64,000 nt of DNA from Okeania sp. SIO2C9 (lineage in GTDB: Bacteria > Cyanobacteriota > Cyanobacteriia > Cyanobacteriales > Microcoleaceae), in NCBI RefSeq assembly GCF_010672455.1, contig NZ_JAAHGO010000012.1:507102-571101 (forward strand), in the 5' to 3' direction. The notes beneath the pieces are model-generated. The model was not told where the DNA came from, made no database searches, and saw nothing but the letters and a program-made list of their open reading frames with translations. Shown here in pieces: positions 1-64,000 of this stretch (positions are counted from its first letter, which is position 1; each line of letters begins with the position of its first letter). The position numbers and the translations under genes were made by a program.

Positions 1-641
1 TCGTAGGCATAATAAAGAATTGGTTTTCCTTCCTGATAACGAGTCATTGCATCTGCCAAAAGAATTTCATATTGTCCTTGATTATGTTCTACTGTATCTT
101 CTAATTCATAAGCTTTAAGATGATGATCGATCGCTAATTCACAAGACCAACCAGGATTACAACCTACTAAATTTGCTTTGCCATCTCCATCGGAATCAAA
201 AAGTTTGGCTATTTCTGGATCTTTTAATTGTTCAATGTTAGTAATGTTATACTTATCGGCGGTTTTTTTATCAATTTGATATCCACTATTTCCATTAGGA
301 GTTAAATTTCCAACTCCTTCTAATTTTTCTTCACCACCAGCATTTTCAAAGAATTTCTTGTGCCATGGTTGATAATAAACAACACTATAATCTAAGTCTT
401 TATTGGCAACAGAAATGTAAATTGCAGGATAATAAATTTCTTTTGGTTTTTTAACTTTGTAGCCTAATTTTTCTAAGCCTATATTCACTACTTCGGTTTG
501 AAATAACTCTTCTACCCAGCCAGTATAATAGGCACTCCGAATACCGACTGTTCCAGAAGGAAAATGTTGACAGGAAGTAAAAATTATTAATAAGCTGGTA
601 AGGATTGTTCCTAAAACAGTTTTGAGATATTTTTGTTTCAT
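1..641 (-). CDS. ProX-type glycine betaine/proline ABC transporter substrate-binding lipoprotein, copy 1 (C-terminus outside window)
   Basis: Open reading frame from an ATG at 639-641 running off the left edge; about 213 of roughly 337 residues are present. The first 25 residues form a lipoprotein signal peptide (MKQKYL start, hydrophobic stretch, FTSC lipobox), so the protein should be anchored outside the cytoplasmic membrane. The middle carries the ProX-like block DSDGDGKANLVGCNPGWSCE also found in the four neighbours. ProX-family proteins bind quaternary amines such as glycine betaine and deliver them to a ProV/ProW ABC importer; neither partner gene is in the window, so the ligand is inferred from the family only. 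It is the most downstream copy of a five-gene same-strand array. Confidence 0.85.
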   Translation of the reverse strand, partial: MKQKYLKTVLGTILTSLLIIFTSCQHFPSGTVGIRSAYYTGWVEELFQTEVVNIGLEKLGYKVKKPKEIYYPAIYISVANKDLDYSVVYYQPWHKKFFENAGGEEKLEGVGNLTPNGNSGYQIDKKTADKYNITNIEQLKDPEIAKLFDSDGDGKANLVGCNPGWSCELAIDHHLKAYELEDTVEHNQGQYEILLADAMTRYQEGKPILYYAY

Positions 642-905
642 TGTGGTTTGATTGATTGAAAAATATTTAATATTTGGTAGTTTACGACTCAATTGATTAC
701 AAAATTATAGCGGTCGATCAATTAGTTTCTAGTTTCAGGCTTTTGTATAAATTTTCAAATCCATTTAACTCCTGATTTTTTTACCTTTTTTTCTACTTAT
801 TTATTAATTAGTTTAAACCTGAAAATATGAAAATTAGTCTCAGCCTTTTTTCTGACTTTTCAAATCCATTGAAGTCTTTAAAAGTCAGGAACATTATTTA
901 TTCTT
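642..905. other. Gene-free stretch upstream of proX copy 1
   Basis: No coding signal seen. It contains the 5' flank shared by proX copies (the run after the start codon resembles 2465-2520) and a T-rich segment at about 836-860 (TTAGTCTCAGCC followed by six T) that recurs, diverged, at 2651-2670. These are probably inherited pieces of the duplicated proX unit. Confidence 0.5.
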
Positions 906-1186
906 ATACCATTTTGAAAAAAGAACGTTACAAATAAACTGGCTATTCAAAAATTAATAATTAATAATTAATGATTAATAATTACCTCGAGAGTGAAAAC
1001 AGAATTGATTGACTAATAATGAAAATTTTTTCTTGTTTCTCCACGGCGAGTGAGAGGATTTTTACCTTAATTATTCGATAAATAACTAATAATTCACCTA
1101 AAACCTAAAACCTACCACCTACCACCTACCACCTACCACCTAAAACCTAGAAAATTATTTGTAGCAAACATTTATAAAATTGGTAT
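906..1186. mobile_element. Short inverted-repeat element (ATACCA...TGGTAT family)
   Basis: It begins ATACCATTTTGAAAAAAGAAC and ends GTAGCAAACATTTATAAAATTGGTAT (written here as end pieces). The ends form an imperfect inverted repeat. Related copies lie at 4548-4737 and 60892-61116. It has no coding capacity and abuts the next element directly. Likely a non-autonomous (MITE-like) element. Confidence 0.5.
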
Positions 1187-1187
1187 T

Positions 1188-1438
1188 AATTAGGGTTTAC
1201 CGATCTAATTTTAAAGCATTTACAGATAAAGGTTTTAGTCTTTTTAGGGTTGAGAAAAGTGCCTGGTTTTCGGTACCTCAAGTTCAAAAAGTGAGCATTT
1301 TGGGCAAGAGTTGAGCAGAAAAATCAAGGGACGAAACATCCAACTACTTCTTCTATAATTCCCATTTATCCTAACTCCTAGCTCCTGACTCCTGACTCCT
1401 CCCCGAACCGATGCATACTTTTTCAACAAACCCTAATT
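1188..1438. mobile_element. MITE with GGGTTTgc...gcAAACCC ends, copy 1, at the stop codon of proX copy 2
   Basis: The ends GGGTTT and AAACCC are flanked on both sides by TAATTA, which reads as a 6-bp target duplication. The coordinates include the flanks. The interior resembles copies at 32103, 38533, 51955, 54084 and 60807. The right-hand TAATTA supplies the end of the neighbouring proX frame, so its stop is now TAG reading into the element. Confidence 0.7.
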
Positions 1439-2464
1439 AGCAACTTTTCTAGCTATTTCCAACCAACTATCATATTTTTGTTGATGATTTTTTACCCACT
1501 CTTGAGCATGACGCATAATATCTTCTGGTTGGTCTTCTCCCTCTTTGATGCGTAAACTTTCAGCATTCATATCTGCAATTGATATTTTGACTAATTCAAA
1601 CCATCGTTTGGCAACTGGGTTAGCTTCTAAGAATTTTTTATTTGCAAAAATACGCTGTTGAAGTACGGGAAAGCCAAAATTTTTTCCATCTACTGATGTA
1701 TCTTTTTCACTCATATTTTTCATAGATTCTGGAAAAGAAGTGAAAGGAACTTCTAACCAAACTACATCTTCTCCTGGTTTTAAAACTGAAGATATCCAAT
1801 GAGGATTATAAGCAAAATAAATAATAGGTTTTCCTTGTTGGTAGCGAGTAATAGCATCTGCGAGAAGAATTGTATATTCACCTAGATTCTGTTCAACTGT
1901 ATCTTGCAATTCATAAGCTTGAAGTTGATGGTCGATCATTAATTCACAAGACCAACCAGCATTACAACCAACTAAATTTGCTTTGCCGTCTCCATCGGAG
2001 TCAAAAAGCTTGGCAATTTCTGAATCTTTTAATTGTTCAATGTTAGTAATCTGATATTTATCGGCTGTTTTTTTGTCAATTTGATATCCTTGAATTCCAT
2101 TGGGAGTTAAAATTCCGACTCCCTCTAATTTTTCTTCTCCACCAGCATTTTCAAAGAAATGATTACTCCCTGGTTAGTAGTAAACGGTGCTATAGTCTAA
2201 ATCTCCATTAGCAACAGAAATATAAATAGCGGGATATCCAATTTGTTTAGGTTTTTCGATTTTGTAACCTAATTTTTCTAGACCTATATTGACAATATTA
2301 GTTTGAAATAATTCTTCTATCCAGTTACTATGGGCACTACGAATAATTACTGTTTGAGAATTGGTTACTGTTTGAGAATTGGGAGTTTGTTGACAGGAAG
2401 TAAAAATTATTAATACACTTGTGAGGATTGTTCCTAAAACAGTTTTGAGATATTTTTGTTTCAT
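1433..2464 (-). pseudogene. ProX-type binding protein, copy 2, broken by a single in-frame TAA
   Basis: One continuous 344-codon frame (ATG at 2464, TAG at 1433-1435) interrupted only by TAA at 2174-2176. Intact sisters have CAA there (YYQPG context), so one C-to-T change after residue 96 explains the break; no frameshift is present. The N-terminal part keeps the lipoprotein signal and the C-terminal part keeps the conserved lobe ending ARKVAN. The coding sequence on both sides is well preserved, so the lesion is recent, a read-through site or a sequencing error. The stop codon lies inside the terminal target duplication of the adjacent MITE. Confidence 0.85.
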
Positions 2465-2721
2465 TGTGGTTTGATTGATTGAAAGATATTTAATATCTGG
2501 TAGTTTACAAATCTAACAATTACATATTTATAGCAGTTTATAAATTAGTATCAGCCTTTTTTCTGATGTTTGAATTCCCCTTAAATTTATGGTTTTTGTT
2601 AGCTTATTTATACTTATTTATGAATTATTTGATACCTGAAAATGCGAAAATTAGTATCAGTTTTTTTCGGGATTTTAAAATCCATTGAACTATTGAAAAA
2701 TCAGCCACATTCTTTGTTTTT
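2465..2721. other. Gene-free stretch upstream of proX copy 2
   Basis: It resembles the 642-905 flank, including a T-tract after TTAGTATCAG near 2652-2666. No supported gene; the short forward reading frame at 2642-2845 runs across a repeat boundary and is not credible. Confidence 0.4.
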
Positions 2722-3210
2722 AATTAGGTATTACCGGTCTAATCTAAAAGCATTGAAATATTCAAAAAATTCATTTTGGAGTCAAAAAAAGTGCAAATTT
2801 TTCAGATATTTATACTCATGCATGGAGCGTATTTTAGGCGCATAGTTGGGCATAAAAATTATTCTTAAAATTATTACCAAATGATTAATAATTAATAATT
2901 AAATAATTCTGGTTTAAAGCCTCCCCTTTTAAGGGAAAAAAGCGGTCGAAGGATGGCGCAATTCGGAGCGACTCTGATAAGAGCGGGTCTCCTCGCCATA
3001 TCCAATCGACCAAGAGAAAAGAAATAATATTTCCTTATATTCAATCAAGAGCGGTTAAAACCCGAGGTAATTATCAATTATCAATTATCCATTATCCATT
3101 ATAAATTAATGAATCCTACCTCCTCGCTCATTCCCCGTTCTTCCTGTTTCCTGTCTCCAGTATAGCTGTCTCTTCGCCCTACTAAAAGACTTTTTCAACA
3201 AACCCTAATT
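2722..3210. mobile_element. MITE GGG...CCC family, copy 2, interrupted by a nested repeat
   Basis: Left end TAATTA then GG at 2722, right end AAACCC then TAATTA at 3201-3210. The interior from about 2880 to 3110 is another repeat (TAATTAT heptamers plus the palindromic CTCCCCTTTTAAGGG core and a GCGGTCGA...TCGACC segment). The element sits on the stop codon of proX copy 3, exactly as copy 1 sits on proX copy 2. Confidence 0.6.
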
Positions 3211-4218
3211 AGCAACTTTTCTCGCTGTTTCTAACCAATTATCATATTTTTTTTGATGATTTTTTACCCATTCTTGAGCATGACGCAGAATATCTTCTGG
3301 TTGGTATTCTCCCTCTTTAATACGTAAACTTTCAACATTCATATCTGCCACTGGAATTTCAACTAATTCAAACCATTTTCTCGCTACTGGGTTTGCTTCT
3401 AAGAATTTTTTATTAGCCACAATATATTGTTGCAGTAAGGGAAAGCCAAGATTTTTTCCATCTACTGATGTATCTTTTTCATTCATATTTCCCATAGATT
3501 CTGGTAAGAAAGTAAAAGGAACTTCTAACCAAATTGCATCTTCCCCTGGTTTTAAAATTGTATATATCCAGTGTGGATTAAAGCCATAATAAATAATAGA
3601 TTTTCCTTGCTGGTAGCGAGTAATAGCATCTGCCAGAAAAATTGTATATTGACCTCGATTCTGTTCTACTGTATCTTTTAGTCCATAAGCTTCAATTTGA
3701 TTATCTATAATTAATTCACAAGCCCAACCAGGATTGCAACCTACTAAGTTAGCTTTACCATCTCCATCTGAGTCAAAAAGTTTGGCTATTTCTGGATCTT
3801 TTAATTGTTTAATGTTAGTAATATTATATTTATCGGCTGTTTTTTTATCAATTTGATATCCACTTCTTCCGTTAGGAGTTAAAATTCCAACTCCTTCTAA
3901 TTTTTCTTCACCACCAGCATTTTCAAAGAATTTTTCGTGTCCTGGTAAGTAATAAATAACGCTATAGTCTAAGTCTCCATTAGCTATAGAAATATAAAGT
4001 GCTGGGTAATCAATTTCCTTTGGCTTTTCTACTTTATAGCCGAGTTTTTCTAGACCTATATTGACAATATTAGTTTGGAATGACTCTTCTATCCAGTTAC
4101 TATGGGCACTACGAATAATTACTGTTTGGGAATTGGGAGTTTGTTGACAGGAAGCAAAAATTATTAATACGCTTGTGAGGATTGTTCCTAAGATAATTTT
4201 TAGTAGTTTTTGTTTCAT
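3205..4218 (-). CDS. ProX-type substrate-binding lipoprotein, copy 3
   Basis: 337 residues, full length. Signal peptide with lipobox FASC near residue 24, then the family core with DSDGDGKANLVGCNPGWACE around residues 150-170 and the conserved C-terminal EPEDILRHAQEWVKNHQ-like helix. It is predicted to be an extracytoplasmic solute receptor for a quaternary amine. The stop codon TAG is provided by the TAATTA target duplication of the neighbouring MITE. Spacing to the next array gene is about 1 kb and is filled with repeats, so co-transcription is unlikely and each copy probably has its own promoter. Confidence 0.85.
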   Translation of the reverse strand: MKQKLLKIILGTILTSVLIIFASCQQTPNSQTVIIRSAHSNWIEESFQTNIVNIGLEKLGYKVEKPKEIDYPALYISIANGDLDYSVIYYLPGHEKFFENAGGEEKLEGVGILTPNGRSGYQIDKKTADKYNITNIKQLKDPEIAKLFDSDGDGKANLVGCNPGWACELIIDNQIEAYGLKDTVEQNRGQYTIFLADAITRYQQGKSIIYYGFNPHWIYTILKPGEDAIWLEVPFTFLPESMGNMNEKDTSVDGKNLGFPLLQQYIVANKKFLEANPVARKWFELVEIPVADMNVESLRIKEGEYQPEDILRHAQEWVKNHQKKYDNWLETARKVAN

Positions 4219-4244
4219 GTTATTGAGATTGAAAAAAAATTATA

Positions 4245-4375
4245 TAAGTAGGTAGGTCTAATTAAACGTTAAAAAAATTGTAGGGGCGGGTTTAACTGAA
4301 AGCTTTGACTTAAGAGTAATCAAGTTATAAAAATATGCCCTTTAATATTGCGTTTATTTATGCTCATCTACTTAC
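4245..4375. mobile_element. Inverted-repeat element (AAGTAGGTAGG ends), copy 1
   Basis: It starts AAGTAGGTAGGTCTAATTAA and ends TTATGCTCATCTACTTA, an imperfect terminal inverted repeat. A second copy in the opposite orientation is at 45515-45649 and shares interior blocks such as GGGCGGGTTT and AAAGCTTTGACTTAAG. About 131 bp, non-coding. Confidence 0.6.
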
Positions 4376-4547
4376 GTTTTTTTTGAGTCAAATTGTAATA
4401 ATATAAGTTCTTTGTAAATCCCTGGAAAAAACACCATATTTATTCTTTTAAGTAGTCAAGCAAAATTAATTGTATATTTGATGGTCAGCTTAAATAGGTA
4501 AGAAAAATTATTTTTATATCGACTGCTCAATCAAACAAGTATATTTT

Positions 4548-4737
4548 ATACCAATTATCATGCATTAATCCTATACTTAGGTGACGCTTCAGTTATTAAA
4601 TAATTAATACAGACAAATTCCCTTTTTGCTAATTGGCAGCTTAGTTAATATGAATTATTCTTATGTTTATTTTTCCCCACTTCCCTACTCCCCTACTCCC
4701 CTACTCTGAAATAGATAAAGTTTTTGATAAATGGTAT
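4548..4737. mobile_element. ATACCA...TGGTAT inverted-repeat element, copy 2
   Basis: Ends ATACCAATTATC and GATAAATGGTAT. It contains an octamer run of the CCCCTACT type. Same family as 906-1186 and 60892-61116. Confidence 0.45.
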
Positions 4738-4981
4738 TATTTCCTATTTCCTACTAAAAAATGTTAAATTTATTTTGCACGGACACTTTGTTTGATGAAA
4801 GTTTTGAGCTGAATAAATGAAGTATAGCATTAGTTTTTTTGATGAGGGCAATAAATTTTTATTTCTAGATAACAGGCAACAGATAATAGATAAATTTTCT
4901 CATATTAATGTGTAGCACCATAGCAATAAAATTGGAAATTTTAACTGCATATAATTGAGACAAAATTCAAACTAATTTAAT

Positions 4982-5023
4982 AGCTGAGACTTCAACATGT
5001 GAAATTTAGTCTCAGCTTTTTTT
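4982..5023 (+). terminator. Perfect 10-bp stem followed by a T run
   Basis: AGCTGAGACT at 4982-4991 pairs perfectly with AGTCTCAGCT at 5008-5017, with a 16-nt loop and T through 5023 on the plus strand. The shape is that of a Rho-independent terminator reading rightward, but no plus-strand gene precedes it. It may instead stop antisense transcription into proX copy 4 or be a repeat remnant, since similar TCTCAGC-T tracts occur near 845 and 2660. Confidence 0.4.
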
Positions 5024-5206
5024 ACTTTTATAGCGGTTTTCACAAAGAGAGACTACAGTAAAAATTATAGATATGCACCAAGCAGGTGAAAATTGTAGAA
5101 ATCGTTGTATTCTATATTAATGAAAACCTCTGAAAAATCCTTTTAGTTAAGATTTTGTAGTGATGAAATATCCCCTGATTGACTATTAAAATTATTGACC
5201 CATACT

Positions 5207-6223
5207 TTAATTAGCAGCTTGCTTTGCTGTTTCTAACCAACCATCATACTTTTGTTGATTATTTTTTATCCATTCTTGAGCATGACGCAGAATATCTTCT
5301 TGTGTATCTTCACCTTCTTTAATACGTAAACTTTCAGCATTCATATCCACAATTGGAATTTCAACTAACTCAAACCATCTTTTGGCAACTGGGTTTGATT
5401 CTAGGAATTTTTTATTAGCTACTATACGCTGTTGAAGTACGGGAAAGCCAAATTTTTTTCCATCTAGAGATGTATCTTTTTCACTTAAATTTCCTATAGA
5501 TTCTGGTAAAGAAGTAAAAGGAACTTCCAATGAAACTACATCTTCATTTGGTTTGAAAACTGTTGATATCCAATGAGGTTCGTAAGCATAATAAAGAATT
5601 GGTTTTCCTTCCTGATAACGAGTCATTGCATCTGCCAAGAGAATTTCATATTGTCCTTGATTATGTTCTACTGTATCTTCTAATTCATAAGCTTTAAGAT
5701 GATGATTGATAACTAATTCACAAGACCAACCAGGATTACAACCAACTAAATTTGCTTTGCCATCTCCATCGGAATCAAAAAGTTTGGCTATTTCTGGATC
5801 TTTTAATTGTTCAATTTTAGTAATGTTATATTTATCGGCGGTTTTTTTGTCTATTTCATATCTTTGTATTCCATTAGGGGTTAAAGTTCCAACTTTCTCT
5901 AACTTTTCTGAACCACCAGCATTTTCAAAGAATTCATTGTGTTGCGGTTCATAGAAAACAGTGCTATATTCTAAATCTCCATTGGCAAGAGAAATATAAA
6001 TTGCTGGATATTCAATTTGTTTTGGTCTTTCAACTTTATAGCCGAGTTTTTCTAAACCTATATTTACTACTTCGGTTTGAAATAATTCTTGTATCCAGGT
6101 ACTATTAGCACTCCGAATAGTAACTGTTTCAGCAGAATCAGGAACTTGTTGACAGGAAGTAAAAATCACTAATAAGCTGGTGATAATTGTTCCTAGAATA
6201 GTTTTGAGATATTTTTGTTTCAT
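5207..6223 (-). CDS. ProX-type substrate-binding lipoprotein, copy 4
   Basis: 338 residues, intact. The lipobox FTSC follows a hydrophobic signal; the core DSDGDGKANLVGCNPGWSCE is at about residues 149-168, and the C-terminal lobe ends ETAKQAAN. It is the most diverged in the ligand-lobe segment (FYEPQHNEFF where copy 5 has YYQPGHKKFF), hinting at a different ligand preference. Its stop is TAA within AATTAAAG, the uninterrupted version of the site occupied by MITEs in copies 2 and 3. Confidence 0.86.
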   Translation of the reverse strand: MKQKYLKTILGTIITSLLVIFTSCQQVPDSAETVTIRSANSTWIQELFQTEVVNIGLEKLGYKVERPKQIEYPAIYISLANGDLEYSTVFYEPQHNEFFENAGGSEKLEKVGTLTPNGIQRYEIDKKTADKYNITKIEQLKDPEIAKLFDSDGDGKANLVGCNPGWSCELVINHHLKAYELEDTVEHNQGQYEILLADAMTRYQEGKPILYYAYEPHWISTVFKPNEDVVSLEVPFTSLPESIGNLSEKDTSLDGKKFGFPVLQQRIVANKKFLESNPVAKRWFELVEIPIVDMNAESLRIKEGEDTQEDILRHAQEWIKNNQQKYDGWLETAKQAAN

Positions 6224-6679
6224 TGTGGTTTGATGGAAATTTTTTTCATCAATAGTATTTTACTACTCTCAGCACTAAAGATTTATAGAAATTTGAGAAT
6301 AGGCAAAAGGCACTATATTTTGATTCAGATATTCATAATTAATTTATAGCAATTTTCCTCTTGGTTGAGATAAACAAATTTTGGGTTTTAGGGAACACCA
6401 GATATGAGAATCAAAATCAAGAGAGAAATACTGTATTCATTAATATGAAAACCGCGATATGTAAAAATTATGAGAACAACACAAGATAAATATTTGAGTT
6501 TTACGATCTTTTTGGCGGAATAAAGCAGCAATTCGATCAGAAAATTGAAGCCATGGAACTATCAGAATCTGAAATAATTTATAGAGGTAATACTTGAATA
6601 ATTTTCAATTCAGCTTCCGCTTTTTTTATGACTATTCACATCCATTTAAGTACTGAAAGCTTCTGAAGATTTTTCCTAC
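6224..6679. other. Gene-free stretch between proX copies 4 and 5
   Basis: About 450 bp with no credible frame. The segment just before 6680 (CAGCTTCCGC followed by seven T) resembles the T-tract motifs found in the other inter-proX spacers, consistent with duplication of a unit larger than the gene. Confidence 0.4.
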
Positions 6680-7693
6680 TTAACTAGCTTCTTTTCTTGC
6701 TACTTCCAACCAATTATCATATTCTTTTTGATTATCTTTTACCCACTCTTGAGCATGACGCAGAATATCTTCTGGTTTGTCTTCACCCTCTTTTATACGT
6801 AAACTTTCAGCATTCATATCTGCAACTGGAATTTTGACTAATTCAAACCATTTTTTTGCAACTGAGTTAGCTTCTAGGAATTTTTTATTAGCAACAATAC
6901 CCTGATCGCCTTTAGGAAGGCCAAAATTTTTTCCATCTACTGATGTATCTTTTTCACTCAGATTTCCCATAGATTCTGGTAAAGATGTGAAAGGAACTTC
7001 TAACCAAACTACATCTTCTCCTGGTTGTAAAACTGCAGATATCCAGTGAGGATTATAGGCATAATAAAGAATAGGTTCCCCTTTTTGATAACGAGTAACA
7101 GCATCTGCTAATAAAATTGTATATTGGCCTCGATTATGTTCTACAGTATCTTCTAGTCCATAAGCTTCAATTTGATGGTCTATGGCTAATTCACAACCCC
7201 AACCTGCATTACAACCAACTAAATTTGCCTTACCATCTTTATCTGAGTCAAAAAGTTGGGCAATTTCTGGGTCTTTTAATTGTTGAAGGTTAGTAATGTT
7301 ATATTTATCGGCGGTTTTTTTATCTATTTGATATCCTTGAATTCCATTAGGAGTTAAAATTCCTACTCCCTCTAATTTTTCTTCGCCACCAGCATTTTCA
7401 AAGAATTTTTTGTGTCCTGGTTGGTAATAAATAACACTATAGTCTAAATCTCCATTAGCTATGGAAATATAAAGTGCCGGATAATCAATTTGTTTAGGTT
7501 TTTCGACCTTGTAGCCTAATTTTTCTAAACCTATATTCACAACTTCGGTTTGAAATAATTCTTCTATCCAATTACTATGAGCACTCCGAATAGTTAAACT
7601 TTCATTATTTGGCGATGGTTGACAGGAAGTAAAAACTATTAATAAGCTGGTCAGGATTGTTCCTAAAATAATTTTGAGATATTTTTGTTTCAT
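6680..7693 (-). CDS. ProX-type substrate-binding lipoprotein, copy 5
   Basis: 337 residues, intact, first gene of the array in its direction of transcription. Signal peptide with lipobox FTSC, core DSDKDGKANLVGCNAGWGCE (one D/K and one P/A change against sisters), C-terminus ARKEAS. It is divergent from rplI, with a 288-bp spacer that holds a dispersed repeat and the probable rplI promoter. No ATPase or permease gene accompanies the array, so these receptors must pair with a transporter encoded elsewhere. Confidence 0.86.
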   Translation of the reverse strand: MKQKYLKIILGTILTSLLIVFTSCQPSPNNESLTIRSAHSNWIEELFQTEVVNIGLEKLGYKVEKPKQIDYPALYISIANGDLDYSVIYYQPGHKKFFENAGGEEKLEGVGILTPNGIQGYQIDKKTADKYNITNLQQLKDPEIAQLFDSDKDGKANLVGCNAGWGCELAIDHQIEAYGLEDTVEHNRGQYTILLADAVTRYQKGEPILYYAYNPHWISAVLQPGEDVVWLEVPFTSLPESMGNLSEKDTSVDGKNFGLPKGDQGIVANKKFLEANSVAKKWFELVKIPVADMNAESLRIKEGEDKPEDILRHAQEWVKDNQKEYDNWLEVARKEAS

Positions 7694-7743
7694 TGTATTT
7701 TGATTGGATAATTTTCATATAAATAACATAACCCGTTTGTAAA

Positions 7744-7915
7744 TTATCAAAATAATTAGGTCTAAAACCTCGCCTTTTAAGGCGAAATATTTTTGGAGCG
7801 CGGCTCAAATCCCCGTTACAAAAATAACTTCTGACTATCAGATGTGTGTCTTACATTCTGAGGAAACCTCAGAATTACACACTTGCTTCTGACTTCTGAC
7901 TTCTGACTTCGTTAA
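7744..7915. repeat. Dispersed repeat TTATCAAAATAAT...CTTCGTTAA, copy 1
   Basis: Starts TTATCAAAATAAT, contains the palindromic GCCTTTTAAGGC core and AATATTTTTGGAG, and ends in CTTCTGA heptamers plus CTTCGTTAA. Other copies: 30828-30974, 46248-46365 and a copy split by insertions at 51171-51692. Confidence 0.6.
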
Positions 7916-7941
7916 ATCTTCTCTTATATTTTAAGTTAGGA

Positions 7942-7947
7942 TATAAT
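7942..7947 (+). promoter_or_regulatory. Candidate -10 box for rplI
   Basis: TATAAT, 35 bp before the rplI start codon. No convincing -35 hexamer is seen at standard spacing, and the upstream DNA is the end of a dispersed repeat. Confidence 0.35.
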
Positions 7948-7981
7948 TAAAGTTTGTAGTGAAAATTTTACAATTAAAGTT

Positions 7982-8440
7982 ATGGCCAAAAAATTACAGG
8001 TAGTCCTGAATCAAGATGTCAAAAAATTGGGAATATCCGGAGATGTAGTAGAAGTAGCTCCTGGTTATGCTCGTAATTATTTGATTCCTCAGAAAATTGC
8101 TTTTCGTACTACTCCAGGTATTCTTAAACAGGTAGAACGTCGTAGAGAACAAGAGCGACAAAGACAAATAGAATTGAAGCAAGCAGCAGAAGCTCAAAAG
8201 ACGGCTTTGGAAACAGTTGGTCGCTTTAAAATTGCTAAACAAGTTGGGGAAAATGATGCAATTTTTGGTACCGTTACTGATAGAGAATTAGTGGATGTAA
8301 TTAAGGAAAATACTGGTCAAGAAATTGATAGACGTGGCGTTACTTTGCCAGAAATTAGCAAAGTTGGATTCTACAAAGCTCAAATTAAACTTCATCCTGA
8401 GGTAACTGCTGAAGTTGAAGTTCAAGTAGTAGGTAGTTAA
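7982..8440 (+). CDS. rplI: 50S ribosomal protein bL9
   Basis: 152 residues, the usual length. The N-terminal domain has the L9 signature ([18 protein letters not shown], residues about 20-37), followed by the long connecting helix rich in R, Q and E (residues 48-75) and the C-terminal RNA-binding domain. L9 sits at the base of the L1 stalk of the large subunit and influences reading-frame maintenance. rplI followed by dnaB is a common cyanobacterial gene order, and dnaB follows here. TTATCAG heptamer repeats start directly after the stop codon. Confidence 0.97.
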
Positions 8441-8595
8441 CAGTTATCAGTTATCAGTTATCAGTTATCAGTTGAACTAGAAACATAAATAACTGATATC
8501 TGATTAGGCACATCTCAAATTTTAATAAAAACAAAAATTTATTGGTTTTCCTAAAGTTCCCCAATATTTTACAAATTAAATCATATTGCTTATAG

Positions 8596-8691
8596 ATGCA
8601 GAGCGATCGCCTACCTTACCAAAATATTAAAGCGGAAGAAGCTATTTTAGATGGTATTCTCCTCGACTTTAATATTCAGCAATTGGATTGA
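8596..8691 (+). pseudogene. Relic copy of the dnaB 5' end (31 codons)
   Basis: ATG at 8596 opens a 31-codon frame ending TGA at 8689. From GAGCGATCGCCTACC to ATTCTCCTCGAC it matches the start of the real dnaB (8905 onward) almost base for base, giving M-Q-S-DRLPYQNIKAEEAILDGILLD. Homology stops abruptly after LLD. It may mark the old dnaB start region displaced by a repeat insertion, or a duplication; it could still be translated as an upstream peptide. Confidence 0.8.
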
Positions 8692-8773
8692 ATATGGATT
8701 TTTCTACCAGAGTAATTTAAACTCTACTCCCTATTCCTTTTTCAAATAAATGTTAAATAATTGTAGGTAAATC

Positions 8774-8899
8774 ACCGAATAATTAAGGTGGGAAGCCTCT
8801 CCTTTAAAGGAGAAACAAGAAAAAATTTTCCATTGAGTCAATCCTCTTATTTTCAAAGAGAGGTAATTATTAATTATTAATGATTAATTATTAATTGTT
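8774..8899. repeat. Dispersed repeat (ACCGAATAATTAAGGT...TAATTATTAATT), dnaB-upstream copy
   Basis: Starts ACCGAATAATTAAGG, has the palindromic CTCTCCTTTAAAGGAGA core, then AATCCTCTT, and ends in TAATTAT heptamers that reach 5 bp from the dnaB ATG. Related copies at 2885-3110, 39225-39345, 44238-44443, 54355-54511 and 62037-62153. It probably replaced the native dnaB 5' leader. Confidence 0.6.
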
Positions 8900-8904
8900 G
8901 AAAG

Positions 8905-11900
8905 ATGTCTAGCGATCGCCTACCTCCCCAAAATATTGAAGCGGAAGAAGCTATTTTAGGTGGTATTCTCCTCGACCCAGAAGCTGTTAGTCGAGTCACA
9001 GAATTATTACGCCCAGAGTTTTTTGCCATTGAAGCTCATCAAATTCTTTATAAAGCAATGTGGCAACTTTATAATCAGGGCAAACCTACAGATTTAATGA
9101 CTGTTACCAGTTGGCTTACTGATAATAATAAATTAGAAAAGATTGGCGGACAAGTAAAAATAGTTCAACTATTAGAACGAACTGTTTCGGCGGTTAATAT
9201 TGACCAATATGCTGTTTTAGTTATTGATAAATATATCCGCAGAAAATTAATTCAAGCAGGAAATGAAATTTTTGATTTAGGGTTTCAAACAGCTACTGAA
9301 TTAAAAACTATTCTTGACCAAGCTGAACAAAAAATATTTGCTCTTACTCAGGATAAACCACAACAAGATTTAGTTCCTATTTCTGAGACTTTAATCAATA
9401 CTTTTCAGGAGATTGAAGATAGAAATGAGGGAATTGCTTTACCTGGTCTTGCTTGTGGTTTTTACGATCTAGATGCAATGACTGGAGGTTTTCAGCGTTC
9501 GGATTTAATTATTGTGGCTGGTCGTCCCTCAATGGGAAAATGTGCTGCTTTTGATACTTTAGTTTTGCAAAAAGATGGCAGTTTAATTACTTTGGCAGAG
9601 GTTTATCAAAGGCAAGAAACGGAGTTATTAACTCTAGGCAAAAATTGGAAGTTTCACATTACTAAACCTTCTGCTTTTATTGATGATGGAATTAAACCTG
9701 TATTTAGAGTAAGAACAAAATCGGGAAGATTTGTAGAGACGACAATTAGTCATCCTTTTCTAACAGTTGATGGTTGGAAACCTTTGGCAAAATTACAAGT
9801 AGGAGAAAAAATAGCTGTACCGCGTCGATTAGATGTTTTTGGTAATGAAACTATTCCAGAAAATCAGTTTGCTTCTCTGATTGATTCTGATAATTTCTGT
9901 CTTTCTCCTATTGTCTTGAAATTAGAAAAATCGCAATTAGCTTTATTCATTAGATATTTATTTTCTCAGGATGGATGGGTAAAAATATTGGAGAGTAGGG
10001 GAGTATGTTTTGGTTATTCTGTGGAGAGTGAAAACTTTGTTAGGCAAGTACAACATCTTTTACTCAGATTTGGAATTATTGGTGCTATTGAAAAGGTTGA
10101 AGAGGGTAAAAGTAGGAAAAGAAAGACGAATAAAAATTTGTGGCATTTAACTATTACTGATACTTTATCTGTGAAAAATTTGGTGGCAGATATTGGTAAT
10201 TTTCCATCTATAAATTTAGATTTATCTTCTAGCAGATTAAATTTAGTCAGACAGGATAATTTCTGGGTTGAGGAATTAGAAAATACTCAGATTTTCTGGG
10301 ATAAAGTTCTTGTTGTGATGGAAAAGTTTGCCGGATTTAGATTTCTATCAGCACAGAGCAAAAATCAAAAAATCAAGACCGAGGAAAATTTCGAGCATTT
10401 CACTACTACTGATACTTTCTGTGAGAAAAATATTCTGACAGATATGAGAAATTTTCCATCTATAAATCTAGATTTCCACTCCAGTAGATTAAATTTACTC
10501 AGAAAGGAGAATTTCTGGGTTGAGCAACTAAAAAATACTCATATTTTCTGGAATGAAATTGTTTATGTGATGGAAAAGTTTGCTGAATCTAGATGGTTTT
10601 CACCACAGAGGAGAAACGGCACAAGACAGACGGATAAAAATTTCATACATTTAACGACTTGTGAAACTTTATCTGTGAAAAGCGGTGCGACAAATATTAG
10701 TAGTTCTCTATCAGAAGATTTGGATTTCGACTCAGACAGATTTGATCTAGCTAAACCGGATAATGCCTGGAGGGAAAAATTAGAAAATCGGGCATTTTTC
10801 TGGCATAAATTGGTGAGTCTGGTGGAAAATTTTGCCGAATCTAAAAATCAGTCGGTAAATAGTAGAAGTGGGAAAAGAACCTCTCCTAAAAATTCAGAGA
10901 ATTTAACTAGTACTGATACTATATGTGGAAGAAATTTTCTGGCAGATGCTGATACTATCTATGGGAAAAATTTTCTGGCAGATATGAGAAATCTTCCATC
11001 AGAAAATCTGGATTTCCACTCCGACAGATTCAATTTAACTAAACCGGATAATGCCTGGAGAGAACAATTAGAAAATCGGGAATTTTTCTGGAATAAATTG
11101 GCGAGTCTGGTGGAAAAGTTTGCCGAATCTCAAAATCAGTCGCTCCAAAGTAGAACTGTCAAAAGAAAGTCCGATAAAAATGCCGAGAATTTAACTACTA
11201 CTTACACTCTCCATGGGAAAAATTTTCTGGCAGATATGAGAAATCTTCCATCAGAAAATCTGGATTTCCACTCCGACAGATTCAATTTAACTAAACCGGA
11301 TAATGCCTGGAGAGAACAATTAGAAAATCGGGCATTTTTCTGGGATGAATTGGTGAGTCTGATGGAAAAGTTTGCCGAATCTAAAAATCAGTCACTTCAG
11401 AGTAGAACTGTCAAAGGAAAGTCGCATAAAAATTCTGAGAATTTAACTACTACTTACACTCTCCATGGGAAAAATTTTCTGGCAGATATGAGAAATCTTC
11501 CATCAGAAAATCTGGATTTCCACTCCGACAGATTCAATTTAACTAAACCGGATAATGCCTGGAGAGAACAATTAGAAAATCGGGAATTTTTCTGGAATAA
11601 ATTGGCGAGTCTGGTGGAAAAGTTTGCCGAATCTCAAAATCAGTCGCTCCAAAGTAGAACTGTCAAAAGAAAGTCCGATAAAAATGCCGAGAATTTAACT
11701 ACTACTTACACTCTCCATGGGAAAAATTTTCTGGCAGATATGAGAAATCTTCCATCAGAAAATCTGGATTTCCACTCCGACAGATTCAATTTAACTAAAC
11801 CGGATAATGCCTGGAGAGAACAATTAGAAAATCGGGAATTTTTCTGGAATAAATTGGCGAGTCTGGTGGAAAAGTTTGCCGAATCTCAAAATCAGTCGGT

Positions 11901-14900
11901 AAATAGTAGAAAGGTCAAAGGAAAGTCGCATAAAAATTCTGATAACTTAACGACTACTCATACTATCTGTGGAAAAAATATTCTGGCAGATATGGTAGAT
12001 TTTCCATCAGAAAATCAAGATTTTTACTCGGATAGATTAAATTTAGTCAGGCCAGATAATTTCTGGGTTGAGGAATTAGAAAATCGGGCATTTTTCTGGC
12101 ATAAATTGGCGAGTCTGGTGGAAAATTTTGCCGAATCAAAAAATCAGTCGGTAAATAGTAGAAGTGGGAAAAGAACCTCTCCTAAAAATTCAGAGAATTT
12201 AACTACTACTGATACTATATGTGGAAGAAATTTTCTGGCAGATGCTGATACTATCTATGGGAAAAATTTTCTGGCAGATATGGGAAATCTTCCATCAGAA
12301 AATCTGGATTTTAACTCCGACAGATTCAATTTAGCTAAACCGGATAATGCCTGGAGAGAACAATTAGAAAATCGGGCATTTTTCTGGGATGAATTGGTGA
12401 GTCTGATGGAAAAGTTTGCCGAATCTAAAAATCAGTCACTTCAGAGTAGAACTGTCAAAGGAAAGTCGCATAAAAATTCTGAGAATTTAACTACTGCCGA
12501 TACTCTCTATAAGAAAAATATTCTGGCAGATATAGAAAATTTTCCATCAGAAAATCTGGATTTCGACTTTGAGAAATTAAATTTAGTCAGACCAGAGAAT
12601 TCCTGGAGCGAGCAATTAGAAAGTAGGGATATTTTCTGGAATGAATTGGTTAATCTGACAGAAAATTTTGCCGAATCTCAAAAGCAGTCGGTCAAGAGTA
12701 GAACTGTCAAAGAAAAGTCCGATAAAAATGTCAATAATTTAACTACTACTAATGCTCTCTATAGAAAAAATATTCTGACAGATATCAGAAACCTTCCATC
12801 AGAAAATCAAGATTTTGACTCCCACAGATTAAATTTAGTCAGACCAGAGAATTCCGGGAGGGAGGAATTAGAAAATCGGGATATTTTCTGGAATAAATTG
12901 GTTAACCTGATAGAAAATTTTGCCGAATCTCAAAAGCAGTCGGTCAAGAGTAGAACTGTCAAAGGAAAGTCCGATAAAAATGTCAATAATTTAACTATTA
13001 CTAATGCTCTCTATAGAAAAAATATTCTGACAGATATCAGAAACCTTCCATCAGAAAATCAAGATTTTGACTCCCACAGATTAAATTTAGTCAGACCAGA
13101 GAATTCCGGGAGGGAGGAATTAGAAAATCGGGATATTTTCTGGAATAAATTGGTTAATCTGATAGAAAATTTTGCCGAATCAAAAAATCAGTTGGTCAAA
13201 AGTAGAACTGTCAAAGGAAAGTCCGATAAAAATGTCAATAATTTAACTATTACTAATGCTCTCTATAGAAAAAATATTCTGACAGATACCAGAAACCTTC
13301 CATCAGAAAATCAAGATTTTGACTCCCACAGATTAAATTTAGTCAGACCAGAGAATTCCGGGAGGGAGGAATTAGAAAATCGGGATATTTTCTGGAATAA
13401 ATTGGTTAATCTGATAGAAAATTTTGCCGAATCAAAAAATCAGTTGGTCAAAAGTAGAACTGTCAAAGAAAAGTCTCCTAAAAATTCTGATAACTTAACG
13501 ACTACTGATACTATCTGTGGAGAAAATCTTCTGACAGATATTGGTAATTTTCCATCAGAAAATCAAGATTTTGATTCCCACAGATTAAATTTAATAAGAC
13601 CAGAGAATTCCGGGAGTGAACAATTAGAAAATCGGGATATTTTCTGGAATGAATTGGTTGATCTGATAGAAAATTTTGCCGAATCTCAAAAGCAGTCGGT
13701 CAAGAGTAGAACTGTCAAAGGAAAGTCCGATAAAAATGTCAATAATTTAACTATTACTAATGCTCTCTATAGAAAAAATATTCTGACAGATATCAGAAAC
13801 CTTCCATCAGAAAATCAAGATTTTGACTCCCACAGATTAAATGTAGTCAGACCAAAGAATTCCGGGAGTGAACAATTAGAAAATCGGGATATTTTCTGGA
13901 ATAAATTGGTTAATCTGATAGAAAATTTTGCCGAATCAAAAAATCAGTCGCTCCAAAGTAGAACTGTCAAAAGAAAGTCCGATAAAAATGCCGAGAATTT
14001 AACTACTACTTACACTCTCCATGGGAAAAATATTCTGACAGATATGGGAAATCTTCCATCAGAAAATCTGGATTTACACTCCGACAGATTCAATTTAGCT
14101 AAACCCGATAATGCCTGGAGAGAACAATTAGAAAATCGGGAATTTTTCTGGAATAAATTGGTGAGTATGGTGGAAAAGTTTGCCAAACCTAAAAATCAGT
14201 CACTTCAGAGTAGAACTGTCAAAGGAAAGTCGCATAAAAATTCTGAGAATTTAACTACTGCTGATGCTCTCTATAAGAAAAATTTTCTGGCAGATATGAG
14301 AAACCTTCCATCAGAAAATCTGGATTTACACTCCGATAGATTCAATTTAGCTAAACCCGATAATGCCTGGAGAGAACAATTAGAAAATCGGGAATTTTTC
14401 TGGAATAAATTGGCGAGTCTGGTGGAAAAGTTTGCCGAACCTAAAAATCAGTCACTTCAGAGTAGAACTGTCAAAGGAAAGTCGCATAAAAATTCTGAGA
14501 ATTTAACTACTGCTGATGCTCTCTATAAGAAAAATTTTCTGACAGATATGAGAAACCTTCCATCAGAAAATCTGGATTTCGACTTTGAGAAATTAAACTT
14601 AGTCAAACCACAGAATTCCTGCACAAAGCATTTAGAAAATAGCGATCTTTACTGGGATGAAATTGTTTCAATAGAACCAGTCGGAGAAAAACAAGTATAC
14701 GATCTGACCATACCAGAAACTCATAATTTTGTAGCCAATGATATTTGTCTTCATAACACCAGCTTTGCTGTAAATATTGGTCATAGTATTGCAGCTAATC
14801 TCAAATTACCAGTAGCAATTTTTAGCCTAGAAATGTCTAAGGAACAATTGGTATTAAGGCTATTAGCAAGTGAGGCAAAAATTGAAAGTAATAGATTGCG

Positions 14901-16008
14901 GTCTGGGCGAATTAGTCAGAGCGAATGGGAACCTTTAACTTCCGCTATTGGTAATCTTGCTGAAATGCCAATTTTTATTGATGATACTCCTAATATTACT
15001 GTTAATGAAATTCGTTCAAAAGTCAGACAATTACAAAGCGAACAAGGTGGAGCTTTAGGATTAATTTTATTAGATTATTTACAATTAATGGAAAGTAGTA
15101 GTAGTGATAATCGAGTCCAGGAATTAGCAAGAATTACTCGGAGTCTGAAGGGTTTAGCACGAGAACTTTCGGTGCCGATTATTGCTTTGTCTCAACTTAG
15201 CAGAAGCGTGGAGTCTCGAACTAATAAAAGACCGATGATGTCTGACTTAAGAGAGTCTGGTTGTTTGACTGGGGATACTTTAATTTATTTAGCTGATGGT
15301 AAAAAAATTCCTATTTCTTCTCTAGTTGGTAAGTCAAATTTTGCTGTTTTGGCTTTGAATGAAAATACTGGGAAATTTGAGTCGGCTATGGTTAGTCGAG
15401 TATTTTCTACTGGGGTTAAACCTATCTTTCGTCTGCAAACTTCTTCAGGAAAATTGATTAGGGCTACGGCTAATCATCCTTTCTTTTCTATGGGGGGTTG
15501 GAAACAGTTAAATACTCTGAATATTGGGGATTCTCTTGCTATTTTGAACCAAAAAATGCTTAAATATTCAATATTGTATTGTGGGCAATTCCTGTCTCAA
15601 GTGGATTTTGGGCCAAAACATGGTGGAAATTTAGGGTCTGTAGTTAAGTGTCGGGAGAGGGAAAAACCTACTCAAATTGATGTTAACTGGGATGAAATTG
15701 TGGAAATAAGACCAGATGGTGAGGCGGAGGTTTTTGACTTAACTGTGCCTGGTCTCCATAATTTTGTGGCGAATGAGATTGTTGTTCATAACTCTATTGA
15801 ACAAGATGCGGATTTAGTTATTATGCTTTATCGGGATGAGTATTATTCCCCAGATACTCCCGACCAAGGTATTGCTGAGGTGATTATTACTAAGCATCGG
15901 AATGGGCCAACTGGTACGGTTAAGTTATTGTTTGACCCCCAGTTTACTAAGTTTAGAAATTTGGCAATAAGAGGAGGGAACAGGGAACAGGGAACAGGGA
16001 ACAGATAA
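8905..16008 (+). CDS. dnaB: Replicative DNA helicase DnaB precursor with two inteins
   Basis: 2367 residues. Removing residues 213-1951 and 2120-2296 leaves 451 residues, the normal DnaB length. DnaB is the hexameric ATP-driven helicase at the replication fork. Extein 1 (1-212) holds the primase-binding N-domain and ends in the Walker A motif GRPSMGK; extein 2 (1952-2119) starts with T that completes GKT and carries the Walker B region LILLDYLQL; extein 3 (2297-2367) resumes at SIEQDADLV. Both insertion points are conserved ATP-site motifs, so the protein is active only if both inteins splice. The C-terminus is extended by NREQGTGNR, coded by a GGGAACA heptamer repeat. The 5' leader is a mobile repeat, and a relic of the gene start lies 300 bp upstream. 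Confidence 0.96.
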   Translation: MSSDRLPPQNIEAEEAILGGILLDPEAVSRVTELLRPEFFAIEAHQILYKAMWQLYNQGKPTDLMTVTSWLTDNNKLEKIGGQVKIVQLLERTVSAVNIDQYAVLVIDKYIRRKLIQAGNEIFDLGFQTATELKTILDQAEQKIFALTQDKPQQDLVPISETLINTFQEIEDRNEGIALPGLACGFYDLDAMTGGFQRSDLIIVAGRPSMGKCAAFDTLVLQKDGSLITLAEVYQRQETELLTLGKNWKFHITKPSAFIDDGIKPVFRVRTKSGRFVETTISHPFLTVDGWKPLAKLQVGEKIAVPRRLDVFGNETIPENQFASLIDSDNFCLSPIVLKLEKSQLALFIRYLFSQDGWVKILESRGVCFGYSVESENFVRQVQHLLLRFGIIGAIEKVEEGKSRKRKTNKNLWHLTITDTLSVKNLVADIGNFPSINLDLSSSRLNLVRQDNFWVEELENTQIFWDKVLVVMEKFAGFRFLSAQSKNQKIKTEENFEHFTTTDTFCEKNILTDMRNFPSINLDFHSSRLNLLRKENFWVEQLKNTHIFWNEIVYVMEKFAESRWFSPQRRNGTRQTDKNFIHLTTCETLSVKSGATNISSSLSEDLDFDSDRFDLAKPDNAWREKLENRAFFWHKLVSLVENFAESKNQSVNSRSGKRTSPKNSENLTSTDTICGRNFLADADTIYGKNFLADMRNLPSENLDFHSDRFNLTKPDNAWREQLENREFFWNKLASLVEKFAESQNQSLQSRTVKRKSDKNAENLTTTYTLHGKNFLADMRNLPSENLDFHSDRFNLTKPDNAWREQLENRAFFWDELVSLMEKFAESKNQSLQSRTVKGKSHKNSENLTTTYTLHGKNFLADMRNLPSENLDFHSDRFNLTKPDNAWREQLENREFFWNKLASLVEKFAESQNQSLQSRTVKRKSDKNAENLTTTYTLHGKNFLADMRNLPSENLDFHSDRFNLTKPDNAWREQLENREFFWNKLASLVEKFAESQNQSVNSRKVKGKSHKNSDNLTTTHTICGKNILADMVDFPSENQDFYSDRLNLVRPDNFWVEELENRAFFWHKLASLVENFAESKNQSVNSRSGKRTSPKNSENLTTTDTICGRNFLADADTIYGKNFLADMGNLPSENLDFNSDRFNLAKPDNAWREQLENRAFFWDELVSLMEKFAESKNQSLQSRTVKGKSHKNSENLTTADTLYKKNILADIENFPSENLDFDFEKLNLVRPENSWSEQLESRDIFWNELVNLTENFAESQKQSVKSRTVKEKSDKNVNNLTTTNALYRKNILTDIRNLPSENQDFDSHRLNLVRPENSGREELENRDIFWNKLVNLIENFAESQKQSVKSRTVKGKSDKNVNNLTITNALYRKNILTDIRNLPSENQDFDSHRLNLVRPENSGREELENRDIFWNKLVNLIENFAESKNQLVKSRTVKGKSDKNVNNLTITNALYRKNILTDTRNLPSENQDFDSHRLNLVRPENSGREELENRDIFWNKLVNLIENFAESKNQLVKSRTVKEKSPKNSDNLTTTDTICGENLLTDIGNFPSENQDFDSHRLNLIRPENSGSEQLENRDIFWNELVDLIENFAESQKQSVKSRTVKGKSDKNVNNLTITNALYRKNILTDIRNLPSENQDFDSHRLNVVRPKNSGSEQLENRDIFWNKLVNLIENFAESKNQSLQSRTVKRKSDKNAENLTTTYTLHGKNILTDMGNLPSENLDLHSDRFNLAKPDNAWREQLENREFFWNKLVSMVEKFAKPKNQSLQSRTVKGKSHKNSENLTTADALYKKNFLADMRNLPSENLDLHSDRFNLAKPDNAWREQLENREFFWNKLASLVEKFAEPKNQSLQSRTVKGKSHKNSENLTTADALYKKNFLTDMRNLPSENLDFDFEKLNLVKPQNSCTKHLENSDLYWDEIVSIEPVGEKQVYDLTIPETHNFVANDICLHNTSFAVNIGHSIAANLKLPVAIFSLEMSKEQLVLRLLASEAKIESNRLRSGRISQSEWEPLTSAIGNLAEMPIFIDDTPNITVNEIRSKVRQLQSEQGGALGLILLDYLQLMESSSSDNRVQELARITRSLKGLARELSVPIIALSQLSRSVESRTNKRPMMSDLRESGCLTGDTLIYLADGKKIPISSLVGKSNFAVLALNENTGKFESAMVSRVFSTGVKPIFRLQTSSGKLIRATANHPFFSMGGWKQLNTLNIGDSLAILNQKMLKYSILYCGQFLSQVDFGPKHGGNLGSVVKCREREKPTQIDVNWDEIVEIRPDGEAEVFDLTVPGLHNFVANEIVVHNSIEQDADLVIMLYRDEYYSPDTPDQGIAEVIITKHRNGPTGTVKLLFDPQFTKFRNLAIRGGNREQGTGNR
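9541..14757 (+). other. Giant intein 1 of DnaB (residues 213-1951, 1739 aa)
   Basis: It begins with Cys213 (CAAFDTLVLQKDGS, block A) directly after Walker A Lys212. Block B is TISHPFLTVDGWKPL at about 280-294. A partial LAGLIDADG-type segment follows (IRYLFSQDGWVKI near 347-359, then VQHLLLRFGIIG near 382-393); the usual first LAGLIDADG helix is not evident, so endonuclease activity is doubtful. After the repeat array come block F (VYDLTIPETHNFVAND) and block G ending His1950-Asn1951, with Thr1952 as +1 residue. All nucleophiles needed for standard splicing are present. The size is several-fold that of a normal endonuclease-bearing intein because of the internal array. Confidence 0.93.
10135..14640 (+). 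repeat. About 17-18 tandem copies of an 84-aa (252-nt) repeat inside intein 1
   Basis: Residues about 411-1912. Each unit has an NLT..D..(Y/C)..KN(F/I)L(A/T)D start, then LPSEN(L/Q)DF, R(F/L)NL, an LEN(R) segment, the anchor FW(N/D/H)(K/E)L, and an (E/K)FAES tail with basic SRTVK(G/R)KS. The period is exactly 252 nt (for example 11029 to 11281). Seventeen FW anchors are counted, and the partial eighteenth is YWDEIV, which is the start of intein block F. Units near the array ends are most diverged; central ones are nearly identical, typical of unequal exchange. It stays in frame throughout. Confidence 0.93.
15262..15792 (+). other. Mini-intein 2 of DnaB (residues 2120-2296, 177 aa)
   Basis: Starts Cys2120 (CLTGDTLIYLADGKKIPI, block A) after extein DLRESG. 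Block B is TANHPFFSMGGWKQL; the C-terminal part has VFDLTVPGLHNFVANEI and ends His2295-Asn2296, with Ser2297 as +1 residue. There is no endonuclease domain. Its WDEIVEIRPDGEAEVFDL segment aligns with the end of intein 1. Confidence 0.95.
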
Positions 16009-17572
16009 ATCATTTATCAGTTATCAGTTATCAGTCTCAGGAGCAATACCAGAAATAATTTCATCTTGTAAAGCTCCCAAAAACGGTTGTTTTTCCGTGA
16101 TTAAATCTTTTCATTCATCCCTACTCAGTGGAAAAGCAGCAATATCTTCATCTTGTGAAGCTCAAAAAAAATCGGCGCGCCAAAGGATTTTCGGTTCCAT
16201 CGCCACAATTTTTGTGATAATATAAAAGATATAAGGGGTCGCTCGTATATACGCATGACTTTTTATTCAACTAAATTTCCTTGCTCAGAGACAATCGAAT
16301 ATTTAGGAATTTTCCCAGGAGCAATATCAGAAATATTTTCATCTTGCGAAGCTCTCAGGAAGGTTGTTTTTCCCTCATCAAGTCTTTCCATCCATCTCTG
16401 CTCATTGAAAAACCACTAATATTTTCATTCTCTGAAGCTCACAAAAAATCTTTCGGCACTCAGCTATCAGCAGTCAGCTTTTTTACCATAGGAAAAACAT
16501 AGAGTATTAGAAAGCGATCGCTCAATCCATTTTTTCCCATCATCAAACTTTTCCACCCATCTGTTGTTAGTGGAAAATCACAAATATTTTCATTTTATGA
16601 AGCTCTCAGGAAGGTTGTTTTTCCCTCATCAAATATTTCCATCTATACCTCCTAGGGTGGAAAACAACCAATATTTTCATTCTCTGAAGCTCACAAAAAA
16701 TTCGGCGCGTCAAATAAAAAGTGTGAATCTTAGAAAGCGATCGCTCTTTTTTATCTAGTATCTCCTAGCGTGGAAAGGTACAAACATTTTCATTCTCTGA
16801 AGCTCACAAAAAAAATCGGCGCGTCAAAGGATTTTCCGTTGCTGCCTCACAAAAATTCTGATATCATAAAAGCTATAAGGGGTTGTTCGTCTATACGCAT
16901 GACTTTTTATTCAACAAATTTTCCCAGTTTGTAGAGGCTTTTCAATATTTAAGAATTTTCCCAATAGTAATGCGATAAATATCTTCATTTTATGAAGCTT
17001 GTATAATCAGCTTTCGGCAGTCATCTATTAGCGATCGCTCAATACATTTTTTCCCATCATCAAATTTTTCCATCCATCCCTCCTAGCGTGGAAAATTACC
17101 AACACTTTCATTCTCTGAAGCTCACAAAAAAAATCGCGCCTCAAAGGATTTTCGGTTGCTGCCTCACAAAAATTCTGATATCATAAAACCTATAAGGGTT
17201 CGCTCGCCTATACGCATGATTTTTTATTCAATAAAAGAGAGTATAGTTTTGAGGGATATCGCCTCTTCAGTTATTAGTTAACAGTTATCGGCCTTCAACT
17301 TAAATTACTGATATTTTAAAAATGAATATTAGAGAGCGATCGCTATTTCTATATATTAAAGAAATTTAGAGTTTAGGAATAAATAAAGGGTGAGATTTAA
17401 AGAGCGATCGCTTCTTTCATATTTTGAGAAAGTAAGTTAAATCAAGCAATATTTTGATCGGTGTAATTTCAGTTTCTTAACTTTAATATTTATTCCCTTT
17501 TCAGATTAAGAAGAATTTCTTAGTTACTAATCTTCAATTACTAAACCTATCTCGGTTGGCTAGATTTAGAAA
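16009..17572. repeat. Repeat-rich gene-free region with three copies of a ~125-bp dispersed element
   Basis: No gene supported. Three related blocks (about 16150-16275, 16786-16912, 17101-17230) share a hairpin TTCA-N5-TGAA, then GAAGCTCACAAAAAA, a GGCGCG-like core, and the end GCATGACTTTTTATTCAA. More distant copies are at 37763-37893 and 41843-41963. A further segment, GCGATCGCTCAAT followed by CATTTTTTCCCATC, recurs at 16514 and 17031. On the minus strand four of the five blocks open an ATG reading M-R-(I/V)-(Y/D)-E; the 17101-17230 block diverges (MRIRANPY). Confidence 0.6.
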
Positions 17573-18304
17573 CTATATGTCATATTTAAAAATATGCTTC
17601 AGGGGATTAGTAGCTTTATATTCTATTTTTTTTTGATAAGCAGAACTAATAACTATAGCTATAATCATAACCAGATTAACTAAAACAAGCAAACCTGCTA
17701 AAAAAATAGGGAGTTTAACTAAATTCAAAGCTGATAAAATCAATAAGATCAATAACATCGAAAATGACATCCATAATATCAAAAATGCGTCCGATAGTAC
17801 AAAACCTACTTCTAGACTCTCAAATTTTACATCTAGAAAAATATTACACCAGTCATCACGAGTTGGGTGGCGATATTTAATGAGGTTATATAGTAAGAAA
17901 AATTGCAAATCTATATCTAAAGTTTCAAATAGAGATTGCCATTTTTGACTAAGATTAACTACAAGAAAGCCTTGTTTTATCACACTAACACATTCCTGTT
18001 TTAGTTCTGATAGTTTTGAGAATTCTGATGTTTCTAGTAGCTCTAATATTTTTCGATGACTACCAACTTTTTTTTCTTTTACAAACTTTTTCAACTTGAT
18101 AATATCAATTACATCAAGCAATATTACCGCACATAAAGGAACTACTATTCTTGGGTCAAGATTATATCGATAAATTTCTTCAGGAGTGCATTTACAACAG
18201 ATCAACCAAGCTACTTTTGCCATAGTTTCTCTTTCTGATGGTGGAAAATGAACTGCTATCCATTTCCAATCTCTCAAATTAAATTCCTCATCCAGTTTTG
18301 CCAT
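17573..18304 (-). CDS. Hypothetical protein with two C-terminal membrane segments, paired with the NACHT gene
   Basis: 243 residues, not assigned to a family. The N-terminal 165 residues are soluble with a cysteine-containing stretch (LICCKCTPEEIYRYNLDP, residues about 34-51), a lysine-rich segment, and a DLQFFLLYNLIKYRHPTRDDW block. Two hydrophobic spans follow at about 172-194 and 200-222, with a short basic tail. It starts 18 bp after the stop of the upstream NACHT ATPase on the same strand, so the two are probably one operon. The tight pairing suggests it is an effector or accessory of the NACHT protein, but this is inference. Confidence 0.7.
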   Translation of the reverse strand: MAKLDEEFNLRDWKWIAVHFPPSERETMAKVAWLICCKCTPEEIYRYNLDPRIVVPLCAVILLDVIDIIKLKKFVKEKKVGSHRKILELLETSEFSKLSELKQECVSVIKQGFLVVNLSQKWQSLFETLDIDLQFFLLYNLIKYRHPTRDDWCNIFLDVKFESLEVGFVLSDAFLILWMSFSMLLILLILSALNLVKLPIFLAGLLVLVNLVMIIAIVISSAYQKKIEYKATNPLKHIFKYDI

Positions 18305-18322
18305 TTATCGCTCCAAGAAAAC

Positions 18323-20641
18323 CTAATTATTTAAACTCCTAAATTCCGCAATATTTAAAGCAGCTAACCTCTGAATCTTTTCATCAGAATGATCAAGTAA
18401 ACCATTTAAAGTTTCTCTCGAATATGGAGTACCAATTTTCACTAAATCTCTCATTGCCATTTCCGAACCTTTCTCCGCTAAACCCTTCAATAAAGAAACA
18501 GCAATATCTCCCATATTAATAAGCGCTTGACGAGCATCCACCAAATCAATATCCTCATAATACCTAAACAAAATATCCGCCGCTTGTGGCAAATTTGTTT
18601 TAGATAAAGCCTTCACAGACGCCCTACGAACTTCCATAAATTCAGAATAATTCAAAGCATTTTCTAGAAACTCAAAAATAACTTTTCCCCTACCTCTTTC
18701 ACGAACATCAGAAGCAACTGCTCCAAAAGCTCTAGCCAAATTTTCATCAGAATTTGCTTCTGCCAATTTCTCCTTAAACTCTTCAATAATTCTCTCTGCT
18801 AAAACAGGAGAAACTTCTTGAGCATCAGCTAAACATTCAAAAGCTGTCAAAGAATCTTCCTGATAAATAACCTCTATTAAATTTGTACTATTTCCAGCAA
18901 ACCCACACCAAAGTTTAACCGTTTCCCGCCAACGTTCTGGGTCATTTTTAAACCTTTCTATTAACTCATTTTCTCTATCTCTCAAAGCTGTTGCTGCAAA
19001 ATATTCTTGCAAAGTTAAATGAGCAAACTGATATTTATCTCCCCTCTCAATTTCCAATAATAATCCACTACGTTCGACAATTTCTCTTAATATTGGTTGA
19101 GTATCTGTTTCAGGATTTAGATTTAGATCGGGTAAAACTTTTTGAATTTGTTCCAAGACAATTTGATAATCTAAACTTAAGTCATTTTTTTGTTGTTGAC
19201 TAGCATTATCCTGAGCAAATAAAGCTAAATGTTGTAGCACTCTCCGCTTATGAGCGCTCTCTTTATATTGATTAAAATTATTCTGCCATTGATTCAATAA
19301 AATATGAGTAGATTCTTGATAAAAATCTGACCGAGACTGAGGCAAAACAAAGGCAGGTTGAGTATAAAGATGAGCAACAATAGTCAACATTAAAGGATTT
19401 CTAGCTAACTCCATAATTAGAGGTCTATATCTCAAAGTTTGTATGAGTTGATCGATAGATTTATCGGGTGGCATTTGAGATTTCCATGCTTCTAAAAAGA
19501 GTCGCATTTGTCTGTCGCTAAATTCTTTAATATCTAAAGTTTTATCCACCGACTCAGCAAAATCATTCCGATAAACTGCTGCTCGACAAGTAATAATTCC
19601 TCGACATTTATCATGCTTATCTAATAAGTCATTAATAGCTTGTACAACTTGAGGGCGAATCAAACTTTTGACTTCATCTAATCCATCAAATAACAGAAAT
19701 AATTTCCCTGTTTTCAAACTTTGCTCAACAAAAGAATTAGCTTTAGGAAAATCATCCCTATCTAAAGCTTCTACTAATTTCTGTTTTAAGATTTCCATAT
19801 TGAGGGCAGAAATGTCTATTTCATTGAGGCGATATAACTCCAATAAAATCGGCACATATTCATTAGAAGAAGTTTTTAATTTTTCCCTCGCCCAAGAGAG
19901 AACAAGATATTTTAATAAAAGTGTTTTTCCAGCTCCAGGTTGCCCTTTAATAGCCAAACGATTATATTTTTTAATCTCAGAAAAATTAATTGGTTCATTA
20001 TTAGCTTTTTCCAAAAATTGCAAATCGACATAAACTTCTTGCAGACTTAAAGGACGATTCGGACGAAAAGGAATTTTTAGTTGTTCGTGTTTATTAATGA
20101 GACCTTTTTTATAGCGTTTTAGAGATAAATTCCAGAACAATTCAAAACCAGCAATTTGATTGTATAACCATTTGCCAAAGGTATTAACAAAATTAGTCAC
20201 CCAACCTTGTATAGCTTCCTTAAAAATCAAGAGAATAAAAAGTGCTACGGCAGCAAACCATCCCAACCCATAAAATAGATCGTCATTAATTTTTTCCCAC
20301 AGATTACTATCTTTTGCCTCCTTGAGTTTTGTATATTCTTCCTCATAAATTTTAGTAATTTCTGGAGTAGTTAAACCGACAGAATTTTTCTCATATAAAT
20401 CAATCATTAACCTACTATCCATTGCCTTATCATTTTCAACATGACGTTCGGCATAATCTTTAATTTCTTGAATAATAACTTCCCGACTTTGAACATTAGG
20501 TGTAGGTGTCTGAGTATAACTAGGTAATATCCAACTCCAACACAATACAATAGTTAAAGTTAGTAGAAACAAATTAATCGAAACCAGTCGGTTAAATTTG
20601 TGTCGAAAAAGTTGAGTGTAAGATAAATTGAATTTAGACAT
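18323..20641 (-). CDS. Membrane-anchored NACHT-domain STAND NTPase with HEAT-like C-terminus
   Basis: 772 residues. Two hydrophobic segments (about 20-41 and 124-142) flank a charged loop, placing the ATPase on one side of the membrane. The NACHT module has Walker A GQPGAGKT at 233-240 and Walker B LFLLFDGLDEV at 314-324, followed by the FAHLTLQEYFAA motif typical of NACHT winged-helix regions. The C-terminal 170 residues (ADILFRYYEDIDLVDARQAL, then MAMRDLVKIG and IQRLAALNIAEF) look like HEAT repeats. STAND NTPases are signal-activated switches; several bacterial NACHT proteins act in phage defence. Operonic with the membrane protein at 17573. Confidence 0.88.
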   Translation of the reverse strand: MSKFNLSYTQLFRHKFNRLVSINLFLLTLTIVLCWSWILPSYTQTPTPNVQSREVIIQEIKDYAERHVENDKAMDSRLMIDLYEKNSVGLTTPEITKIYEEEYTKLKEAKDSNLWEKINDDLFYGLGWFAAVALFILLIFKEAIQGWVTNFVNTFGKWLYNQIAGFELFWNLSLKRYKKGLINKHEQLKIPFRPNRPLSLQEVYVDLQFLEKANNEPINFSEIKKYNRLAIKGQPGAGKTLLLKYLVLSWAREKLKTSSNEYVPILLELYRLNEIDISALNMEILKQKLVEALDRDDFPKANSFVEQSLKTGKLFLLFDGLDEVKSLIRPQVVQAINDLLDKHDKCRGIITCRAAVYRNDFAESVDKTLDIKEFSDRQMRLFLEAWKSQMPPDKSIDQLIQTLRYRPLIMELARNPLMLTIVAHLYTQPAFVLPQSRSDFYQESTHILLNQWQNNFNQYKESAHKRRVLQHLALFAQDNASQQQKNDLSLDYQIVLEQIQKVLPDLNLNPETDTQPILREIVERSGLLLEIERGDKYQFAHLTLQEYFAATALRDRENELIERFKNDPERWRETVKLWCGFAGNSTNLIEVIYQEDSLTAFECLADAQEVSPVLAERIIEEFKEKLAEANSDENLARAFGAVASDVRERGRGKVIFEFLENALNYSEFMEVRRASVKALSKTNLPQAADILFRYYEDIDLVDARQALINMGDIAVSLLKGLAEKGSEMAMRDLVKIGTPYSRETLNGLLDHSDEKIQRLAALNIAEFRSLNN

Positions 20642-20808
20642 ATCAAGCTAATTATTCAGGAAGTTATACCGTTTCACGGAAGTCAAAAATCAAAAGTCAA
20701 AATTAAGATTTTATAGGCTTAAAACTTTGAAGTTACAGTAATTTTACAAAACTATTTAACATTAAAAAGCTGAGAGCTGAGAGCTGATTGCTGATAGCTG
20801 AATGCCTA

Positions 20809-21366
20809 CTAATCAAACACAGGCGGCCAAAGTTCAACAACAGGTAATTCCCATTCACCAAATAATTCAGGAATAGTCAAAATATCTCCATTTTCTAACT
20901 TAATTTCTTCACAATGAGGACGATAAACAATAACTATTTCTTTGTCAGGATCTATCAATATTCCTACTTCCGCTCCTAATTCTAAATACTTCTTTATTTT
21001 CTTTTTTAAAGGCTTAATTCTGTCACTTTGAGATTTAATTTCTACTACTAAATCTGGCACCAACTCCCCAAAATAACGAACACTTTTTTTCAAACGTTGG
21101 GCACGAACAAAAGAAACATCAGGAACTTTTAAATTACTGTCTGGAAGAATAAAAGCACCACTAGAATCAAACAAACGTCCGAGACGACGTGGGTAAACCC
21201 AATTACCTAATAATCTAATTAACTGAACCCCAACTTCACTAGAAATAATATCCGACGGACCCGTGACTAATATCTTTCCTTCATCTAATTCTAATTGATA
21301 ATCTAAATCTAATTTATCAAGAGTACCTTGCAATATTTCTAAGTCTTTAACTGTGAGATTTGACAT
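20809..21366 (-). CDS. Uma2 family (DUF820) restriction-endonuclease-like protein
   Basis: 185 residues, full length for the family. The PD-(D/E)xK-like core is visible as PDVSFV (about 98-103) and PDLVVEIKSQSD (about 124-135), with downstream KKKIKKYLELGAEVGILIDP. Uma2 proteins are extremely numerous in cyanobacteria and their substrate is unknown. It lies downstream of nothing obvious: 167 bp of repeat-like spacer separates it from the NACHT gene on the same strand. A second, divergent Uma2 gene is at 44859. Confidence 0.87.
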   Translation of the reverse strand: MSNLTVKDLEILQGTLDKLDLDYQLELDEGKILVTGPSDIISSEVGVQLIRLLGNWVYPRRLGRLFDSSGAFILPDSNLKVPDVSFVRAQRLKKSVRYFGELVPDLVVEIKSQSDRIKPLKKKIKKYLELGAEVGILIDPDKEIVIVYRPHCEEIKLENGDILTIPELFGEWELPVVELWPPVFD

Positions 21367-21483
21367 ATAATTTTTAGGAATTAAAGAATATATAAAAGGG
21401 AACAGAGAACAAGTCTCTATCCCCTTATTAATAATTATAATTGCTGATAGCTGAGAGCTGATAGCTGATAGCTGACTACCTAA

Positions 21484-22005
21484 TTAATTCGCAATTCTCA
21501 ATAATTCCACATCAAAAATCAGAGTAGCATTAGGAGGTATAACCCCACCAGCACCACTAGCGCCATACCCTAATTCCGGTGGAATAATAAACTTACGACG
21601 TTCACCAACTTTCATACTCGCTACCCCTTCATCCCAACCTTTAATAACTCGACCTACACCAACTGGAAATTGGAAAGGTTGATTGCGATCGCGAGAACTA
21701 TCAAACTTAGAACCATCCGTTAAAGTTCCAGTATAGTGAACCACAACTGTTTGACCTTTTTGAGGAGTAGCGCCATCTCCTTCTTTCAAGACCACATACT
21801 GAAGACCAGATTCAGTAGTAATAGTTTCTTCATTATTTTCAGTCATAATATTTTCTGCCACTTGTTCTTGAACTTCAGTAGAATTTATAGTACTTGGTGT
21901 ATTTTGAGAAGCAACTGCCCCTTTTTCCGAACCTGTGATTTGAGCAACAATCAAAACTAAACCACAGAATATTACTACCGCCAAACTAATAATAATTCCT
22001 CGCAA
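21484..22005 (-). CDS. FKBP-type peptidyl-prolyl cis-trans isomerase, membrane anchored
   Basis: 173 residues. Start is TTG at 22005, chosen because a strong AGGAGG lies 7 nt before it and no internal ATG gives a complete N-terminus. Residues 3-22 form a signal anchor; a Q/N/T-rich linker follows; the FKBP domain spans about 75-173 with [36 protein letters not shown] and the C-terminal [16 protein letters not shown]. It catalyses proline isomerisation and probably assists folding in the periplasm or thylakoid lumen. Confidence 0.92.
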
Positions 22006-22357
22006 AATTAATCCTCCTAATTTAAGTTAAAAGTCAAAAATTATCAGTTGAAGTTTAAATTATAGCTACTATATTTTGCAGCTACACTAGCGTCAGTTGT
22101 AATTTTTCCAATCTCACAACTAACTTTATAAACACTCTAAACAACCTCCCATTTTCTCTAATTTGTATTTTTGAAAAAAAATCAAACAGAAAAAGCAGAA
22201 CGTAACAACTGAAAAATTAATAACTATAATATTTGATACTAAAATCAATCTTCCATATAATTAAGTCAACACCAAAAATTAATATGAAAGTTTAACTTTA
22301 ACTAAGATTCCAGATATTGTTAAATAACATAGCAGTTGTCAGGGAAGTTAGAACATT

Positions 22358-22515
22358 CTCACACCTCTCAAATTTAATCATTGGTGCAAACCTAAATTCT
22401 AAATTATGAATTCTAAATTCTAAATTCTAAATTCTAACTGACACCTCTCAAATTTAATCACTGGTGCAAATCTAAATTCTAAATTCTAAATTCTAAATTC
22501 TAAATTCTAAATTCA
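22358..22515. repeat. Duplicated CACACCTCTCAAATTTAATC block with AAATTCT heptamer runs
   Basis: The block ACACCTCTCAAATTTAATCA(T/C)TGGTGCAAA occurs twice (about 22361 and 22441), each followed by runs of the heptamer AAATTCT/TAAATTC that end at the phasin-like gene stop. The remaining upstream spacer (22006-22357) shows no gene. Confidence 0.6.
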
Positions 22516-22842
22516 TTAACGCCAATTACGATTTTCTAAATCTCTGATCTGACGCTCCAAACGGTCCAAACGACCCCGGAGTTCGTCCAATTCTGATTGA
22601 CGAGGAACACCTATATCCTGCATGACATTCCGCATTTGTCGCTGCATCTGAGTTTCCCAGTTTCCTTGCTCTGAGCTAAGTTGCTGCATTATATCATCAA
22701 CAAAAGTTTTAGCTTGGTCTGGGTTGATAGTACCATCTTTAACCCATTGGTTAGTGACTTCCTGTATTTTTTCGGCCACTAGGGAAGTTGTACCAATGCC
22801 AATCATTAAAAGTTGTTTAAGTAGATTTTCAGTATTATTCAT
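22516..22842 (-). CDS. Phasin-like / PhaI-F-type coiled-coil protein
   Basis: 108 residues. An N-terminal amphipathic helix (NTENLLKQLLMIGIGTTSLV), a segment VNQWVKDG-like followed by DQAKTFVDDIM, and a C-terminal leucine-zipper-type coiled coil (SELDELRGRLDRLERQIRDL, about 82-101). This matches the small phasin-superfamily proteins widespread in cyanobacteria; a role at polyhydroxyalkanoate granules or in membrane association is not shown by the sequence. Alone on its strand, divergent from the zinc-ribbon gene at 22961. Confidence 0.7.
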   Translation of the reverse strand: MNNTENLLKQLLMIGIGTTSLVAEKIQEVTNQWVKDGTINPDQAKTFVDDIMQQLSSEQGNWETQMQRQMRNVMQDIGVPRQSELDELRGRLDRLERQIRDLENRNWR

Positions 22843-22960
22843 ATTTTTTTCCTATTTCTATATTTTTAGGTACAAAGGAGCAACTAACTTAGAGTTAAGC
22901 TACAAATTTAAACTGTAGATAAATAAAGTTGTTGAATTCAATATATCTAGCATAATCAAA

Positions 22961-23314
22961 ATGTCAAATTGTCCTCGTTGTCATCAACCAATTGATAGTC
23001 AGGCGATCGTTTGTCCGCATTGTCGAGTTTCTCTTAAAGCTTTTGGTCATCCAGGAATTCCTATTTATCACACTCAAACAGAAGAATATTTGTGTAATAG
23101 CTGTATCTACCATTTTGATGATACCTGTAATTTTCCTCAACGTCCCTATGCTAAAAATTGTACTCTTTATCATGACCAGTCTGAACCCCTTGTACCTCCT
23201 ACTAATTTTAATCATATTAGTTGGTTTGGAACTGTCAAATTTTGGTTTCAAAGAAATACTATTTGGTGGTTATTGTTAAGTTTAGCTCTTATCAGTTTGA
23301 TAATTTCTTTTTGA
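22961..23314 (+). CDS. Zinc-ribbon small membrane protein with a second four-cysteine module
   Basis: 117 residues. The N-terminal zinc ribbon has C4, C7, C18 and C21. A second cluster, C45-x2-C48-x7-C56-x10-C67 (LCNSCIYHFDDTCNF then NCTLYHD), has the same spacing and much of the same sequence as a cluster inside the sensor kinase NblS at 24769. A single hydrophobic segment at about 100-116 anchors the C-terminus. Function unknown; it may bind zinc or an Fe-S cofactor. It faces nblS convergently, the two separated by 1.45 kb of repeats. Confidence 0.85.
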   Translation: MSNCPRCHQPIDSQAIVCPHCRVSLKAFGHPGIPIYHTQTEEYLCNSCIYHFDDTCNFPQRPYAKNCTLYHDQSEPLVPPTNFNHISWFGTVKFWFQRNTIWWLLLSLALISLIISF

Positions 23315-23400
23315 AATTCCCCGCAGCTATTTCCGAGGAAGCGATCGCCCAATATATAAAAACTTTAAAACTCTGATTCCTGTTCCCTAGTTCTGGAATA

Positions 23401-24768
23401 GAGTTACATCTAATAATTAATGTTTTTCTGATACTATAGTCATTTCAAATAAGAATGAAACACTTTTTTAGCTAAAACTATTTCAAGGTAAGAAATCCTT
23501 GTCTCAATCTCAACTGAAATAACTATATATTTGGCTCAAAAACTGGTATAGCAGTCGAAAAAGAGGTTAGAACATATCCAAAGTTTAAAACTCAGACAAC
23601 GTAATATTTTTACTTTGGAATTTTTACTTTTTACTTTGGAATTATTCTAAAGTTTAGTTACATCTAATAATTAATTTTATTCTGATACTATATCTGACTC
23701 AAAAACTGGTATAGAAGTTGAAGGAAATATTTGGATATGTCCTAACCTTAAAACTCAGACAACGTAATTTTTTTCCTTTGGAATTTTTACTTTTTCCTTT
23801 GGAATTATTCTAAAGTTTAGTTACATCTAATAATTAATTTTATTCTGATACTATATCTGACTCAAAAACTGGTATAGAAGTTGAAGGAAAGCTTTGGATA
23901 TGTCCTAACCTTAAAACTCAGACAACGTAATTTTTTTCCTTTTTCCTTCTTCCTTCTTCCTTCTTCCTTCTTCCTTATTCCTTCTCCTATAAATCAAACC
24001 AGAAAATTGTACCCAGTATATATAGTCATCTTGAATAATGTTTCAGTCATTACTCAATAGATAAAAAATTTTTAACCCTGATTCCTGTTGCCTAGTTCTG
24101 GAGTTGAGTTACATCTAAATAATTAATTTTTTTCTGATACTATAGTCATTTAAAATAAGAATGAAACACTTTTTTAGCTGAAACTCTTTCAAAGCAAAAA
24201 ATCCTTGTCTCAATCTCAACTGAAATAACTATATATTTGACTCAAAAACTGGTAAATAAAATCCGAAAATTGTACCCAGTATATATAGCAGTCTTAAATA
24301 ATTTTTCAGCGATCGCCCAATATATAAAAAGTTTAAAACTCTGATTCCTATTCCCTAGTTATAGAGTTGAGTTACATCTAAATAATTATAGTTATTCTGA
24401 TACTATATCTGGATAAAAAACTGGTATAGCAGTCGAAATAAAGGTTAGAAAATATCGTTTAAAACTCATACAAAGTAATACTTTTACTTTTAACTTTTGA
24501 ATTATTCTAAAGTTGAGTTACATCTAAATAATTATAGTTATTCTGATACTATATCTTACTTAAAAACTGGTATGGCAGTCGAAGGAAAGGTTAGAAAATA
24601 TCCAAAACTTAAAACTCATACAACGTAATATTTTTCCCTCTTCCCTCTTCCCTCTTCCCTCTTCCTTCTTCCTTCTTCCCTCTTCCTTCTTCCTTCTTCC
24701 TTCTTCCTTCTTCCTTCTTCCCTCTTCCTTCTTCCTTCTTCCTTCTTCCTTCTTCCTTCTTCCTTCTT
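23401..24768. repeat. At least six degenerate echoes of the nblS 3' end
   Basis: The last ~75 bp of nblS (24769-24845: GAGTTACATCTAATAATT, then TTCTGATACTATA, then CAAAAACTGGTA) recur at about 23402-23440, 23651-23717, 23814-23880, 24098-24147, 24363-24430 and 24507-24580. Some also carry the more internal AAATTGTACCCA piece (about 24000 and 24265). Copies are separated by a GCAGTCGAA..AAGGTTAGAAAATAT spacer and by CTTCCTT-type runs. All lie in the same orientation as nblS. Confidence 0.8.
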
Positions 24769-24772
24769 CTAA
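24633..24772. repeat. Heptamer microsatellite (TTCCCTC/TTCCTTC)
   Basis: Roughly 19 successive heptamers TTCCCTC or TTCCTTC run into the 3' end of nblS. The same heptamer occurs in short runs elsewhere (23941, 48425, 54880). Confidence 0.85.
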
Positions 24773-26949
24773 AGTTGAGTTACATCTAATAATTGACTTT
24801 CTTCTGATACTATATTTTGTTCAAAAACTGGTAAATCAAACCAGAAAGTTGTACCCACACCAAGTTCACTAACTAACTGAACCTTACTATGATGCTTATC
24901 CATAATATTCCTGACAATAGACAAACCCAAACCAGTTCCTTCCAAAGTATGAACTCGATTTTCTACTCGGAAAAACCTCTCAAAAATAGCCTCTTGGTCT
25001 TCAGGTTCAATACCACTTCCTGTATCTGAAATTTCAACTCTGACAAACTTTTGACAACTTGGTTCTGAAGGTAAATGTAAATCTATTGGTCGAGGAGGAG
25101 GAGGAGAAACTATCCATCCCCCCTCTTCAATTTGTTGAGCTTCAATATTGCAAATTTCAGAGTCAGATTCTAATGTATATGCTCGAATCATTATTTTTCC
25201 CCCTGCTTCAGTAAATTTCATAGCATTGCCCACTAAATTAGCAAATACTTGTAACAATAAATCATAATGACCCACTACAGAAGGTAAGTTAGGTTCTATC
25301 TCATAATTTAATTCTATTTCCTTATCTTTAGCATTAAGTTGATAAGTTCTTAAAGTTTGTTCTATAGGTTGAGCAATATCAACAGCATCTAGATGATAAA
25401 TATGACAAGATTCTAGACGACTCAAATCTAAAACATCATTAACTAAACGAGTCAAACGGTCTGTTTCATGATTAGCAGTTTCCAGAAATTCCCCTCTTTC
25501 TGTTTCACTTAAATCTTCACCATATTCATACAAAGTTTCGATAAAAGACTTAATATTAAACAGAGGAGTTCTTAACTCGTGAGATACATTACTAATAAAC
25601 TGACTTTTAGCTTCATTTAACTCTACTTCGCGGGTAATATCTTGCACAGTCATCGCAATTCCTTTCAGACTATCTCGGTACTCAGAATTTAAACCTTTTT
25701 CTAATTTATCTTCATAAAGAGTACATTCAATAACTTCAGGACGTTCAATAGAATTACAAGTATCATCTGCATCATAAATACAACTTTGACAAAGAGACTC
25801 TTTACCTGGCGCTCTATGCAACAAAACCGTTGTTAATAACACTCTAATTGTACGTTTATTTGGTTCATCCAAAGTGCAGCAATATTCACCACCTTCTATT
25901 TCTCCTCCAGCTATTTGATAAAGCGGTCTACTAATCTCCATTTGTACAGCTACAGGCAAATAATCAATAACATTTTCACCCACAACATTTTTGCCTTCCC
26001 AACTAAAAATTCGCCTAGCAGTAGAATTAACCAACATAAGTTGTAGATTAGCATCCAACAATAAAGCACCATCAGCAATAGTCGAAACCAAAGTCTCTAA
26101 CTTAGCTTTTTCTGCTCTTAATTCTTCAATATTTTGCTTCTTATAATTTTCTAACTGCTCTCCCATTTCATTAAAGCTAAAAATCAATTCCCCCAATTCT
26201 CCTCCAAATGGTAAATCAATCCTTTGCTTAAAATTTCCCTGAGCAATATTTCTCACACCTTCTGATAATTCCTTAATCGGTTTAGTAATAATCAAAGCAT
26301 TAAACACCGCCCCTAAAATTACCATTGCCCAAATCGAAACAAACACTGCCAAAGTAACATCTCTAGTAAGATTTGAAGAAATAACAGCAGTAGGATTAGG
26401 ATTAATTCCTATTGCCAAAACCCCTAAATATTGACCATCTTGAATTAAGGGTATAAAAACATCTGTTAATTCTCCATTAGGAGTTAAATGTTGTCGCACC
26501 ATCGGTAGGACAGACAAATTTCCTGCCTCTACATTGGCCATAAAATCTTCCGGTAGTTGAATGCGACGGCGTAAAGTCAGGGACGTTTTTACCTCTGATT
26601 CTGAGAAAGGCAGACCAAGGAAAATTTTTCCTTCCTCATCCGCGTAGAGCATATAACGTACACTAGAGGTGCTGCTGTAGAAAAGTCGAGAAAAACGAGC
26701 TACTTCGTTGCGTTTGCCTTCTGCCACTAGGGGAGCGACATTTGCAGCCAATAATAGTCCCAGGTCTCGACCATAGCGAGTATCATTGAGACGAGCATCC
26801 TGTTGAATAGTATTTACCGCCCAAAAAGAAAAACTACTCATTAGCAAAGACACCATCAGGGTGACAACTGCCATGAGTTTGGTCTGGAGGGTAAACTCAG
26901 ACCACCAGTTAGCGATAATTTCTCCGATTTTTTTTAGGAGGGGAAGCAT
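24769..26949 (-). CDS. nblS: Sensor histidine kinase NblS (Hik33 type)
   Basis: 726 residues from the ATG at 26949; a TTG four codons upstream is an alternative. Order: membrane segment ~24-45, periplasmic sensor region, second membrane segment ~197-220, HAMP (TKPIKELSEGVRNIAQGNF), PAS (VSTIADGALLLDANLQLML), then a cysteine cluster C387-x2-C390-x7-C398-x10-C409, HisKA with FISNVSHELRTPLFNIKSF (His457) and HATPase with NLVGNAMKFTEA, DTGSGIEPED and GTGLGLSIVR. In cyanobacteria this kinase controls phycobilisome degradation and high-light, cold and redox responses. Its extreme 3' end is echoed repeatedly in the downstream spacer. Single gene, apparently monocistronic. Confidence 0.92.
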   Translation of the reverse strand: MLPLLKKIGEIIANWWSEFTLQTKLMAVVTLMVSLLMSSFSFWAVNTIQQDARLNDTRYGRDLGLLLAANVAPLVAEGKRNEVARFSRLFYSSTSSVRYMLYADEEGKIFLGLPFSESEVKTSLTLRRRIQLPEDFMANVEAGNLSVLPMVRQHLTPNGELTDVFIPLIQDGQYLGVLAIGINPNPTAVISSNLTRDVTLAVFVSIWAMVILGAVFNALIITKPIKELSEGVRNIAQGNFKQRIDLPFGGELGELIFSFNEMGEQLENYKKQNIEELRAEKAKLETLVSTIADGALLLDANLQLMLVNSTARRIFSWEGKNVVGENVIDYLPVAVQMEISRPLYQIAGGEIEGGEYCCTLDEPNKRTIRVLLTTVLLHRAPGKESLCQSCIYDADDTCNSIERPEVIECTLYEDKLEKGLNSEYRDSLKGIAMTVQDITREVELNEAKSQFISNVSHELRTPLFNIKSFIETLYEYGEDLSETERGEFLETANHETDRLTRLVNDVLDLSRLESCHIYHLDAVDIAQPIEQTLRTYQLNAKDKEIELNYEIEPNLPSVVGHYDLLLQVFANLVGNAMKFTEAGGKIMIRAYTLESDSEICNIEAQQIEEGGWIVSPPPPRPIDLHLPSEPSCQKFVRVEISDTGSGIEPEDQEAIFERFFRVENRVHTLEGTGLGLSIVRNIMDKHHSKVQLVSELGVGTTFWFDLPVFEQNIVSEESQLLDVTQL

Positions 26950-27237
26950 TTTAAAAGTCAAAAGTCAAAAGTCAAAAGTCAAAAGTTAAAATTACTTCTC
27001 GACTCTATAATATATTAACTAGGATAGTTAGGAATCTCTAAAAGGTTATATTGATTTTATTTGTTAGTTGTAGTCAAAGAGAATGGAGAGTAGAAAGTTG
27101 GTAGTTCTATGTAGTTCTATGTAGTAGATAGGTTTTGCTGCATGAAATCTGAAAATTAGGGGTTTATAGATTTATTCAGCAGAACCTGGATAGAAAACTT
27201 TTACCCTGTCTACTGTCCCGTCTTAAGTTATTAGCCG
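26950..27237. other. Gene-free spacer upstream of nblS
   Basis: No gene seen. AAAAGTC heptamers lie just before the nblS start. No clear promoter hexamers recognised. Confidence 0.4.
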
Positions 27238-27396
27238 AGAAGTTCATTAATGGATAATGGATAATTACCTCTGGTTAAAACTGAGAGGATTGAACATAAG
27301 GAAATATTGTTTCTTTTTTTCCCCTTTAAAGGGGAGGCTAATAAAGCTGAATTATTTAATTGATAATTATTAATTATTAATTATTCGGTAAAGACC
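27238..27396. repeat. Dispersed repeat ending ATTATTCGGTAA, copy 1
   Basis: GGATAATTACC, then ATAAGGAAATATT, a palindromic CCCCTTTAAAGGGG core and TAATTAT heptamers before TTCGGTAA. A near-matching copy with the same order lies at 52710-52900 in front of another gene. Confidence 0.6.
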
Positions 27397-27520
27397 AAGT
27401 TTGAACGTTCCTATACTCCCAGTTGATAACTTAATCAAAATGTGATTATAAAGGCAAGCAAGAGCATTATTTCAAGTTCAGCTCCCATTAGCGGCATATA
27501 TATAATTTCATAATAATAGA

Positions 27521-29224
27521 ATGTTTAATAATATTCAAGAACAAATCGAGCAAACCCAAAAACAATTTGAGGAAGATTCTCAACAAATTGCATCCATTAG
27601 TGAGTCAACCCTTTTAAAAATTTTATCTCATAATAAAGACACAGAATACGGTAAAAAATATGATTTTGCAAAAATTACTAATCTTAAAGAATTTAAACAA
27701 ATTCATCCAATAACTAAATACAATCATTATGAATCTTTTATACAACGAATGTTTGATGGTGAAGAAAATATCTTGTCGAAAGATACACCTATTTTCTTTG
27801 CTAGAAGTTCAGGAACTACAAGTGTATCGAAGCAAAAACTTATTCCTGTCACGAAAAGTATTTCTTATTTTCCCTGGAGTTTACTAATTCAAGGTGCAGT
27901 TCATCAAGCCTTTCCTTTAATCAAAGAATCTCATCTATCTCTATTAATAGTTCATGCTAATGGATTGGAGTACAAAAATCAAAATGGTATCAGAGTAGGT
28001 TTTGCTTCATCTGCACAACTTCCAGAAGTAATGAAAAAAGAACCATTTCCTTTTATTTCTCCTAAAGAAGTATTTTATATCACCCATAATCAGACTGCCA
28101 CTTATCTTCATGCTTTTTATGCTTTAAAAAACCCTGATATTCTATATATACACAGCACATTTGCTACAGCTGTCTTAGATTTTTTCCGATGTATTGAAGA
28201 AAATTGGCAAAAAATGGTAGAAGATATTCGCTTGGGAATAATTAGTAACGATTATCTTGTAATAGATCCAGAAATTAAACAAAAATTATCCCATGAAATT
28301 GAACCCAGTCCCCAAAGAGCGGAGGAACTTTTACACTTATTTGAAGCAGGATTTAAAAATATCGCAACTCGACTGTGGCCAAATCTACAATATATCAGAT
28401 GTTTAGCTGGTGGAACTTTTAGTATTTATGTAGAAAAGTGTCAACCTTATATTGGTAATGTACCTATTTATTCTGCGACTTATGGTGGAAGTGAAGGTTT
28501 ATTCGGTATTAATCTTTGGCCTGGAAAACATATTGCTCATTTTCTTCCTGTACCACAAGAACGATACACAGAATATACACCCCTTACTGAAACGACTTCT
28601 CCTCATCCCACTACATTAGAAGTTTATCAACTGAAAAAAGGAGAAAGTTATGAGGTAGTAATGACCCATTCTAATGGGTTTTATCGTTACCGCATTGGAG
28701 ATATTATTAAAGTTATTGATTACTACAATGAATTACCAATCTATGAATTAGTTGGTCGTTCGGGAACTTTATTAGATATAGCAGCAGAAAGAACTACAGA
28801 AGAGATGAGTCTTTGGAGTATTAATCAAGCTGTGGAAAGTCAATATTATGATTTGATTGATTTTACCACTATGATTGATTTTAATTATTCACCCCAACGT
28901 TATCTTTTCTTTGTGGAATTAGCAGATTATTCTCAACTTTCAGCTACACAAATTTCTCAATTAGAGAATACATTAAGTGAAGAATTAGAAAAAAATTTAA
29001 AAATAGCTAATTCTTATTACGAGATAAAACGTATCCTGAATGCAATTGATAAAGCACAAGTTTTCTTAGTTCAACAGGGGACATTTCGCACTGCGGTAGA
29101 AATTTTAGCAGCTAAAGGTACACCAGAAATCCAGATAAAAATTCCTCGATATGCTCGTAAACCAGAATTAATTAAATTAATTCAGGAAAATCGAATCACA
29201 ACAACAAATGGCTTTGTTACATGA
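27521..29224 (+). CDS. GH3 auxin-responsive-promoter family protein (acyl-adenylate enzyme fold)
   Basis: 567 residues, the family length. Motif 1 for ATP binding is FARSSGTTSVSKQKLIP (about 93-109); IYSATYGGSEGLFGINLWP provides the second nucleotide motif; YRYRIGDIIKV and GRSGTLLDIAAE lie near the hinge. Plant GH3 enzymes adenylate a carboxylate and couple it to an amino acid. Bacterial members have this fold but their substrates are mostly unknown, so the exact reaction is not assigned. Monocistronic; the stop codon lies within 4 bp of an inverted-repeat element that could serve as a terminator. Confidence 0.92.
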   Translation: MFNNIQEQIEQTQKQFEEDSQQIASISESTLLKILSHNKDTEYGKKYDFAKITNLKEFKQIHPITKYNHYESFIQRMFDGEENILSKDTPIFFARSSGTTSVSKQKLIPVTKSISYFPWSLLIQGAVHQAFPLIKESHLSLLIVHANGLEYKNQNGIRVGFASSAQLPEVMKKEPFPFISPKEVFYITHNQTATYLHAFYALKNPDILYIHSTFATAVLDFFRCIEENWQKMVEDIRLGIISNDYLVIDPEIKQKLSHEIEPSPQRAEELLHLFEAGFKNIATRLWPNLQYIRCLAGGTFSIYVEKCQPYIGNVPIYSATYGGSEGLFGINLWPGKHIAHFLPVPQERYTEYTPLTETTSPHPTTLEVYQLKKGESYEVVMTHSNGFYRYRIGDIIKVIDYYNELPIYELVGRSGTLLDIAAERTTEEMSLWSINQAVESQYYDLIDFTTMIDFNYSPQRYLFFVELADYSQLSATQISQLENTLSEELEKNLKIANSYYEIKRILNAIDKAQVFLVQQGTFRTAVEILAAKGTPEIQIKIPRYARKPELIKLIQENRITTTNGFVT

Positions 29225-29388
29225 TGTCCGGTTGAACAGTTATAAATAAATAACGGCTGAGGAGTCAGGAGTAAACCCACCCCTAACCCCTCCTGGGAGG
29301 GGAAGTCAGGATTTAGAAGGGAAGGAAGAAGAAGAACTGGAGTTGAAGGAGAAAGTTTTTTATCGCGCTATTATCCGGACATGATATT
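29221..29388. mobile_element. Inverted-repeat element with TGTCCGG...CCGGACA ends, copy 1
   Basis: Ends ATGATGTCCGGTT and ATCCGGACATGATATT form a terminal inverted repeat. It starts at the stop codon of the GH3 gene. A second copy lies at 51407-51579. About 170 bp, non-coding; the interior is made of short purine repeats. Confidence 0.6.
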
Positions 29389-29416
29389 ACATGAAAATAT
29401 CAATTAATTCTGATTT

Positions 29417-30688
29417 CTAATTGTCAAAAACCCGACTACCTATATCTCGACGACAATACATTCCTTCAAATTGAATATAATTTACAGCAGCATAAGCTTT
29501 TGCCCTAGCTTCAGAAAAGTCAGACCCTATTGCTGTTACTCCCAATACACGGCCACCATCAGTTACTAACTGTTGTTCCTGTAATTTAGTTCCAGCATGA
29601 AATACAGTTACCCCAGTAGCTTCCGCTTTTTCTATTCCAGAAATTACTTTACCTTTCTCATAAGCTTCTGGATAACCCCCGGAGGCTAAAACTACGCACA
29701 CTGCTACTCCTGGTTTCCAATTTATCGGGGGCAACTCAGCTAAACGCTGTTCACAACAGGCCAACAATAATTCTTCTAATGGAGTTTCTAGCAGAGAGAG
29801 AATAGGTTGAGTTTCTGGGTCGCCGAACCGACAGTTAAATTCTAAGACTTTTGGCTCTCCTTGAGGACTAATCATTAGTCCAGCATAAACAATGCCTCGA
29901 TAGTCTATACCACGTTTTTGCAAATTAGTCAAGGTTGGTTCTAGAACTTCTTGTTGAATTCTGGTCATTAGTTCCGGCGTAATGATGGGAGTGGGAGCAT
30001 AAGCGCCCATACCTCCAGTGTTGAGTCCAGTATCTCCTTCACCCACTTGTTTATGGTCTTGAGCTGGTAATAGGGGACGAATAGTTAATCCATCGGTGAG
30101 GGCTAAAACTGATACTTCTTGACCTGTGAGAAATTCTTCGATTACCACAGACTGGGTATCTGGCTCGAATTCTCCTTGAAATATGCCATCTATGGCATGA
30201 TGAGCCATTTCAATTGTAGTAGCAACGGTAACTCCTTTTCCAGCAGCTAGACCATCTGCTTTGACCACTATGGGAACTTCTTTGATGTAAGCTTTGGCCG
30301 TTTCGGCGCTGGTAAAGGTGGCCGATTTGGCCGTGGGAATATTTGCTTCGGCCATGAAATCTTTAGCCCATGATTTACTAGCTTCGAGAATGGCTCCTGC
30401 TTTGGTGGGGCCGAATATTTTGAGGTTTGGTTGTTGTAGATAGTCAGTAATGCCCAGGGCTAAGGGTATTTCTGGGCCGACAACTACTAGGGAAATATTT
30501 TGGTCGGCAATAAGTTGTTTGAGGGCTGAGAAGTCTTCAACTGGAATGGGTATATTTTGGCATTTTTGCAAGGTGGCAGTACCGCCGTTACCTGGGGTAC
30601 AAAATATTTGTTGAACTTGGGGAGAGTGGGATAATTTCCAGGCGATCGCGTGTTCTCTACCGCCGTTACCTACTATTAATATTTTCAC
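29417..30688 (-). CDS. purD: Phosphoribosylamine-glycine ligase (GAR synthetase)
   Basis: 423 residues; GTG start (30688). Joins glycine to 5-phosphoribosylamine using ATP, the second step of purine synthesis. N-terminal motif MKILIVGNGGREHAIAWKL, ATP-grasp domain with KADGLAAGKGVTVA (about 141-154) and the metal-binding LEFNCRFGDPETQ. Intact, stand-alone; purK and purH are also in the window but far away and not co-transcribed. Confidence 0.97.
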   Translation of the reverse strand: MKILIVGNGGREHAIAWKLSHSPQVQQIFCTPGNGGTATLQKCQNIPIPVEDFSALKQLIADQNISLVVVGPEIPLALGITDYLQQPNLKIFGPTKAGAILEASKSWAKDFMAEANIPTAKSATFTSAETAKAYIKEVPIVVKADGLAAGKGVTVATTIEMAHHAIDGIFQGEFEPDTQSVVIEEFLTGQEVSVLALTDGLTIRPLLPAQDHKQVGEGDTGLNTGGMGAYAPTPIITPELMTRIQQEVLEPTLTNLQKRGIDYRGIVYAGLMISPQGEPKVLEFNCRFGDPETQPILSLLETPLEELLLACCEQRLAELPPINWKPGVAVCVVLASGGYPEAYEKGKVISGIEKAEATGVTVFHAGTKLQEQQLVTDGGRVLGVTAIGSDFSEARAKAYAAVNYIQFEGMYCRRDIGSRVFDN

Positions 30689-30827
30689 GTTTTTTTAAGT
30701 TAAGAAGTAAGAGGGAAGAAGGAAGAAGGAAGAAGGCTTTAGTTATCTAAGAGAGAAGACTTTGATGTTCAATCTGATTTAGAAAAGTTGATTTATAGAT
30801 ATCTATTTTATGCTTCACCTGATAATT

Positions 30828-30974
30828 TTATCAAAATAATATGGGTCTAAAACCCCGCCTTTTAAGGCGTAATATTTTTGGAGAGTTGCTCACCCATCCC
30901 CTATTTCCCCTCCTGGGAGGGGTTAGGGGTTGGTTAACTTCTGACTTCTGACTTTTGATTCTGACTTCGTTAAG
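30828..30974. repeat. Dispersed repeat TTATCAAAATAAT...CTTCGTTAA, copy 2
   Basis: Same order of blocks as 7744-7915: TTATCAAAATAAT, GCCTTTTAAGGCG, AATATTTTTGGAG, CTTCTGA heptamers, CTTCGTTAA. Located between purD and the KGK gene. Confidence 0.6.
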
Positions 30975-31130
30975 CCTCACGTTATAATCAGTCTATAATA
31001 AACAGATTTGGTATTAGTTATCAAGTAGATAAAGTTAAATTTTAAATAAAGTATAAAAGTATCACTAAAGATAAGTGTAGGTAGTTAAGTTGATATAGTA
31101 AAGATTGCTTGTTTAGATGAGTTGGTTAAT

Positions 31131-31613
31131 ATGAGTGAGAATTTTCAATTGCTTAAAAATGACGATGATGTTTTATTATTTGAGCAACATGGATTGAAAC
31201 ATACATATATAGTTGGGAGATTTAAAGAATTGTATTTACAGCAAATAAAAAACAAAATTTATTCAAGGCAGCAAAATACCTTCGTAATTTTTAGTGAATT
31301 AAGTCGAGGGCTTAGAGTCGATGAGAAAGTAGGGATAGGATTAAATACTAGCAAATGGGAATCAGTGACTGAAGAAATAGAATGTCAACTCTTAAGACTG
31401 GGTGATAGTAGTTGGCAAAAAGGTAGACTTAGATTCAAAAACTATGTTGATTTTTTACCAGAAGACAATAGAGAATTCAATTATAATTCTCAATTTAGCA
31501 ACCCAAAATCAGAAATTAAAATAGAACTTGAATTTTGCCCATATTTAACTCTTGAACCGGAATCACCATTAGATAATATTCGTCAAAGTGAAACCTATAA
31601 AAAACTTTTGTGA
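31131..31613 (+). CDS. KGK-domain-like protein
   Basis: 160 residues from ATG 31131; a TTG three codons upstream is less likely. The C-terminal half has the WQKGRLRFKNYVDF and KIELEFCPYLTLEPESPLDN blocks typical of the small KGK family known from filamentous cyanobacteria; function unknown. It stands alone. A decayed partial copy of its 3' half and downstream flank follows at 31710-31931. Confidence 0.75.
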   Translation: MSENFQLLKNDDDVLLFEQHGLKHTYIVGRFKELYLQQIKNKIYSRQQNTFVIFSELSRGLRVDEKVGIGLNTSKWESVTEEIECQLLRLGDSSWQKGRLRFKNYVDFLPEDNREFNYNSQFSNPKSEIKIELEFCPYLTLEPESPLDNIRQSETYKKLL

Positions 31614-31709
31614 AAATTATCTTCCCTGAGAAACAGAAAATTACCAAACTAAGCTAAAGAAAGATAAATTGTTTTCTTTATTCACTGATGTTTTAGAAAA
31701 AATTAAGTA

Positions 31710-31931
31710 AAAATTGGTGATAGTTATTGGTGCCAATTAAAACTGAAACTCAAAAGGTTATGTTGATTTTTTTTGCCAGAATAATATAGACAATATCAAT
31801 ATAATTATCAGTCATTTCAGTATGGGAAAGCTAATTTTGAAATAGAGCTATAATTGAGATCATATTTAACTATTGAACCGGAAGCCATTAGATGATATAA
31901 GCTGGAGTGAAACTTATAAAAAACTTTTGTA
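31710..31931 (+). pseudogene. Decayed duplicate of the KGK gene 3' half
   Basis: From GGTGATAGTTATTGG onward the sequence follows the KGK gene (GGTGATAGTAGTTGG, then TATGTTGATTTTTT, then ATTTAACT-TTGAACCGGAA, then AAACTTATAAAAAACTTTTG) with several indels, and the homology continues another ~100 bp past the stop (TTCTCTGA..AAACA, CCAA-CTAA-GCTAAA). Frames are broken. Confidence 0.75.
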
Positions 31932-32102
31932 AAAATTCTCTTCTCTGAAAAACAAAATATTATCGAACCAAGCTAAAAAAATCATAAATTATTTTCTTGA
32001 TTGACCAATATTTGGGAAAAAATCAAGTTATAAAAGCTTTGACTTATGTTGAAACAATATTTGAAATTTACGATGAAAGTTTTCTACCACACATTAGCTA
32101 TG

Positions 32103-32326
32103 TAGGGCTTGCTGATTAAATCTAAAAGTATTTACAGATAAAGGTTTTAGCCTTTTTGGAATCGAAAAAAGTGCCTGCTTTTCAACTCTTCATGCTCAAA
32201 AAATTATTATTTTAGGCTCATAGTGGGGCAGAAAAATCAAAGGACAATTCTTACTACTACCTCCTCGCTCATTCGCTTTTCTCCTGTCTCCTACCCTCAC
32301 CCATAAAACTTTTTCAGCAAACCCTA
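32103..32326. mobile_element. MITE GGG...CCC family, copy 3
   Basis: GGGCTTGC at the left and GCAAACCC at the right are flanked by TATGTA on both sides, a 6-bp target duplication of the TAnnTA type. Interior as in copy 1. The left flank stretch (32000-32100) and right flank (32327-32640) hold no gene. Confidence 0.7.
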
Positions 32327-32645
32327 TGTAGCTGGCTGAACTAAAGTATGAAAATACCGAAGATTGAACTAGATAAAAATTAGTAGCTACTAGGGCAAAT
32401 GTCAGATTTTTTGACCTTCTACCAATTTTTTCTGTCATTAATTCACTGGAAAAATTATCAAAACTCTAGAAAAAATAGAAAAATTTGCTTGAAATAGACC
32501 AGCAACTTTTATAGCTCAAATTTATCAATATGAAAGTATTATTTTGGAAAAGAAATACTTAGAGCTATGGCAGAAACTAAATATTTACAATCGCGGTAGT
32601 TATAATTAAAAACTAAGAAGATAAAATCAGATTATAAACTATGAC

Positions 32646-32756
32646 CAAAAAATAAGGTCTCAGACTTCCCCTTTTAAAGGGATGAAAATAATAAATTTCA
32701 ATATTTCAAGCCTCCCTATTCCACGAACTACTGATAACTTATAACTGATAACTGAA
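32646..32756. mobile_element. 111-bp element inserted exactly at the start codon of the kinase-FGE gene
   Basis: Flanked by ATGAC at 32641-32645 and 32757-32761, a 5-bp target duplication; the second ATGAC is the start codon of the downstream gene. The element runs CAAAAAATAAGG ... GATAACTGAA with a palindromic CCCCTTTTAAAGGG core and TTATCAG-type heptamers. The paralogous gene at 39480 has the same upstream motif AACTAAGAAGATAAAATCAG 10 bp before its own uninterrupted ATGAC, which confirms the insertion. Confidence 0.85.
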
Positions 32757-35700
32757 ATGACTCAATGCCTAAATCCAGATTGTTTAAAATTAAACCCACC
32801 AGAAGCCAAATTCTGTCATAGTTGCAATGAAAAATTAGTTTTAGTCGAACGTTATCGCGCCTTAAAAATTATTGGACGGGGTGGTTTTGGTCGAACTTTT
32901 CAAGCAGTGGATGAATTTAAACCCTCAAAGCCTTTTTGTGTAATTAAACAATTTTTACCCCAATTACAAGAACCGAAAAATTTATCAAAAGCTGCTCTAT
33001 TATTTGCTCAAGAAGCTGAACGTTTAGATACTTTAGGTAGACATCCACAAATCCCCGAACTTTTGGCATATTTCACTCAAGATAATCGACAGTATTTAGT
33101 ACAAGAATTTATCGACGGGCAAAATTTACAACAGGAATTAAAGAAGTCAGGAGCTTTTAATGAAAGACAAATTTTGGAGTTGTTAAAAAGTTTATTGCCC
33201 GTATTGGAATTTATTCATTCTCAACAGGTAATTCATCGAGATATTAAACCAGAGAATATTATTAGGAGAAAAAATAATAATCAATTTTATCCAGTGCGAG
33301 CTTCTAGCTCGCCAGATAAAATTAATCCAGTGCGAGCTTCTAGCTCGCCAGAGAATAATATTATATTAGTAGATTTTGGCATAGCGAAATTTGTGGCAAA
33401 GACTGCTTTAGCTGTGACAGGAACTATTATTGGCTCTGAAGGATATGCTCCTCCCGAACAAGCAATAGGAAAAGCAACCTTTTCTAGCGATATTTATAGT
33501 TTGGGCGTAACTTGTATTCATTTATTAACTGAAGTCGAACCTTTTAAGTTATTTGACGTGGGTGAAGGTGAGTGGATATGGCGAGATTATTTAAAGTCAA
33601 AGGTGAGTGATGAAGTAGGAAATTTGTTGGATAAAATGATTGTCAGGGCGACTAACAAAAGATTTCAAAATCCAGGAGAAATCTTGTCGCTGATTAATCA
33701 GACTTATCAAACGGAAAAAACATTTACCCTTCCACCACAAATATCTCAAAAATCAACAGCACCACCCATTATTAATAAAACTTCTCCACCACAAACATTT
33801 CTAGAATCAATACCAGAATCAGAAATAGGAGAAATATTTACTTTTGAAGTAGTGACTATTAATAATTGTGGCAAAATCATCAACCGCACCCCCGGTAATG
33901 CCAGACAAAAAATAGAAGATTTAGGTAATGGTATTAAATTAGAAATGGTTTATATTCCTGGTGGAAGTTTTCTCATGGGTTCCCCAGAAAAAGAAGTTGA
34001 AAGACTTAATAGTGAAAGTCCTCAACATCAGGTTACTCTCCAACCTTTTTATATGAGTAAATACCCCATTACTCAAAATCAATATCAAGCCATTATGGGA
34101 GAAAATCCTTCTAACTTTAAAGGAGGAAACCATCCAGTAGAAAAAGTGACATGGCATAACGCCACAGAATTTTGTCAAAGACTCTCTGAGAAAACTGGGA
34201 AAATTTATAAACTACCCAGTGAAAGTCAGTGGGAATATGCTTGTCGCGCAGGTACAACTACTCCTTTTTATTTTGGAGAAACTATAACGTCTGAGTTAGT
34301 TAACTACAACGGTAACTATATTTATGGCAACGTCCCCAAAGGTAAACATCTAGAAAAAACAACCGAAGTGGGAAGTTTTCCTCCCAATGCTTTTGGTTTA
34401 TACGATATGCACGGCAATGTCTGGGAATGGTGTCTGGACATTTGGCGCAATAACTATAACGGTGCACCTACTGATGGAAGTCCCTGGGAAAATGAAGGGG
34501 ATAGTAGTCAACGACTTCTTCGTGGTGGTTGTTGGAACATACATCCTCAGTTTTGTCGAAGTGCTCGCCGTATTAGAAATAATGCTGACTACTACGGCAC
34601 CTACTGGGGTTTCCGCATTCTCTTGTTGCCTGATTTTCAGAAAAAGTTTCAAAATTCTGGGGAAATATCGTCAGTTATGAACCAGACTTATCCAACGGAA
34701 AAAAAGTTAACCCCTCCACTACAAATATCCAAAAAATTAACAGCACCATCCCCTATTAATGAAACTTCTCCACCACAAACATTTCTCAAATCAATACCAG
34801 AATCAGAAATAGGAGAAATATTTACTTTTGAAGTAGTGACTATTAATAATTGTGGCAAAATCATCAACCGCACCCCCGTTAGTGCCAGACAAAAAATCGA
34901 AGATTTAGGTAATGGTATTAAATTAGAAATGGTTTATATTCCTGGGGGAAATTTTCTGATGGGTTCCCCAGAAAACGAACAGGGAAGAAGCTCTGATGAA
35001 AGTCCGCAACATCAAGTGATTCTCCAACCTTTTTATATGAGTAAATACCCCATTACTCAAGAACAATATCAGGCAATTACCAAAGAAAATCCTTCTCACT
35101 TTAAAGGAAAAAGTCGCCCAGTTGAAAATGTGAAATGGCATGAAGCAGTAGAGTTTTGCCAAAAGCTTTCTGAGAAAACTGGGAAAATTTATAGACTGCC
35201 AAGCGAGAGTCAATGGGAATATGCTTGTCGTGCAGGTACAACTACTCCTTTCTATTTTGGAGAAACTATAACGTCTGAGTTAGTTAACTATAACGGTAAT
35301 TATCCTTATAGTAATGCCCCTAAAGATAAATATCGACGAGAAACAACCGAAGTGGGAAGTTTTCCTCCAAATGCTTTTGGTTTATACGATATGCACGGCA
35401 ATGTTTGGGAATGGTGTCTGGATATTTGGCACAATAACTATGATGATGCACCTAATGATGGAAGTGCTTGGGAAAGTGGAAGATATAGTTTTAGAAGGGT
35501 GTTCCGTGGTGGGAGTTGGCTCAAACGTTCTAGGAGTTGCCGGAGTGCTTGGCGTAGCTACTACTATAGCGTCGAATTTGGCATAAGTGTGGGTTTTCGG
35601 ATTGTCTGGTATACCTCGGAAGTAAGAAATTCTTTGGATAATATGGCTGTGGATACAACTAACAAAAGATTTCAAAATACAGGGGAAATATTGTCAGTTA

Positions 35701-37670
35701 TGAACCAAATTTATCCAAGGGAAAAAACCTTGACCCCTCCACTACAAATATCTCAAAAATTAACAGCACCATCCCCTATTAATAAAATTTATCCACCACA
35801 AACATTTCCAGAATCAATACCAGAATCAGAAATAGGAGAAATATTTACTTTTGAAGTAGTGACTATTAATAATTTTGGCAAAATCATCAACCGCACCCCC
35901 GGTAATGCCAGACAAAAAATAGAAGATTTAGGTAATGGTATTAAATTAGAAATGGTTTATATTCCTGGGGGAAGTTTTATTATGGGTTCCCCAGAAAACG
36001 AACAAGGAAGAAGCTCTGATGAAAGTCCGCAACATCAAGTTACTCTCCAACCTTTTTATATGAGTAAATATCCCATTACTCAAGAACAATATCAGGCAAT
36101 TATGGGAGAAAATCCTTCTCACTTTACAGGAAAAAGTCACCCAGTTGAAAATGTGACATGGCATAACGCCACAGAATTTTGTCAAAGACTCTCTGAGAAA
36201 ATTGGAAAAATTTATAGACTGCCCAGTGAGAGTCAGTGGGAATATGCTTGTCGCGCAGGTACAACTACTCCCTTTTATTTTGGAGAAACTATAACGTCTG
36301 AGTTAGTTAACTATGACGGTAATTATCCTTACAGTAATACCCCTAAAGATAAATATCGAGGAGAAACAACCGAAGTGGGAAATTTTCCTCCAAATTCTTT
36401 TGGTTTATACGATATGCACGGCAATGTTTGGGAATGGTGTTTAGATATTTGGCACATTAATTATGATGGTGCACCTAATGATGGAAGTGCTTGGCAAACT
36501 AGGGGAGATAGCAACATAAAAGTCCTCCGTGGCGGTAGTTGGTACAACTATTCTTGGAATTGTCGGAGTGCCAGACGTTACGACAATGATGGTAACAACC
36601 TTATCCACTACAGGGGTTTTCGGATTGTCTGGTATACCTCGGAAGTAAGAAATTCTTTGGATAAAATGACTGTGGATACAACTAACAAAAGATTTCAAAA
36701 TCCAGGAGAAATCTTGTCGCTGATTAACCAGACTTATCCAACAGAAAAAAAGTTTACCCCTCCACAACAAAAATCTCAAAATTTAACAGCACCATCCCCT
36801 ATTAATCAAACTTCTCCACCACAAACATTTCCAGAATCAATACCAGAAACAGAAATAGGAGAAATATTTACTTTTGAAGTAGTAGCTGTCAATAATTTTG
36901 GCAAAATCATCAACCGCACCCCCGTTAGTGCCAGACAAAAAATAGAAGATTTAGGTAATGGTATTAAATTAGAAATGGTTTATATTCCTGGGGGAAGTTT
37001 TATTATGGGTTCTCCGAAAAATGAACTACACAGATATGATGCAGAAAGCCCTCAGCATCAAGTAATCCTAAAACCTTTTTATATGAGTAAATACCCCATT
37101 ACTCAAAACCAATATTTAGCAATTATGAGAGAAAATCCTTCTGACTTTAAAGGAGAAAACTGCCCAGTAGAAAGAGTGACATGGCATAACGCGAAAAAGT
37201 TCTGTCAAAAGCTATCTGAAAAAACTGGAAAAATTTATAGACTGCCCAGTGAGAGTCAGTGGGAATATGCTTGTCGCGCAGGTACAACTACTCCTTTCTA
37301 TTTTGGAGAAACTATAACGTCTGAGTTAGCCAACTACAATGGCAACTATACTTATGGCAAAGCTCCTCAAAGTGAGTATCGACAAAAAACAACCGAAGTA
37401 GGAATTTTTCCTCCCAATGCTTTTGGTTTATATGATATGCACGGAAATGTCTGGGAGTGGTGTCTAGATATTTGGCACGATAACTATGATAGTTCTCCTA
37501 CTGACGGAAGTACTTGGGAAAGTCCAGGCAATAGTAATAAACGAGTGCTTCGTGGTGGTTGTTGGTGCAACCTTACTAGGAGTTGTCGGAGTGCCTGTCG
37601 CCATAGCTTCTATTCCTATGAACGTAATTCCCGGGGTGGTTTTCGTATTGTTTGTTTACCTGGTTTTTAG
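32757..37670 (+). CDS. Ser/Thr protein kinase with four tandem FGE-sulfatase (C-lectin-fold) domains, DGR-target type
   Basis: 1637 residues. N-terminal zinc ribbon C4, C9, C20, C23; kinase with GRGGFG (40-45), VIK64, HRDIKPEN (160-167), DFG (206-208) and APPEQ. Four FGE-like domains at about 382-628, 708-951, 1050-1291 and 1390-1637, each with LEMVYIPGGSF, LPSESQWEYACRAGTTTPFY and NAFGLYDMHGNVWEWC, and each ending in a 32-codon hypervariable cassette (RGG(S/C)W...GFR). Each repeat after the second also copies a piece of the kinase tail (NKRFQNTGEIL). Similar kinase-FGE proteins are reported DGR targets in filamentous cyanobacteria. Likely a receptor or signalling protein with variable recognition surfaces. 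The native leader is displaced by the 111-bp element. Confidence 0.9.
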   Translation: MTQCLNPDCLKLNPPEAKFCHSCNEKLVLVERYRALKIIGRGGFGRTFQAVDEFKPSKPFCVIKQFLPQLQEPKNLSKAALLFAQEAERLDTLGRHPQIPELLAYFTQDNRQYLVQEFIDGQNLQQELKKSGAFNERQILELLKSLLPVLEFIHSQQVIHRDIKPENIIRRKNNNQFYPVRASSSPDKINPVRASSSPENNIILVDFGIAKFVAKTALAVTGTIIGSEGYAPPEQAIGKATFSSDIYSLGVTCIHLLTEVEPFKLFDVGEGEWIWRDYLKSKVSDEVGNLLDKMIVRATNKRFQNPGEILSLINQTYQTEKTFTLPPQISQKSTAPPIINKTSPPQTFLESIPESEIGEIFTFEVVTINNCGKIINRTPGNARQKIEDLGNGIKLEMVYIPGGSFLMGSPEKEVERLNSESPQHQVTLQPFYMSKYPITQNQYQAIMGENPSNFKGGNHPVEKVTWHNATEFCQRLSEKTGKIYKLPSESQWEYACRAGTTTPFYFGETITSELVNYNGNYIYGNVPKGKHLEKTTEVGSFPPNAFGLYDMHGNVWEWCLDIWRNNYNGAPTDGSPWENEGDSSQRLLRGGCWNIHPQFCRSARRIRNNADYYGTYWGFRILLLPDFQKKFQNSGEISSVMNQTYPTEKKLTPPLQISKKLTAPSPINETSPPQTFLKSIPESEIGEIFTFEVVTINNCGKIINRTPVSARQKIEDLGNGIKLEMVYIPGGNFLMGSPENEQGRSSDESPQHQVILQPFYMSKYPITQEQYQAITKENPSHFKGKSRPVENVKWHEAVEFCQKLSEKTGKIYRLPSESQWEYACRAGTTTPFYFGETITSELVNYNGNYPYSNAPKDKYRRETTEVGSFPPNAFGLYDMHGNVWEWCLDIWHNNYDDAPNDGSAWESGRYSFRRVFRGGSWLKRSRSCRSAWRSYYYSVEFGISVGFRIVWYTSEVRNSLDNMAVDTTNKRFQNTGEILSVMNQIYPREKTLTPPLQISQKLTAPSPINKIYPPQTFPESIPESEIGEIFTFEVVTINNFGKIINRTPGNARQKIEDLGNGIKLEMVYIPGGSFIMGSPENEQGRSSDESPQHQVTLQPFYMSKYPITQEQYQAIMGENPSHFTGKSHPVENVTWHNATEFCQRLSEKIGKIYRLPSESQWEYACRAGTTTPFYFGETITSELVNYDGNYPYSNTPKDKYRGETTEVGNFPPNSFGLYDMHGNVWEWCLDIWHINYDGAPNDGSAWQTRGDSNIKVLRGGSWYNYSWNCRSARRYDNDGNNLIHYRGFRIVWYTSEVRNSLDKMTVDTTNKRFQNPGEILSLINQTYPTEKKFTPPQQKSQNLTAPSPINQTSPPQTFPESIPETEIGEIFTFEVVAVNNFGKIINRTPVSARQKIEDLGNGIKLEMVYIPGGSFIMGSPKNELHRYDAESPQHQVILKPFYMSKYPITQNQYLAIMRENPSDFKGENCPVERVTWHNAKKFCQKLSEKTGKIYRLPSESQWEYACRAGTTTPFYFGETITSELANYNGNYTYGKAPQSEYRQKTTEVGIFPPNAFGLYDMHGNVWEWCLDIWHDNYDSSPTDGSTWESPGNSNKRVLRGGCWCNLTRSCRSACRHSFYSYERNSRGGFRIVCLPGF
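33291..33362 (+). repeat. Two 36-bp palindrome-bearing units inserted in frame in the kinase domain
   Basis: The perfect inverted repeat GCGAGCT-TCT-AGCTCGC occurs at 33296-33312 and 33332-33348, each inside a 36-bp unit that codes PVRASSSP plus four residues. It lies between the catalytic loop HRDIKPEN and the DFG motif. The paralogous kinase at 39480 lacks it (RRRKDNQLLLVDFG). Confidence 0.85.
34521..34616 (+). other. Variable cassette VR1 (96 nt) of FGE domain 1
   Basis: RGGCWNIHPQF then CRSAR...GFR, 32 codons. It shares only the R-G-G-x-W, C-R-S-A-x-R and G-F-R frame with the other cassettes; most of the differing codons are NNY. Confidence 0.75.
35505..35600 (+). other. Variable cassette VR2 (96 nt) of FGE domain 2
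   Basis: RGGSWLKRSRS then CRSAW...GFR, exactly 32 codons, internal to the protein. The substituted positions match those of the other cassettes. Confidence 0.75.
36528..36623 (+). other. Variable cassette VR3 (96 nt) of FGE domain 3
   Basis: RGGSWYNYSWN then CRSAR...GFR, 32 codons. It is the most asparagine/aspartate-rich of the four in this protein, so probably closest to an A-rich template. Confidence 0.75.
37551..37646 (+). other. Variable cassette VR4 (96 nt), C-terminal
   Basis: RGGCWCNLTRS then CRSAC...GFR, 32 codons, 8 codons before the stop, the usual C-terminal position of a DGR variable region. Confidence 0.78.
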
Positions 37671-37762
37671 TTTCCTGTTTTTCCCTCTTTCATTCTCGCC
37701 TCAGCAAGTGGCGATTTTTTTTGAGGAAGCTATCTCCTTGATTCACAGCTACCTTAATCATC

Positions 37763-37893
37763 AAACATCTTCATTGTGTGAAGCTTCAAAAGTGTCGCGC
37801 CGGGAGTAAAATCAGCTTGCCTTCTCCCAAAAATTGTGATACTATCTGTATTATTGGGTGGTGTTCGTATATGCGCATGATTTTTTAGTCAAT
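37763..37893. repeat. Dispersed ~125-bp element, copy downstream of kinase-FGE gene 1
   Basis: CTTCATTGTGTGAAGCTT hairpin, GTCGCGCC core, GTTCGTATATGCGCATGA and TTTTTTAGTCAAT end. Same family as the three blocks at 16150-17230 and as 41843-41963. Confidence 0.6.
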
Positions 37894-38099
37894 ACCAATA
37901 AAAGTAGCTAACATCAATTTAATCAAGTTATGGAAGAGTAGGAAAATTCCCCCAATCGCTTCTGGCATCCGACAAAAAGGCTAATTTAAAGTCTTTCAAA
38001 TCTTTTCAGACATTTAAAGAAGAAAAAGTATCAAGTAGAAGTCAGGGAAAAACTCAAATTAAAGATTAGTATTTACAGAATCCAAAGGTCTATACCACA

Positions 38100-38390
38100 A
38101 AATAGCTAATCAATCAACCTACCGAAAAATGAGGAGAGAAAAATTAGTCATTTATGGTAAGGAAAATAAAGAGCGATCGCCTCCCAAAACAACGAAATCA
38201 TAAGCATTTGCAGCTTCAAAATCTTGTTAAGTAATAAAATAGCTACAGATTATATCACTACTTATAATATTACAAAATTGAGCAAAAGAGCTAAAAAGAT
38301 TGAAATTTCGTTAGAGAATAGGAAAATTTTTTCTTCGATTTTGTCATGGATTAATGACAAAGTTTAAAATTTTAAAACTCAAAGCCTTAT
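38100..38390. other. Conserved non-coding block, shared with 42430-42720
   Basis: About 290 bp closely matching 42430-42720. The core (AGCTTCAAAATCTTGTTAAG, then ATAGCTA-AGATTATATCACTA and TTACAAAATTGAGCAAAAGA) is nearly identical, as is ATTAATGACAAAGTTTAAAA. Each copy lies downstream of a kinase-FGE gene. There is no frame in common, so it is either recent duplication or a conserved RNA or regulatory element. Confidence 0.7.
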
Positions 38391-38532
38391 ATAGATAAAT
38401 AAAACTTAGAAGAAGTAGTAAATATTAGGATAAGTTGTATATTTTCTAAAATTCATATTTATAAATTAAGACTGAATTAGACATCCTCCTAATTGCATCC
38501 AAACTATTCAAACCTAAAACCTAATCTAATTA

Positions 38533-38756
38533 GGGCTTGCTGAAAAAGTCTTTTAGTAGGGGTAGGATACAGGAGAAATGGGTCGGGAGCGAGGAGGTAG
38601 GAGCGGGCGTTTTGTCCCAAGATTGTTCTGACCAACTATGCGCCTAAAATAATAACTTTTTGAGCGTTAATGACTGAAACAGGCGCACTGCAATTCGACC
38701 CCAAAAAGGGACTTGTCTTTATATGTCAATGCTTTTAGATTAGATCGGTCACGCCC
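38533..38756. mobile_element. MITE GGG...CCC family, copy 4 (inverted orientation)
   Basis: GGGCTTGC ... GCCC flanked by TAATTA at 38527-38532 and 38757-38762. The interior is the reverse orientation of copy 1. It sits against the stop of the serine-hydrolase relic. Confidence 0.68.
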
Positions 38757-38759
38757 TAA

Positions 38760-38819
38760 TTAATCCAAATCTAACTCATCAGCGATCGCTCGAAATAAAG
38801 CAATTGTTTCTACCAAAGT
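38760..38819 (-). pseudogene. Relic of the serine-hydrolase 3' end (19 codons)
   Basis: On the minus strand it reads VETIALFRAIADELDLD then TAA, matching the C-terminus VETVALFRAIADELN of the intact gene at 42991. Homology is confined to the gene end. Its position downstream of kinase-FGE gene 1 mirrors that of the intact gene downstream of kinase-FGE gene 2, marking a segmental duplication. Confidence 0.8.
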
Positions 38820-39479
38820 TTAAGACGAAGATAAGAGCCAGGCGGTTTTAACCCCTGGGTGAAATCAGAAAGCTGTATCTGTAATGGGTATGGATGATTT
38901 AAAGGTAGGGGTAAATGACAATCCCTCAACTAAATGAGAAGTTTAAATAGGTGGATTTATCCCCTGTTTAAACTACCTTTAGAATCCACGCGGATTTATC
39001 CCGTAGAGTGTCAAATAGTCAATACTTATATAAATCCTATTTAAGTTGTAATATTTTGGTGGTAGGGGAGCTGTCGGATTGGCGACGTACAGAATTTCCA
39101 AGGTTTTCATTTAGAATTAACTGTGATAATTTTTATCACAACCAACTATAGAGTTGCTATATTACCAGAACCTATTTTTACTCCAAATTACAAAACCGAG
39201 ATGATTTTTAATGTTAGGGTGAGAAAATCTTTACCGAAAAACTGTGGTATAAAGCCTCCCCTTTTAAGGGGATAAAAAGAAAAAATTTCATGATTAGTCA
39301 ATCCTATCCGTTTTAAAGGAGAGGTAATTCTAAATTCTAAATTCTTAATTCTAAATTCTTGAACCTACCTACAAATAAAACAGATATCTCCATACTTTTT
39401 ATTATCCTTACTACCTATCGGGAATTCTATTGAAGTAGAAAGAAGTAGAAACTAAGAAGATAAAATCAGGAGAGCAACC
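38820..39479. other. Gene-free stretch before kinase-FGE gene 2
   Basis: It holds one dispersed repeat at about 39225-39345 (AAGCCTCCCCTTTTAAGGGG core, AAATTCT heptamers) and, at 39449-39468, the motif AACTAAGAAGATAAAATCAG shared with kinase-FGE gene 1. AGGAGAGCAACC precedes the ATG and is a good ribosome-binding site. Confidence 0.5.
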
Positions 39480-41231
39480 ATGACCCAATGCCTAAACCCA
39501 GATTGTTTAAAAACCAACCCACCAGAAACAAAATTTTGTCAAAGCTGCGGTGAAAAATTAATTTTAGTCGAACGTTATCGCGCTCTAAAAATTATTGGGC
39601 AAGGTGGTTTTGGCAGAACTTTTCAAGCTGTAGATGAGTACAGACCATCAAAACCTTTTTGTGTAATTAAACAATTTTTTCCTCAAGCTCAAGGAACCAA
39701 AAACCTAGAAAAAGCTGCCTCATTATTTGCCCAAGAAGCTGAACGTTTAGATAGTTTAGGTAGACATCCACAAATTCCCGAACTTTTGGCATATTTTACT
39801 CAGGATAACCGACAGTATTTAGTGCAAGAATTTATAGACGGGCAAAATTTAAAACAGGAATTAGAGTTGTCAGGAACTTTTGATGAAAGGCAAATTTGGG
39901 AGTTGTTAAAAAGTTTATTGCCCGTATTGGAATTTATTCATTCTCGACAGGTAATTCATCGAGATATAAAACCAGAGAATATTATTAGGAGAAGAAAAGA
40001 TAACCAATTATTATTAGTAGATTTTGGGGCAGCTAAATATGCAACAAAGACTGCTTTAGCTGTGACAGGAACTGTAATTGGTTCGGCAGGATATGCTGCA
40101 CCAGAACAAGCATTAGGAAAAGCAACTTTTGCTAGCGATATTTATAGTTTGGGTGTGACTTCTATTCATTTATTAACTCAGGTAGAACCTTTTGATTTAT
40201 TTGATGTGAGTGAAGGTGAATGGGTGTGGCGAGAATATTTAAAGTTTACCGTCAGTGATGAAGTTGCTAAACTATTAGATAAAATGATTATGGGAGCGAC
40301 CAAGAAAAGGTTTCAAAATGTAGGAGAGATATTATCGGTTGTTAACCCTAAATATCAAAAAAAAATCAACTCTATTTACAAGCCAAAAAAATTTCCAATA
40401 TTTACAAAAGAAGTAGCAAAAGGAGAAAGGTTTACTTTTGAGGTTGTGACGGTCAATAACTCTGGCAAAATCATCAAGCGCACCCAGAGAAATGCGAGGC
40501 AAAAAATAGAAGATTTAGGTAATGGTATTAAATTAGAAATGGTTTATATTCCTGGTGGTAGTTTTCTCATAGGTTCACCGAAAAACGAAGCTGGAAGAAC
40601 TGATAAAGAAAGTCCCCAGCGTAAAGTAACTCTTCAAGCTTTTTGTATGAGTAAATACCCCATTACTCAAGACCAATACTTAGTGATTATGGGGGAAAAT
40701 CCTTCTTATTTTATAGGAGGAAACCGCCCAGTAGAGAGAGTGACATGGCATAACGCTACAGAATTTTGTCAAAGGCTATCTGAGAAGACTAGGAAAACCT
40801 ACAGACTACCCAGTGAGAGTCAGTGGGAATATGCTTGTCGCGCTGGTACGACTACTCCTTTTTATTTTGGCCCTACTATTACCACTGATTTAGTTAACTA
40901 CAATGGTAAGTATACTTATGACAATGCACCTAAAGGTAAATATCGAGAACATACTACCGATGTGGGAAGTTTTCCTCCCAATGCTTTTGGTTTATATGAC
41001 ATGCACGGGAATGTAGACGAGTGGTGTCAGGATATTTGGCATAATAGCTATGAAGGTATTCCCACTGATGGCAATGCTTGGGAAAGTAAGGAAAATAGTG
41101 AGTTACGAGTGCTCTGTGGAGGTAGTTGGAATGACTATCCCTGGTGGTGTCGAAGCGCTGATCGTGACTGGGATAATACAAATATCTGCATTAACAATGT
41201 GGGTTTCCGGGTGGTTTGCTTGTCATTTTAG
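39480..41231 (+). CDS. Ser/Thr protein kinase with one FGE-sulfatase domain, DGR-target type
   Basis: 583 residues, single-unit paralogue of the gene at 32757. Zinc ribbon C4, C9, C20, C23; kinase motifs GQGGFG, VIK, HRDIKPEN, DFGAAK and AAPEQA; FGE domain about 341-583 with YIPGGSFLIGSP, LPSESQWEYACRAG and DMHGNVDEWC, ending in a 32-codon variable cassette and a short tail. It lacks the palindromic insertion in the kinase domain and retains an uninterrupted AGGAGA leader. The two genes, their downstream conserved block and the hydrolase end form a duplicated segment. Predicted to combine phosphorylation signalling with a diversified ligand-binding lectin fold. Confidence 0.9.
   Translation: MTQCLNPDCLKTNPPETKFCQSCGEKLILVERYRALKIIGQGGFGRTFQAVDEYRPSKPFCVIKQFFPQAQGTKNLEKAASLFAQEAERLDSLGRHPQIPELLAYFTQDNRQYLVQEFIDGQNLKQELELSGTFDERQIWELLKSLLPVLEFIHSRQVIHRDIKPENIIRRRKDNQLLLVDFGAAKYATKTALAVTGTVIGSAGYAAPEQALGKATFASDIYSLGVTSIHLLTQVEPFDLFDVSEGEWVWREYLKFTVSDEVAKLLDKMIMGATKKRFQNVGEILSVVNPKYQKKINSIYKPKKFPIFTKEVAKGERFTFEVVTVNNSGKIIKRTQRNARQKIEDLGNGIKLEMVYIPGGSFLIGSPKNEAGRTDKESPQRKVTLQAFCMSKYPITQDQYLVIMGENPSYFIGGNRPVERVTWHNATEFCQRLSEKTRKTYRLPSESQWEYACRAGTTTPFYFGPTITTDLVNYNGKYTYDNAPKGKYREHTTDVGSFPPNAFGLYDMHGNVDEWCQDIWHNSYEGIPTDGNAWESKENSELRVLCGGSWNDYPWWCRSADRDWDNTNICINNVGFRVVCLSF
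41115..41210 (+). other. Variable cassette VR5 (96 nt)
   Basis: CGGSWNDYPWW then CRSAD...GFR, 32 codons, seven codons from the stop. Many variable codons are still AAT/AAC/GAC, the pattern expected of a lightly mutated adenine-rich template. Confidence 0.78.
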
Positions 41232-41420
41232 TATTTTTCCGGTCTGCTATTTTCCTTTTGTTTTTTGAATCATTTAGATTCTATATTCCCAGATTCTATA
41301 TTCCCAGATCCGGTGTTCCCTTTGACAAAAATTGGATATATGGTTTAAATCCAAAACAGCTACAGCTTATTAAAAAGCTTAAAACCTAGACAAAGCAGAA
41401 TTTTTCCTTTCCTAGGTCAT

Positions 41421-41753
41421 TTCAGTTATCAGTTATCAGTACCTCTGCTTGTTTGCGCAGCATTCCGTAGGAAAGTCAGAAGCTTGAAATATGGAACTTT
41501 ATTTTTTTTCATCCCCTTGAAAGGGGAGGTTTGATATCAAATCCGTTTAATTCGGCACGTAAAAAATGTTCCATCTTCAACCATTACTAAATATTTCTCG
41601 ATCTCCCCATCTCCCTAACTCCCCTACTCCCCTACTCCCCTACTCCCCATCTCCCTAACTCCCTTACTCCCCATCTCCCCATCTCCCTAACTCCCCTACT
41701 CACCATCTAATTACACCGATGCTACCGGATTTGATATGAGACCTTATTTTTTG
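41421..41753. mobile_element. ATGAC-type element, composite copy
   Basis: Flanked by GTCAT at 41416-41420 and 41754-41758. Ends TTCAGTTATCAG and CCTTATTTTTTG are the reverse of the 32646-32756 element. The interior holds a GTTTGCGCAGCATTCC palindrome and octamer CCCCTACT/CCCATCT runs. Confidence 0.65.
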
Positions 41754-41842
41754 GTCATGCTGCGCAAACAGCATAATTGTCCTCTTCTTCTATATCTATA
41801 TAAGATAAGTATAGGCTGAGGCTAAAAGAGAGGAAAAAATCA

Positions 41843-41963
41843 TTCTGTGAAGCTCTAAAAAAACCGCGTCGCAAAGATTTTTGCCCTTGCACTTCCCAAA
41901 AATTCGCGATCCGATTTAAAAAGTGGGGGTTGTTCGTATACACGCATGATTTTTTATTCAACC
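41843..41963. repeat. Dispersed ~125-bp element, copy downstream of kinase-FGE gene 2
   Basis: TCATTCTGTGAAGCTC, CGCGTCGC core, GTTCGTATACACGCATGA and TTTTTTATTCAAC end. Minus-strand ATG opens MRVYEQP. Confidence 0.6.
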
Positions 41964-42000
41964 AAGTAGGGGGACAGCGTTTCACAATAGTACTGGTCAT

Positions 42001-42124
42001 TTCAGTTATCAGTTATCAGTTATCAGTTATCAGTGAACCTCCGACTGAAGTCGGAGGCTTGAAATACTGAACTAAATATTTTTTTCATCCCCTTAAAAGG
42101 GGAGGCACATACCCTCATTTTTTG
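42001..42124. mobile_element. ATGAC-type element, copy 3
   Basis: GTCAT at 41996-42000 then TTCAGTTATCAG heptamers, CCCCTTAAAAGGGG palindrome, and end CTCATTTTTTG. The right flank GTAAA is not a perfect target duplication. Confidence 0.55.
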
Positions 42125-42157
42125 GTAAAATTTAAGTATTGGTATCTTATCTTGTTT

Positions 42158-42420
42158 GACATCCTCCCGACGCTGACCTGACGGTACAGCGCGGGATTCC
42201 TAACCATCGCTGATTAGGCCTTTCTGCTTCAATGCACCAGCCTCCAAGGTCGAGCCTCTTTTCGGTCTTACAGTCGCTCCACAGACTGAAACTGCTAGCC
42301 CAGCAGCCATATTTCTAACTCTAACACACTATTGACGAAACCGCAAAATTGATCGGTTTTCCCATACGACGCTCCCCTTCGGGAGAGCGCGGGTCTTCAA
42401 CCAACGTTGAGATAAAGAAA
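42158..42420 (-). mobile_element. Right-end remnant of an IS605/IS1341-type element, with possible omega-RNA region
   Basis: On the minus strand the segment ends GGAATCCCGCGC...GCGTCGGGAGGATGTCAA, the structured right end typical of cyanobacterial IS605-group elements. It is preceded by the last ~42 codons of a tnpB-like frame. The body of tnpB and the left end are missing. In live elements the RNA covering this region guides TnpB; whether it is still transcribed is unknown. Confidence 0.65.
42200..42328 (-). pseudogene. tnpB C-terminal fragment
   Basis: In-frame on the minus strand: VRNMAAGLAVSVCGATVRP then KRGSTLEAGALKQKGL, stop TAG at 42200-42202. This matches the usual TnpB tail (AAGLAV-CG--VRP--...KQ). 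The frame is closed by a stop at 42329-42331, so only a stub remains. Confidence 0.7.
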
Positions 42421-42429
42421 AACTTAAGT

Positions 42430-42720
42430 ATCACAAAACGGCAAATCTATCAACCCATCGAAAAATGAAGAGAGGAAAATTAGTCATTCATCTAAAAATA
42501 AGTTAAGAGCGATCGCTCCTCAAACAACGACATCATAAGTATTTGCAGCTTCAAAATCTTGTTAAGTAATAAAATAGCTATAGATTATATCACTATTTAT
42601 AATATTACAAAATTGAGCAAAAGAGCTAAAAAGATTGAAATTTCGTGAAATGATAGAAAAAATTTTTATCCTTTTTTGTCAGAGATTAATGACAAAGTTT
42701 AAAATTTTCAAACTAAAAAC
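42430..42720. other. Conserved non-coding block, second copy
   Basis: Partner of 38100-38390. It lies between the kinase-FGE gene 2 region and the intact serine hydrolase. The remaining spacer to 42990 shows no gene. Confidence 0.7.
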
Positions 42721-42990
42721 TAAAACCTATAACTAAAACTTAAAACCCACATAATTTGAGATTGTAAGTTATGGGAGCTATAGATAAAGCATTGTAGTCA
42801 AGCTTATACAGCACTATGCAAATAGGTTAGGACATATATAAATGCTCAAAGTTAGTCAGGGATTACTTCTGACTTTTGACTTCTGACTTCTGACTTGCGC
42901 GTAGCGCTATATTTGCCTACCAAACAAATTGAGAATAAATAATCGGAATTAATTTGTTGAGTTTTTAAGGTCAACCTAACCCCTATTTTA

Positions 42991-44178
42991 TTAATTTAAC
43001 TCATCAGCGATCGCCCGAAATAAAGCAACAGTTTCCACATCATCAATAGTCCTCAAAATACTATTACTAGAACCAGTTTTTACGCCAACAAAATTCTTTT
43101 CTGGATTAATATAAATGTATTGTCCCCAAGCACCAGTCGCACAATAATCACCATTTGAACCTTCAGGAATCCACCAATGATATTGATAACCCCACTTAAA
43201 ATAAAGCTCATCTGTAGCCCCTGGTTTTAAGTGAGGACTATCAGGTATTATTGACTCTTTTACCCAACTTTTAGGAATAATTTGTTGCCCGTTAAAATAC
43301 CCATTATGTAAATAAACTAAAGCAAATTTTGCATAATCTCTCAAAGTACAATTCATCCCACAAAAAGTTACTTCAGTTCCATAATTATCAGTTAACCAAT
43401 AAGCATCTGATTCTGCTCCCATTGGTTGCCATAATTTCTTTTCTAAATAACTGACAATATCTTGTTTAGTGACTCGCCTCAACAATAAACCTAATATCTG
43501 AGTATTCAAACTTACATATTCAAAGTAATTACCTGATGGCTCTTTAGCAGGATAATTTAAAATCGCCTTCTCCATAGGTCGCATATACAAAAATAATTTA
43601 TATAAAAGTTTATTAATATCAGAATTATCATCTTCATAGGCTTCACTAAAATTTATTCCAGAAGACATTTGTAGAATATGCTTAATTGGTATATTGTTAT
43701 ATCCAGATGCTTTTAACTCTGGCATATATTTAGTAATTGAGTCATCAAGACTTTCAATATAACCATCATTAATCGCAATACCTATTAACGCAGAAATAAA
43801 ACTCTTTGCCACTGACCAAGAAGTTTTTTTATCATTTTTTGTATAACCTTGAGAATATTTTTCATAAATAATTACATCATTTTTAACTATTAAAAATCCT
43901 GTATTGCCTGTGCGTTGTAAAAAGTCTTTGATTGTCCGAGTTTCGCCCTGAAATTGATAGGATGTATTCAGGTCGTATAAATTCTCCTGAAAATTATAGG
44001 GTTTAGTAGAACGATAAATAATTTTACTGGGAAAAACCCGATCCATATGGCGGAAATTATTCACTCTTTTATCATCATCAAACATAGTTATTTTCGGTTC
44101 TAGATAAAAGCGCCAAATAATCAAGCAAGTGGTAATTAGAGGCACAATAAAAATTAGGATAAAGTTGATAATGTTCAT
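42991..44178 (-). CDS. Beta-lactamase-family serine hydrolase, membrane anchored
   Basis: 395 residues from ATG 44178. A TTG ten codons upstream extends into a dispersed repeat, so it is rejected. A membrane segment lies at about residues 3-24. The catalytic S-x-x-K is SVAK (TSWSVAKSFISALIGIAI), the YEYVSLNTQ region may provide the second motif, and WGYQYHWW and GAWGQYIYI lie near the third. Class-C-like hydrolases of this type include esterases and peptidases; the substrate is unknown. It is convergent with kinase-FGE gene 2. A relic of its 3' end at 38760 shows that the locus was duplicated. Confidence 0.85.
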   Translation of the reverse strand: MNIINFILIFIVPLITTCLIIWRFYLEPKITMFDDDKRVNNFRHMDRVFPSKIIYRSTKPYNFQENLYDLNTSYQFQGETRTIKDFLQRTGNTGFLIVKNDVIIYEKYSQGYTKNDKKTSWSVAKSFISALIGIAINDGYIESLDDSITKYMPELKASGYNNIPIKHILQMSSGINFSEAYEDDNSDINKLLYKLFLYMRPMEKAILNYPAKEPSGNYFEYVSLNTQILGLLLRRVTKQDIVSYLEKKLWQPMGAESDAYWLTDNYGTEVTFCGMNCTLRDYAKFALVYLHNGYFNGQQIIPKSWVKESIIPDSPHLKPGATDELYFKWGYQYHWWIPEGSNGDYCATGAWGQYIYINPEKNFVGVKTGSSNSILRTIDDVETVALFRAIADELN

Positions 44179-44237
44179 AGTTATTACCTGAAATATAGCG
44201 TTTCTCAAGTTACCAAGGTACAGTTGTTTTTCTTTTT

Positions 44238-44443
44238 TACCGAATAATTAAGGTTTAAAGCCTCTCCTTTAAAGGAGAAACAAGCGGTCGTTTGCGGAGC
44301 ATGACCTTAGGATGGGATGGCGAGGTCTCGGAGCCATATCCAATCGACCAAGAGAAGAAAAAATTTTCACGCTCCGCGTCAATCCTCTTCTTTTCAAGGA
44401 TAAGTAATAATTAATAATTAATAATTAATAATTAATTATTGAA
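44238..44443. repeat. Dispersed repeat ACCGAATAATTAAGGT...TAATTAT, extended copy
   Basis: Begins ACCGAATAATTAAGG, has CTCTCCTTTAAAGGAGA, an inserted GCGGTCG...CGACC segment like that at 2941-3020, and ends in TAATTAT heptamers. The repeat ATATAGCGTTTC(T/C)CAAGTTAC next to it (44192) recurs at 46382 and, altered, at 56224. Confidence 0.55.
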
Positions 44444-44749
44444 TACTCCCTAAAACAAAAGAATTTTGGGTGCATCTCATATTTGCAAAAATACTTTTTT
44501 CCTATATATTCCCTTCCGGAGCTGTTGCCTTTCGGAGCTGTTGCCTAAAAGCGATAAATTTTTGGCTTTATTAATGCATTGATATAACCCAGAATTTTGT
44601 AGCTCACGCTTCTTGGGAATTTTTATATAGATAGAGATACTTCTGAAGCAAGGTTCAGGGTTTTCCTTTAGAATGCTTCGCCAACATATCGCGTAGCGAA
44701 ACGTTATTCATGTTATCATCGGTGGATAAAATTGACTAGGGATTAACAA

Positions 44750-44866
44750 ATGCCGGATGATTTAGTAACATTTCTTATCGGTATAAGTATTTTGATTTTT
44801 TATCTAGTATTTTCAGCTATGACTGAAATGGGAACAAAATGGTTTGATAGGAAAAAAAATGATTAA
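44750..44866 (+). CDS. 38-residue single-membrane-span microprotein
   Basis: ATG at 44750 to TAA at 44864-44866. Acidic start MPDDLVTF, one hydrophobic span (about residues 5-24, LVTFLIGISILIFYLVFSAM), and a basic tail KWFDRKKND. Its last 8 bases overlap the start of the Uma2 gene, which suggests translational coupling. I do not recognise the family; its size and layout resemble small photosynthetic-complex subunits, but no specific match is claimed. Confidence 0.55.
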   Translation: MPDDLVTFLIGISILIFYLVFSAMTEMGTKWFDRKKND

Positions 44867-45482
44867 TACTGTTGCTCTAACTATTCCTGAAAAAAGAATT
44901 GTTTTCTATAACTTGAATTGGCAGAAGTACCAAAAAATTATTGAAGCTCTGGGAGAAAGTCGCAATGCCAGAATTATATATGATCAAGGAATATTGGAAA
45001 TTACTATGCCTCTGGAAGAACATGAATTTGCTAGAGAAATAATTGGTTTATTTATCAGGATTTTAGTTTTTGAAATGGGTTTAAAAATCAAAACTTTGGG
45101 CTCGACGACTTTGAATTATCCACAATTAGACAGAGGTGCAGAACCTGACAATTGTTATTACATTCAAAATCAATCAAAGGTGGCAGGGAAAAAAATTGAT
45201 TTAACTAAAGATCCACCGCCTGATTTAGTGGTAGAAGTTGACATTACTCATACCGATATTAATAAGCTTAATCTTTATGCCAGCATGGGAATATCAGAAT
45301 TTTGGCGTTATGATGGAGAAGTTTTACTAATTTATCAACTGCAAAATAAAAAATATGTTGAAGTTGAAACTAGCCCTACATTTCCTAAGATTGAAAAAGC
45401 AATATTTTATGAGTTTATCGAACAATCAAAACTAGATGAAGTAGAAGCAGAAAAAAAATTAAGAGCTGATTTAAGTAATTAA
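44859..45482 (+). CDS. Uma2 family (DUF820) protein, copy 2
   Basis: 207 residues from ATG 44859 (a TTG at 44844 is upstream, inside the microprotein gene). The PD-(D/E)xK-like core is seen as GAEPDNCYYI and PPDLVVEVDITHTD, with YASMGISEFWRYDGE following. It belongs to a different Uma2 subgroup from the 20809 gene. TAATTAT heptamers begin at the stop codon. Confidence 0.87.
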   Translation: MINTVALTIPEKRIVFYNLNWQKYQKIIEALGESRNARIIYDQGILEITMPLEEHEFAREIIGLFIRILVFEMGLKIKTLGSTTLNYPQLDRGAEPDNCYYIQNQSKVAGKKIDLTKDPPPDLVVEVDITHTDINKLNLYASMGISEFWRYDGEVLLIYQLQNKKYVEVETSPTFPKIEKAIFYEFIEQSKLDEVEAEKKLRADLSN

Positions 45483-45514
45483 TAATTAATAATTAATAAT
45501 TAATAATGACTAAT

Positions 45515-45649
45515 TAGGTAGGTGAGCATAAATAAACAAAATATTAGAGGGCGGGTTTTTAGAACTCGAGCGTGCTTAAGTCAAAGCTTTCGTTTTGGTT
45601 AAACTCGCCCATACAATTTTTTTAACGTTTAATTAGACTTACCTACTTA
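45515..45649. mobile_element. TAGGTAGGT...ACCTACTTA inverted-repeat element, copy 2
   Basis: Opposite orientation to 4245-4375, sharing the GGGCGGGTTT and AAAGCTTT blocks. About 135 bp. Confidence 0.6.
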
Positions 45650-45657
45650 ATAATTAC

Positions 45658-45761
45658 CGAAAAATCGTGGTCCAAAGCCTCTCTTTTTAAGGGGATAAAA
45701 AAAGATAATTCCGTATTTTCTTGCTTCCTTATTACAGAGGTGCTGTTAACTGATAACTGAA
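45658..45761. mobile_element. ATGAC-type element with ATTAC target duplication
   Basis: ATTAC at 45653-45657 and 45762-45766 flank a 104-bp element starting CGAAAAATCGTGG and ending CTGATAACTGAA. Because this duplication differs from ATGAC, the 5-bp flanks are true target duplications, not part of the element. Confidence 0.7.
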
Positions 45762-45974
45762 ATTACCTCTCCTAAAAACTGATAGTACTGGCGAACTTAA
45801 TTTTTTTTTGTTGATTTTTTTTGTTTTAAAGAAGAGGCTTTAAACCTTAATTATTCGGTAACTGAAAGAAGGTAAAAGTTATAACAGGGAACACTTAACT
45901 GGAAACAGTGGAAAAAACATTGTCTAGTCTAAGATTCATCAGCATAAGTCCTAATAGCTTTGGCTATTGCTATA

Positions 45975-46205
45975 TCTAAAATTTAAAATTTCAAACTTGA
46001 AGGTAGTTGGAATAAGTTGTTAAGTGAAAAAGAGTAAAAGTTATCTAAAATTTAAAATCTTAAACTTGAAGCTAGTTGGAATCAGTTATTAACTGTTAGG
46101 TAAAAAAGAGTAAAAGTTATCTAAAATTTAAAATCTTAAACTTGAAGCTAGTTGGAATCAATTATTAACTGTTAGGTAAAAAAGAGTAAAAGTTATCTAA
46201 AATTT
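45975..46205. repeat. 76-bp tandem repeat, about three copies
   Basis: GAGTAAAAGTTATC recurs at 46032, 46108 and 46184 (76-bp spacing), with TTAAACTTGAAGCTAGTTGG inside each unit. Non-coding spacer before purK. Confidence 0.8.
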
Positions 46206-46247
46206 TCAAGAAAATTGTTGTTCAAATTACGAAATTAATTTGTAATG

Positions 46248-46365
46248 TTTTATCAAAATAATGTGTGTCTAAAACCCCGCCTTTTAAGGCGCAATATTTT
46301 TGGAGCTTTTCTCAAATCCCCGTTACAAAAATCACTTCTGACTTCTGACTTCTGACTTCGTTAAA
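46248..46365. repeat. Dispersed repeat TTATCAAAATAAT...CTTCGTTAA, copy 3
   Basis: Same block order as 7744-7915, uninterrupted, about 118 bp. Confidence 0.6.
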
Positions 46366-46664
46366 GCTTCCTGTTTTGTATATAGCGTTTCCCAAGTTAC
46401 TGAGGTACAGTTGTTTTTCTTCTTTTCTATTCCTTACTCCCTATTTCCTAAAGATATTTTTGCCCGCAACTGAAATAGGATTGCCATAGATTAATGAAAC
46501 TGATAAAAACTATTTTTATTTTGTTATAGTAGTCGAAGAAAAGGGCGCGGACATATCAAAAGCTGAAAACTAAGATAACCCAAGATTTTTCCTTCTTCCT
46601 TCTTCCTTTTTCCTTCTTTATTCTGCTATAAAATACAAAAGTTGAAACTGAATTGACAATCAAA

Positions 46665-47822
46665 ATGAATAGTACTGAAAAAGCAAAAAAACACCAAAAC
46701 AAAATTCAGCGAGTGGGTGTAATTGGTGGGGGTCAGTTGGCATGGATGATGGCAGATGCTGCTAAAAAATTAGGAGTAGATTTAATTATTCAAACTCCTG
46801 AAAAAGATGACCCGGCAGTATCTATAGCAAAAGATACTATTTTGGCAGAAATTGATGATGCTCGGGCAACTGCTCAGTTAGCAAATAGTTGTGATGTGAT
46901 TACTTTTGAAAATGAGTTTATTAATATAGATGAATTGTCGCTTCTGAGTACAAAAAATGTGATTTTTCGTCCTAACTTATCTGCGTTAAAGCCGTTATTA
47001 GATAAATATGAACAGTTATGTTATTTACGAGATTTAGGTTTACCTGTTCTCAAATTTTGGGAGTGGGAAACAGAAGCTGAAGCAATAAAATTTCCTCTAG
47101 TATTGAAAGCACGTCGTCATGGTTATGATGGTCATGGTATTTCTATTATTCAGGATATTAATAGTTTAAAATCTCAGATAAATCCAAATATTTTCATTCA
47201 AGAATTTATCCCTTTTGACCGAGAAGTTGCAATTATTGCTGCTCGTTCAGTGACTGGTGAAATTAAAGTTTACCCAGTAGTAGAAACACAACAAGAAAAT
47301 CAGGTTTGTCGGCGGGTTTTTGTCTGTGATGAAAATTTAGAATTAGTCAAAGAAATTCAGGCGATCGCTCAAACTCTCCTCAATAGTTTAGAAGTTGTGG
47401 GAGTATTTGGTATTGAATTATTTATTACTAAAGATAAAAAAGTTTTAATTAATGAAATTGCTCCTAGAACTCATAACTCTGGTCATTACACTTTGGATGC
47501 TTGTGAGACTTCTCAATTTGAACAACATTTACGGGCTGTTTGTGGTCTACCTCTGGGTAGTACCACTCTTAAGTCTAGGGGCGCAGTGATGGTGAATTTG
47601 TTGGGTTATGAATTTGCGGTAAATGACTACTTGACAAAACGGCAAAAATTAGCTCAAATTCCTAATGCTTCGGTTTGGTGGTATGGCAAAACAGAATCTC
47701 GCCCTGGTCGAAAGTTAGGCCATGTAACAGTATTGGTGCATGAGGAAAATTCTACCAAGTGCCGTCAGAAAGCTGAGGCGATCGCCCAGGAAATTGAAAG
47801 TCTCTGGCAGAGTCAAAAATAG
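46665..47822 (+). CDS. purK: 5-(carboxyamino)imidazole ribonucleotide synthase
   Basis: 385 residues from ATG 46665 (an in-frame TTG lies 12 nt upstream). Uses ATP and bicarbonate to carboxylate AIR in purine synthesis. The motif VGVIGGGQLAWMMADAA opens the N-domain; ATP-grasp residues follow (VLKARRHGYDGHG, FIQEFIPFDREVA) and the family signature NEIAPRTHNSGHYT is present. The 3' end runs into GTAGGGGA octamers. The structured RNA at 48227 lies downstream; 6S RNA beside purK is an arrangement I recall for other cyanobacteria. Confidence 0.95.
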   Translation: MNSTEKAKKHQNKIQRVGVIGGGQLAWMMADAAKKLGVDLIIQTPEKDDPAVSIAKDTILAEIDDARATAQLANSCDVITFENEFINIDELSLLSTKNVIFRPNLSALKPLLDKYEQLCYLRDLGLPVLKFWEWETEAEAIKFPLVLKARRHGYDGHGISIIQDINSLKSQINPNIFIQEFIPFDREVAIIAARSVTGEIKVYPVVETQQENQVCRRVFVCDENLELVKEIQAIAQTLLNSLEVVGVFGIELFITKDKKVLINEIAPRTHNSGHYTLDACETSQFEQHLRAVCGLPLGSTTLKSRGAVMVNLLGYEFAVNDYLTKRQKLAQIPNASVWWYGKTESRPGRKLGHVTVLVHEENSTKCRQKAEAIAQEIESLWQSQK

Positions 47823-48214
47823 GGAAGTGGGGGAGTAGGGGAGTAGGGGAGTAGGGGAGTAGGGGAGCTTACCTATAACCCACATTCCGCACGTCAAGAG
47901 CGTAACATTAAAAGTAGTATATAAATCTGTAGCTTGCTAGGTATTTATACTATGCAAATCATCTTAATTACTTTTTTCGTTGATCAAATTCCGAGTCAAA
48001 AATTTACGCATAAATACTTGCAGTATTGATTGATTACTCAATCACGGCAGCTATGATTTTCTTCTAAAATTCTGTCTCCTGTCTCCTGTCTCCTGACTCC
48101 TGACTCCTTCTTTTATACTACATTTTGTCGTGCGGAATGTAGGCTATAACCTAACCCGTATTAACTTTTCAGCTTGATTTTCCTAGCATGGGGTGACATT
48201 CAAAAAATAATAGG

Positions 48215-48220
48215 TATAAT
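48215..48220 (+). promoter_or_regulatory. -10 box of the structured RNA gene
   Basis: TATAAT followed 7-12 nt later by the first paired base of the RNA. No clear -35. Confidence 0.45.
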
Positions 48221-48226
48221 AGTCAC

Positions 48227-48420
48227 TAGGTTCTACTACGACGTTGGTGACTGCCAAAAATGTTTTTTTGACCTACAAATCAAAAAACATCGGGACCTAG
48301 ATGTTTGAGTGGCAGTAAACTGAGCTTGTACTCAGAAACTTTAAACTTGAGCCGAGGAACCCACCTGGTATTATCCAGGTCAAAAGCTGAGGTAAGACGG
48401 CGTTGCGGTGAACTATTTTT
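48227..48420 (+). ncRNA. ssrS: Probable 6S RNA
   Basis: A ~190-nt segment whose ends pair: GTTCTACTACGACG (from 48230) with CGTTGCGGTGAAC (to 48413), apart from one bulge and one mismatch. Inside, ACTGCC pairs with GGCAGT, CTGAG with CTCAG, and ACCTGG with CCAGGT. It has its own TATAAT and a T run after the last stem. One long irregular hairpin with a closing stem fits 6S RNA, which mimics open promoters and binds RNA polymerase. Its place downstream of purK also fits. Identity is inferred from layout, not from a match I can prove. Confidence 0.55.
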
Positions 48421-48525
48421 TTGGGAAGGAAGAAGGAAGAAGGAAGAAGGAAGAAAATTTTGACTGTAAAAGGTAACAAGTTTTGGGTTTCGTTTATCTC
48501 AACCTAACCTACAGAATCTACAAAA

Positions 48526-49956
48526 TTAATTTTTCTGCTTCTGCTCCTGATAAAGTGACTTGAATATTTGTTGTCGTTTTTTATGGTCAACAATAGGTGC
48601 AGGATAATTTACAGCTTCTCGCTCATCCACCGGAATTTTACCAGTAACTAAATATTCCGTATCTACATTACGCAACTCTGACACCCACTCTCGAATATAT
48701 TCTGCTTCTGGGTCATATTTTTGTGTCTGAGATGCAGGATTAAATATTCTCAACGGTTTAGGGTCCATTCCACTCGACGCACTCCACTGCCAACCGCCAT
48801 TATTTGCCGAAAGGTCTCCATCTATCAACTTTTGCATAAAATATTTTTCGCCCCACTGCCAATTAATTATTAAATCTTTGGTCAGAAAACTAGCAACTAT
48901 CATTCTGCAACGGTTGTGCATCCAACCTGTTTCATTTAACTGACGCATGGCAGCATCAACAATAGGATAACCAGTTTTACCTTCACACCAGGCCAAAAAA
49001 TATGCTTCATTATTCTCCCAGGGAAAATTTTTCCAATGTGGGCGATAAGGACCTGTTTCTAGTTCGGGATAATGATACATAACATATTGATAAAATTCGC
49101 GCCATGCTATTTCTTTTTGCCAAGTTTCGATATTTTCAAATGCTTCATCGCTAGAACAATTTTCTATTAATTCTTGAGTTTTTGCCCAAACTGTCCGAAT
49201 ACCAATAGCACCAAATTTTAGGGCAGGACTGAGTAGGGATGTACCATCAATACTAGGGAAATTTCGTTGTTGTTGGTATGAGTATATTGCTGCTTGGCAA
49301 AATGTTTCTAATTTTTCTAGCGCTATAGTTTCTCCTGGTTCGAGAATGAGTGGGTTTTCCCAATTAAATCCTAATTCTTTGGCAGTAGGTAAATCAATAA
49401 CTGCTACTTTTTTGGTTTGTTGAAGTTGCTCTTCAGTTAACCCTTGAAGTAGGGGAGTATTGACTGGGTTAGATTTTTTTTTGCTGCTCCAAGTTCTCCA
49501 GAATGGGGTATAGACACTATAGGGTTTATTAGTAGAAGTAAATATTTTTTCTGGGCAATGAAGGAGTTGATCCCAAAATGTTTTTACTTGAATATTTACT
49601 GTTTCTAAATTTTCAGTAACTTGGCGATCGCGTTCTCTACTATAAGGTTCAACATCTAGATTCCAATATACTGCTTTTGCCTCTAGAAAAGTTGCTAATT
49701 TAGGTATAGCTTCGGCAGGTTTTCCTGAGAGTATTAATAGTTGACTTCCTATTTCTTGGTAGTGTTTTTGTAGATGTTGTAAACAACCAATCATATAGGT
49801 TATTCTTGCGGGGGCAATATCGTCTCGTTTGAGAATATTTTGGTCAAGGCAAAATATACCTACTACTTTTTGATTTTGTTGAGATGCTTGTGTAAGTCCG
49901 ATATTATCTGAAATGCGTAAATCGCGTCGATGCCAAAAGAGAATTAAGTCAGACAT
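48526..49956 (-). CDS. phr: Deoxyribodipyrimidine photolyase
   Basis: 476 residues from ATG 49956 (a TTG four codons upstream is unlikely). Repairs UV-induced pyrimidine dimers using light, FAD and an antenna cofactor. N-terminal antenna domain starts LILFWHRRDLRISDN; the FAD domain has the hallmark TGYPIVDAAMRQL, WMHNRCRMIVASFLTKD and NNGGWQWSASSGMDPKPLR. Full length for class I CPD photolyases. Monocistronic, convergent with the structured RNA. Confidence 0.95.
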   Translation of the reverse strand: MSDLILFWHRRDLRISDNIGLTQASQQNQKVVGIFCLDQNILKRDDIAPARITYMIGCLQHLQKHYQEIGSQLLILSGKPAEAIPKLATFLEAKAVYWNLDVEPYSRERDRQVTENLETVNIQVKTFWDQLLHCPEKIFTSTNKPYSVYTPFWRTWSSKKKSNPVNTPLLQGLTEEQLQQTKKVAVIDLPTAKELGFNWENPLILEPGETIALEKLETFCQAAIYSYQQQRNFPSIDGTSLLSPALKFGAIGIRTVWAKTQELIENCSSDEAFENIETWQKEIAWREFYQYVMYHYPELETGPYRPHWKNFPWENNEAYFLAWCEGKTGYPIVDAAMRQLNETGWMHNRCRMIVASFLTKDLIINWQWGEKYFMQKLIDGDLSANNGGWQWSASSGMDPKPLRIFNPASQTQKYDPEAEYIREWVSELRNVDTEYLVTGKIPVDEREAVNYPAPIVDHKKRQQIFKSLYQEQKQKN

Positions 49957-50232
49957 TTTATTGAGCAAGGGAGTGGGGGAGTAGGGGAGTAGGGGAGTGG
50001 GGGAGAAGTAAACATAAGAATAATTAATACTAATTGGCGTGCTAATTATGAAAAAGGTTCTATGTGCCTGTATTAATTACTTAATAATTGAAGTTATCTA
50101 AGTATAGAATTAGTTTTGGTAATTGGTATTAGACAAAAATAAGGCAAAAAAAATCCTTAAATCTATACAAGGAGAGGCAGGTCAACAATTATTAATAATT
50201 AATAATTAATAATTAATTATTAATTAATATTC

Positions 50233-50790
50233 TTACTTCTTCCTTCCTGATAAAAATGGTTTTGCCAGGAATAAACTACAGATTGACTTAGCATCAACAA
50301 TTTCTCCATCAAAGATAGCCTTTTCTAATTCTTGAGGTGTCATTAAAACTGTTTCTATATCTTCATCAATATCTTGTGCTGGTGGATTTTCTAACTTTTC
50401 TAAATCTTCTGCTAAAAAAGCATAAATAAATTCATCCGAGTATCCAGGAGCGAGAGGAAATTCTCCTAACTTTTGCCATTTATTAGCGCGATAACCTGTT
50501 TCTTCTTCTATTTCTCGTTTGATAGTATCAGCAGGATTTTCATTTTCTTCTATTGTACCTGCTGGAAATTCTAAAATCCTATCTTTAATGGCAAATCGAT
50601 ATTGCTTTACTAAGACTAATTTTCCATCTGAAGTAACAGGAATACATAAAGCTCCTCCTGGATGACGAATACATTCCCAGTCTCCTTCAACTCCATTAGG
50701 TAGACGCAGATGATTAACGTCAAAGTTAAATTTTCTGCCTTGATATTGCAGACGTTGTTTAATAATTTTGGGTGGTTCTTGATTGTGCAT
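50233..50790 (-). CDS. Nudix hydrolase, ADP-ribose pyrophosphatase-like
   Basis: 185 residues. Nudix box GTIEENENPADTIKREIEEE then TGY (about 96-118) fits G-x5-E-x7-R-E-x2-E-E-x-G. An N-terminal beta region (GRKFNFDVNHLRLPNGVEGD) is like that of ADP-ribose pyrophosphatases. It would hydrolyse a nucleoside diphosphate linked to a sugar; the substrate is inferred. The spacer to phr (49957-50232) holds octamer and TAATTAT heptamer runs but no gene. Confidence 0.9.
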   Translation of the reverse strand: MHNQEPPKIIKQRLQYQGRKFNFDVNHLRLPNGVEGDWECIRHPGGALCIPVTSDGKLVLVKQYRFAIKDRILEFPAGTIEENENPADTIKREIEEETGYRANKWQKLGEFPLAPGYSDEFIYAFLAEDLEKLENPPAQDIDEDIETVLMTPQELEKAIFDGEIVDAKSICSLFLAKPFLSGRKK

Positions 50791-51406
50791 AAAATATCAT
50801 AAACAATAAGTTTTAACTATCATATCATCTTTGGTATAAATCAAGGTTAAGTGATTAAAGATAATAATCTATCAATAATAATTGTCAATTTTTTTACATA
50901 TAAAACTGTTTATATTTTGCTGAAGTTCATATAGATTGATTCTGGTAATAGTTCAGATAACTACTCCAGTTAAAGAATTAATAATTAACAATTAAGAATG
51001 AATAATTACTTTTTATGAAAATGGATAGGATTGAGGAACAGTATTTTTTGCTTTATTTATTCAACGAATAATAGGGTTTCAACCTTAATTATTCGATAAC
51101 AGAGACAAACTTTTAAGCTATGAGCACTTTTTTATTTTTCAACTCTAGATTTAGATTTACAGTTTATCAAAATAATTGGGTCTAAAACGCTGCCTTTTAA
51201 GGCGAAATGTTTTCGGATACTTGCTCAAATGTAAGCATTCAGCGGTCAGCTATCAGCTATCAGCTATGAGTTATTAAGTCACTATCACACCAGAGGAAGA
51301 ATTACTCTCTAAAGAGAATTAAAACTTATGTTTGCGTAGCATTACGCAGAAAATAAAAAAGCTATGAGCTAACTTTAGTAAGTACTGTACCTTTAAAAGC
51401 TGTTAT
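50791..51406. other. Gene-free stretch with nested repeats
   Basis: No gene seen. It includes TAATTAT-type repeat pieces near 50977-51110 and the left half of a TTATCAAAATAAT repeat (51171-51236) whose right half resumes at 51653 after inserted elements. Confidence 0.45.
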
Positions 51407-51579
51407 ATTATGTCCGCTTAATAACGTGATAATACAGTTTTTAGGTTGTAGGTTGTAGGTATTAGGTGGTAGGTGTAAATTCAAGAGGGAAGACTTAAAA
51501 CGGAGTAGAAATTTGGGATATTTCTTCAAGATTGAGAGGAAAACATTTTTATTATACTTAATCATCCGGACATGATATT
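51407..51579. mobile_element. TGTCCGG...CCGGACA inverted-repeat element, copy 2
   Basis: Ends ATTATGTCCGC and ATCCGGACATGATATT. It lies inside the split repeat copy at 51171-51692, so it arrived later. Confidence 0.6.
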
Positions 51580-51954
51580 AGCTCCGCATTCCGCAGGAAA
51601 AACTGTTTGCGGAGCATGAAAAACGGAAATACTAATAGCTGAATGCTTACGCTCAAATCCCTGTTACAAAAACAACTTATGACTTCGTTAAAATGTGCGA
51701 TAACTTATCGATAAATTAATCAAATAACAGTATGAGCGATCGGTGAAATTGTATAATTTTTTTGAGCTTATGCATAATATATCTTAGTTTGAGTGGCAGT
51801 GTGTTTTTATATCAAAATTATACTATTCAACTAAAATCAAGAACTACTAACGCTTCAAATAATACTTTTGAATTTGAAACATTAAAAGTTGATAATATGA
51901 GGTCATAGAACTGAAAAGCAACGTCTAAAAATGTTTTTAATCAAAGAATATTTA

Positions 51955-52203
<249 letters not shown>

Positions 52204-52251
52204 TATTTAGACAGTGAAATATTTAGATAAATGGTATCAATTACGAATGAC

Positions 52252-52386
52252 CAAAAAATAAGGTAAAAAGCCTCCCCTTTCAAGGGGATGAAAAAAAATA
52301 AAGTTCCATATTTCAAACCTCTGACTTTCCTGCGGAATGCTGCGCAAACAGGCAGAGGTACTGATAACTGATAACTGATAACTGAA
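52252..52386. mobile_element. ATGAC-type element, copy with GCGCAGC palindrome inside
   Basis: ATGAC at 52247-52251, GTGAC at 52387-52391 (one mismatch). CAAAAAATAAGG start, CTCCCCTTTCAAGGGG core, and GATAACTGAA end as in 32646-32756. Confidence 0.65.
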
Positions 52387-52514
52387 GTGACACATTTCTG
52401 ATAATTTCTCCCAATATAGAAGCTATAAAGATTACCAAGTTAAAGGTAAGCATTTCCTGGGGAATGCTGCGCTGAATGGTAATAGCTGAATGCTGACATG
52501 ATAATTATAATTTT

Positions 52515-52688
52515 GCACCATCAGATGGTAGGATTTGAGAATATGAAAAAAATTTATATAAAGTTTTAAGAGGAGGTTCTTGGAATATTAGTACTAGGCG
52601 TTGTGGTAGTAGGTCTCGTTATACTTTAATTCCTGATAGTCAAGATAATTTTTCAGGATTTCTATTAGTTTATTGGAGAATATTTTAA
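52515..52688 (+). pseudogene. Orphan FGE C-terminus with a 96-nt variable cassette
   Basis: Reading from GCA 52515: APSDGRI, a TGA where the paralogues have W, then YKVLRGGSWNISTRRCGSRS ... SGFLLVYW and TAA at 52686. It aligns with the end of kinase-FGE proteins (APTDG..W, then LRGGSW). The cassette 52569-52664 is exactly 96 nt, like the five intact ones. No upstream kinase or FGE body is present. Confidence 0.75.
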
Positions 52689-52709
52689 GTAGTAGGTTAA
52701 ATTGAAAAT

Positions 52710-52900
52710 AAGGTTTTCATTAATGGATAATAAATAATGGATAATTACCTTGGATTTTAACCGTTACGGAATTGAATATAAGGAAATATTATTTATTTTT
52801 TTCCCCTTGTAGAGCGATAGCTTGTGGCCTAGCCTTGGAGAGGCTTTTTACCTGAATTATTTAATTAACAATTATTAATTATTAATTATTCGGTAAGTGT
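52710..52900. repeat. Dispersed repeat ending ATTATTCGGTAA, copy 2
   Basis: Partner of 27238-27396 (ATAAGGAAATATT block, TTTTTTCCCCTT, TAATTAT heptamers, ATTCGGTAA), again about 85-125 bp before a plus-strand gene. Confidence 0.6.
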
Positions 52901-52984
52901 TAGGTAGTAGGTATTAGGTAAAAAAAAGTTGAGCAACCTAAAACTTAACATCTAACACCTTTATAGTCTAGCAACAATAAAATT

Positions 52985-53887
52985 ATGAGAGAGTTACCTA
53001 GCAATCAGACAAATATAATTCATAAGATAATCTGGGGCACAATTGGTGGTACTGTTTGGGGTTTTTTATTTGGTGCTACTTTGGCTGGTTTATCCATAGG
53101 AATTAATCAAAATTTAGTCACTATTGTAAGTGCATTATTAATGGGTATCTTGTGGTGTACTATTATTAGCTTAATTTGGAAATCATTAATGGGAAAACAG
53201 GATGAATCTAGCAAAAGTTATATAATATTTGGAATTGTTGGTGGATTGTTCCTGGGCAGCGCGATAGGAGGATTAATGTTAGCAATATTAAATCGGGATG
53301 CTAATTTTGGTAGAGCATATATATCCGGAGCATTTCTGGGAGCAATTTTTGGTTTTGTTTGGAGTTTGTTTAAACCTCCTATGTTTTTAGGAGGTGCGAG
53401 AATTTGGGGTAAGTCGGGAGCAATTTTAGGTGCGATTTGGGGGTCTTTTTTTGGCACAATAATAGGTATAGTTGCAACAGTTGGCTTACTGTTTTGGAGT
53501 CAAGCAAATATTGATATTACTTCTAGTAACTTGCCTCAATTATTAATAGCTACAGTAATTTTTGGTGGTGGTAATGGTGCTATTGGTGGAGCAATATCTG
53601 GAATTATATTAGGTGGATTAATTATGGCTCCTCCTTTACCTTTAGCATTAGAATTAATTGGCATAAGAGGTGCAATTGTTGGAGCAATTTGGGGTTGTTT
53701 TTTGACGGCGATCGCTTGGGGAATTATTGGAGCTATTTTGTCTACAACTGTGGGAGATGATTTCTTTTTAAGTTTAGGAATTATTCGTCAAGTTACTTTA
53801 CTGAAAGGAGTAATTATTGGTGCAGGTATTGGGTCAATTTGGGGCATAATTTCTGGGGCAGTATGGGGTGCTTTTGGTAGATGGTAA
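52985..53887 (+). CDS. Glycine/isoleucine-rich multi-span membrane protein
   Basis: 300 residues, nearly all hydrophobic, about eight predicted spans. Glycine-zipper repeats such as GTIGGTVWGFLFGATLAGLS and GAIWGSFFGTIIGIVATV occur throughout, and the G-A-I-W-G motif recurs at about 148, 235 and near the end (GIGSIWGIISGAVWGAFG). The internal periodicity suggests origin by duplication of a two-helix unit. Family and function not recognised. Alone, preceded by a repeat. Confidence 0.75.
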   Translation: MRELPSNQTNIIHKIIWGTIGGTVWGFLFGATLAGLSIGINQNLVTIVSALLMGILWCTIISLIWKSLMGKQDESSKSYIIFGIVGGLFLGSAIGGLMLAILNRDANFGRAYISGAFLGAIFGFVWSLFKPPMFLGGARIWGKSGAILGAIWGSFFGTIIGIVATVGLLFWSQANIDITSSNLPQLLIATVIFGGGNGAIGGAISGIILGGLIMAPPLPLALELIGIRGAIVGAIWGCFLTAIAWGIIGAILSTTVGDDFFLSLGIIRQVTLLKGVIIGAGIGSIWGIISGAVWGAFGRW

Positions 53888-54083
53888 TTGGTAATTAATT
53901 AATAATTAATAATTAATAATTAATAATTGGTAGTCCTGCATAGTAATGGTGAGGATATATATTTTTTAATTTTTCCCACACTCCCCATCTCCCCACATTC
54001 CCCTCCACCGGAGGGGTGCGCGGGTGGGTCCCCATCTCCCCACACTTCCTTTACCATTACTATGCACCACCACCTAATAATTA

Positions 54084-54352
54084 GGGTTTGCCCTCAAAAT
54101 TCTTTTAGTAGGGGTAGGAGACAGAAGACAGGAGACAATCCACCCCTAACCCCTCCCAGGAGGGGGAGACAGGAGAAATGGGAATTAGCGAGGAGGTAGG
54201 AGTAAGAATTTTCTCTCAATTTTTCTGCCCAACTCTTGCCTAAAATACTAATATGCATGAGCATGAAGAGCTGAAAAATTTGCACTGCAATTCGACCCCA
54301 AAAAGGCACTTATTTTTATATGTCAATGCTTTTAGATTTAATCAGCAGAGCA
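54084..54352. mobile_element. MITE GGG...CCC family, copy 6 (inverted, right end decayed)
   Basis: TAATTA then GGGTTTGCC at the left. The interior is in the orientation of copy 4, with an added CCACCCCTAACCCCTCCCAG segment. The right end GCAGAGCAATAATTA is degenerate. Confidence 0.55.
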
Positions 54353-54354
54353 AT

Positions 54355-54511
54355 AATTAACAATTACCTCTCCTTAAAAAGGAGAGGATTGACGCGGAGC
54401 GTGAAAATTTTTTCTTCTCTTGGTTGATTGGATATAGTTAGGAAACCCATCCATCCCTCAACCGCTTTTTTTCCTTTAAAGGAGAGGGTTTAAACCTTAA
54501 TTATTCGCTAA
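54355..54511. repeat. Dispersed repeat of the dnaB-upstream type, reversed
   Basis: AATTACCTCTCC, GAGAGGATTGA, GGTTGATTGGATAT, TCCTTTAAAGGAGAGG, AACCTTAATTATTCG. The remaining spacer to 54945 holds CTTCCTT heptamers and no gene. Confidence 0.5.
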
Positions 54512-54945
54512 ACTGTTTCAGCTAAAATAGTGCTTTATATTTGTCATTATAGCTATAGTAATTTCATTTGAGTTGCGTAAAAAACCTGGTCGCTTTTAGG
54601 CAACGGACAACAGTTCATCTAGGAATAGTTAAGAAGATTTGTCGGACTTGTTACTGTTAGTAAATAACCAACTCTATATTAATAATCAACCTTTCTTCTT
54701 CCTTCTTCTTTCTGCCTTCTCCTTTGAAAACGCTATAGAAGAAGTTATCTGTTAAAAATTTGCGATTGCAACATTTAAGATTAAACAGTCCAATACTAGG
54801 TTTGATAACAACTGCCATTACTACCCTTGACTTATAAAATATCTAAAAAACAAAATATTAATAATCAACCTTCTTTCTTCCTTCTTCTTTCTTCCTTCTT
54901 TTTTACTTCCTTCTTCCTTCTTTCTTCTTCCCTCTTCCTTCTTCA

Positions 54946-55821
54946 TTAATTTCTGAACTTAGGATTAACAAATTCATTCAATCCTTCCCCTAATAAAGAT
55001 AAACCAATTACCATTAAAGTTAAAGCACAACCAGGGAAAAAAGCAGTCCACCAAATACCTGTGGGTAAAGCATCTAAAGCTAACCTTAAATCATTTCCCC
55101 ATTCAGCGGTTTCAGGAGGTAATCCTAATCCTAAAAATCCCAATCCTCCTAATACTAAAACTGCATCTGCAGCATTAAGAGTAAACAACACAGGAACACT
55201 CTGAATAACATTAAGAAATAAATAACGGGTTAATACTCTCCAAGTATTAGCACCCATCGCTTTTGCTGCTTCAATAAAAAGTTCATTTTTTACACTAACT
55301 GTATGATTGCGAACTACTCGATAATATTGTGGAATATAAGCAATACTCAGAGCGATCGCTGCATTTAATATTCCTTTTCCCACGACAAAAGCTAGAGTTA
55401 TTGAAAGTAATAATCCTGGTAAAGTATAAACGGTATCCATAAAAAATATTAAAACCTTATCAATTTTACCGCCAAGATAACCACTTACCATTCCTAGAGG
55501 CACACCAATAATTAAACTTAATGCTGTGGCTAAAATTACAACTTGCCAAGCAACTTGTACGCCGAATAATGTTCGGGAAAATACATCATAACCTTGACGA
55601 TTTGTACCAAACCAATGCTCAAAAGATGGTGGTTGATGAATGGGGTTACTTAGGAATTCTTTGGGGTCTTGGAGCAAGTCTAAATTTTCTAAAAGTGGAG
55701 ATAAAATAGCAATTAATATAAATAAAACTGTAATGATTAAGCCGACCCACATCATCTGCATTGAAATAGTTGGTTTACTAGACAGATTAAACATTTTAGT
55801 TGCTGAAAATCTACTTGCCAT
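54946..55821 (-). CDS. ABC transporter permease, DppC/OppC (peptide/nickel) family
   Basis: 291 residues. N-terminal span (MMWVGLIITVLFILIAILSP), then the family hallmark FEHWFGTNRQGYDVFSRTLFG, five further spans, and the cytoplasmic EAA loop (FIEAAKAMGANTWRVLTRYL) that docks the ATPase. It is one half of a peptide/opine importer membrane channel; the DppB-like partner, ATPases and binding protein are not in the window, so the operon is dispersed. CTTCCTT heptamers lie directly after the stop. Confidence 0.92.
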   Translation of the reverse strand: MASRFSATKMFNLSSKPTISMQMMWVGLIITVLFILIAILSPLLENLDLLQDPKEFLSNPIHQPPSFEHWFGTNRQGYDVFSRTLFGVQVAWQVVILATALSLIIGVPLGMVSGYLGGKIDKVLIFFMDTVYTLPGLLLSITLAFVVGKGILNAAIALSIAYIPQYYRVVRNHTVSVKNELFIEAAKAMGANTWRVLTRYLFLNVIQSVPVLFTLNAADAVLVLGGLGFLGLGLPPETAEWGNDLRLALDALPTGIWWTAFFPGCALTLMVIGLSLLGEGLNEFVNPKFRN

Positions 55822-55911
55822 AATTCTATAATTTCTCTGGTTTCAGAAATAGCATTTTAACATATACAGAGCTGACGTTTGAGACCTGAACAGAGAATAA
55901 AGGAAGGTCAT

Positions 55912-56225
55912 TTCAGTTATCAGTTATTAGTACCTCCTGTATCAGTACCTCCTGCAATAAGGAAGCTTGACATGAGGAATATTCTATTTTTTTATCCCCT
56001 TAATACCAATTACCAAAAGTAATGCTATGATTCACCGATACTTCAACAGTCAAATAGTTACCAAGATTTAAAGTCTGTTTTTGACACTTATTAGTTTGTT
56101 AGTATAGATTTTTCCTACTTTTAACCCCTCCCCCTACCTCCCACACTCCCCACACTTCCCCACCTAATCAGATATAGCATTCTTTTTGAAAAATGGTATA
56201 AAAGGGGAGGCTTTATACCACAATT
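55912..56225. mobile_element. ATGAC-type element interrupted by an ATACCA element
   Basis: GTCAT at 55907-55911 then TTCAGTTATCAG. After TTTTTATCCCCTTA the sequence is broken by AATACCAATTACC...AAAATGGTATAA (about 56004-56203) and then resumes AAAGGGGAGGCTTTATACC. A nested insertion. Confidence 0.5.
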
Positions 56226-56655
56226 TTTAGGTAATATAGCGTCGATTAAGTTACTGAGGCACAGTTGTTTTTCTTCTTTTCTATTCCCTACTCCCTACTC
56301 CCTAAAAAAAATGAATTTTGCACCTCACCAGCATGGGAATTGCTATAAGTAATAGAGATTTTATTGTCACAAAAATGACAGACAAAAAGTATTTCATAAT
56401 TCATCTAAATATTCTCTCGCAATAGTAAGTTTTTTTCAGAAATTATCAAATTTTGTAAGCATTCAGCCATCAGCTATTACTTTTTTTTAGTTCTACGATA
56501 AAAGCTTTACTAATTGAGTGAGAATTAAATTTTACGCCTAAAAGCTGGCTTTAAAGTCTATATATTAAAATCCCCTCATAAGAGCTGAAAGCTGACAGCT
56601 AATAGCTGTTTGCGCAGCATGACCTAGGAAATGCTTACCAAATTTTTTTACCTCA

Positions 56656-58280
56656 TTACTGAATAATTCAGGTTTAATATGAAATCCGGTTATACAGTTA
56701 TTGTATTGCACTTTTTATTTCCATTTAATGCAGATATAAAATGCCCGAATATCCCCAGATAATTCTCACTCTCATTCCTCCTTTCTCCTGAGGACTGAGG
56801 AGGTCTTCCCCTAATCATCAGATAACTAATTATCCAGATACTATATAGAGTCTCTTCTTAACAGCGTCACGGACTTTTGCCCTACCAGTAGAAACAGAAC
56901 AGAAAAAAATATTTTTAGTCAATTCTCTTCTTTGAAGTAGAGGTCATTATTAATTATTAATTGTTAATTCTTAATTATTAATTGTTCATAATTACTGAAT
57001 AATTCAGGTTGAATATTAAATCCGGTTATACAGTTATTGTATTGCACTTTTTATTTCCATTTAATGCAGATATAAAATGCCCGAATATCCCCAGATAATT
57101 CTCACTCTCATTCCTCCTTTCTCCTGAGGACTGAGGAGGTCTTCCCCTAATCATTGGATAACTAATTATCCAGATACTATATAGAGTCTCTTCTTAACAG
57201 CGTCACGGACTTTTTCCCTACAAGTAGAAACAGAACAGAAAAAAATATTTTTAGTCAATTCTCTTCTTTTCAAGGAAAGGTCATTATTAATTATTAATTG
57301 TTCATAATTACTGAATAATTCAGGTTTAATATGAAATCGGGTTATACAGTTATTGCACTTTTTACTTCCATTTAATGCAGATACAAAATGCCCGAATATC
57401 CCCAGATAATTCTCACTCTCATTCCTCCTTTCTCCTGAGGACTGAGGAGGTCTTCCCCTAATCATCAGATAACTAATTATCCAGATACTATATAGAGTCT
57501 CTTCTTAACAGCGTCACGGACTTTTGCCCTACCAGTAGAAACAGAACAGAAAAAAATATTTTTAGTCAATTCTCTTCTTTGAAGTAGAGGTCATTATTAA
57601 TTATTAATTGTTAATTCTTAATTATTAATTGTTCATAATTACTGAATAATTCAGGTTGAATATTAAATCCGGTTATACAGTTATTGTATTGCACTTTTTA
57701 TTTCCATTTAATGCAGATATAAAATGCCCGAATATCCCCAGATAATTCTCACTCTCATTCCTCCTTTCTCCTGAGGACTGAGGAGGTCTTCCCCTAATCA
57801 TTGGATAACTAATTATCCAGATACTATATAGAGTCTCTTCTTAACAGCGTCACGGACTTTTTCCCTACAAGTAGAAACAGAACAGAAAAAAATATTTTTA
57901 GTCAATTCTCTTCTTTTCAAGGAAAGGTCATTATTAATTATTAATTGTTCATAATTACTGAATAATTCAGGTTTAATATGAAATCGGGTTATACAGTTAT
58001 TGCACTTTTTACTTCCATTTAATGCAGATACAAAATGCCCGAATATCCCCAGATAATTCTCACTCTCATTCCTCCTTTCTCCTGAGGACTGAGGAGGTCT
58101 TCCCCTAATCATTGGATAACTAATTATCCAGATACTATATAGAGTCTCTTCTTAACAGCGTCACGGACTTTTGCCCTACAAGTAGAAACAGAACAGAAAA
58201 AAATATTTTTAGTCAATTCTCTTCTTTTCAAGGAAAGGTCATTATTAATTGTTAATTATTAATTATTAATTATTAATTGT
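56656..58280. repeat. Five-copy tandem array of a 310-337 bp repeat (647-bp dimer period)
   Basis: The marker CTGAGGACTGAGG occurs at 56788, 57124, 57434, 57771 and 58082 (spacings 336, 310, 337, 311). Alternating long and short units mean a 647-bp dimer was duplicated, plus one extra unit. Each unit runs ACTGAATAATTCAGG ... AACAGCGTCACGGAC ... GTCAATTCTCTTC and ends in TAATTAT heptamers, so it is an enlarged member of the dnaB-upstream repeat family. Two identical 99-codon minus-strand frames in it are by-products. Confidence 0.85.
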
Positions 58281-58301
58281 TCATAGCCTATCTTTAACAG
58301 T

Positions 58302-58916
58302 TTAATTTCTCCAGATCCAACCATTAATAGTAAAGCGACTATCTGCAAAAATTTTAGAAGGACAATTTACTGGTAAAACTTCATGCCAATAACGACTAGG
58401 AAAGAAAATAATAGTATTATTTATAGGTGCAATTTTTTTGAATGAATTTGCCTGAGTATAATAATTATTATCTATTTTTCCATCATATAGCACTAATTCT
58501 CCACCAGAAAATTTTTTAGGTTGTTGGTAAAAATAATAAACGTAGGTAATTTCTCTTTTAGCAACTTCAGGCATTCCATTATCATTATGAGCTTGATAAT
58601 AATGACCATGATTATGAGCTGTTACTTGCCCTTCTATTTTAGATATTGGAAATATTTGATGATTAAGCTTAGATAAGACTTGAGGTAAAACTAATTTAAT
58701 TCGATTACTAATTCTGGCTTTGGAAATAGCCGCTAAATATAAGACTCTTGATTTGCGAAATTCAGGGTCATTTATACTAATAGTACTTTTTTCAAAATAT
58801 GCTTCTAGTTTAATTGCAGATGCTAGAATTTTTTGATTTTCTACTTCTGTTAAAAAATTATCAATTTTTACACATTTTGATTTAACTAGATTTTGATTAT
58901 ATTTGTCACTCAGCAT
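58302..58916 (-). CDS. 2-oxoglutarate/Fe(II)-dependent oxygenase (prolyl-4-hydroxylase-like)
   Basis: 204 residues. The Fe(II)-binding triad is visible: HxD in YQAHNDNGMP (H and D), and the distal H in FFPSRYWHEVLPV, followed by the 2-oxoglutarate-binding R in DSRFTINGWIW. Such enzymes hydroxylate proline or other residues; the substrate is not known. It starts immediately after the tandem array. A longer paralogue lies 640 bp upstream on the same strand. Confidence 0.88.
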   Translation of the reverse strand: MLSDKYNQNLVKSKCVKIDNFLTEVENQKILASAIKLEAYFEKSTISINDPEFRKSRVLYLAAISKARISNRIKLVLPQVLSKLNHQIFPISKIEGQVTAHNHGHYYQAHNDNGMPEVAKREITYVYYFYQQPKKFSGGELVLYDGKIDNNYYTQANSFKKIAPINNTIIFFPSRYWHEVLPVNCPSKIFADSRFTINGWIWRN

Positions 58917-59036
58917 AATTACACCAATTTAATAAACGTACACTTTCTTGAGTAGGGAAGTAAGAGAGCGAGATAGAAGTAAATAGCAAGAATAATTAAC
59001 ACTAATTAGGGTTTGCCGAAAAAGTCCATTGGTCAT

Positions 59037-59153
59037 TTCAGTTATCAGTTATCAGTTATCAGTTATCAGTACCTCTGCAATAAGGAGGCTTGAAATCTGA
59101 AATATTCTCTTTTTTTATCCCCTTAAAAGGGGAGGCGCATACCCAGATTTTTT
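59037..59153. mobile_element. ATGAC-type element, copy near the oxygenase genes
   Basis: GTCAT at 59032-59036 then TTCAGTTATCAG heptamers, CCCCTTAAAAGGGG core, CAGATTTTTTC end. It has inserted into a GGG...CCC MITE, whose left end TAATTAGGGTTTGCC is at 59004. Confidence 0.55.
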
Positions 59154-59463
59154 CGGTAAAGGTAGGAGTCAGGAGTCAGGATAAATGGGAATTATAGAGG
59201 AGGAAGTTGTAATTATTAATTATTTTTGTTGTAAGCATTTCCTACGGAATGCTGCGCAAACAACCTTCAGTTATTAGCTAGTCTCCTATGGGAATAACTG
59301 CGTTAACAGCTATTAATTTTGAGGAAGATAAAAGCAACCTTTGAAATTTAGGAAAGAATAAAAATTACTGGTAAAGTTCCCTGACTAAACCTTAGAAGTA
59401 ATTACTTATTACTAATTGCTGTTAACGTAGTTCTTCCGGAGGAAGCTAGCTGACTGCTAATAG

Positions 59464-59495
59464 CTGTTTGCGCAGCATTCCGCAGGAAATGCTTA
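59464..59495. repeat. Short palindromic repeat GTTTGCGCAGCATTCCGCAGGAAATGCTTA type
   Basis: GCATTCC / GGAAATGC form a small hairpin. Other copies near 41448, 51330, 51585, 52330, 52450, 56605, 59235, 61752 and 62168, usually next to a TCAGCTATTAGC-type heptamer run. Confidence 0.6.
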
Positions 59496-59558
59496 CTTTT
59501 TGTTTGCCCGAAATATGCTGTAATAATTCATTATTCATTATTCATTATTCATTATTCA

Positions 59559-60479
59559 TTATTCATTATTTCTCCGTATCCAACCATTAATAGTAAATCG
59601 ACTATCTGAAAAAGCTTTAGAGGGGCAACTTACTGATAAAACTTCGTGCATATAACGACTTAGAAAAAATATAATACTATTATTTTTAGGTTCTATAGTT
59701 TTAAATGTGTCAGCTTTGACATAATATTTTCCTTTGATTTGGCTATCGTAAATTATTAAATCACCACCTGTAAATGCTTTTGGTTCTTGATAAAAATAAT
59801 AAACATAGGTAAAAACTCTAGTAGCAGTATCAGGAGAACCATTATCATTGTGAATTTTATAGAAATTATTATCATTATGAGCTGTTAACTGACTTTCAAT
59901 TTCGGCAATTGAAAATTCTGGGATATTTAACTTTTTTAACGCATCAGGTAAAACTTCTTTAATTCTGTTGACTATTAATTCTCTAAATTTTGGGAACGAG
60001 TGTAATACTAGAGAGCGGCGATAATTTTCTGCTTTAGTTGATGTTGTAGTTGGTACAAAATCAGATTGTCTCTGCAAAACATAATTAAATAGTTGTTGAT
60101 TTTCTGATTGGGTGAGAAAATTTTCTATGAGTAAATAACGAGATTCTAAATTGTCTATTTTCGGTGGAGGTGGAGGAGTAGAAGTTTTGATATGAGATTG
60201 AGTATCTTGTGACTGTAAATGCTGCAAATATATTGGTGGTTCCGTCACCATTCCCACTAAATGTTCGCTAGGAAAACATAAAGCAGAATGACCTTCTCCT
60301 ATAGGAATTTGAAATAGAGTAGAATTTTCTGTTTTTTGATGTTTAGATAATAGTGTTTTGGCTAAAAGTTGGAGTAACGGTGCATCAGATTTGAGATAAA
60401 TAGTATATTGATGTCCTCCTGTTAATAAGAGGTTAATTTTTACTTCTTGAGGTAAATTTTGTGGTGGAGTAAATGTCAT
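59559..60479 (-). CDS. 2-oxoglutarate/Fe(II)-dependent oxygenase with an extra N-terminal domain
   Basis: 306 residues. The C-terminal 190 residues match the 58302 protein: KIHNDNGSPD gives HxD, FFLSRYMHEVLSV the distal H, and SRFTINGWI the 2-oxoglutarate R. The N-terminal ~100 residues form a separate domain (INLLLTGGHQYTIYL, LFQIPIGEGHSALCFPSEHL) joined by a proline run. The start codon ATGAC is immediately preceded by a copy of the ATGAC-type element, so the native promoter is probably displaced. Likely arose with the 58302 gene by duplication. Confidence 0.88.
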   Translation of the reverse strand: MTFTPPQNLPQEVKINLLLTGGHQYTIYLKSDAPLLQLLAKTLLSKHQKTENSTLFQIPIGEGHSALCFPSEHLVGMVTEPPIYLQHLQSQDTQSHIKTSTPPPPPKIDNLESRYLLIENFLTQSENQQLFNYVLQRQSDFVPTTTSTKAENYRRSLVLHSFPKFRELIVNRIKEVLPDALKKLNIPEFSIAEIESQLTAHNDNNFYKIHNDNGSPDTATRVFTYVYYFYQEPKAFTGGDLIIYDSQIKGKYYVKADTFKTIEPKNNSIIFFLSRYMHEVLSVSCPSKAFSDSRFTINGWIRRNNE

Positions 60480-60560
60480 TTCAGTTATCAGTTATCAGTT
60501 ATCAGTTAACAGTATCTCCGTAAGCATTTCCTACTAAAGTAGGAGGCTTTAAATACTGAA
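60480..60560. mobile_element. ATGAC-type element end abutting the oxygenase start codon
   Basis: GTCAT at 60475-60479 is the reverse complement of the gene start ATGAC. The adjacent TTCAGTTATCAG heptamers are the element end. The far end is chimeric with another repeat near 60560, so the matching target duplication is not visible. Confidence 0.6.
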
Positions 60561-60606
60561 TTTTATTTCTCTTGGTCCATTGGATATGGTGAGATTTTCT
60601 CACCAT

Positions 60607-60756
60607 CTCACCCTAGGAGAAACTCCGAATATCGACAGCTTTTTATTCCCTTTAAAGAATCAACAAGAAAAATTTTTCCTTCTCACCCTAGGAGAAACTC
60701 CGAATATCGACAGCTTTTTATTCCCTTTAAAGAATCAACAAGAAAAATTTTTCCTT
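60607..60756. repeat. 75-bp direct tandem duplication
   Basis: CTCACCCTAGGAGAAACTCC begins at 60607 and again at 60682, with the whole 75-bp unit repeated. It lies inside a member of the TAATTAT-ended repeat family. Confidence 0.85.
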
Positions 60757-60806
60757 TCAGTCAATTCTCTTCTTTTCAAGGAGAGGTAATTGTGAATTAT
60801 TAATTA

Positions 60807-61274
60807 GGGTTTGCTGATTAGTTACCAAAGCATTGACAGATAAAAATTTTAGCATTCTGAAATTCCAAAAAAGTGCGCTTGTTTTGGTCTAATACCAATT
60901 TAAAGAAAGAATGTTACGAATAATAAGAGCGATAAAAATAATTTATAGGAGATGTCCCTTTGAGAAAAAAAGATAATGTACGCCGTAAAAAATGGTATTA
61001 AAGCTATTCCTATACGACTCCTAACTCCTGACTTCCTCTCCTCGGAGGGGTTAGGGGTGGGTTGACTCCTAATAAATACCCTAGATATTTGTAGCAAACA
61101 TTTATCAATTTGGTATAAAACGTTCAAAAAGTTAGCATTTTGGGCAAATCAAAGACAGAAAAATTGAGGGATAATTCTTACTTCTACCTCCTCTAAATTC
61201 CCCGTTTCTCCTGACCCCTGACTCCTAACTCTTGACTGCTACCCCTAGCACTCATACTTTCCATACGCAAACCC
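60807..61274. mobile_element. MITE GGG...CCC family, copy 8, with nested ATACCA element
   Basis: GGGTTTGCTGATTAG ... GCAAACCC flanked by TAATTA at both ends. A 225-bp ATACCAATTT...AATTTGGTAT element (60892-61116) interrupts it after GTGCGCTTGTTTTGG; the MITE interior resumes at CGTTCAAAAAGTTAGC. Confidence 0.7.
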
Positions 61275-62036
61275 TAATTATTAATTGTTGAAAGTATAAT
61301 TGTCATAAATTCCTAGAAAAACAATTAACAAGAATTTTCTCACAGACTCTACTCAGATACCAGTTCTATTTAAGTTGTGTAGACTATCTGAAAATTAAGG
61401 GATAAATAATCAAAAAAAGTAGTAATAATTCATCATGCTCTACTTAAGTTTATTATGTGCAACTTTATAACAGAAGGAAGAAGGAATAAGGAAAAATCTT
61501 ACTTGTCTGAATTTTCAGCTTTTGATATATCCTAATCTTTCTTTCAACTGCTATACATTAAATTGCTATAAAACCTCTACGCATCAAGGAAAAACAAAAA
61601 AAAAATCCGTAAGCATTCAGCTATTAGCAGTCAGCTCAAGCGCAATAAAAATCAATGAACCAAGTATTTGCTTAACTTCTACTGCATTTTTGAACAAAGA
61701 ATTGAAACACAAGAACAACGAGTTTAAATTGCCCACTAAAGGCAATAAAGCTGTTTGCGCAGCATTCCGTAGGAATAGCTGACCGCTGACCGCTGAATGC
61801 TTATAAAAATCCTTTTAGTCAATCATCTGCTTTTCAGGAAAGGTAATTATTAATTATTCATAGCTTATTGTCAAAACTTACCCATCTTACTTTTACTTAT
61901 AAGTAAGTATTTAGCCGTCAGCTATTAGCTATCAGCCATTAATTTTGGCTATGACTAAAAGCAATCTTTGAAATTGAGAAAGAATAAAGAGTTACTGCTA
62001 AAGTCCCCTTCCCAAACCTTAAAAGCAATTATTAAT
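61275..62036. other. Gene-free stretch
   Basis: No credible gene. A short forward frame at 61522-61782 ends within a GCGCAGCATTCC palindrome and looks spurious. Contains CAGCTATTAGC heptamers. Confidence 0.4.
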
Positions 62037-62153
62037 TACCGAATAATTAAGGTAAAAATCCCTTCCTTTAAAGGAGAAACAAGAAAAAATTTTCCTTTTA
62101 TTCAATCCTCTTCCTTTTAGGGAGAGGTAATTATCAATTATCCATTATCAATT
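62037..62153. repeat. Dispersed repeat of the dnaB-upstream type, compact copy
   Basis: ACCGAATAATTAAGG, TCCTTTAAAGGAGA, CAATCCTCTTCC, GAGAGGTAATTATC. The shortest clean copy seen (about 117 bp). Confidence 0.6.
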
Positions 62154-62214
62154 ATTGAACAATACCTGCTTGCGCAGCATTCTGCTGGAAATTCTTAGAC
62201 TTATAATTCATTTT

Positions 62215-63759
62215 CTAATGTAAAAAATGACGAATTCCAGTTAGAATCATTACCAAACCTAACTCATTTGCAGCAGCAATAGAATCTTTATCTCGCAGAC
62301 TACCTCCTGGTTGAATAATCGCAGTTATTCCCGCTGCTGCTGCTGTTTTTACCGAATCATCAAAAGGGAAAAAAGCATCACTAGCTAATACTCCTCCAAT
62401 AGCCTTTTCTCCTGCTTGCTCCAAAGCAATTTTTACTGCCCCAACTCGATTCATTTGACCAGCACCAATACCAGCAGTTGCCAAATTTTTTGTCACAACA
62501 ATAGCATTAGATTTAACGTGCTTTACCACCTTCCAAGCAAACATTAATTCCTCCATTTCTTCCGGAGTCGGTTGCTTTTCAGTAACAACTTTCCAATCAC
62601 TAGAACTTTCTACTGCATCATCAGCAGCTTGTACTAAAAAACCACCAGCAATTACCTTTATAGTTTCCGAGGGACTCTGTTTTAAATCTGGTGAAATTAA
62701 CACTCTTAATTTAGATTTTTTCTGAAAAATTTCCTTCGCTTCTGGTTCGCATCCCGGAGCAACTACACACTCTAAAAAAGTCTTAGTCATAGCAGTCGCA
62801 GTAGGAGCATCAATAGATTTATTCAAAGCAACAATTCCCCCAAAAGCAGAAACAGAATCTCCAGCAAAAGCTTTTTCATAAGCCTCCAAAAGAGTTTCAC
62901 TAATTGCAATTCCACAAGGATTTGTATGTTTAAGAATTGCCACAGTCGGAGCATCAGAAAATTCCGTAATAATACGTCTCGCTGCCTCTAAATCTACCAA
63001 ATTGTTATAACTTAATTCTTTACCTTGAAGAATTTTACTTGCCGCCCACCCACTAGGAATAATTCCACTTTGATACCAAGTTGCAGATTGATGAGGATTT
63101 TCTCCATAACGCAGAGATTTAATATTTTTACCAGAGAGTAAAAATGTTTCTTTCTCCTGTTCAGAAGTAGTTTCTTGCTCTTGTAAATAAGTAGCGATCG
63201 CCTGGTCGTAAGTTGCTGTATGTTTAAATCCTGCTAAGGCACATTTTTGACGAAATTCTAATGATATTTCACCCTGATTTTCCCGTAGTTCTTCTAAGTA
63301 TGAATTATATTGATTAGGGTTACATAAAACCGTTAGATGAGCAAAATTTTTAGCTGATGCTCTTAACATTGCTGGTCCGCCAATATCAATTTTTTCAATT
63401 GCCTCTGCTAGAGTAACTCCCGGTTGAGAAATTGTTTGTTCAAACGGGTATAAATTAACTACAACTAAATCAATGGGTCGAATATTATTCGCATTTAATT
63501 CTTCTATATCTTGCTCTAAATCTCTTCTTGCTAATATACCTCCATGAATTCGAGGATGTAAAGTTTTAACCCTACCTCCAAGAATTTCTGGAAATCCCGT
63601 ATAGTCAGATACTTTTGTCACAGAAATTCCTGCTTCTTTCAGAGTTTTAGCAGTACCACCACTACTAATTATTTCATAGTCAAATTCTGTAACTAGACTT
63701 TTTGCTAAGTCAATGAGACCTGTTTTATCTGATGTGCTGAGTAATGCTAAACGTGCCAT
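62215..63759 (-). CDS. purH: Bifunctional AICAR formyltransferase / IMP cyclohydrolase
   Basis: 514 residues, full length. Catalyses the last two steps of IMP synthesis. The N-terminal cyclohydrolase (MGS-like fold, 1-~195) starts ARLALLSTSDKTGLIDLAKS and has GGRVKTLHPRIHGGILARRD; the C-terminal transformylase has SLRYGENPHQSATWY and the catalytic ILKHTNPCGIA, ending in DSIAAANELGLVMI. Alone on its strand; no link to purD or purK beyond sharing the window. Confidence 0.97.
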   Translation of the reverse strand: MARLALLSTSDKTGLIDLAKSLVTEFDYEIISSGGTAKTLKEAGISVTKVSDYTGFPEILGGRVKTLHPRIHGGILARRDLEQDIEELNANNIRPIDLVVVNLYPFEQTISQPGVTLAEAIEKIDIGGPAMLRASAKNFAHLTVLCNPNQYNSYLEELRENQGEISLEFRQKCALAGFKHTATYDQAIATYLQEQETTSEQEKETFLLSGKNIKSLRYGENPHQSATWYQSGIIPSGWAASKILQGKELSYNNLVDLEAARRIITEFSDAPTVAILKHTNPCGIAISETLLEAYEKAFAGDSVSAFGGIVALNKSIDAPTATAMTKTFLECVVAPGCEPEAKEIFQKKSKLRVLISPDLKQSPSETIKVIAGGFLVQAADDAVESSSDWKVVTEKQPTPEEMEELMFAWKVVKHVKSNAIVVTKNLATAGIGAGQMNRVGAVKIALEQAGEKAIGGVLASDAFFPFDDSVKTAAAAGITAIIQPGGSLRDKDSIAAANELGLVMILTGIRHFLH

Positions 63760-64000
63760 TTGTTTTAAATCCTAACCTAGAGAACTGACAGTCTATATTT
63801 TAAGAATTAAAATATAGATATTAAAACTATGCGGATTATTTTAATATTTTTGTTAGATAGTAAGCATTTAGCTGTCAGCTTTCAGCTCCCTCATAACTAC
63901 TTAGTATATTAGACATCTCCGATAATAAAAAATCAAATCAATTATCGTGCATAAATTATCAATTATTTCCCACTACTGCCTACTGCCTACTCCCTCTTTT
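63760..64000. other. Gene-free right edge
   Basis: The purH 5' flank, then CAGCTTTCAGC-type heptamers and CTACTGC runs. No gene seen before the edge. Confidence 0.4.

Follow-up and report, generated by a model that had tools for sequence, protein, structure and literature searches.

Tandem duplication of a decayed endonuclease tail as the probable origin of a swollen DnaB intein in Okeania

How does the essential replicative helicase of a marine cyanobacterium come to harbor an intein about four times its own size, and what is the additional chain made of? Here, we analyze the dnaB locus of Okeania sp. SIO2C9 in a 64-kb stretch of DNA (the window). The DnaB precursor is encoded by a single open frame interrupted by two inteins (Table 1). 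The larger one, intein a (precursor residues 213–1951; 202 kDa from its composition), is inserted at the Walker A site (GRPSMGK/T). A first-pass annotation had placed it at 9541–14757, with 1739 residues in one open frame, which is exact, and all the splice-junction residues it listed, i.e., Cys213, His1950, Asn1951 and the +1 residue Thr1952, are present. Class 1 (Cys) inteins are characterized by an N-terminal Cys, a block B T-x-x-H motif, a C-terminal His-Asn and a +1 nucleophile; in intein a, these are C1, TISH, HN and T+1. Moreover, its N-terminal Hint part, which comprises blocks A and B, matches the Ssp DnaB intein (PDB 1mi8) with an E value of 8.8e-12, and the protein left after excision is a complete DnaB; the Pfam domains DnaB and DnaB_C are matched in the precursor. 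The annotation correctly gave the exteins as summing to 451 residues; this sum, however, requires removal of a second intein that it missed, the mini-intein b (precursor residues 2120–2296, C...HN/S). Judged by its motifs, intein a is a class-1-type DnaB intein predicted to be competent for splicing.

Table 1. Features of the dnaB locus, in positions of the window
Feature	Coordinates	Strand	Basis
rplI (ribosomal protein L9), upstream neighbor of dnaB	7982..8440	+	Pfam Ribosomal_L9_N, Ribosomal_L9_C
dnaB precursor ORF, 2367 aa	8905..16008	+	one open frame; Pfam DnaB, DnaB_C, Intein_splicing, LAGLIDADG_3
N-extein, 212 aa, ending GRPSMGK	8905..9540	+	sequence
Intein a, 1739 aa, Cys1...His-Asn/Thr	9541..14757	+	sequence
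Hint N-terminal part (blocks A, B), intein residues 1–110	9541..9870	+	phmmer match to DnaB inteins 1mi8, 6frg, 4o1r
Decayed LAGLIDADG endonuclease remnant, intein residues 111–182	9871..10086	+	Pfam LAGLIDADG_3; alignment to allelic inteins
Tandem array, 18 units, 1528 aa	10087..14670	+	Tandem Repeats Finder, profile parse, sequence
Unit 1, 76 aa, original endonuclease tail and block F start	10087..10314	+	alignment; unit tree groups it with relatives' unit 1
Unit 4, 96 aa, internal 12-aa duplication	10819..11106	+	repeat search, profile parse
Unit 9, 96 aa, internal 12-aa duplication like unit 4	12115..12402	+	repeat search, profile parse
Unit 18, ending in block F start LYWDEIVS, joined to remaining block F	14419..14670	+	profile parse, sequence
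Hint C-terminal part (rest of block F and block G), 29 aa	14671..14757	+	sequence, dN/dS
Middle extein, 168 aa	14758..15261	+	sequence
Intein b, mini-intein, 177 aa, Cys...His-Asn then Ser	15262..15792	+	sequence; Pfam Intein_splicing
C-extein and stop codon; final codons enter a 7-bp repeat (15975–16004)	15793..16008	+	sequence, repeat search

The suggestion that intein a is inflated by an 84-residue tandem repeat is borne out by two methods. Tandem Repeats Finder reports a period of 252 bp at 10949–14665 (14.6 copies, 82% matches, score 3471), a repeat far beyond chance, and a profile parse resolves the array into 18 units, i.e., the original copy and 17 more, mostly of 84 aa. A frameshift within the array had been named beforehand as grounds for refuting the claim; no frame break, stop or N was found there, and the entire window is free of N characters. 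The annotation had proposed a search for related repeats in other inteins; among the allelic inteins, seven relatives carry 1 to 12 units, such that the eight complete inteins of Okeania and close relatives have 1, 2, 4, 4, 7, 10, 12 and 18 copies. Units were found in five of five genomes of the genus of Okeania and in six of seven genomes of genus g11. Apparent frame breaks in dnaB of two relatives (G054 and G056), considered as candidate natural split inteins, were rejected because they coincide with assembly gaps, i.e., runs of N (200 and 10 in the sequences retrieved).

The length of 18 copies may in part be an artefact of assembly, with the true number of units being different, and we regard this as rather unlikely and as compatible with the explanation we favor below. 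The longest exact repeat within the array is 372 bp, and the copy number may therefore be wrong if the assembly was made from short reads; moreover, several units are almost identical, and N gaps lie inside the arrays of two g11 relatives. However, many other units are clearly distinct, the array is uninterrupted, and the relatives with 1 to 12 units have complete inteins. An artefact would alter the copy number and not the phenomenon.

By alignment, the repeat unit is not foreign to the intein: it combines the tail of the LAGLIDADG endonuclease that the intein itself carries with the first strand of block F. A LAGLIDADG_3 match at precursor residues 344–431 (E 1.6e-11), unmentioned in the first-pass annotation, overlaps unit 1, and no other Pfam family exceeds its own cut-off in the array. 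In the unexpanded type of intein, found at the same insertion site in a genome labelled Trichodesmium sp. (L007; 327 aa, one homologous copy of the unit), the LAGLIDADG_3 match (residues 133–258) extends into the unit (225–298). In a tree of the units, from which a truncated 38-aa unit (L039_03) was excluded, as it was from the simulations below, first units cluster across genomes and later units partly by genome. That the unit derives from a decayed endonuclease and the start of block F had been overlooked in the annotation. A scan of viral contigs for a phage origin with the L007 intein, using six exact peptide patterns that reach close relatives only, confirmed no relative.

The endonuclease itself is very probably dead, because its first LAGLIDADG motif is absent; an active LAGLIDADG homing endonuclease has two motifs with catalytic acidic residues, and the remnant retains the second one only (LALFIRYLFSQDGW). 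The first motif is likewise absent in all eight complete inteins of the repeat clade (the window and seven others, L007 among them), whereas it is present in 11 of 11 allelic inteins fetched from other genera, a set chosen from a larger number with matches and in which seven calls were made by pattern and four (L052–L055) by eye, with L053 having Asn for Asp. Also, 29 residues precede the second motif in eight of eight repeat-clade inteins as opposed to 60 to 181 in five outgroup inteins.

The array and the ends of the intein evolve differently. Pooled dN/dS of the window units is 0.67 compared to 0.78–0.79 (sd 0.11–0.12) in neutral simulations, with 17 of 100 and 11 of 100 simulations as low; the pooled pairwise values are phylogenetically non-independent, and the simulations cover the array units on a tree from the same data. 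By contrast, dN/dS is 0.335 for the Hint N-terminal part and 0.072 for the last 29 intein codons, i.e., the Hint C-terminal part (seven genomes each; pairs with <30 shared codons skipped and L007 excluded, as also for the remnant). Within array codons, second positions vary less than third positions (ratio 0.64; none of 100 simulations as low), which argues that the array is not purely neutral and that some residue chemistry is kept. Finally, when stops were not selected against, in none of 300 simulations did every one of the 18 window units remain free of them. Altogether, the array stays translatable, the evolution of its residues is close to neutral with some constraint at second positions, and the Hint ends are conserved. 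The endonuclease remnant (residues 111–178) has a dN/dS of 0.322 and is conserved like the Hint N-terminal part, which is odd for a dead part and counts against the explanation we favor.

An array that has a function is, in our estimate, unlikely; in this view, a repeat domain built from the units would bind a partner or adjust splicing and thereby regulate the supply of DnaB. The constraint at second positions and the presence of units in most genomes of both genera are in its favor, and arrays in all five genomes of Okeania's genus are equally expected of a useful array and to that extent count against our preferred reading. Splicing of mycobacterial DnaB inteins is also reported to be stress-responsive (PMC6195587). 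However, copy number ranges from 1 to 18, units are partly genome-specific, their dN/dS is indistinguishable from neutral simulation, the Pfam search gave no family for the array beyond the remnant, and a single copy suffices in L007. The earlier proposal of a repeat with either a compact fold or a role of its own is unsupported, in that unit divergence is near neutral simulation and copies differ so widely among relatives. AlphaFold2 gave a mean pLDDT of 27.5 for three units (31 aligned rows; below 50 throughout) and of 29.9 for the whole intein of relative L005 (784 aa with seven units, five rows); because pLDDT stayed below 50 even over the known Hint fold, these runs are uninformative on fold or disorder of the array. 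In a charge-hydropathy analysis, the array (−0.05) falls slightly on the disordered side compared to the Hint N-terminal part (+0.17), a difference too weak to use.

A nearby dnaE gene, ~30 kb from dnaB and outside the window, contains an intein whose array has no detectable similarity to that in dnaB; this second swollen intein, new here, lies beyond the reach of the first-pass annotation and does not appear in it. Its array also varies among relatives, and the intein has no recognized endonuclease domain. The two arrays gave weak profile-search scores at best and an hhalign probability of 0.8%; common ancestry was dropped for want of detectable similarity, such absence being no proof of independent origin. 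The occurrence of dissimilar arrays in two inteins of the same genome suggests that a general process, and not a one-off event, is at work in these cyanobacteria. A bolder reading, which we consider doubtful, is that endonuclease-dead inteins of this clade are growth sites, that dnaB and dnaE, both core replication genes, independently gained their dissimilar in-frame arrays, and that a delay set by array length tunes replication capacity. If so, the ~1500 extra residues that the ribosome has to add ahead of the second DnaB Hint half would limit the rate of helicase and polymerase maturation.

In a genome-wide profile search, this dnaB was the one gene with a full-strength DnaB_C match (288.9 bits); the remaining matches outside dnaB reach only 51 and 21.7 bits, in frames that look RadA-like and KaiC-like by eye. 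With one such gene in a genome rated 99.98% complete, the precursor presumably must splice. That dnaB is a decaying pseudogene or its intein splicing-dead, with another helicase substituting, is highly improbable, given that this is the single such gene, lies in the rplI neighborhood, has an open frame and intact splice residues, and encodes an intein whose last 29 codons are strongly conserved; no support for it was found, although a draft of 317 contigs leaves a second dnaB conceivable.

We consider it probable that intein a is a splicing-competent, endonuclease-dead intein that was inflated by tandem duplication and is tolerated since it still splices. Comparison of inteins shows that the first LAGLIDADG motif was lost and the endonuclease tail shortened in the lineage of the genus and its nearest relatives. 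A stretch of ~84 aa, which starts just past the final endonuclease helix (AIEKVEEGK) and extends to the opening strand of block F (IFWDEIVS), would then have been duplicated in tandem. While the anatomy of this duplication can be read directly, we infer its mechanism, plausibly recombination or slippage between short similar DNA coding for (A)IE and (S)IE at the ends of the stretch. Subsequently, the array expanded and contracted, always in frame, as the outcome of 1 to 18 copies shows. The array would now be a long, probably flexible loop at the former position of the endonuclease, across which the Hint halves would still meet, splice DnaB and free a by-product of ~200 kDa. Selection would purge stop codons, breaks of frame and changes that harm the Hint ends and be nearly indifferent to the residues or length of the array. 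After loss of homing, an endonuclease may thus be amplified rather than just deleted, and the naturally occurring versions of one intein, with from 1 to 18 copies of the same insert, make the tolerance of Hint for extra chain between its halves directly testable.

Yang, Meng and Liu (Mol. Microbiol. 2004) reportedly described an "Intein harbouring large tandem repeats in replicative DNA helicase of Trichodesmium erythraeum", by its title likewise a replicative helicase of a related cyanobacterium whose intein contains large tandem repeats. What we report on where the unit comes from, on the ladder of copy numbers and on the dnaE intein stems from the present analysis; that paper may contain part of it. 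Our literature search returned no paper that could be recognized as dealing with cyanobacterial tandem-repeat inteins. The dnaE inteins of T. erythraeum are the subject of Liu and Yang 2003, as cited in PMC5874633. Compared to the allelic inteins of related genera, which are 374–495 aa long and have the first LAGLIDADG motif, intein a lacks this motif and has the 1528-aa array. Mycobacterium smegmatis DnaB, like Okeania DnaB, holds two inteins in one protein, and the portion of PMC6195587 cited here mentions no repeat array. Extra-large fungal Prp8 inteins, according to PMC5784728, exceed 800 aa, reach up to 1065 aa and consist of a splicing domain, an endonuclease and a linker, which in some carries repeated motifs whose origin and function are unknown. 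Intein a shares with them a length above 800 aa and, with some of them, repeats inside the intein; in intein a, however, the endonuclease lacks one motif and is the source of the repeat.

The dnaB precursor of Okeania sp. SIO2C9 is encoded in one frame, in which Pfam identifies a DnaB N-terminal domain, two stretches of DnaB_C, two stretches of the intein splicing domain and one LAGLIDADG_3 domain. With both inteins removed, 451 aa of DnaB are left. A DnaB_C search across all 317 contigs of the genome (10.88 Mb, completeness rating 99.98%) gave four places, two of which are within the dnaB precursor gene (288.9 and 45 bits). The others are on contig C23, at 51 bits and above the family cut-off of 27, and on contig C262, at 21.7 bits and below it; by eye, their frames of 520 and 525 aa start like RadA and KaiC, respectively. 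A 7-bp repeat (AGGGAAC; window 15975-16004) reaches into the dnaB stop and encodes the last codons (NREQGTGNR). Many more 7-bp arrays are present elsewhere in the window, and the dnaB end of the relative Okeania sp. SIO1I7 is unlike this ending.

Features of the window and of the fetched dnaE stretch (window coordinates unless indicated)
Feature	Coordinates	Strand	Length	Remarks
Three consecutive ORFs	3205-7693	-	337-338 aa	two tested, both glycine-betaine-type substrate-binding proteins (OpuAC)
rplI	7982-8440	+		upstream of dnaB
dnaB precursor frame	8905-16008	+	2367 aa	open from ATG to stop
First dnaB intein	9541-14757	+	1739 aa	residues 213-1951; Cys1 ... His-Asn, then Thr
Second dnaB intein	15262-15792	+	177 aa	residues 2120-2296; mini-intein
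Protein kinase	32757-37670		1637 aa	single frame; four FGE-sulfatase-type stretches
Second kinase	39480-41231			after the 1637-aa kinase frame; one FGE-sulfatase-type domain
Tandem array	56655-58285			period 336 bp, 5 copies, 88% matches
dnaE stretch L070 (G000:C24)	contig 480500-488500			~19-27 kb left of window; gene named by eye; dnaE start beyond fetched stretch
First DnaE intein seen in L070	L070 1241-2818		526 aa	Pfam intein splicing domain

Tandem Repeats Finder describes the array in the first DnaB intein as 14.6 copies of a 252-bp period with 82% matches, and profile parsing resolves it into 18 units (10087-14670). Unit 1, the original copy, has 76 aa; of the other 17 units, 15 have 84 aa and two have 96 aa, and both of the latter contain an internal duplication of 12 aa. 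The longest exact repeat within the array is 372 bp, and the window sequence contains no N bases.

The repeat unit derives from the intein's own tail. Unit 1 is the continuation of the endonuclease tail and terminates in the start of splicing block F. In the single-copy intein of L007, a record labelled Trichodesmium sp. jk18x7bins.61, LAGLIDADG_3 matches residues 133-258 and the unit occupies residues 225-298; the profile of the window units matches this copy with 60.4 bits (E 1.2e-19) and detects no more than weak traces in the outgroup of allelic DnaB inteins from other genera (best 11.7 bits). Throughout the repeat clade, i.e., Okeania and its nearest relatives with such units, the second LAGLIDADG motif is retained while the first (ILGYLLGDG and similar in relatives) is missing; 29 residues precede the second motif in all eight repeat-clade inteins versus 60-181 for the five measured in the outgroup. 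All 11 outgroup inteins have the first motif, recognised by pattern in seven and by eye in four (one with GNG). The DNA at the ends of the duplicated segment codes for (A)IE and (S)IE inside short similar stretches, and internal unit junctions are fusions of the segment's two ends. We suggest that recombination between these two stretches made the first duplication.

Of the family's 61 genomes, 53 have a match to intein residues 1-340, in many cases via the Hint part (the splicing fold) or the second intein alone. The named relatives found are Okeania sp. SIO2B3, Okeania sp. SIO1I7 and L007. Eight complete inteins, five from the window's genus, two from g11 and one from g4 (both other genera of the family), were parsed and contain 18, 12, 10, 7, 4, 4, 2 and 1 units in 1739, 1190, 985, 784, 532, 529, 394 and 327 aa, respectively, with one unit of the 10-unit intein having merely 38 aa. 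In four further g11 genomes (G054-G057), units are present, but the sequence is broken by an N gap or a contig end or is divided between two contigs, and the seventh g11 genome (G059) gave one match (E 1.5e-8) with the 340 residues. The allelic inteins fetched from other genera (n=11) have 374-495 aa. When 291 genomes sampled evenly across the order were searched with a 37-unit profile (at most 18 first-look candidates scored per genome), four matched, each belonging to the window's genus or to g11; among the matches listed every place was on that genome's dnaB contig.

The tree built from 57 units groups the first units together, and the later units form some groups that are genome-specific and some that are common to several genomes. 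By topology, the joined-extein tree places L007 as sister to the remaining seven, and copy number does not track its branches (18 beside 12, then 10, 4 and 7; 4 beside 2). The Hint-tree topology also recovers this placement of L007 and the pairing of G058 with G060 but arranges the window's genus in a different order.

Selection was assessed by script as pooled pairwise dN/dS (Nei-Gojobori). For the units, dN/dS is 0.67 in the window array and ranges over 0.61-0.88 in the other six arrays; in comparisons between genomes it is 0.77. Across seven genomes (L007 left out), it is 0.335 for Hint N, the N-terminal part of the splicing fold, 0.322 for the endonuclease remnant and 0.072 for the last 29 codons; the remnant (window 9871-10086) is thus, despite its missing motif, conserved like Hint N. 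Neutral simulations run along the unit tree (two branch scales, 100 replicates each) give an expected dN/dS of 0.78-0.79 (sd 0.11-0.12) for the window array, and 17 and 11 of 100 replicates are at or below the observed value; for 400 random pairs from all units, 0.757 was observed versus 0.762 and 0.758 expected. Second positions are more conserved than simulated, with a ratio of 0.64 in the window (0/100 as low at both scales) and 0.83 for random pairs (1/100 and 4/100 as low). In simulations without selection against stop codons, a stop arose in a mean of 17.4 of the 18 window units, and no replicate out of 300 remained stop-free. The frame of the array is thus maintained, its residues barely. 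We propose that the precursor would splice with the array arranged as a flexible loop.

A second swollen intein is present in dnaE. The first DnaE intein seen has seven unit starts, four at a spacing of 58 aa and two at 39, and the last unit extends into the intein's C-terminal part; Pfam detects no endonuclease family in it at E up to 0.1. DnaE and DnaB units have no significant similarity. This DnaE intein was matched in 14 of 61 family genomes (four of five in the window's genus, not G041; seven of seven in g11; three others including one weak match, E 5e-4). Its length is variable among relatives: the span from first to last match in one open frame is ~290 (G042), 384 (G055, G001), 639 (G040), 741 (G043) and 906 aa (G057), and 509 aa for the query itself. 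The second DnaE intein has 436 aa and matches LAGLIDADG_3 (E 1.3e-18); after it, by eye, follow the N half of a split intein and, downstream, its C half (L070 4337 and 6114 onward). Between these halves lies a tandem array of 3.4 copies of 375 bp (L070 4722-5959).

Thus, two of the genome's inteins looked at, in dnaB and dnaE, have arrays, and neither has a complete endonuclease. No long-period tandem array was found in the fetched stretches of its other inteins (by eye in thyX, gyrB and a sugar-nucleotide epimerase gene). Endonuclease loss is not sufficient for an array because the dnaB mini-intein has neither endonuclease nor array.

In the literature searched, we found no match for a unit derived from a dead endonuclease, for a series from 1 to 18 copies or for the parallel dnaE case. 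Papers from 2003-2004 may already hold part of the unit origin, the copy series or the dnaE case, and the repeat-bearing DnaB inteins of Trichodesmium were reportedly already known in 2004.
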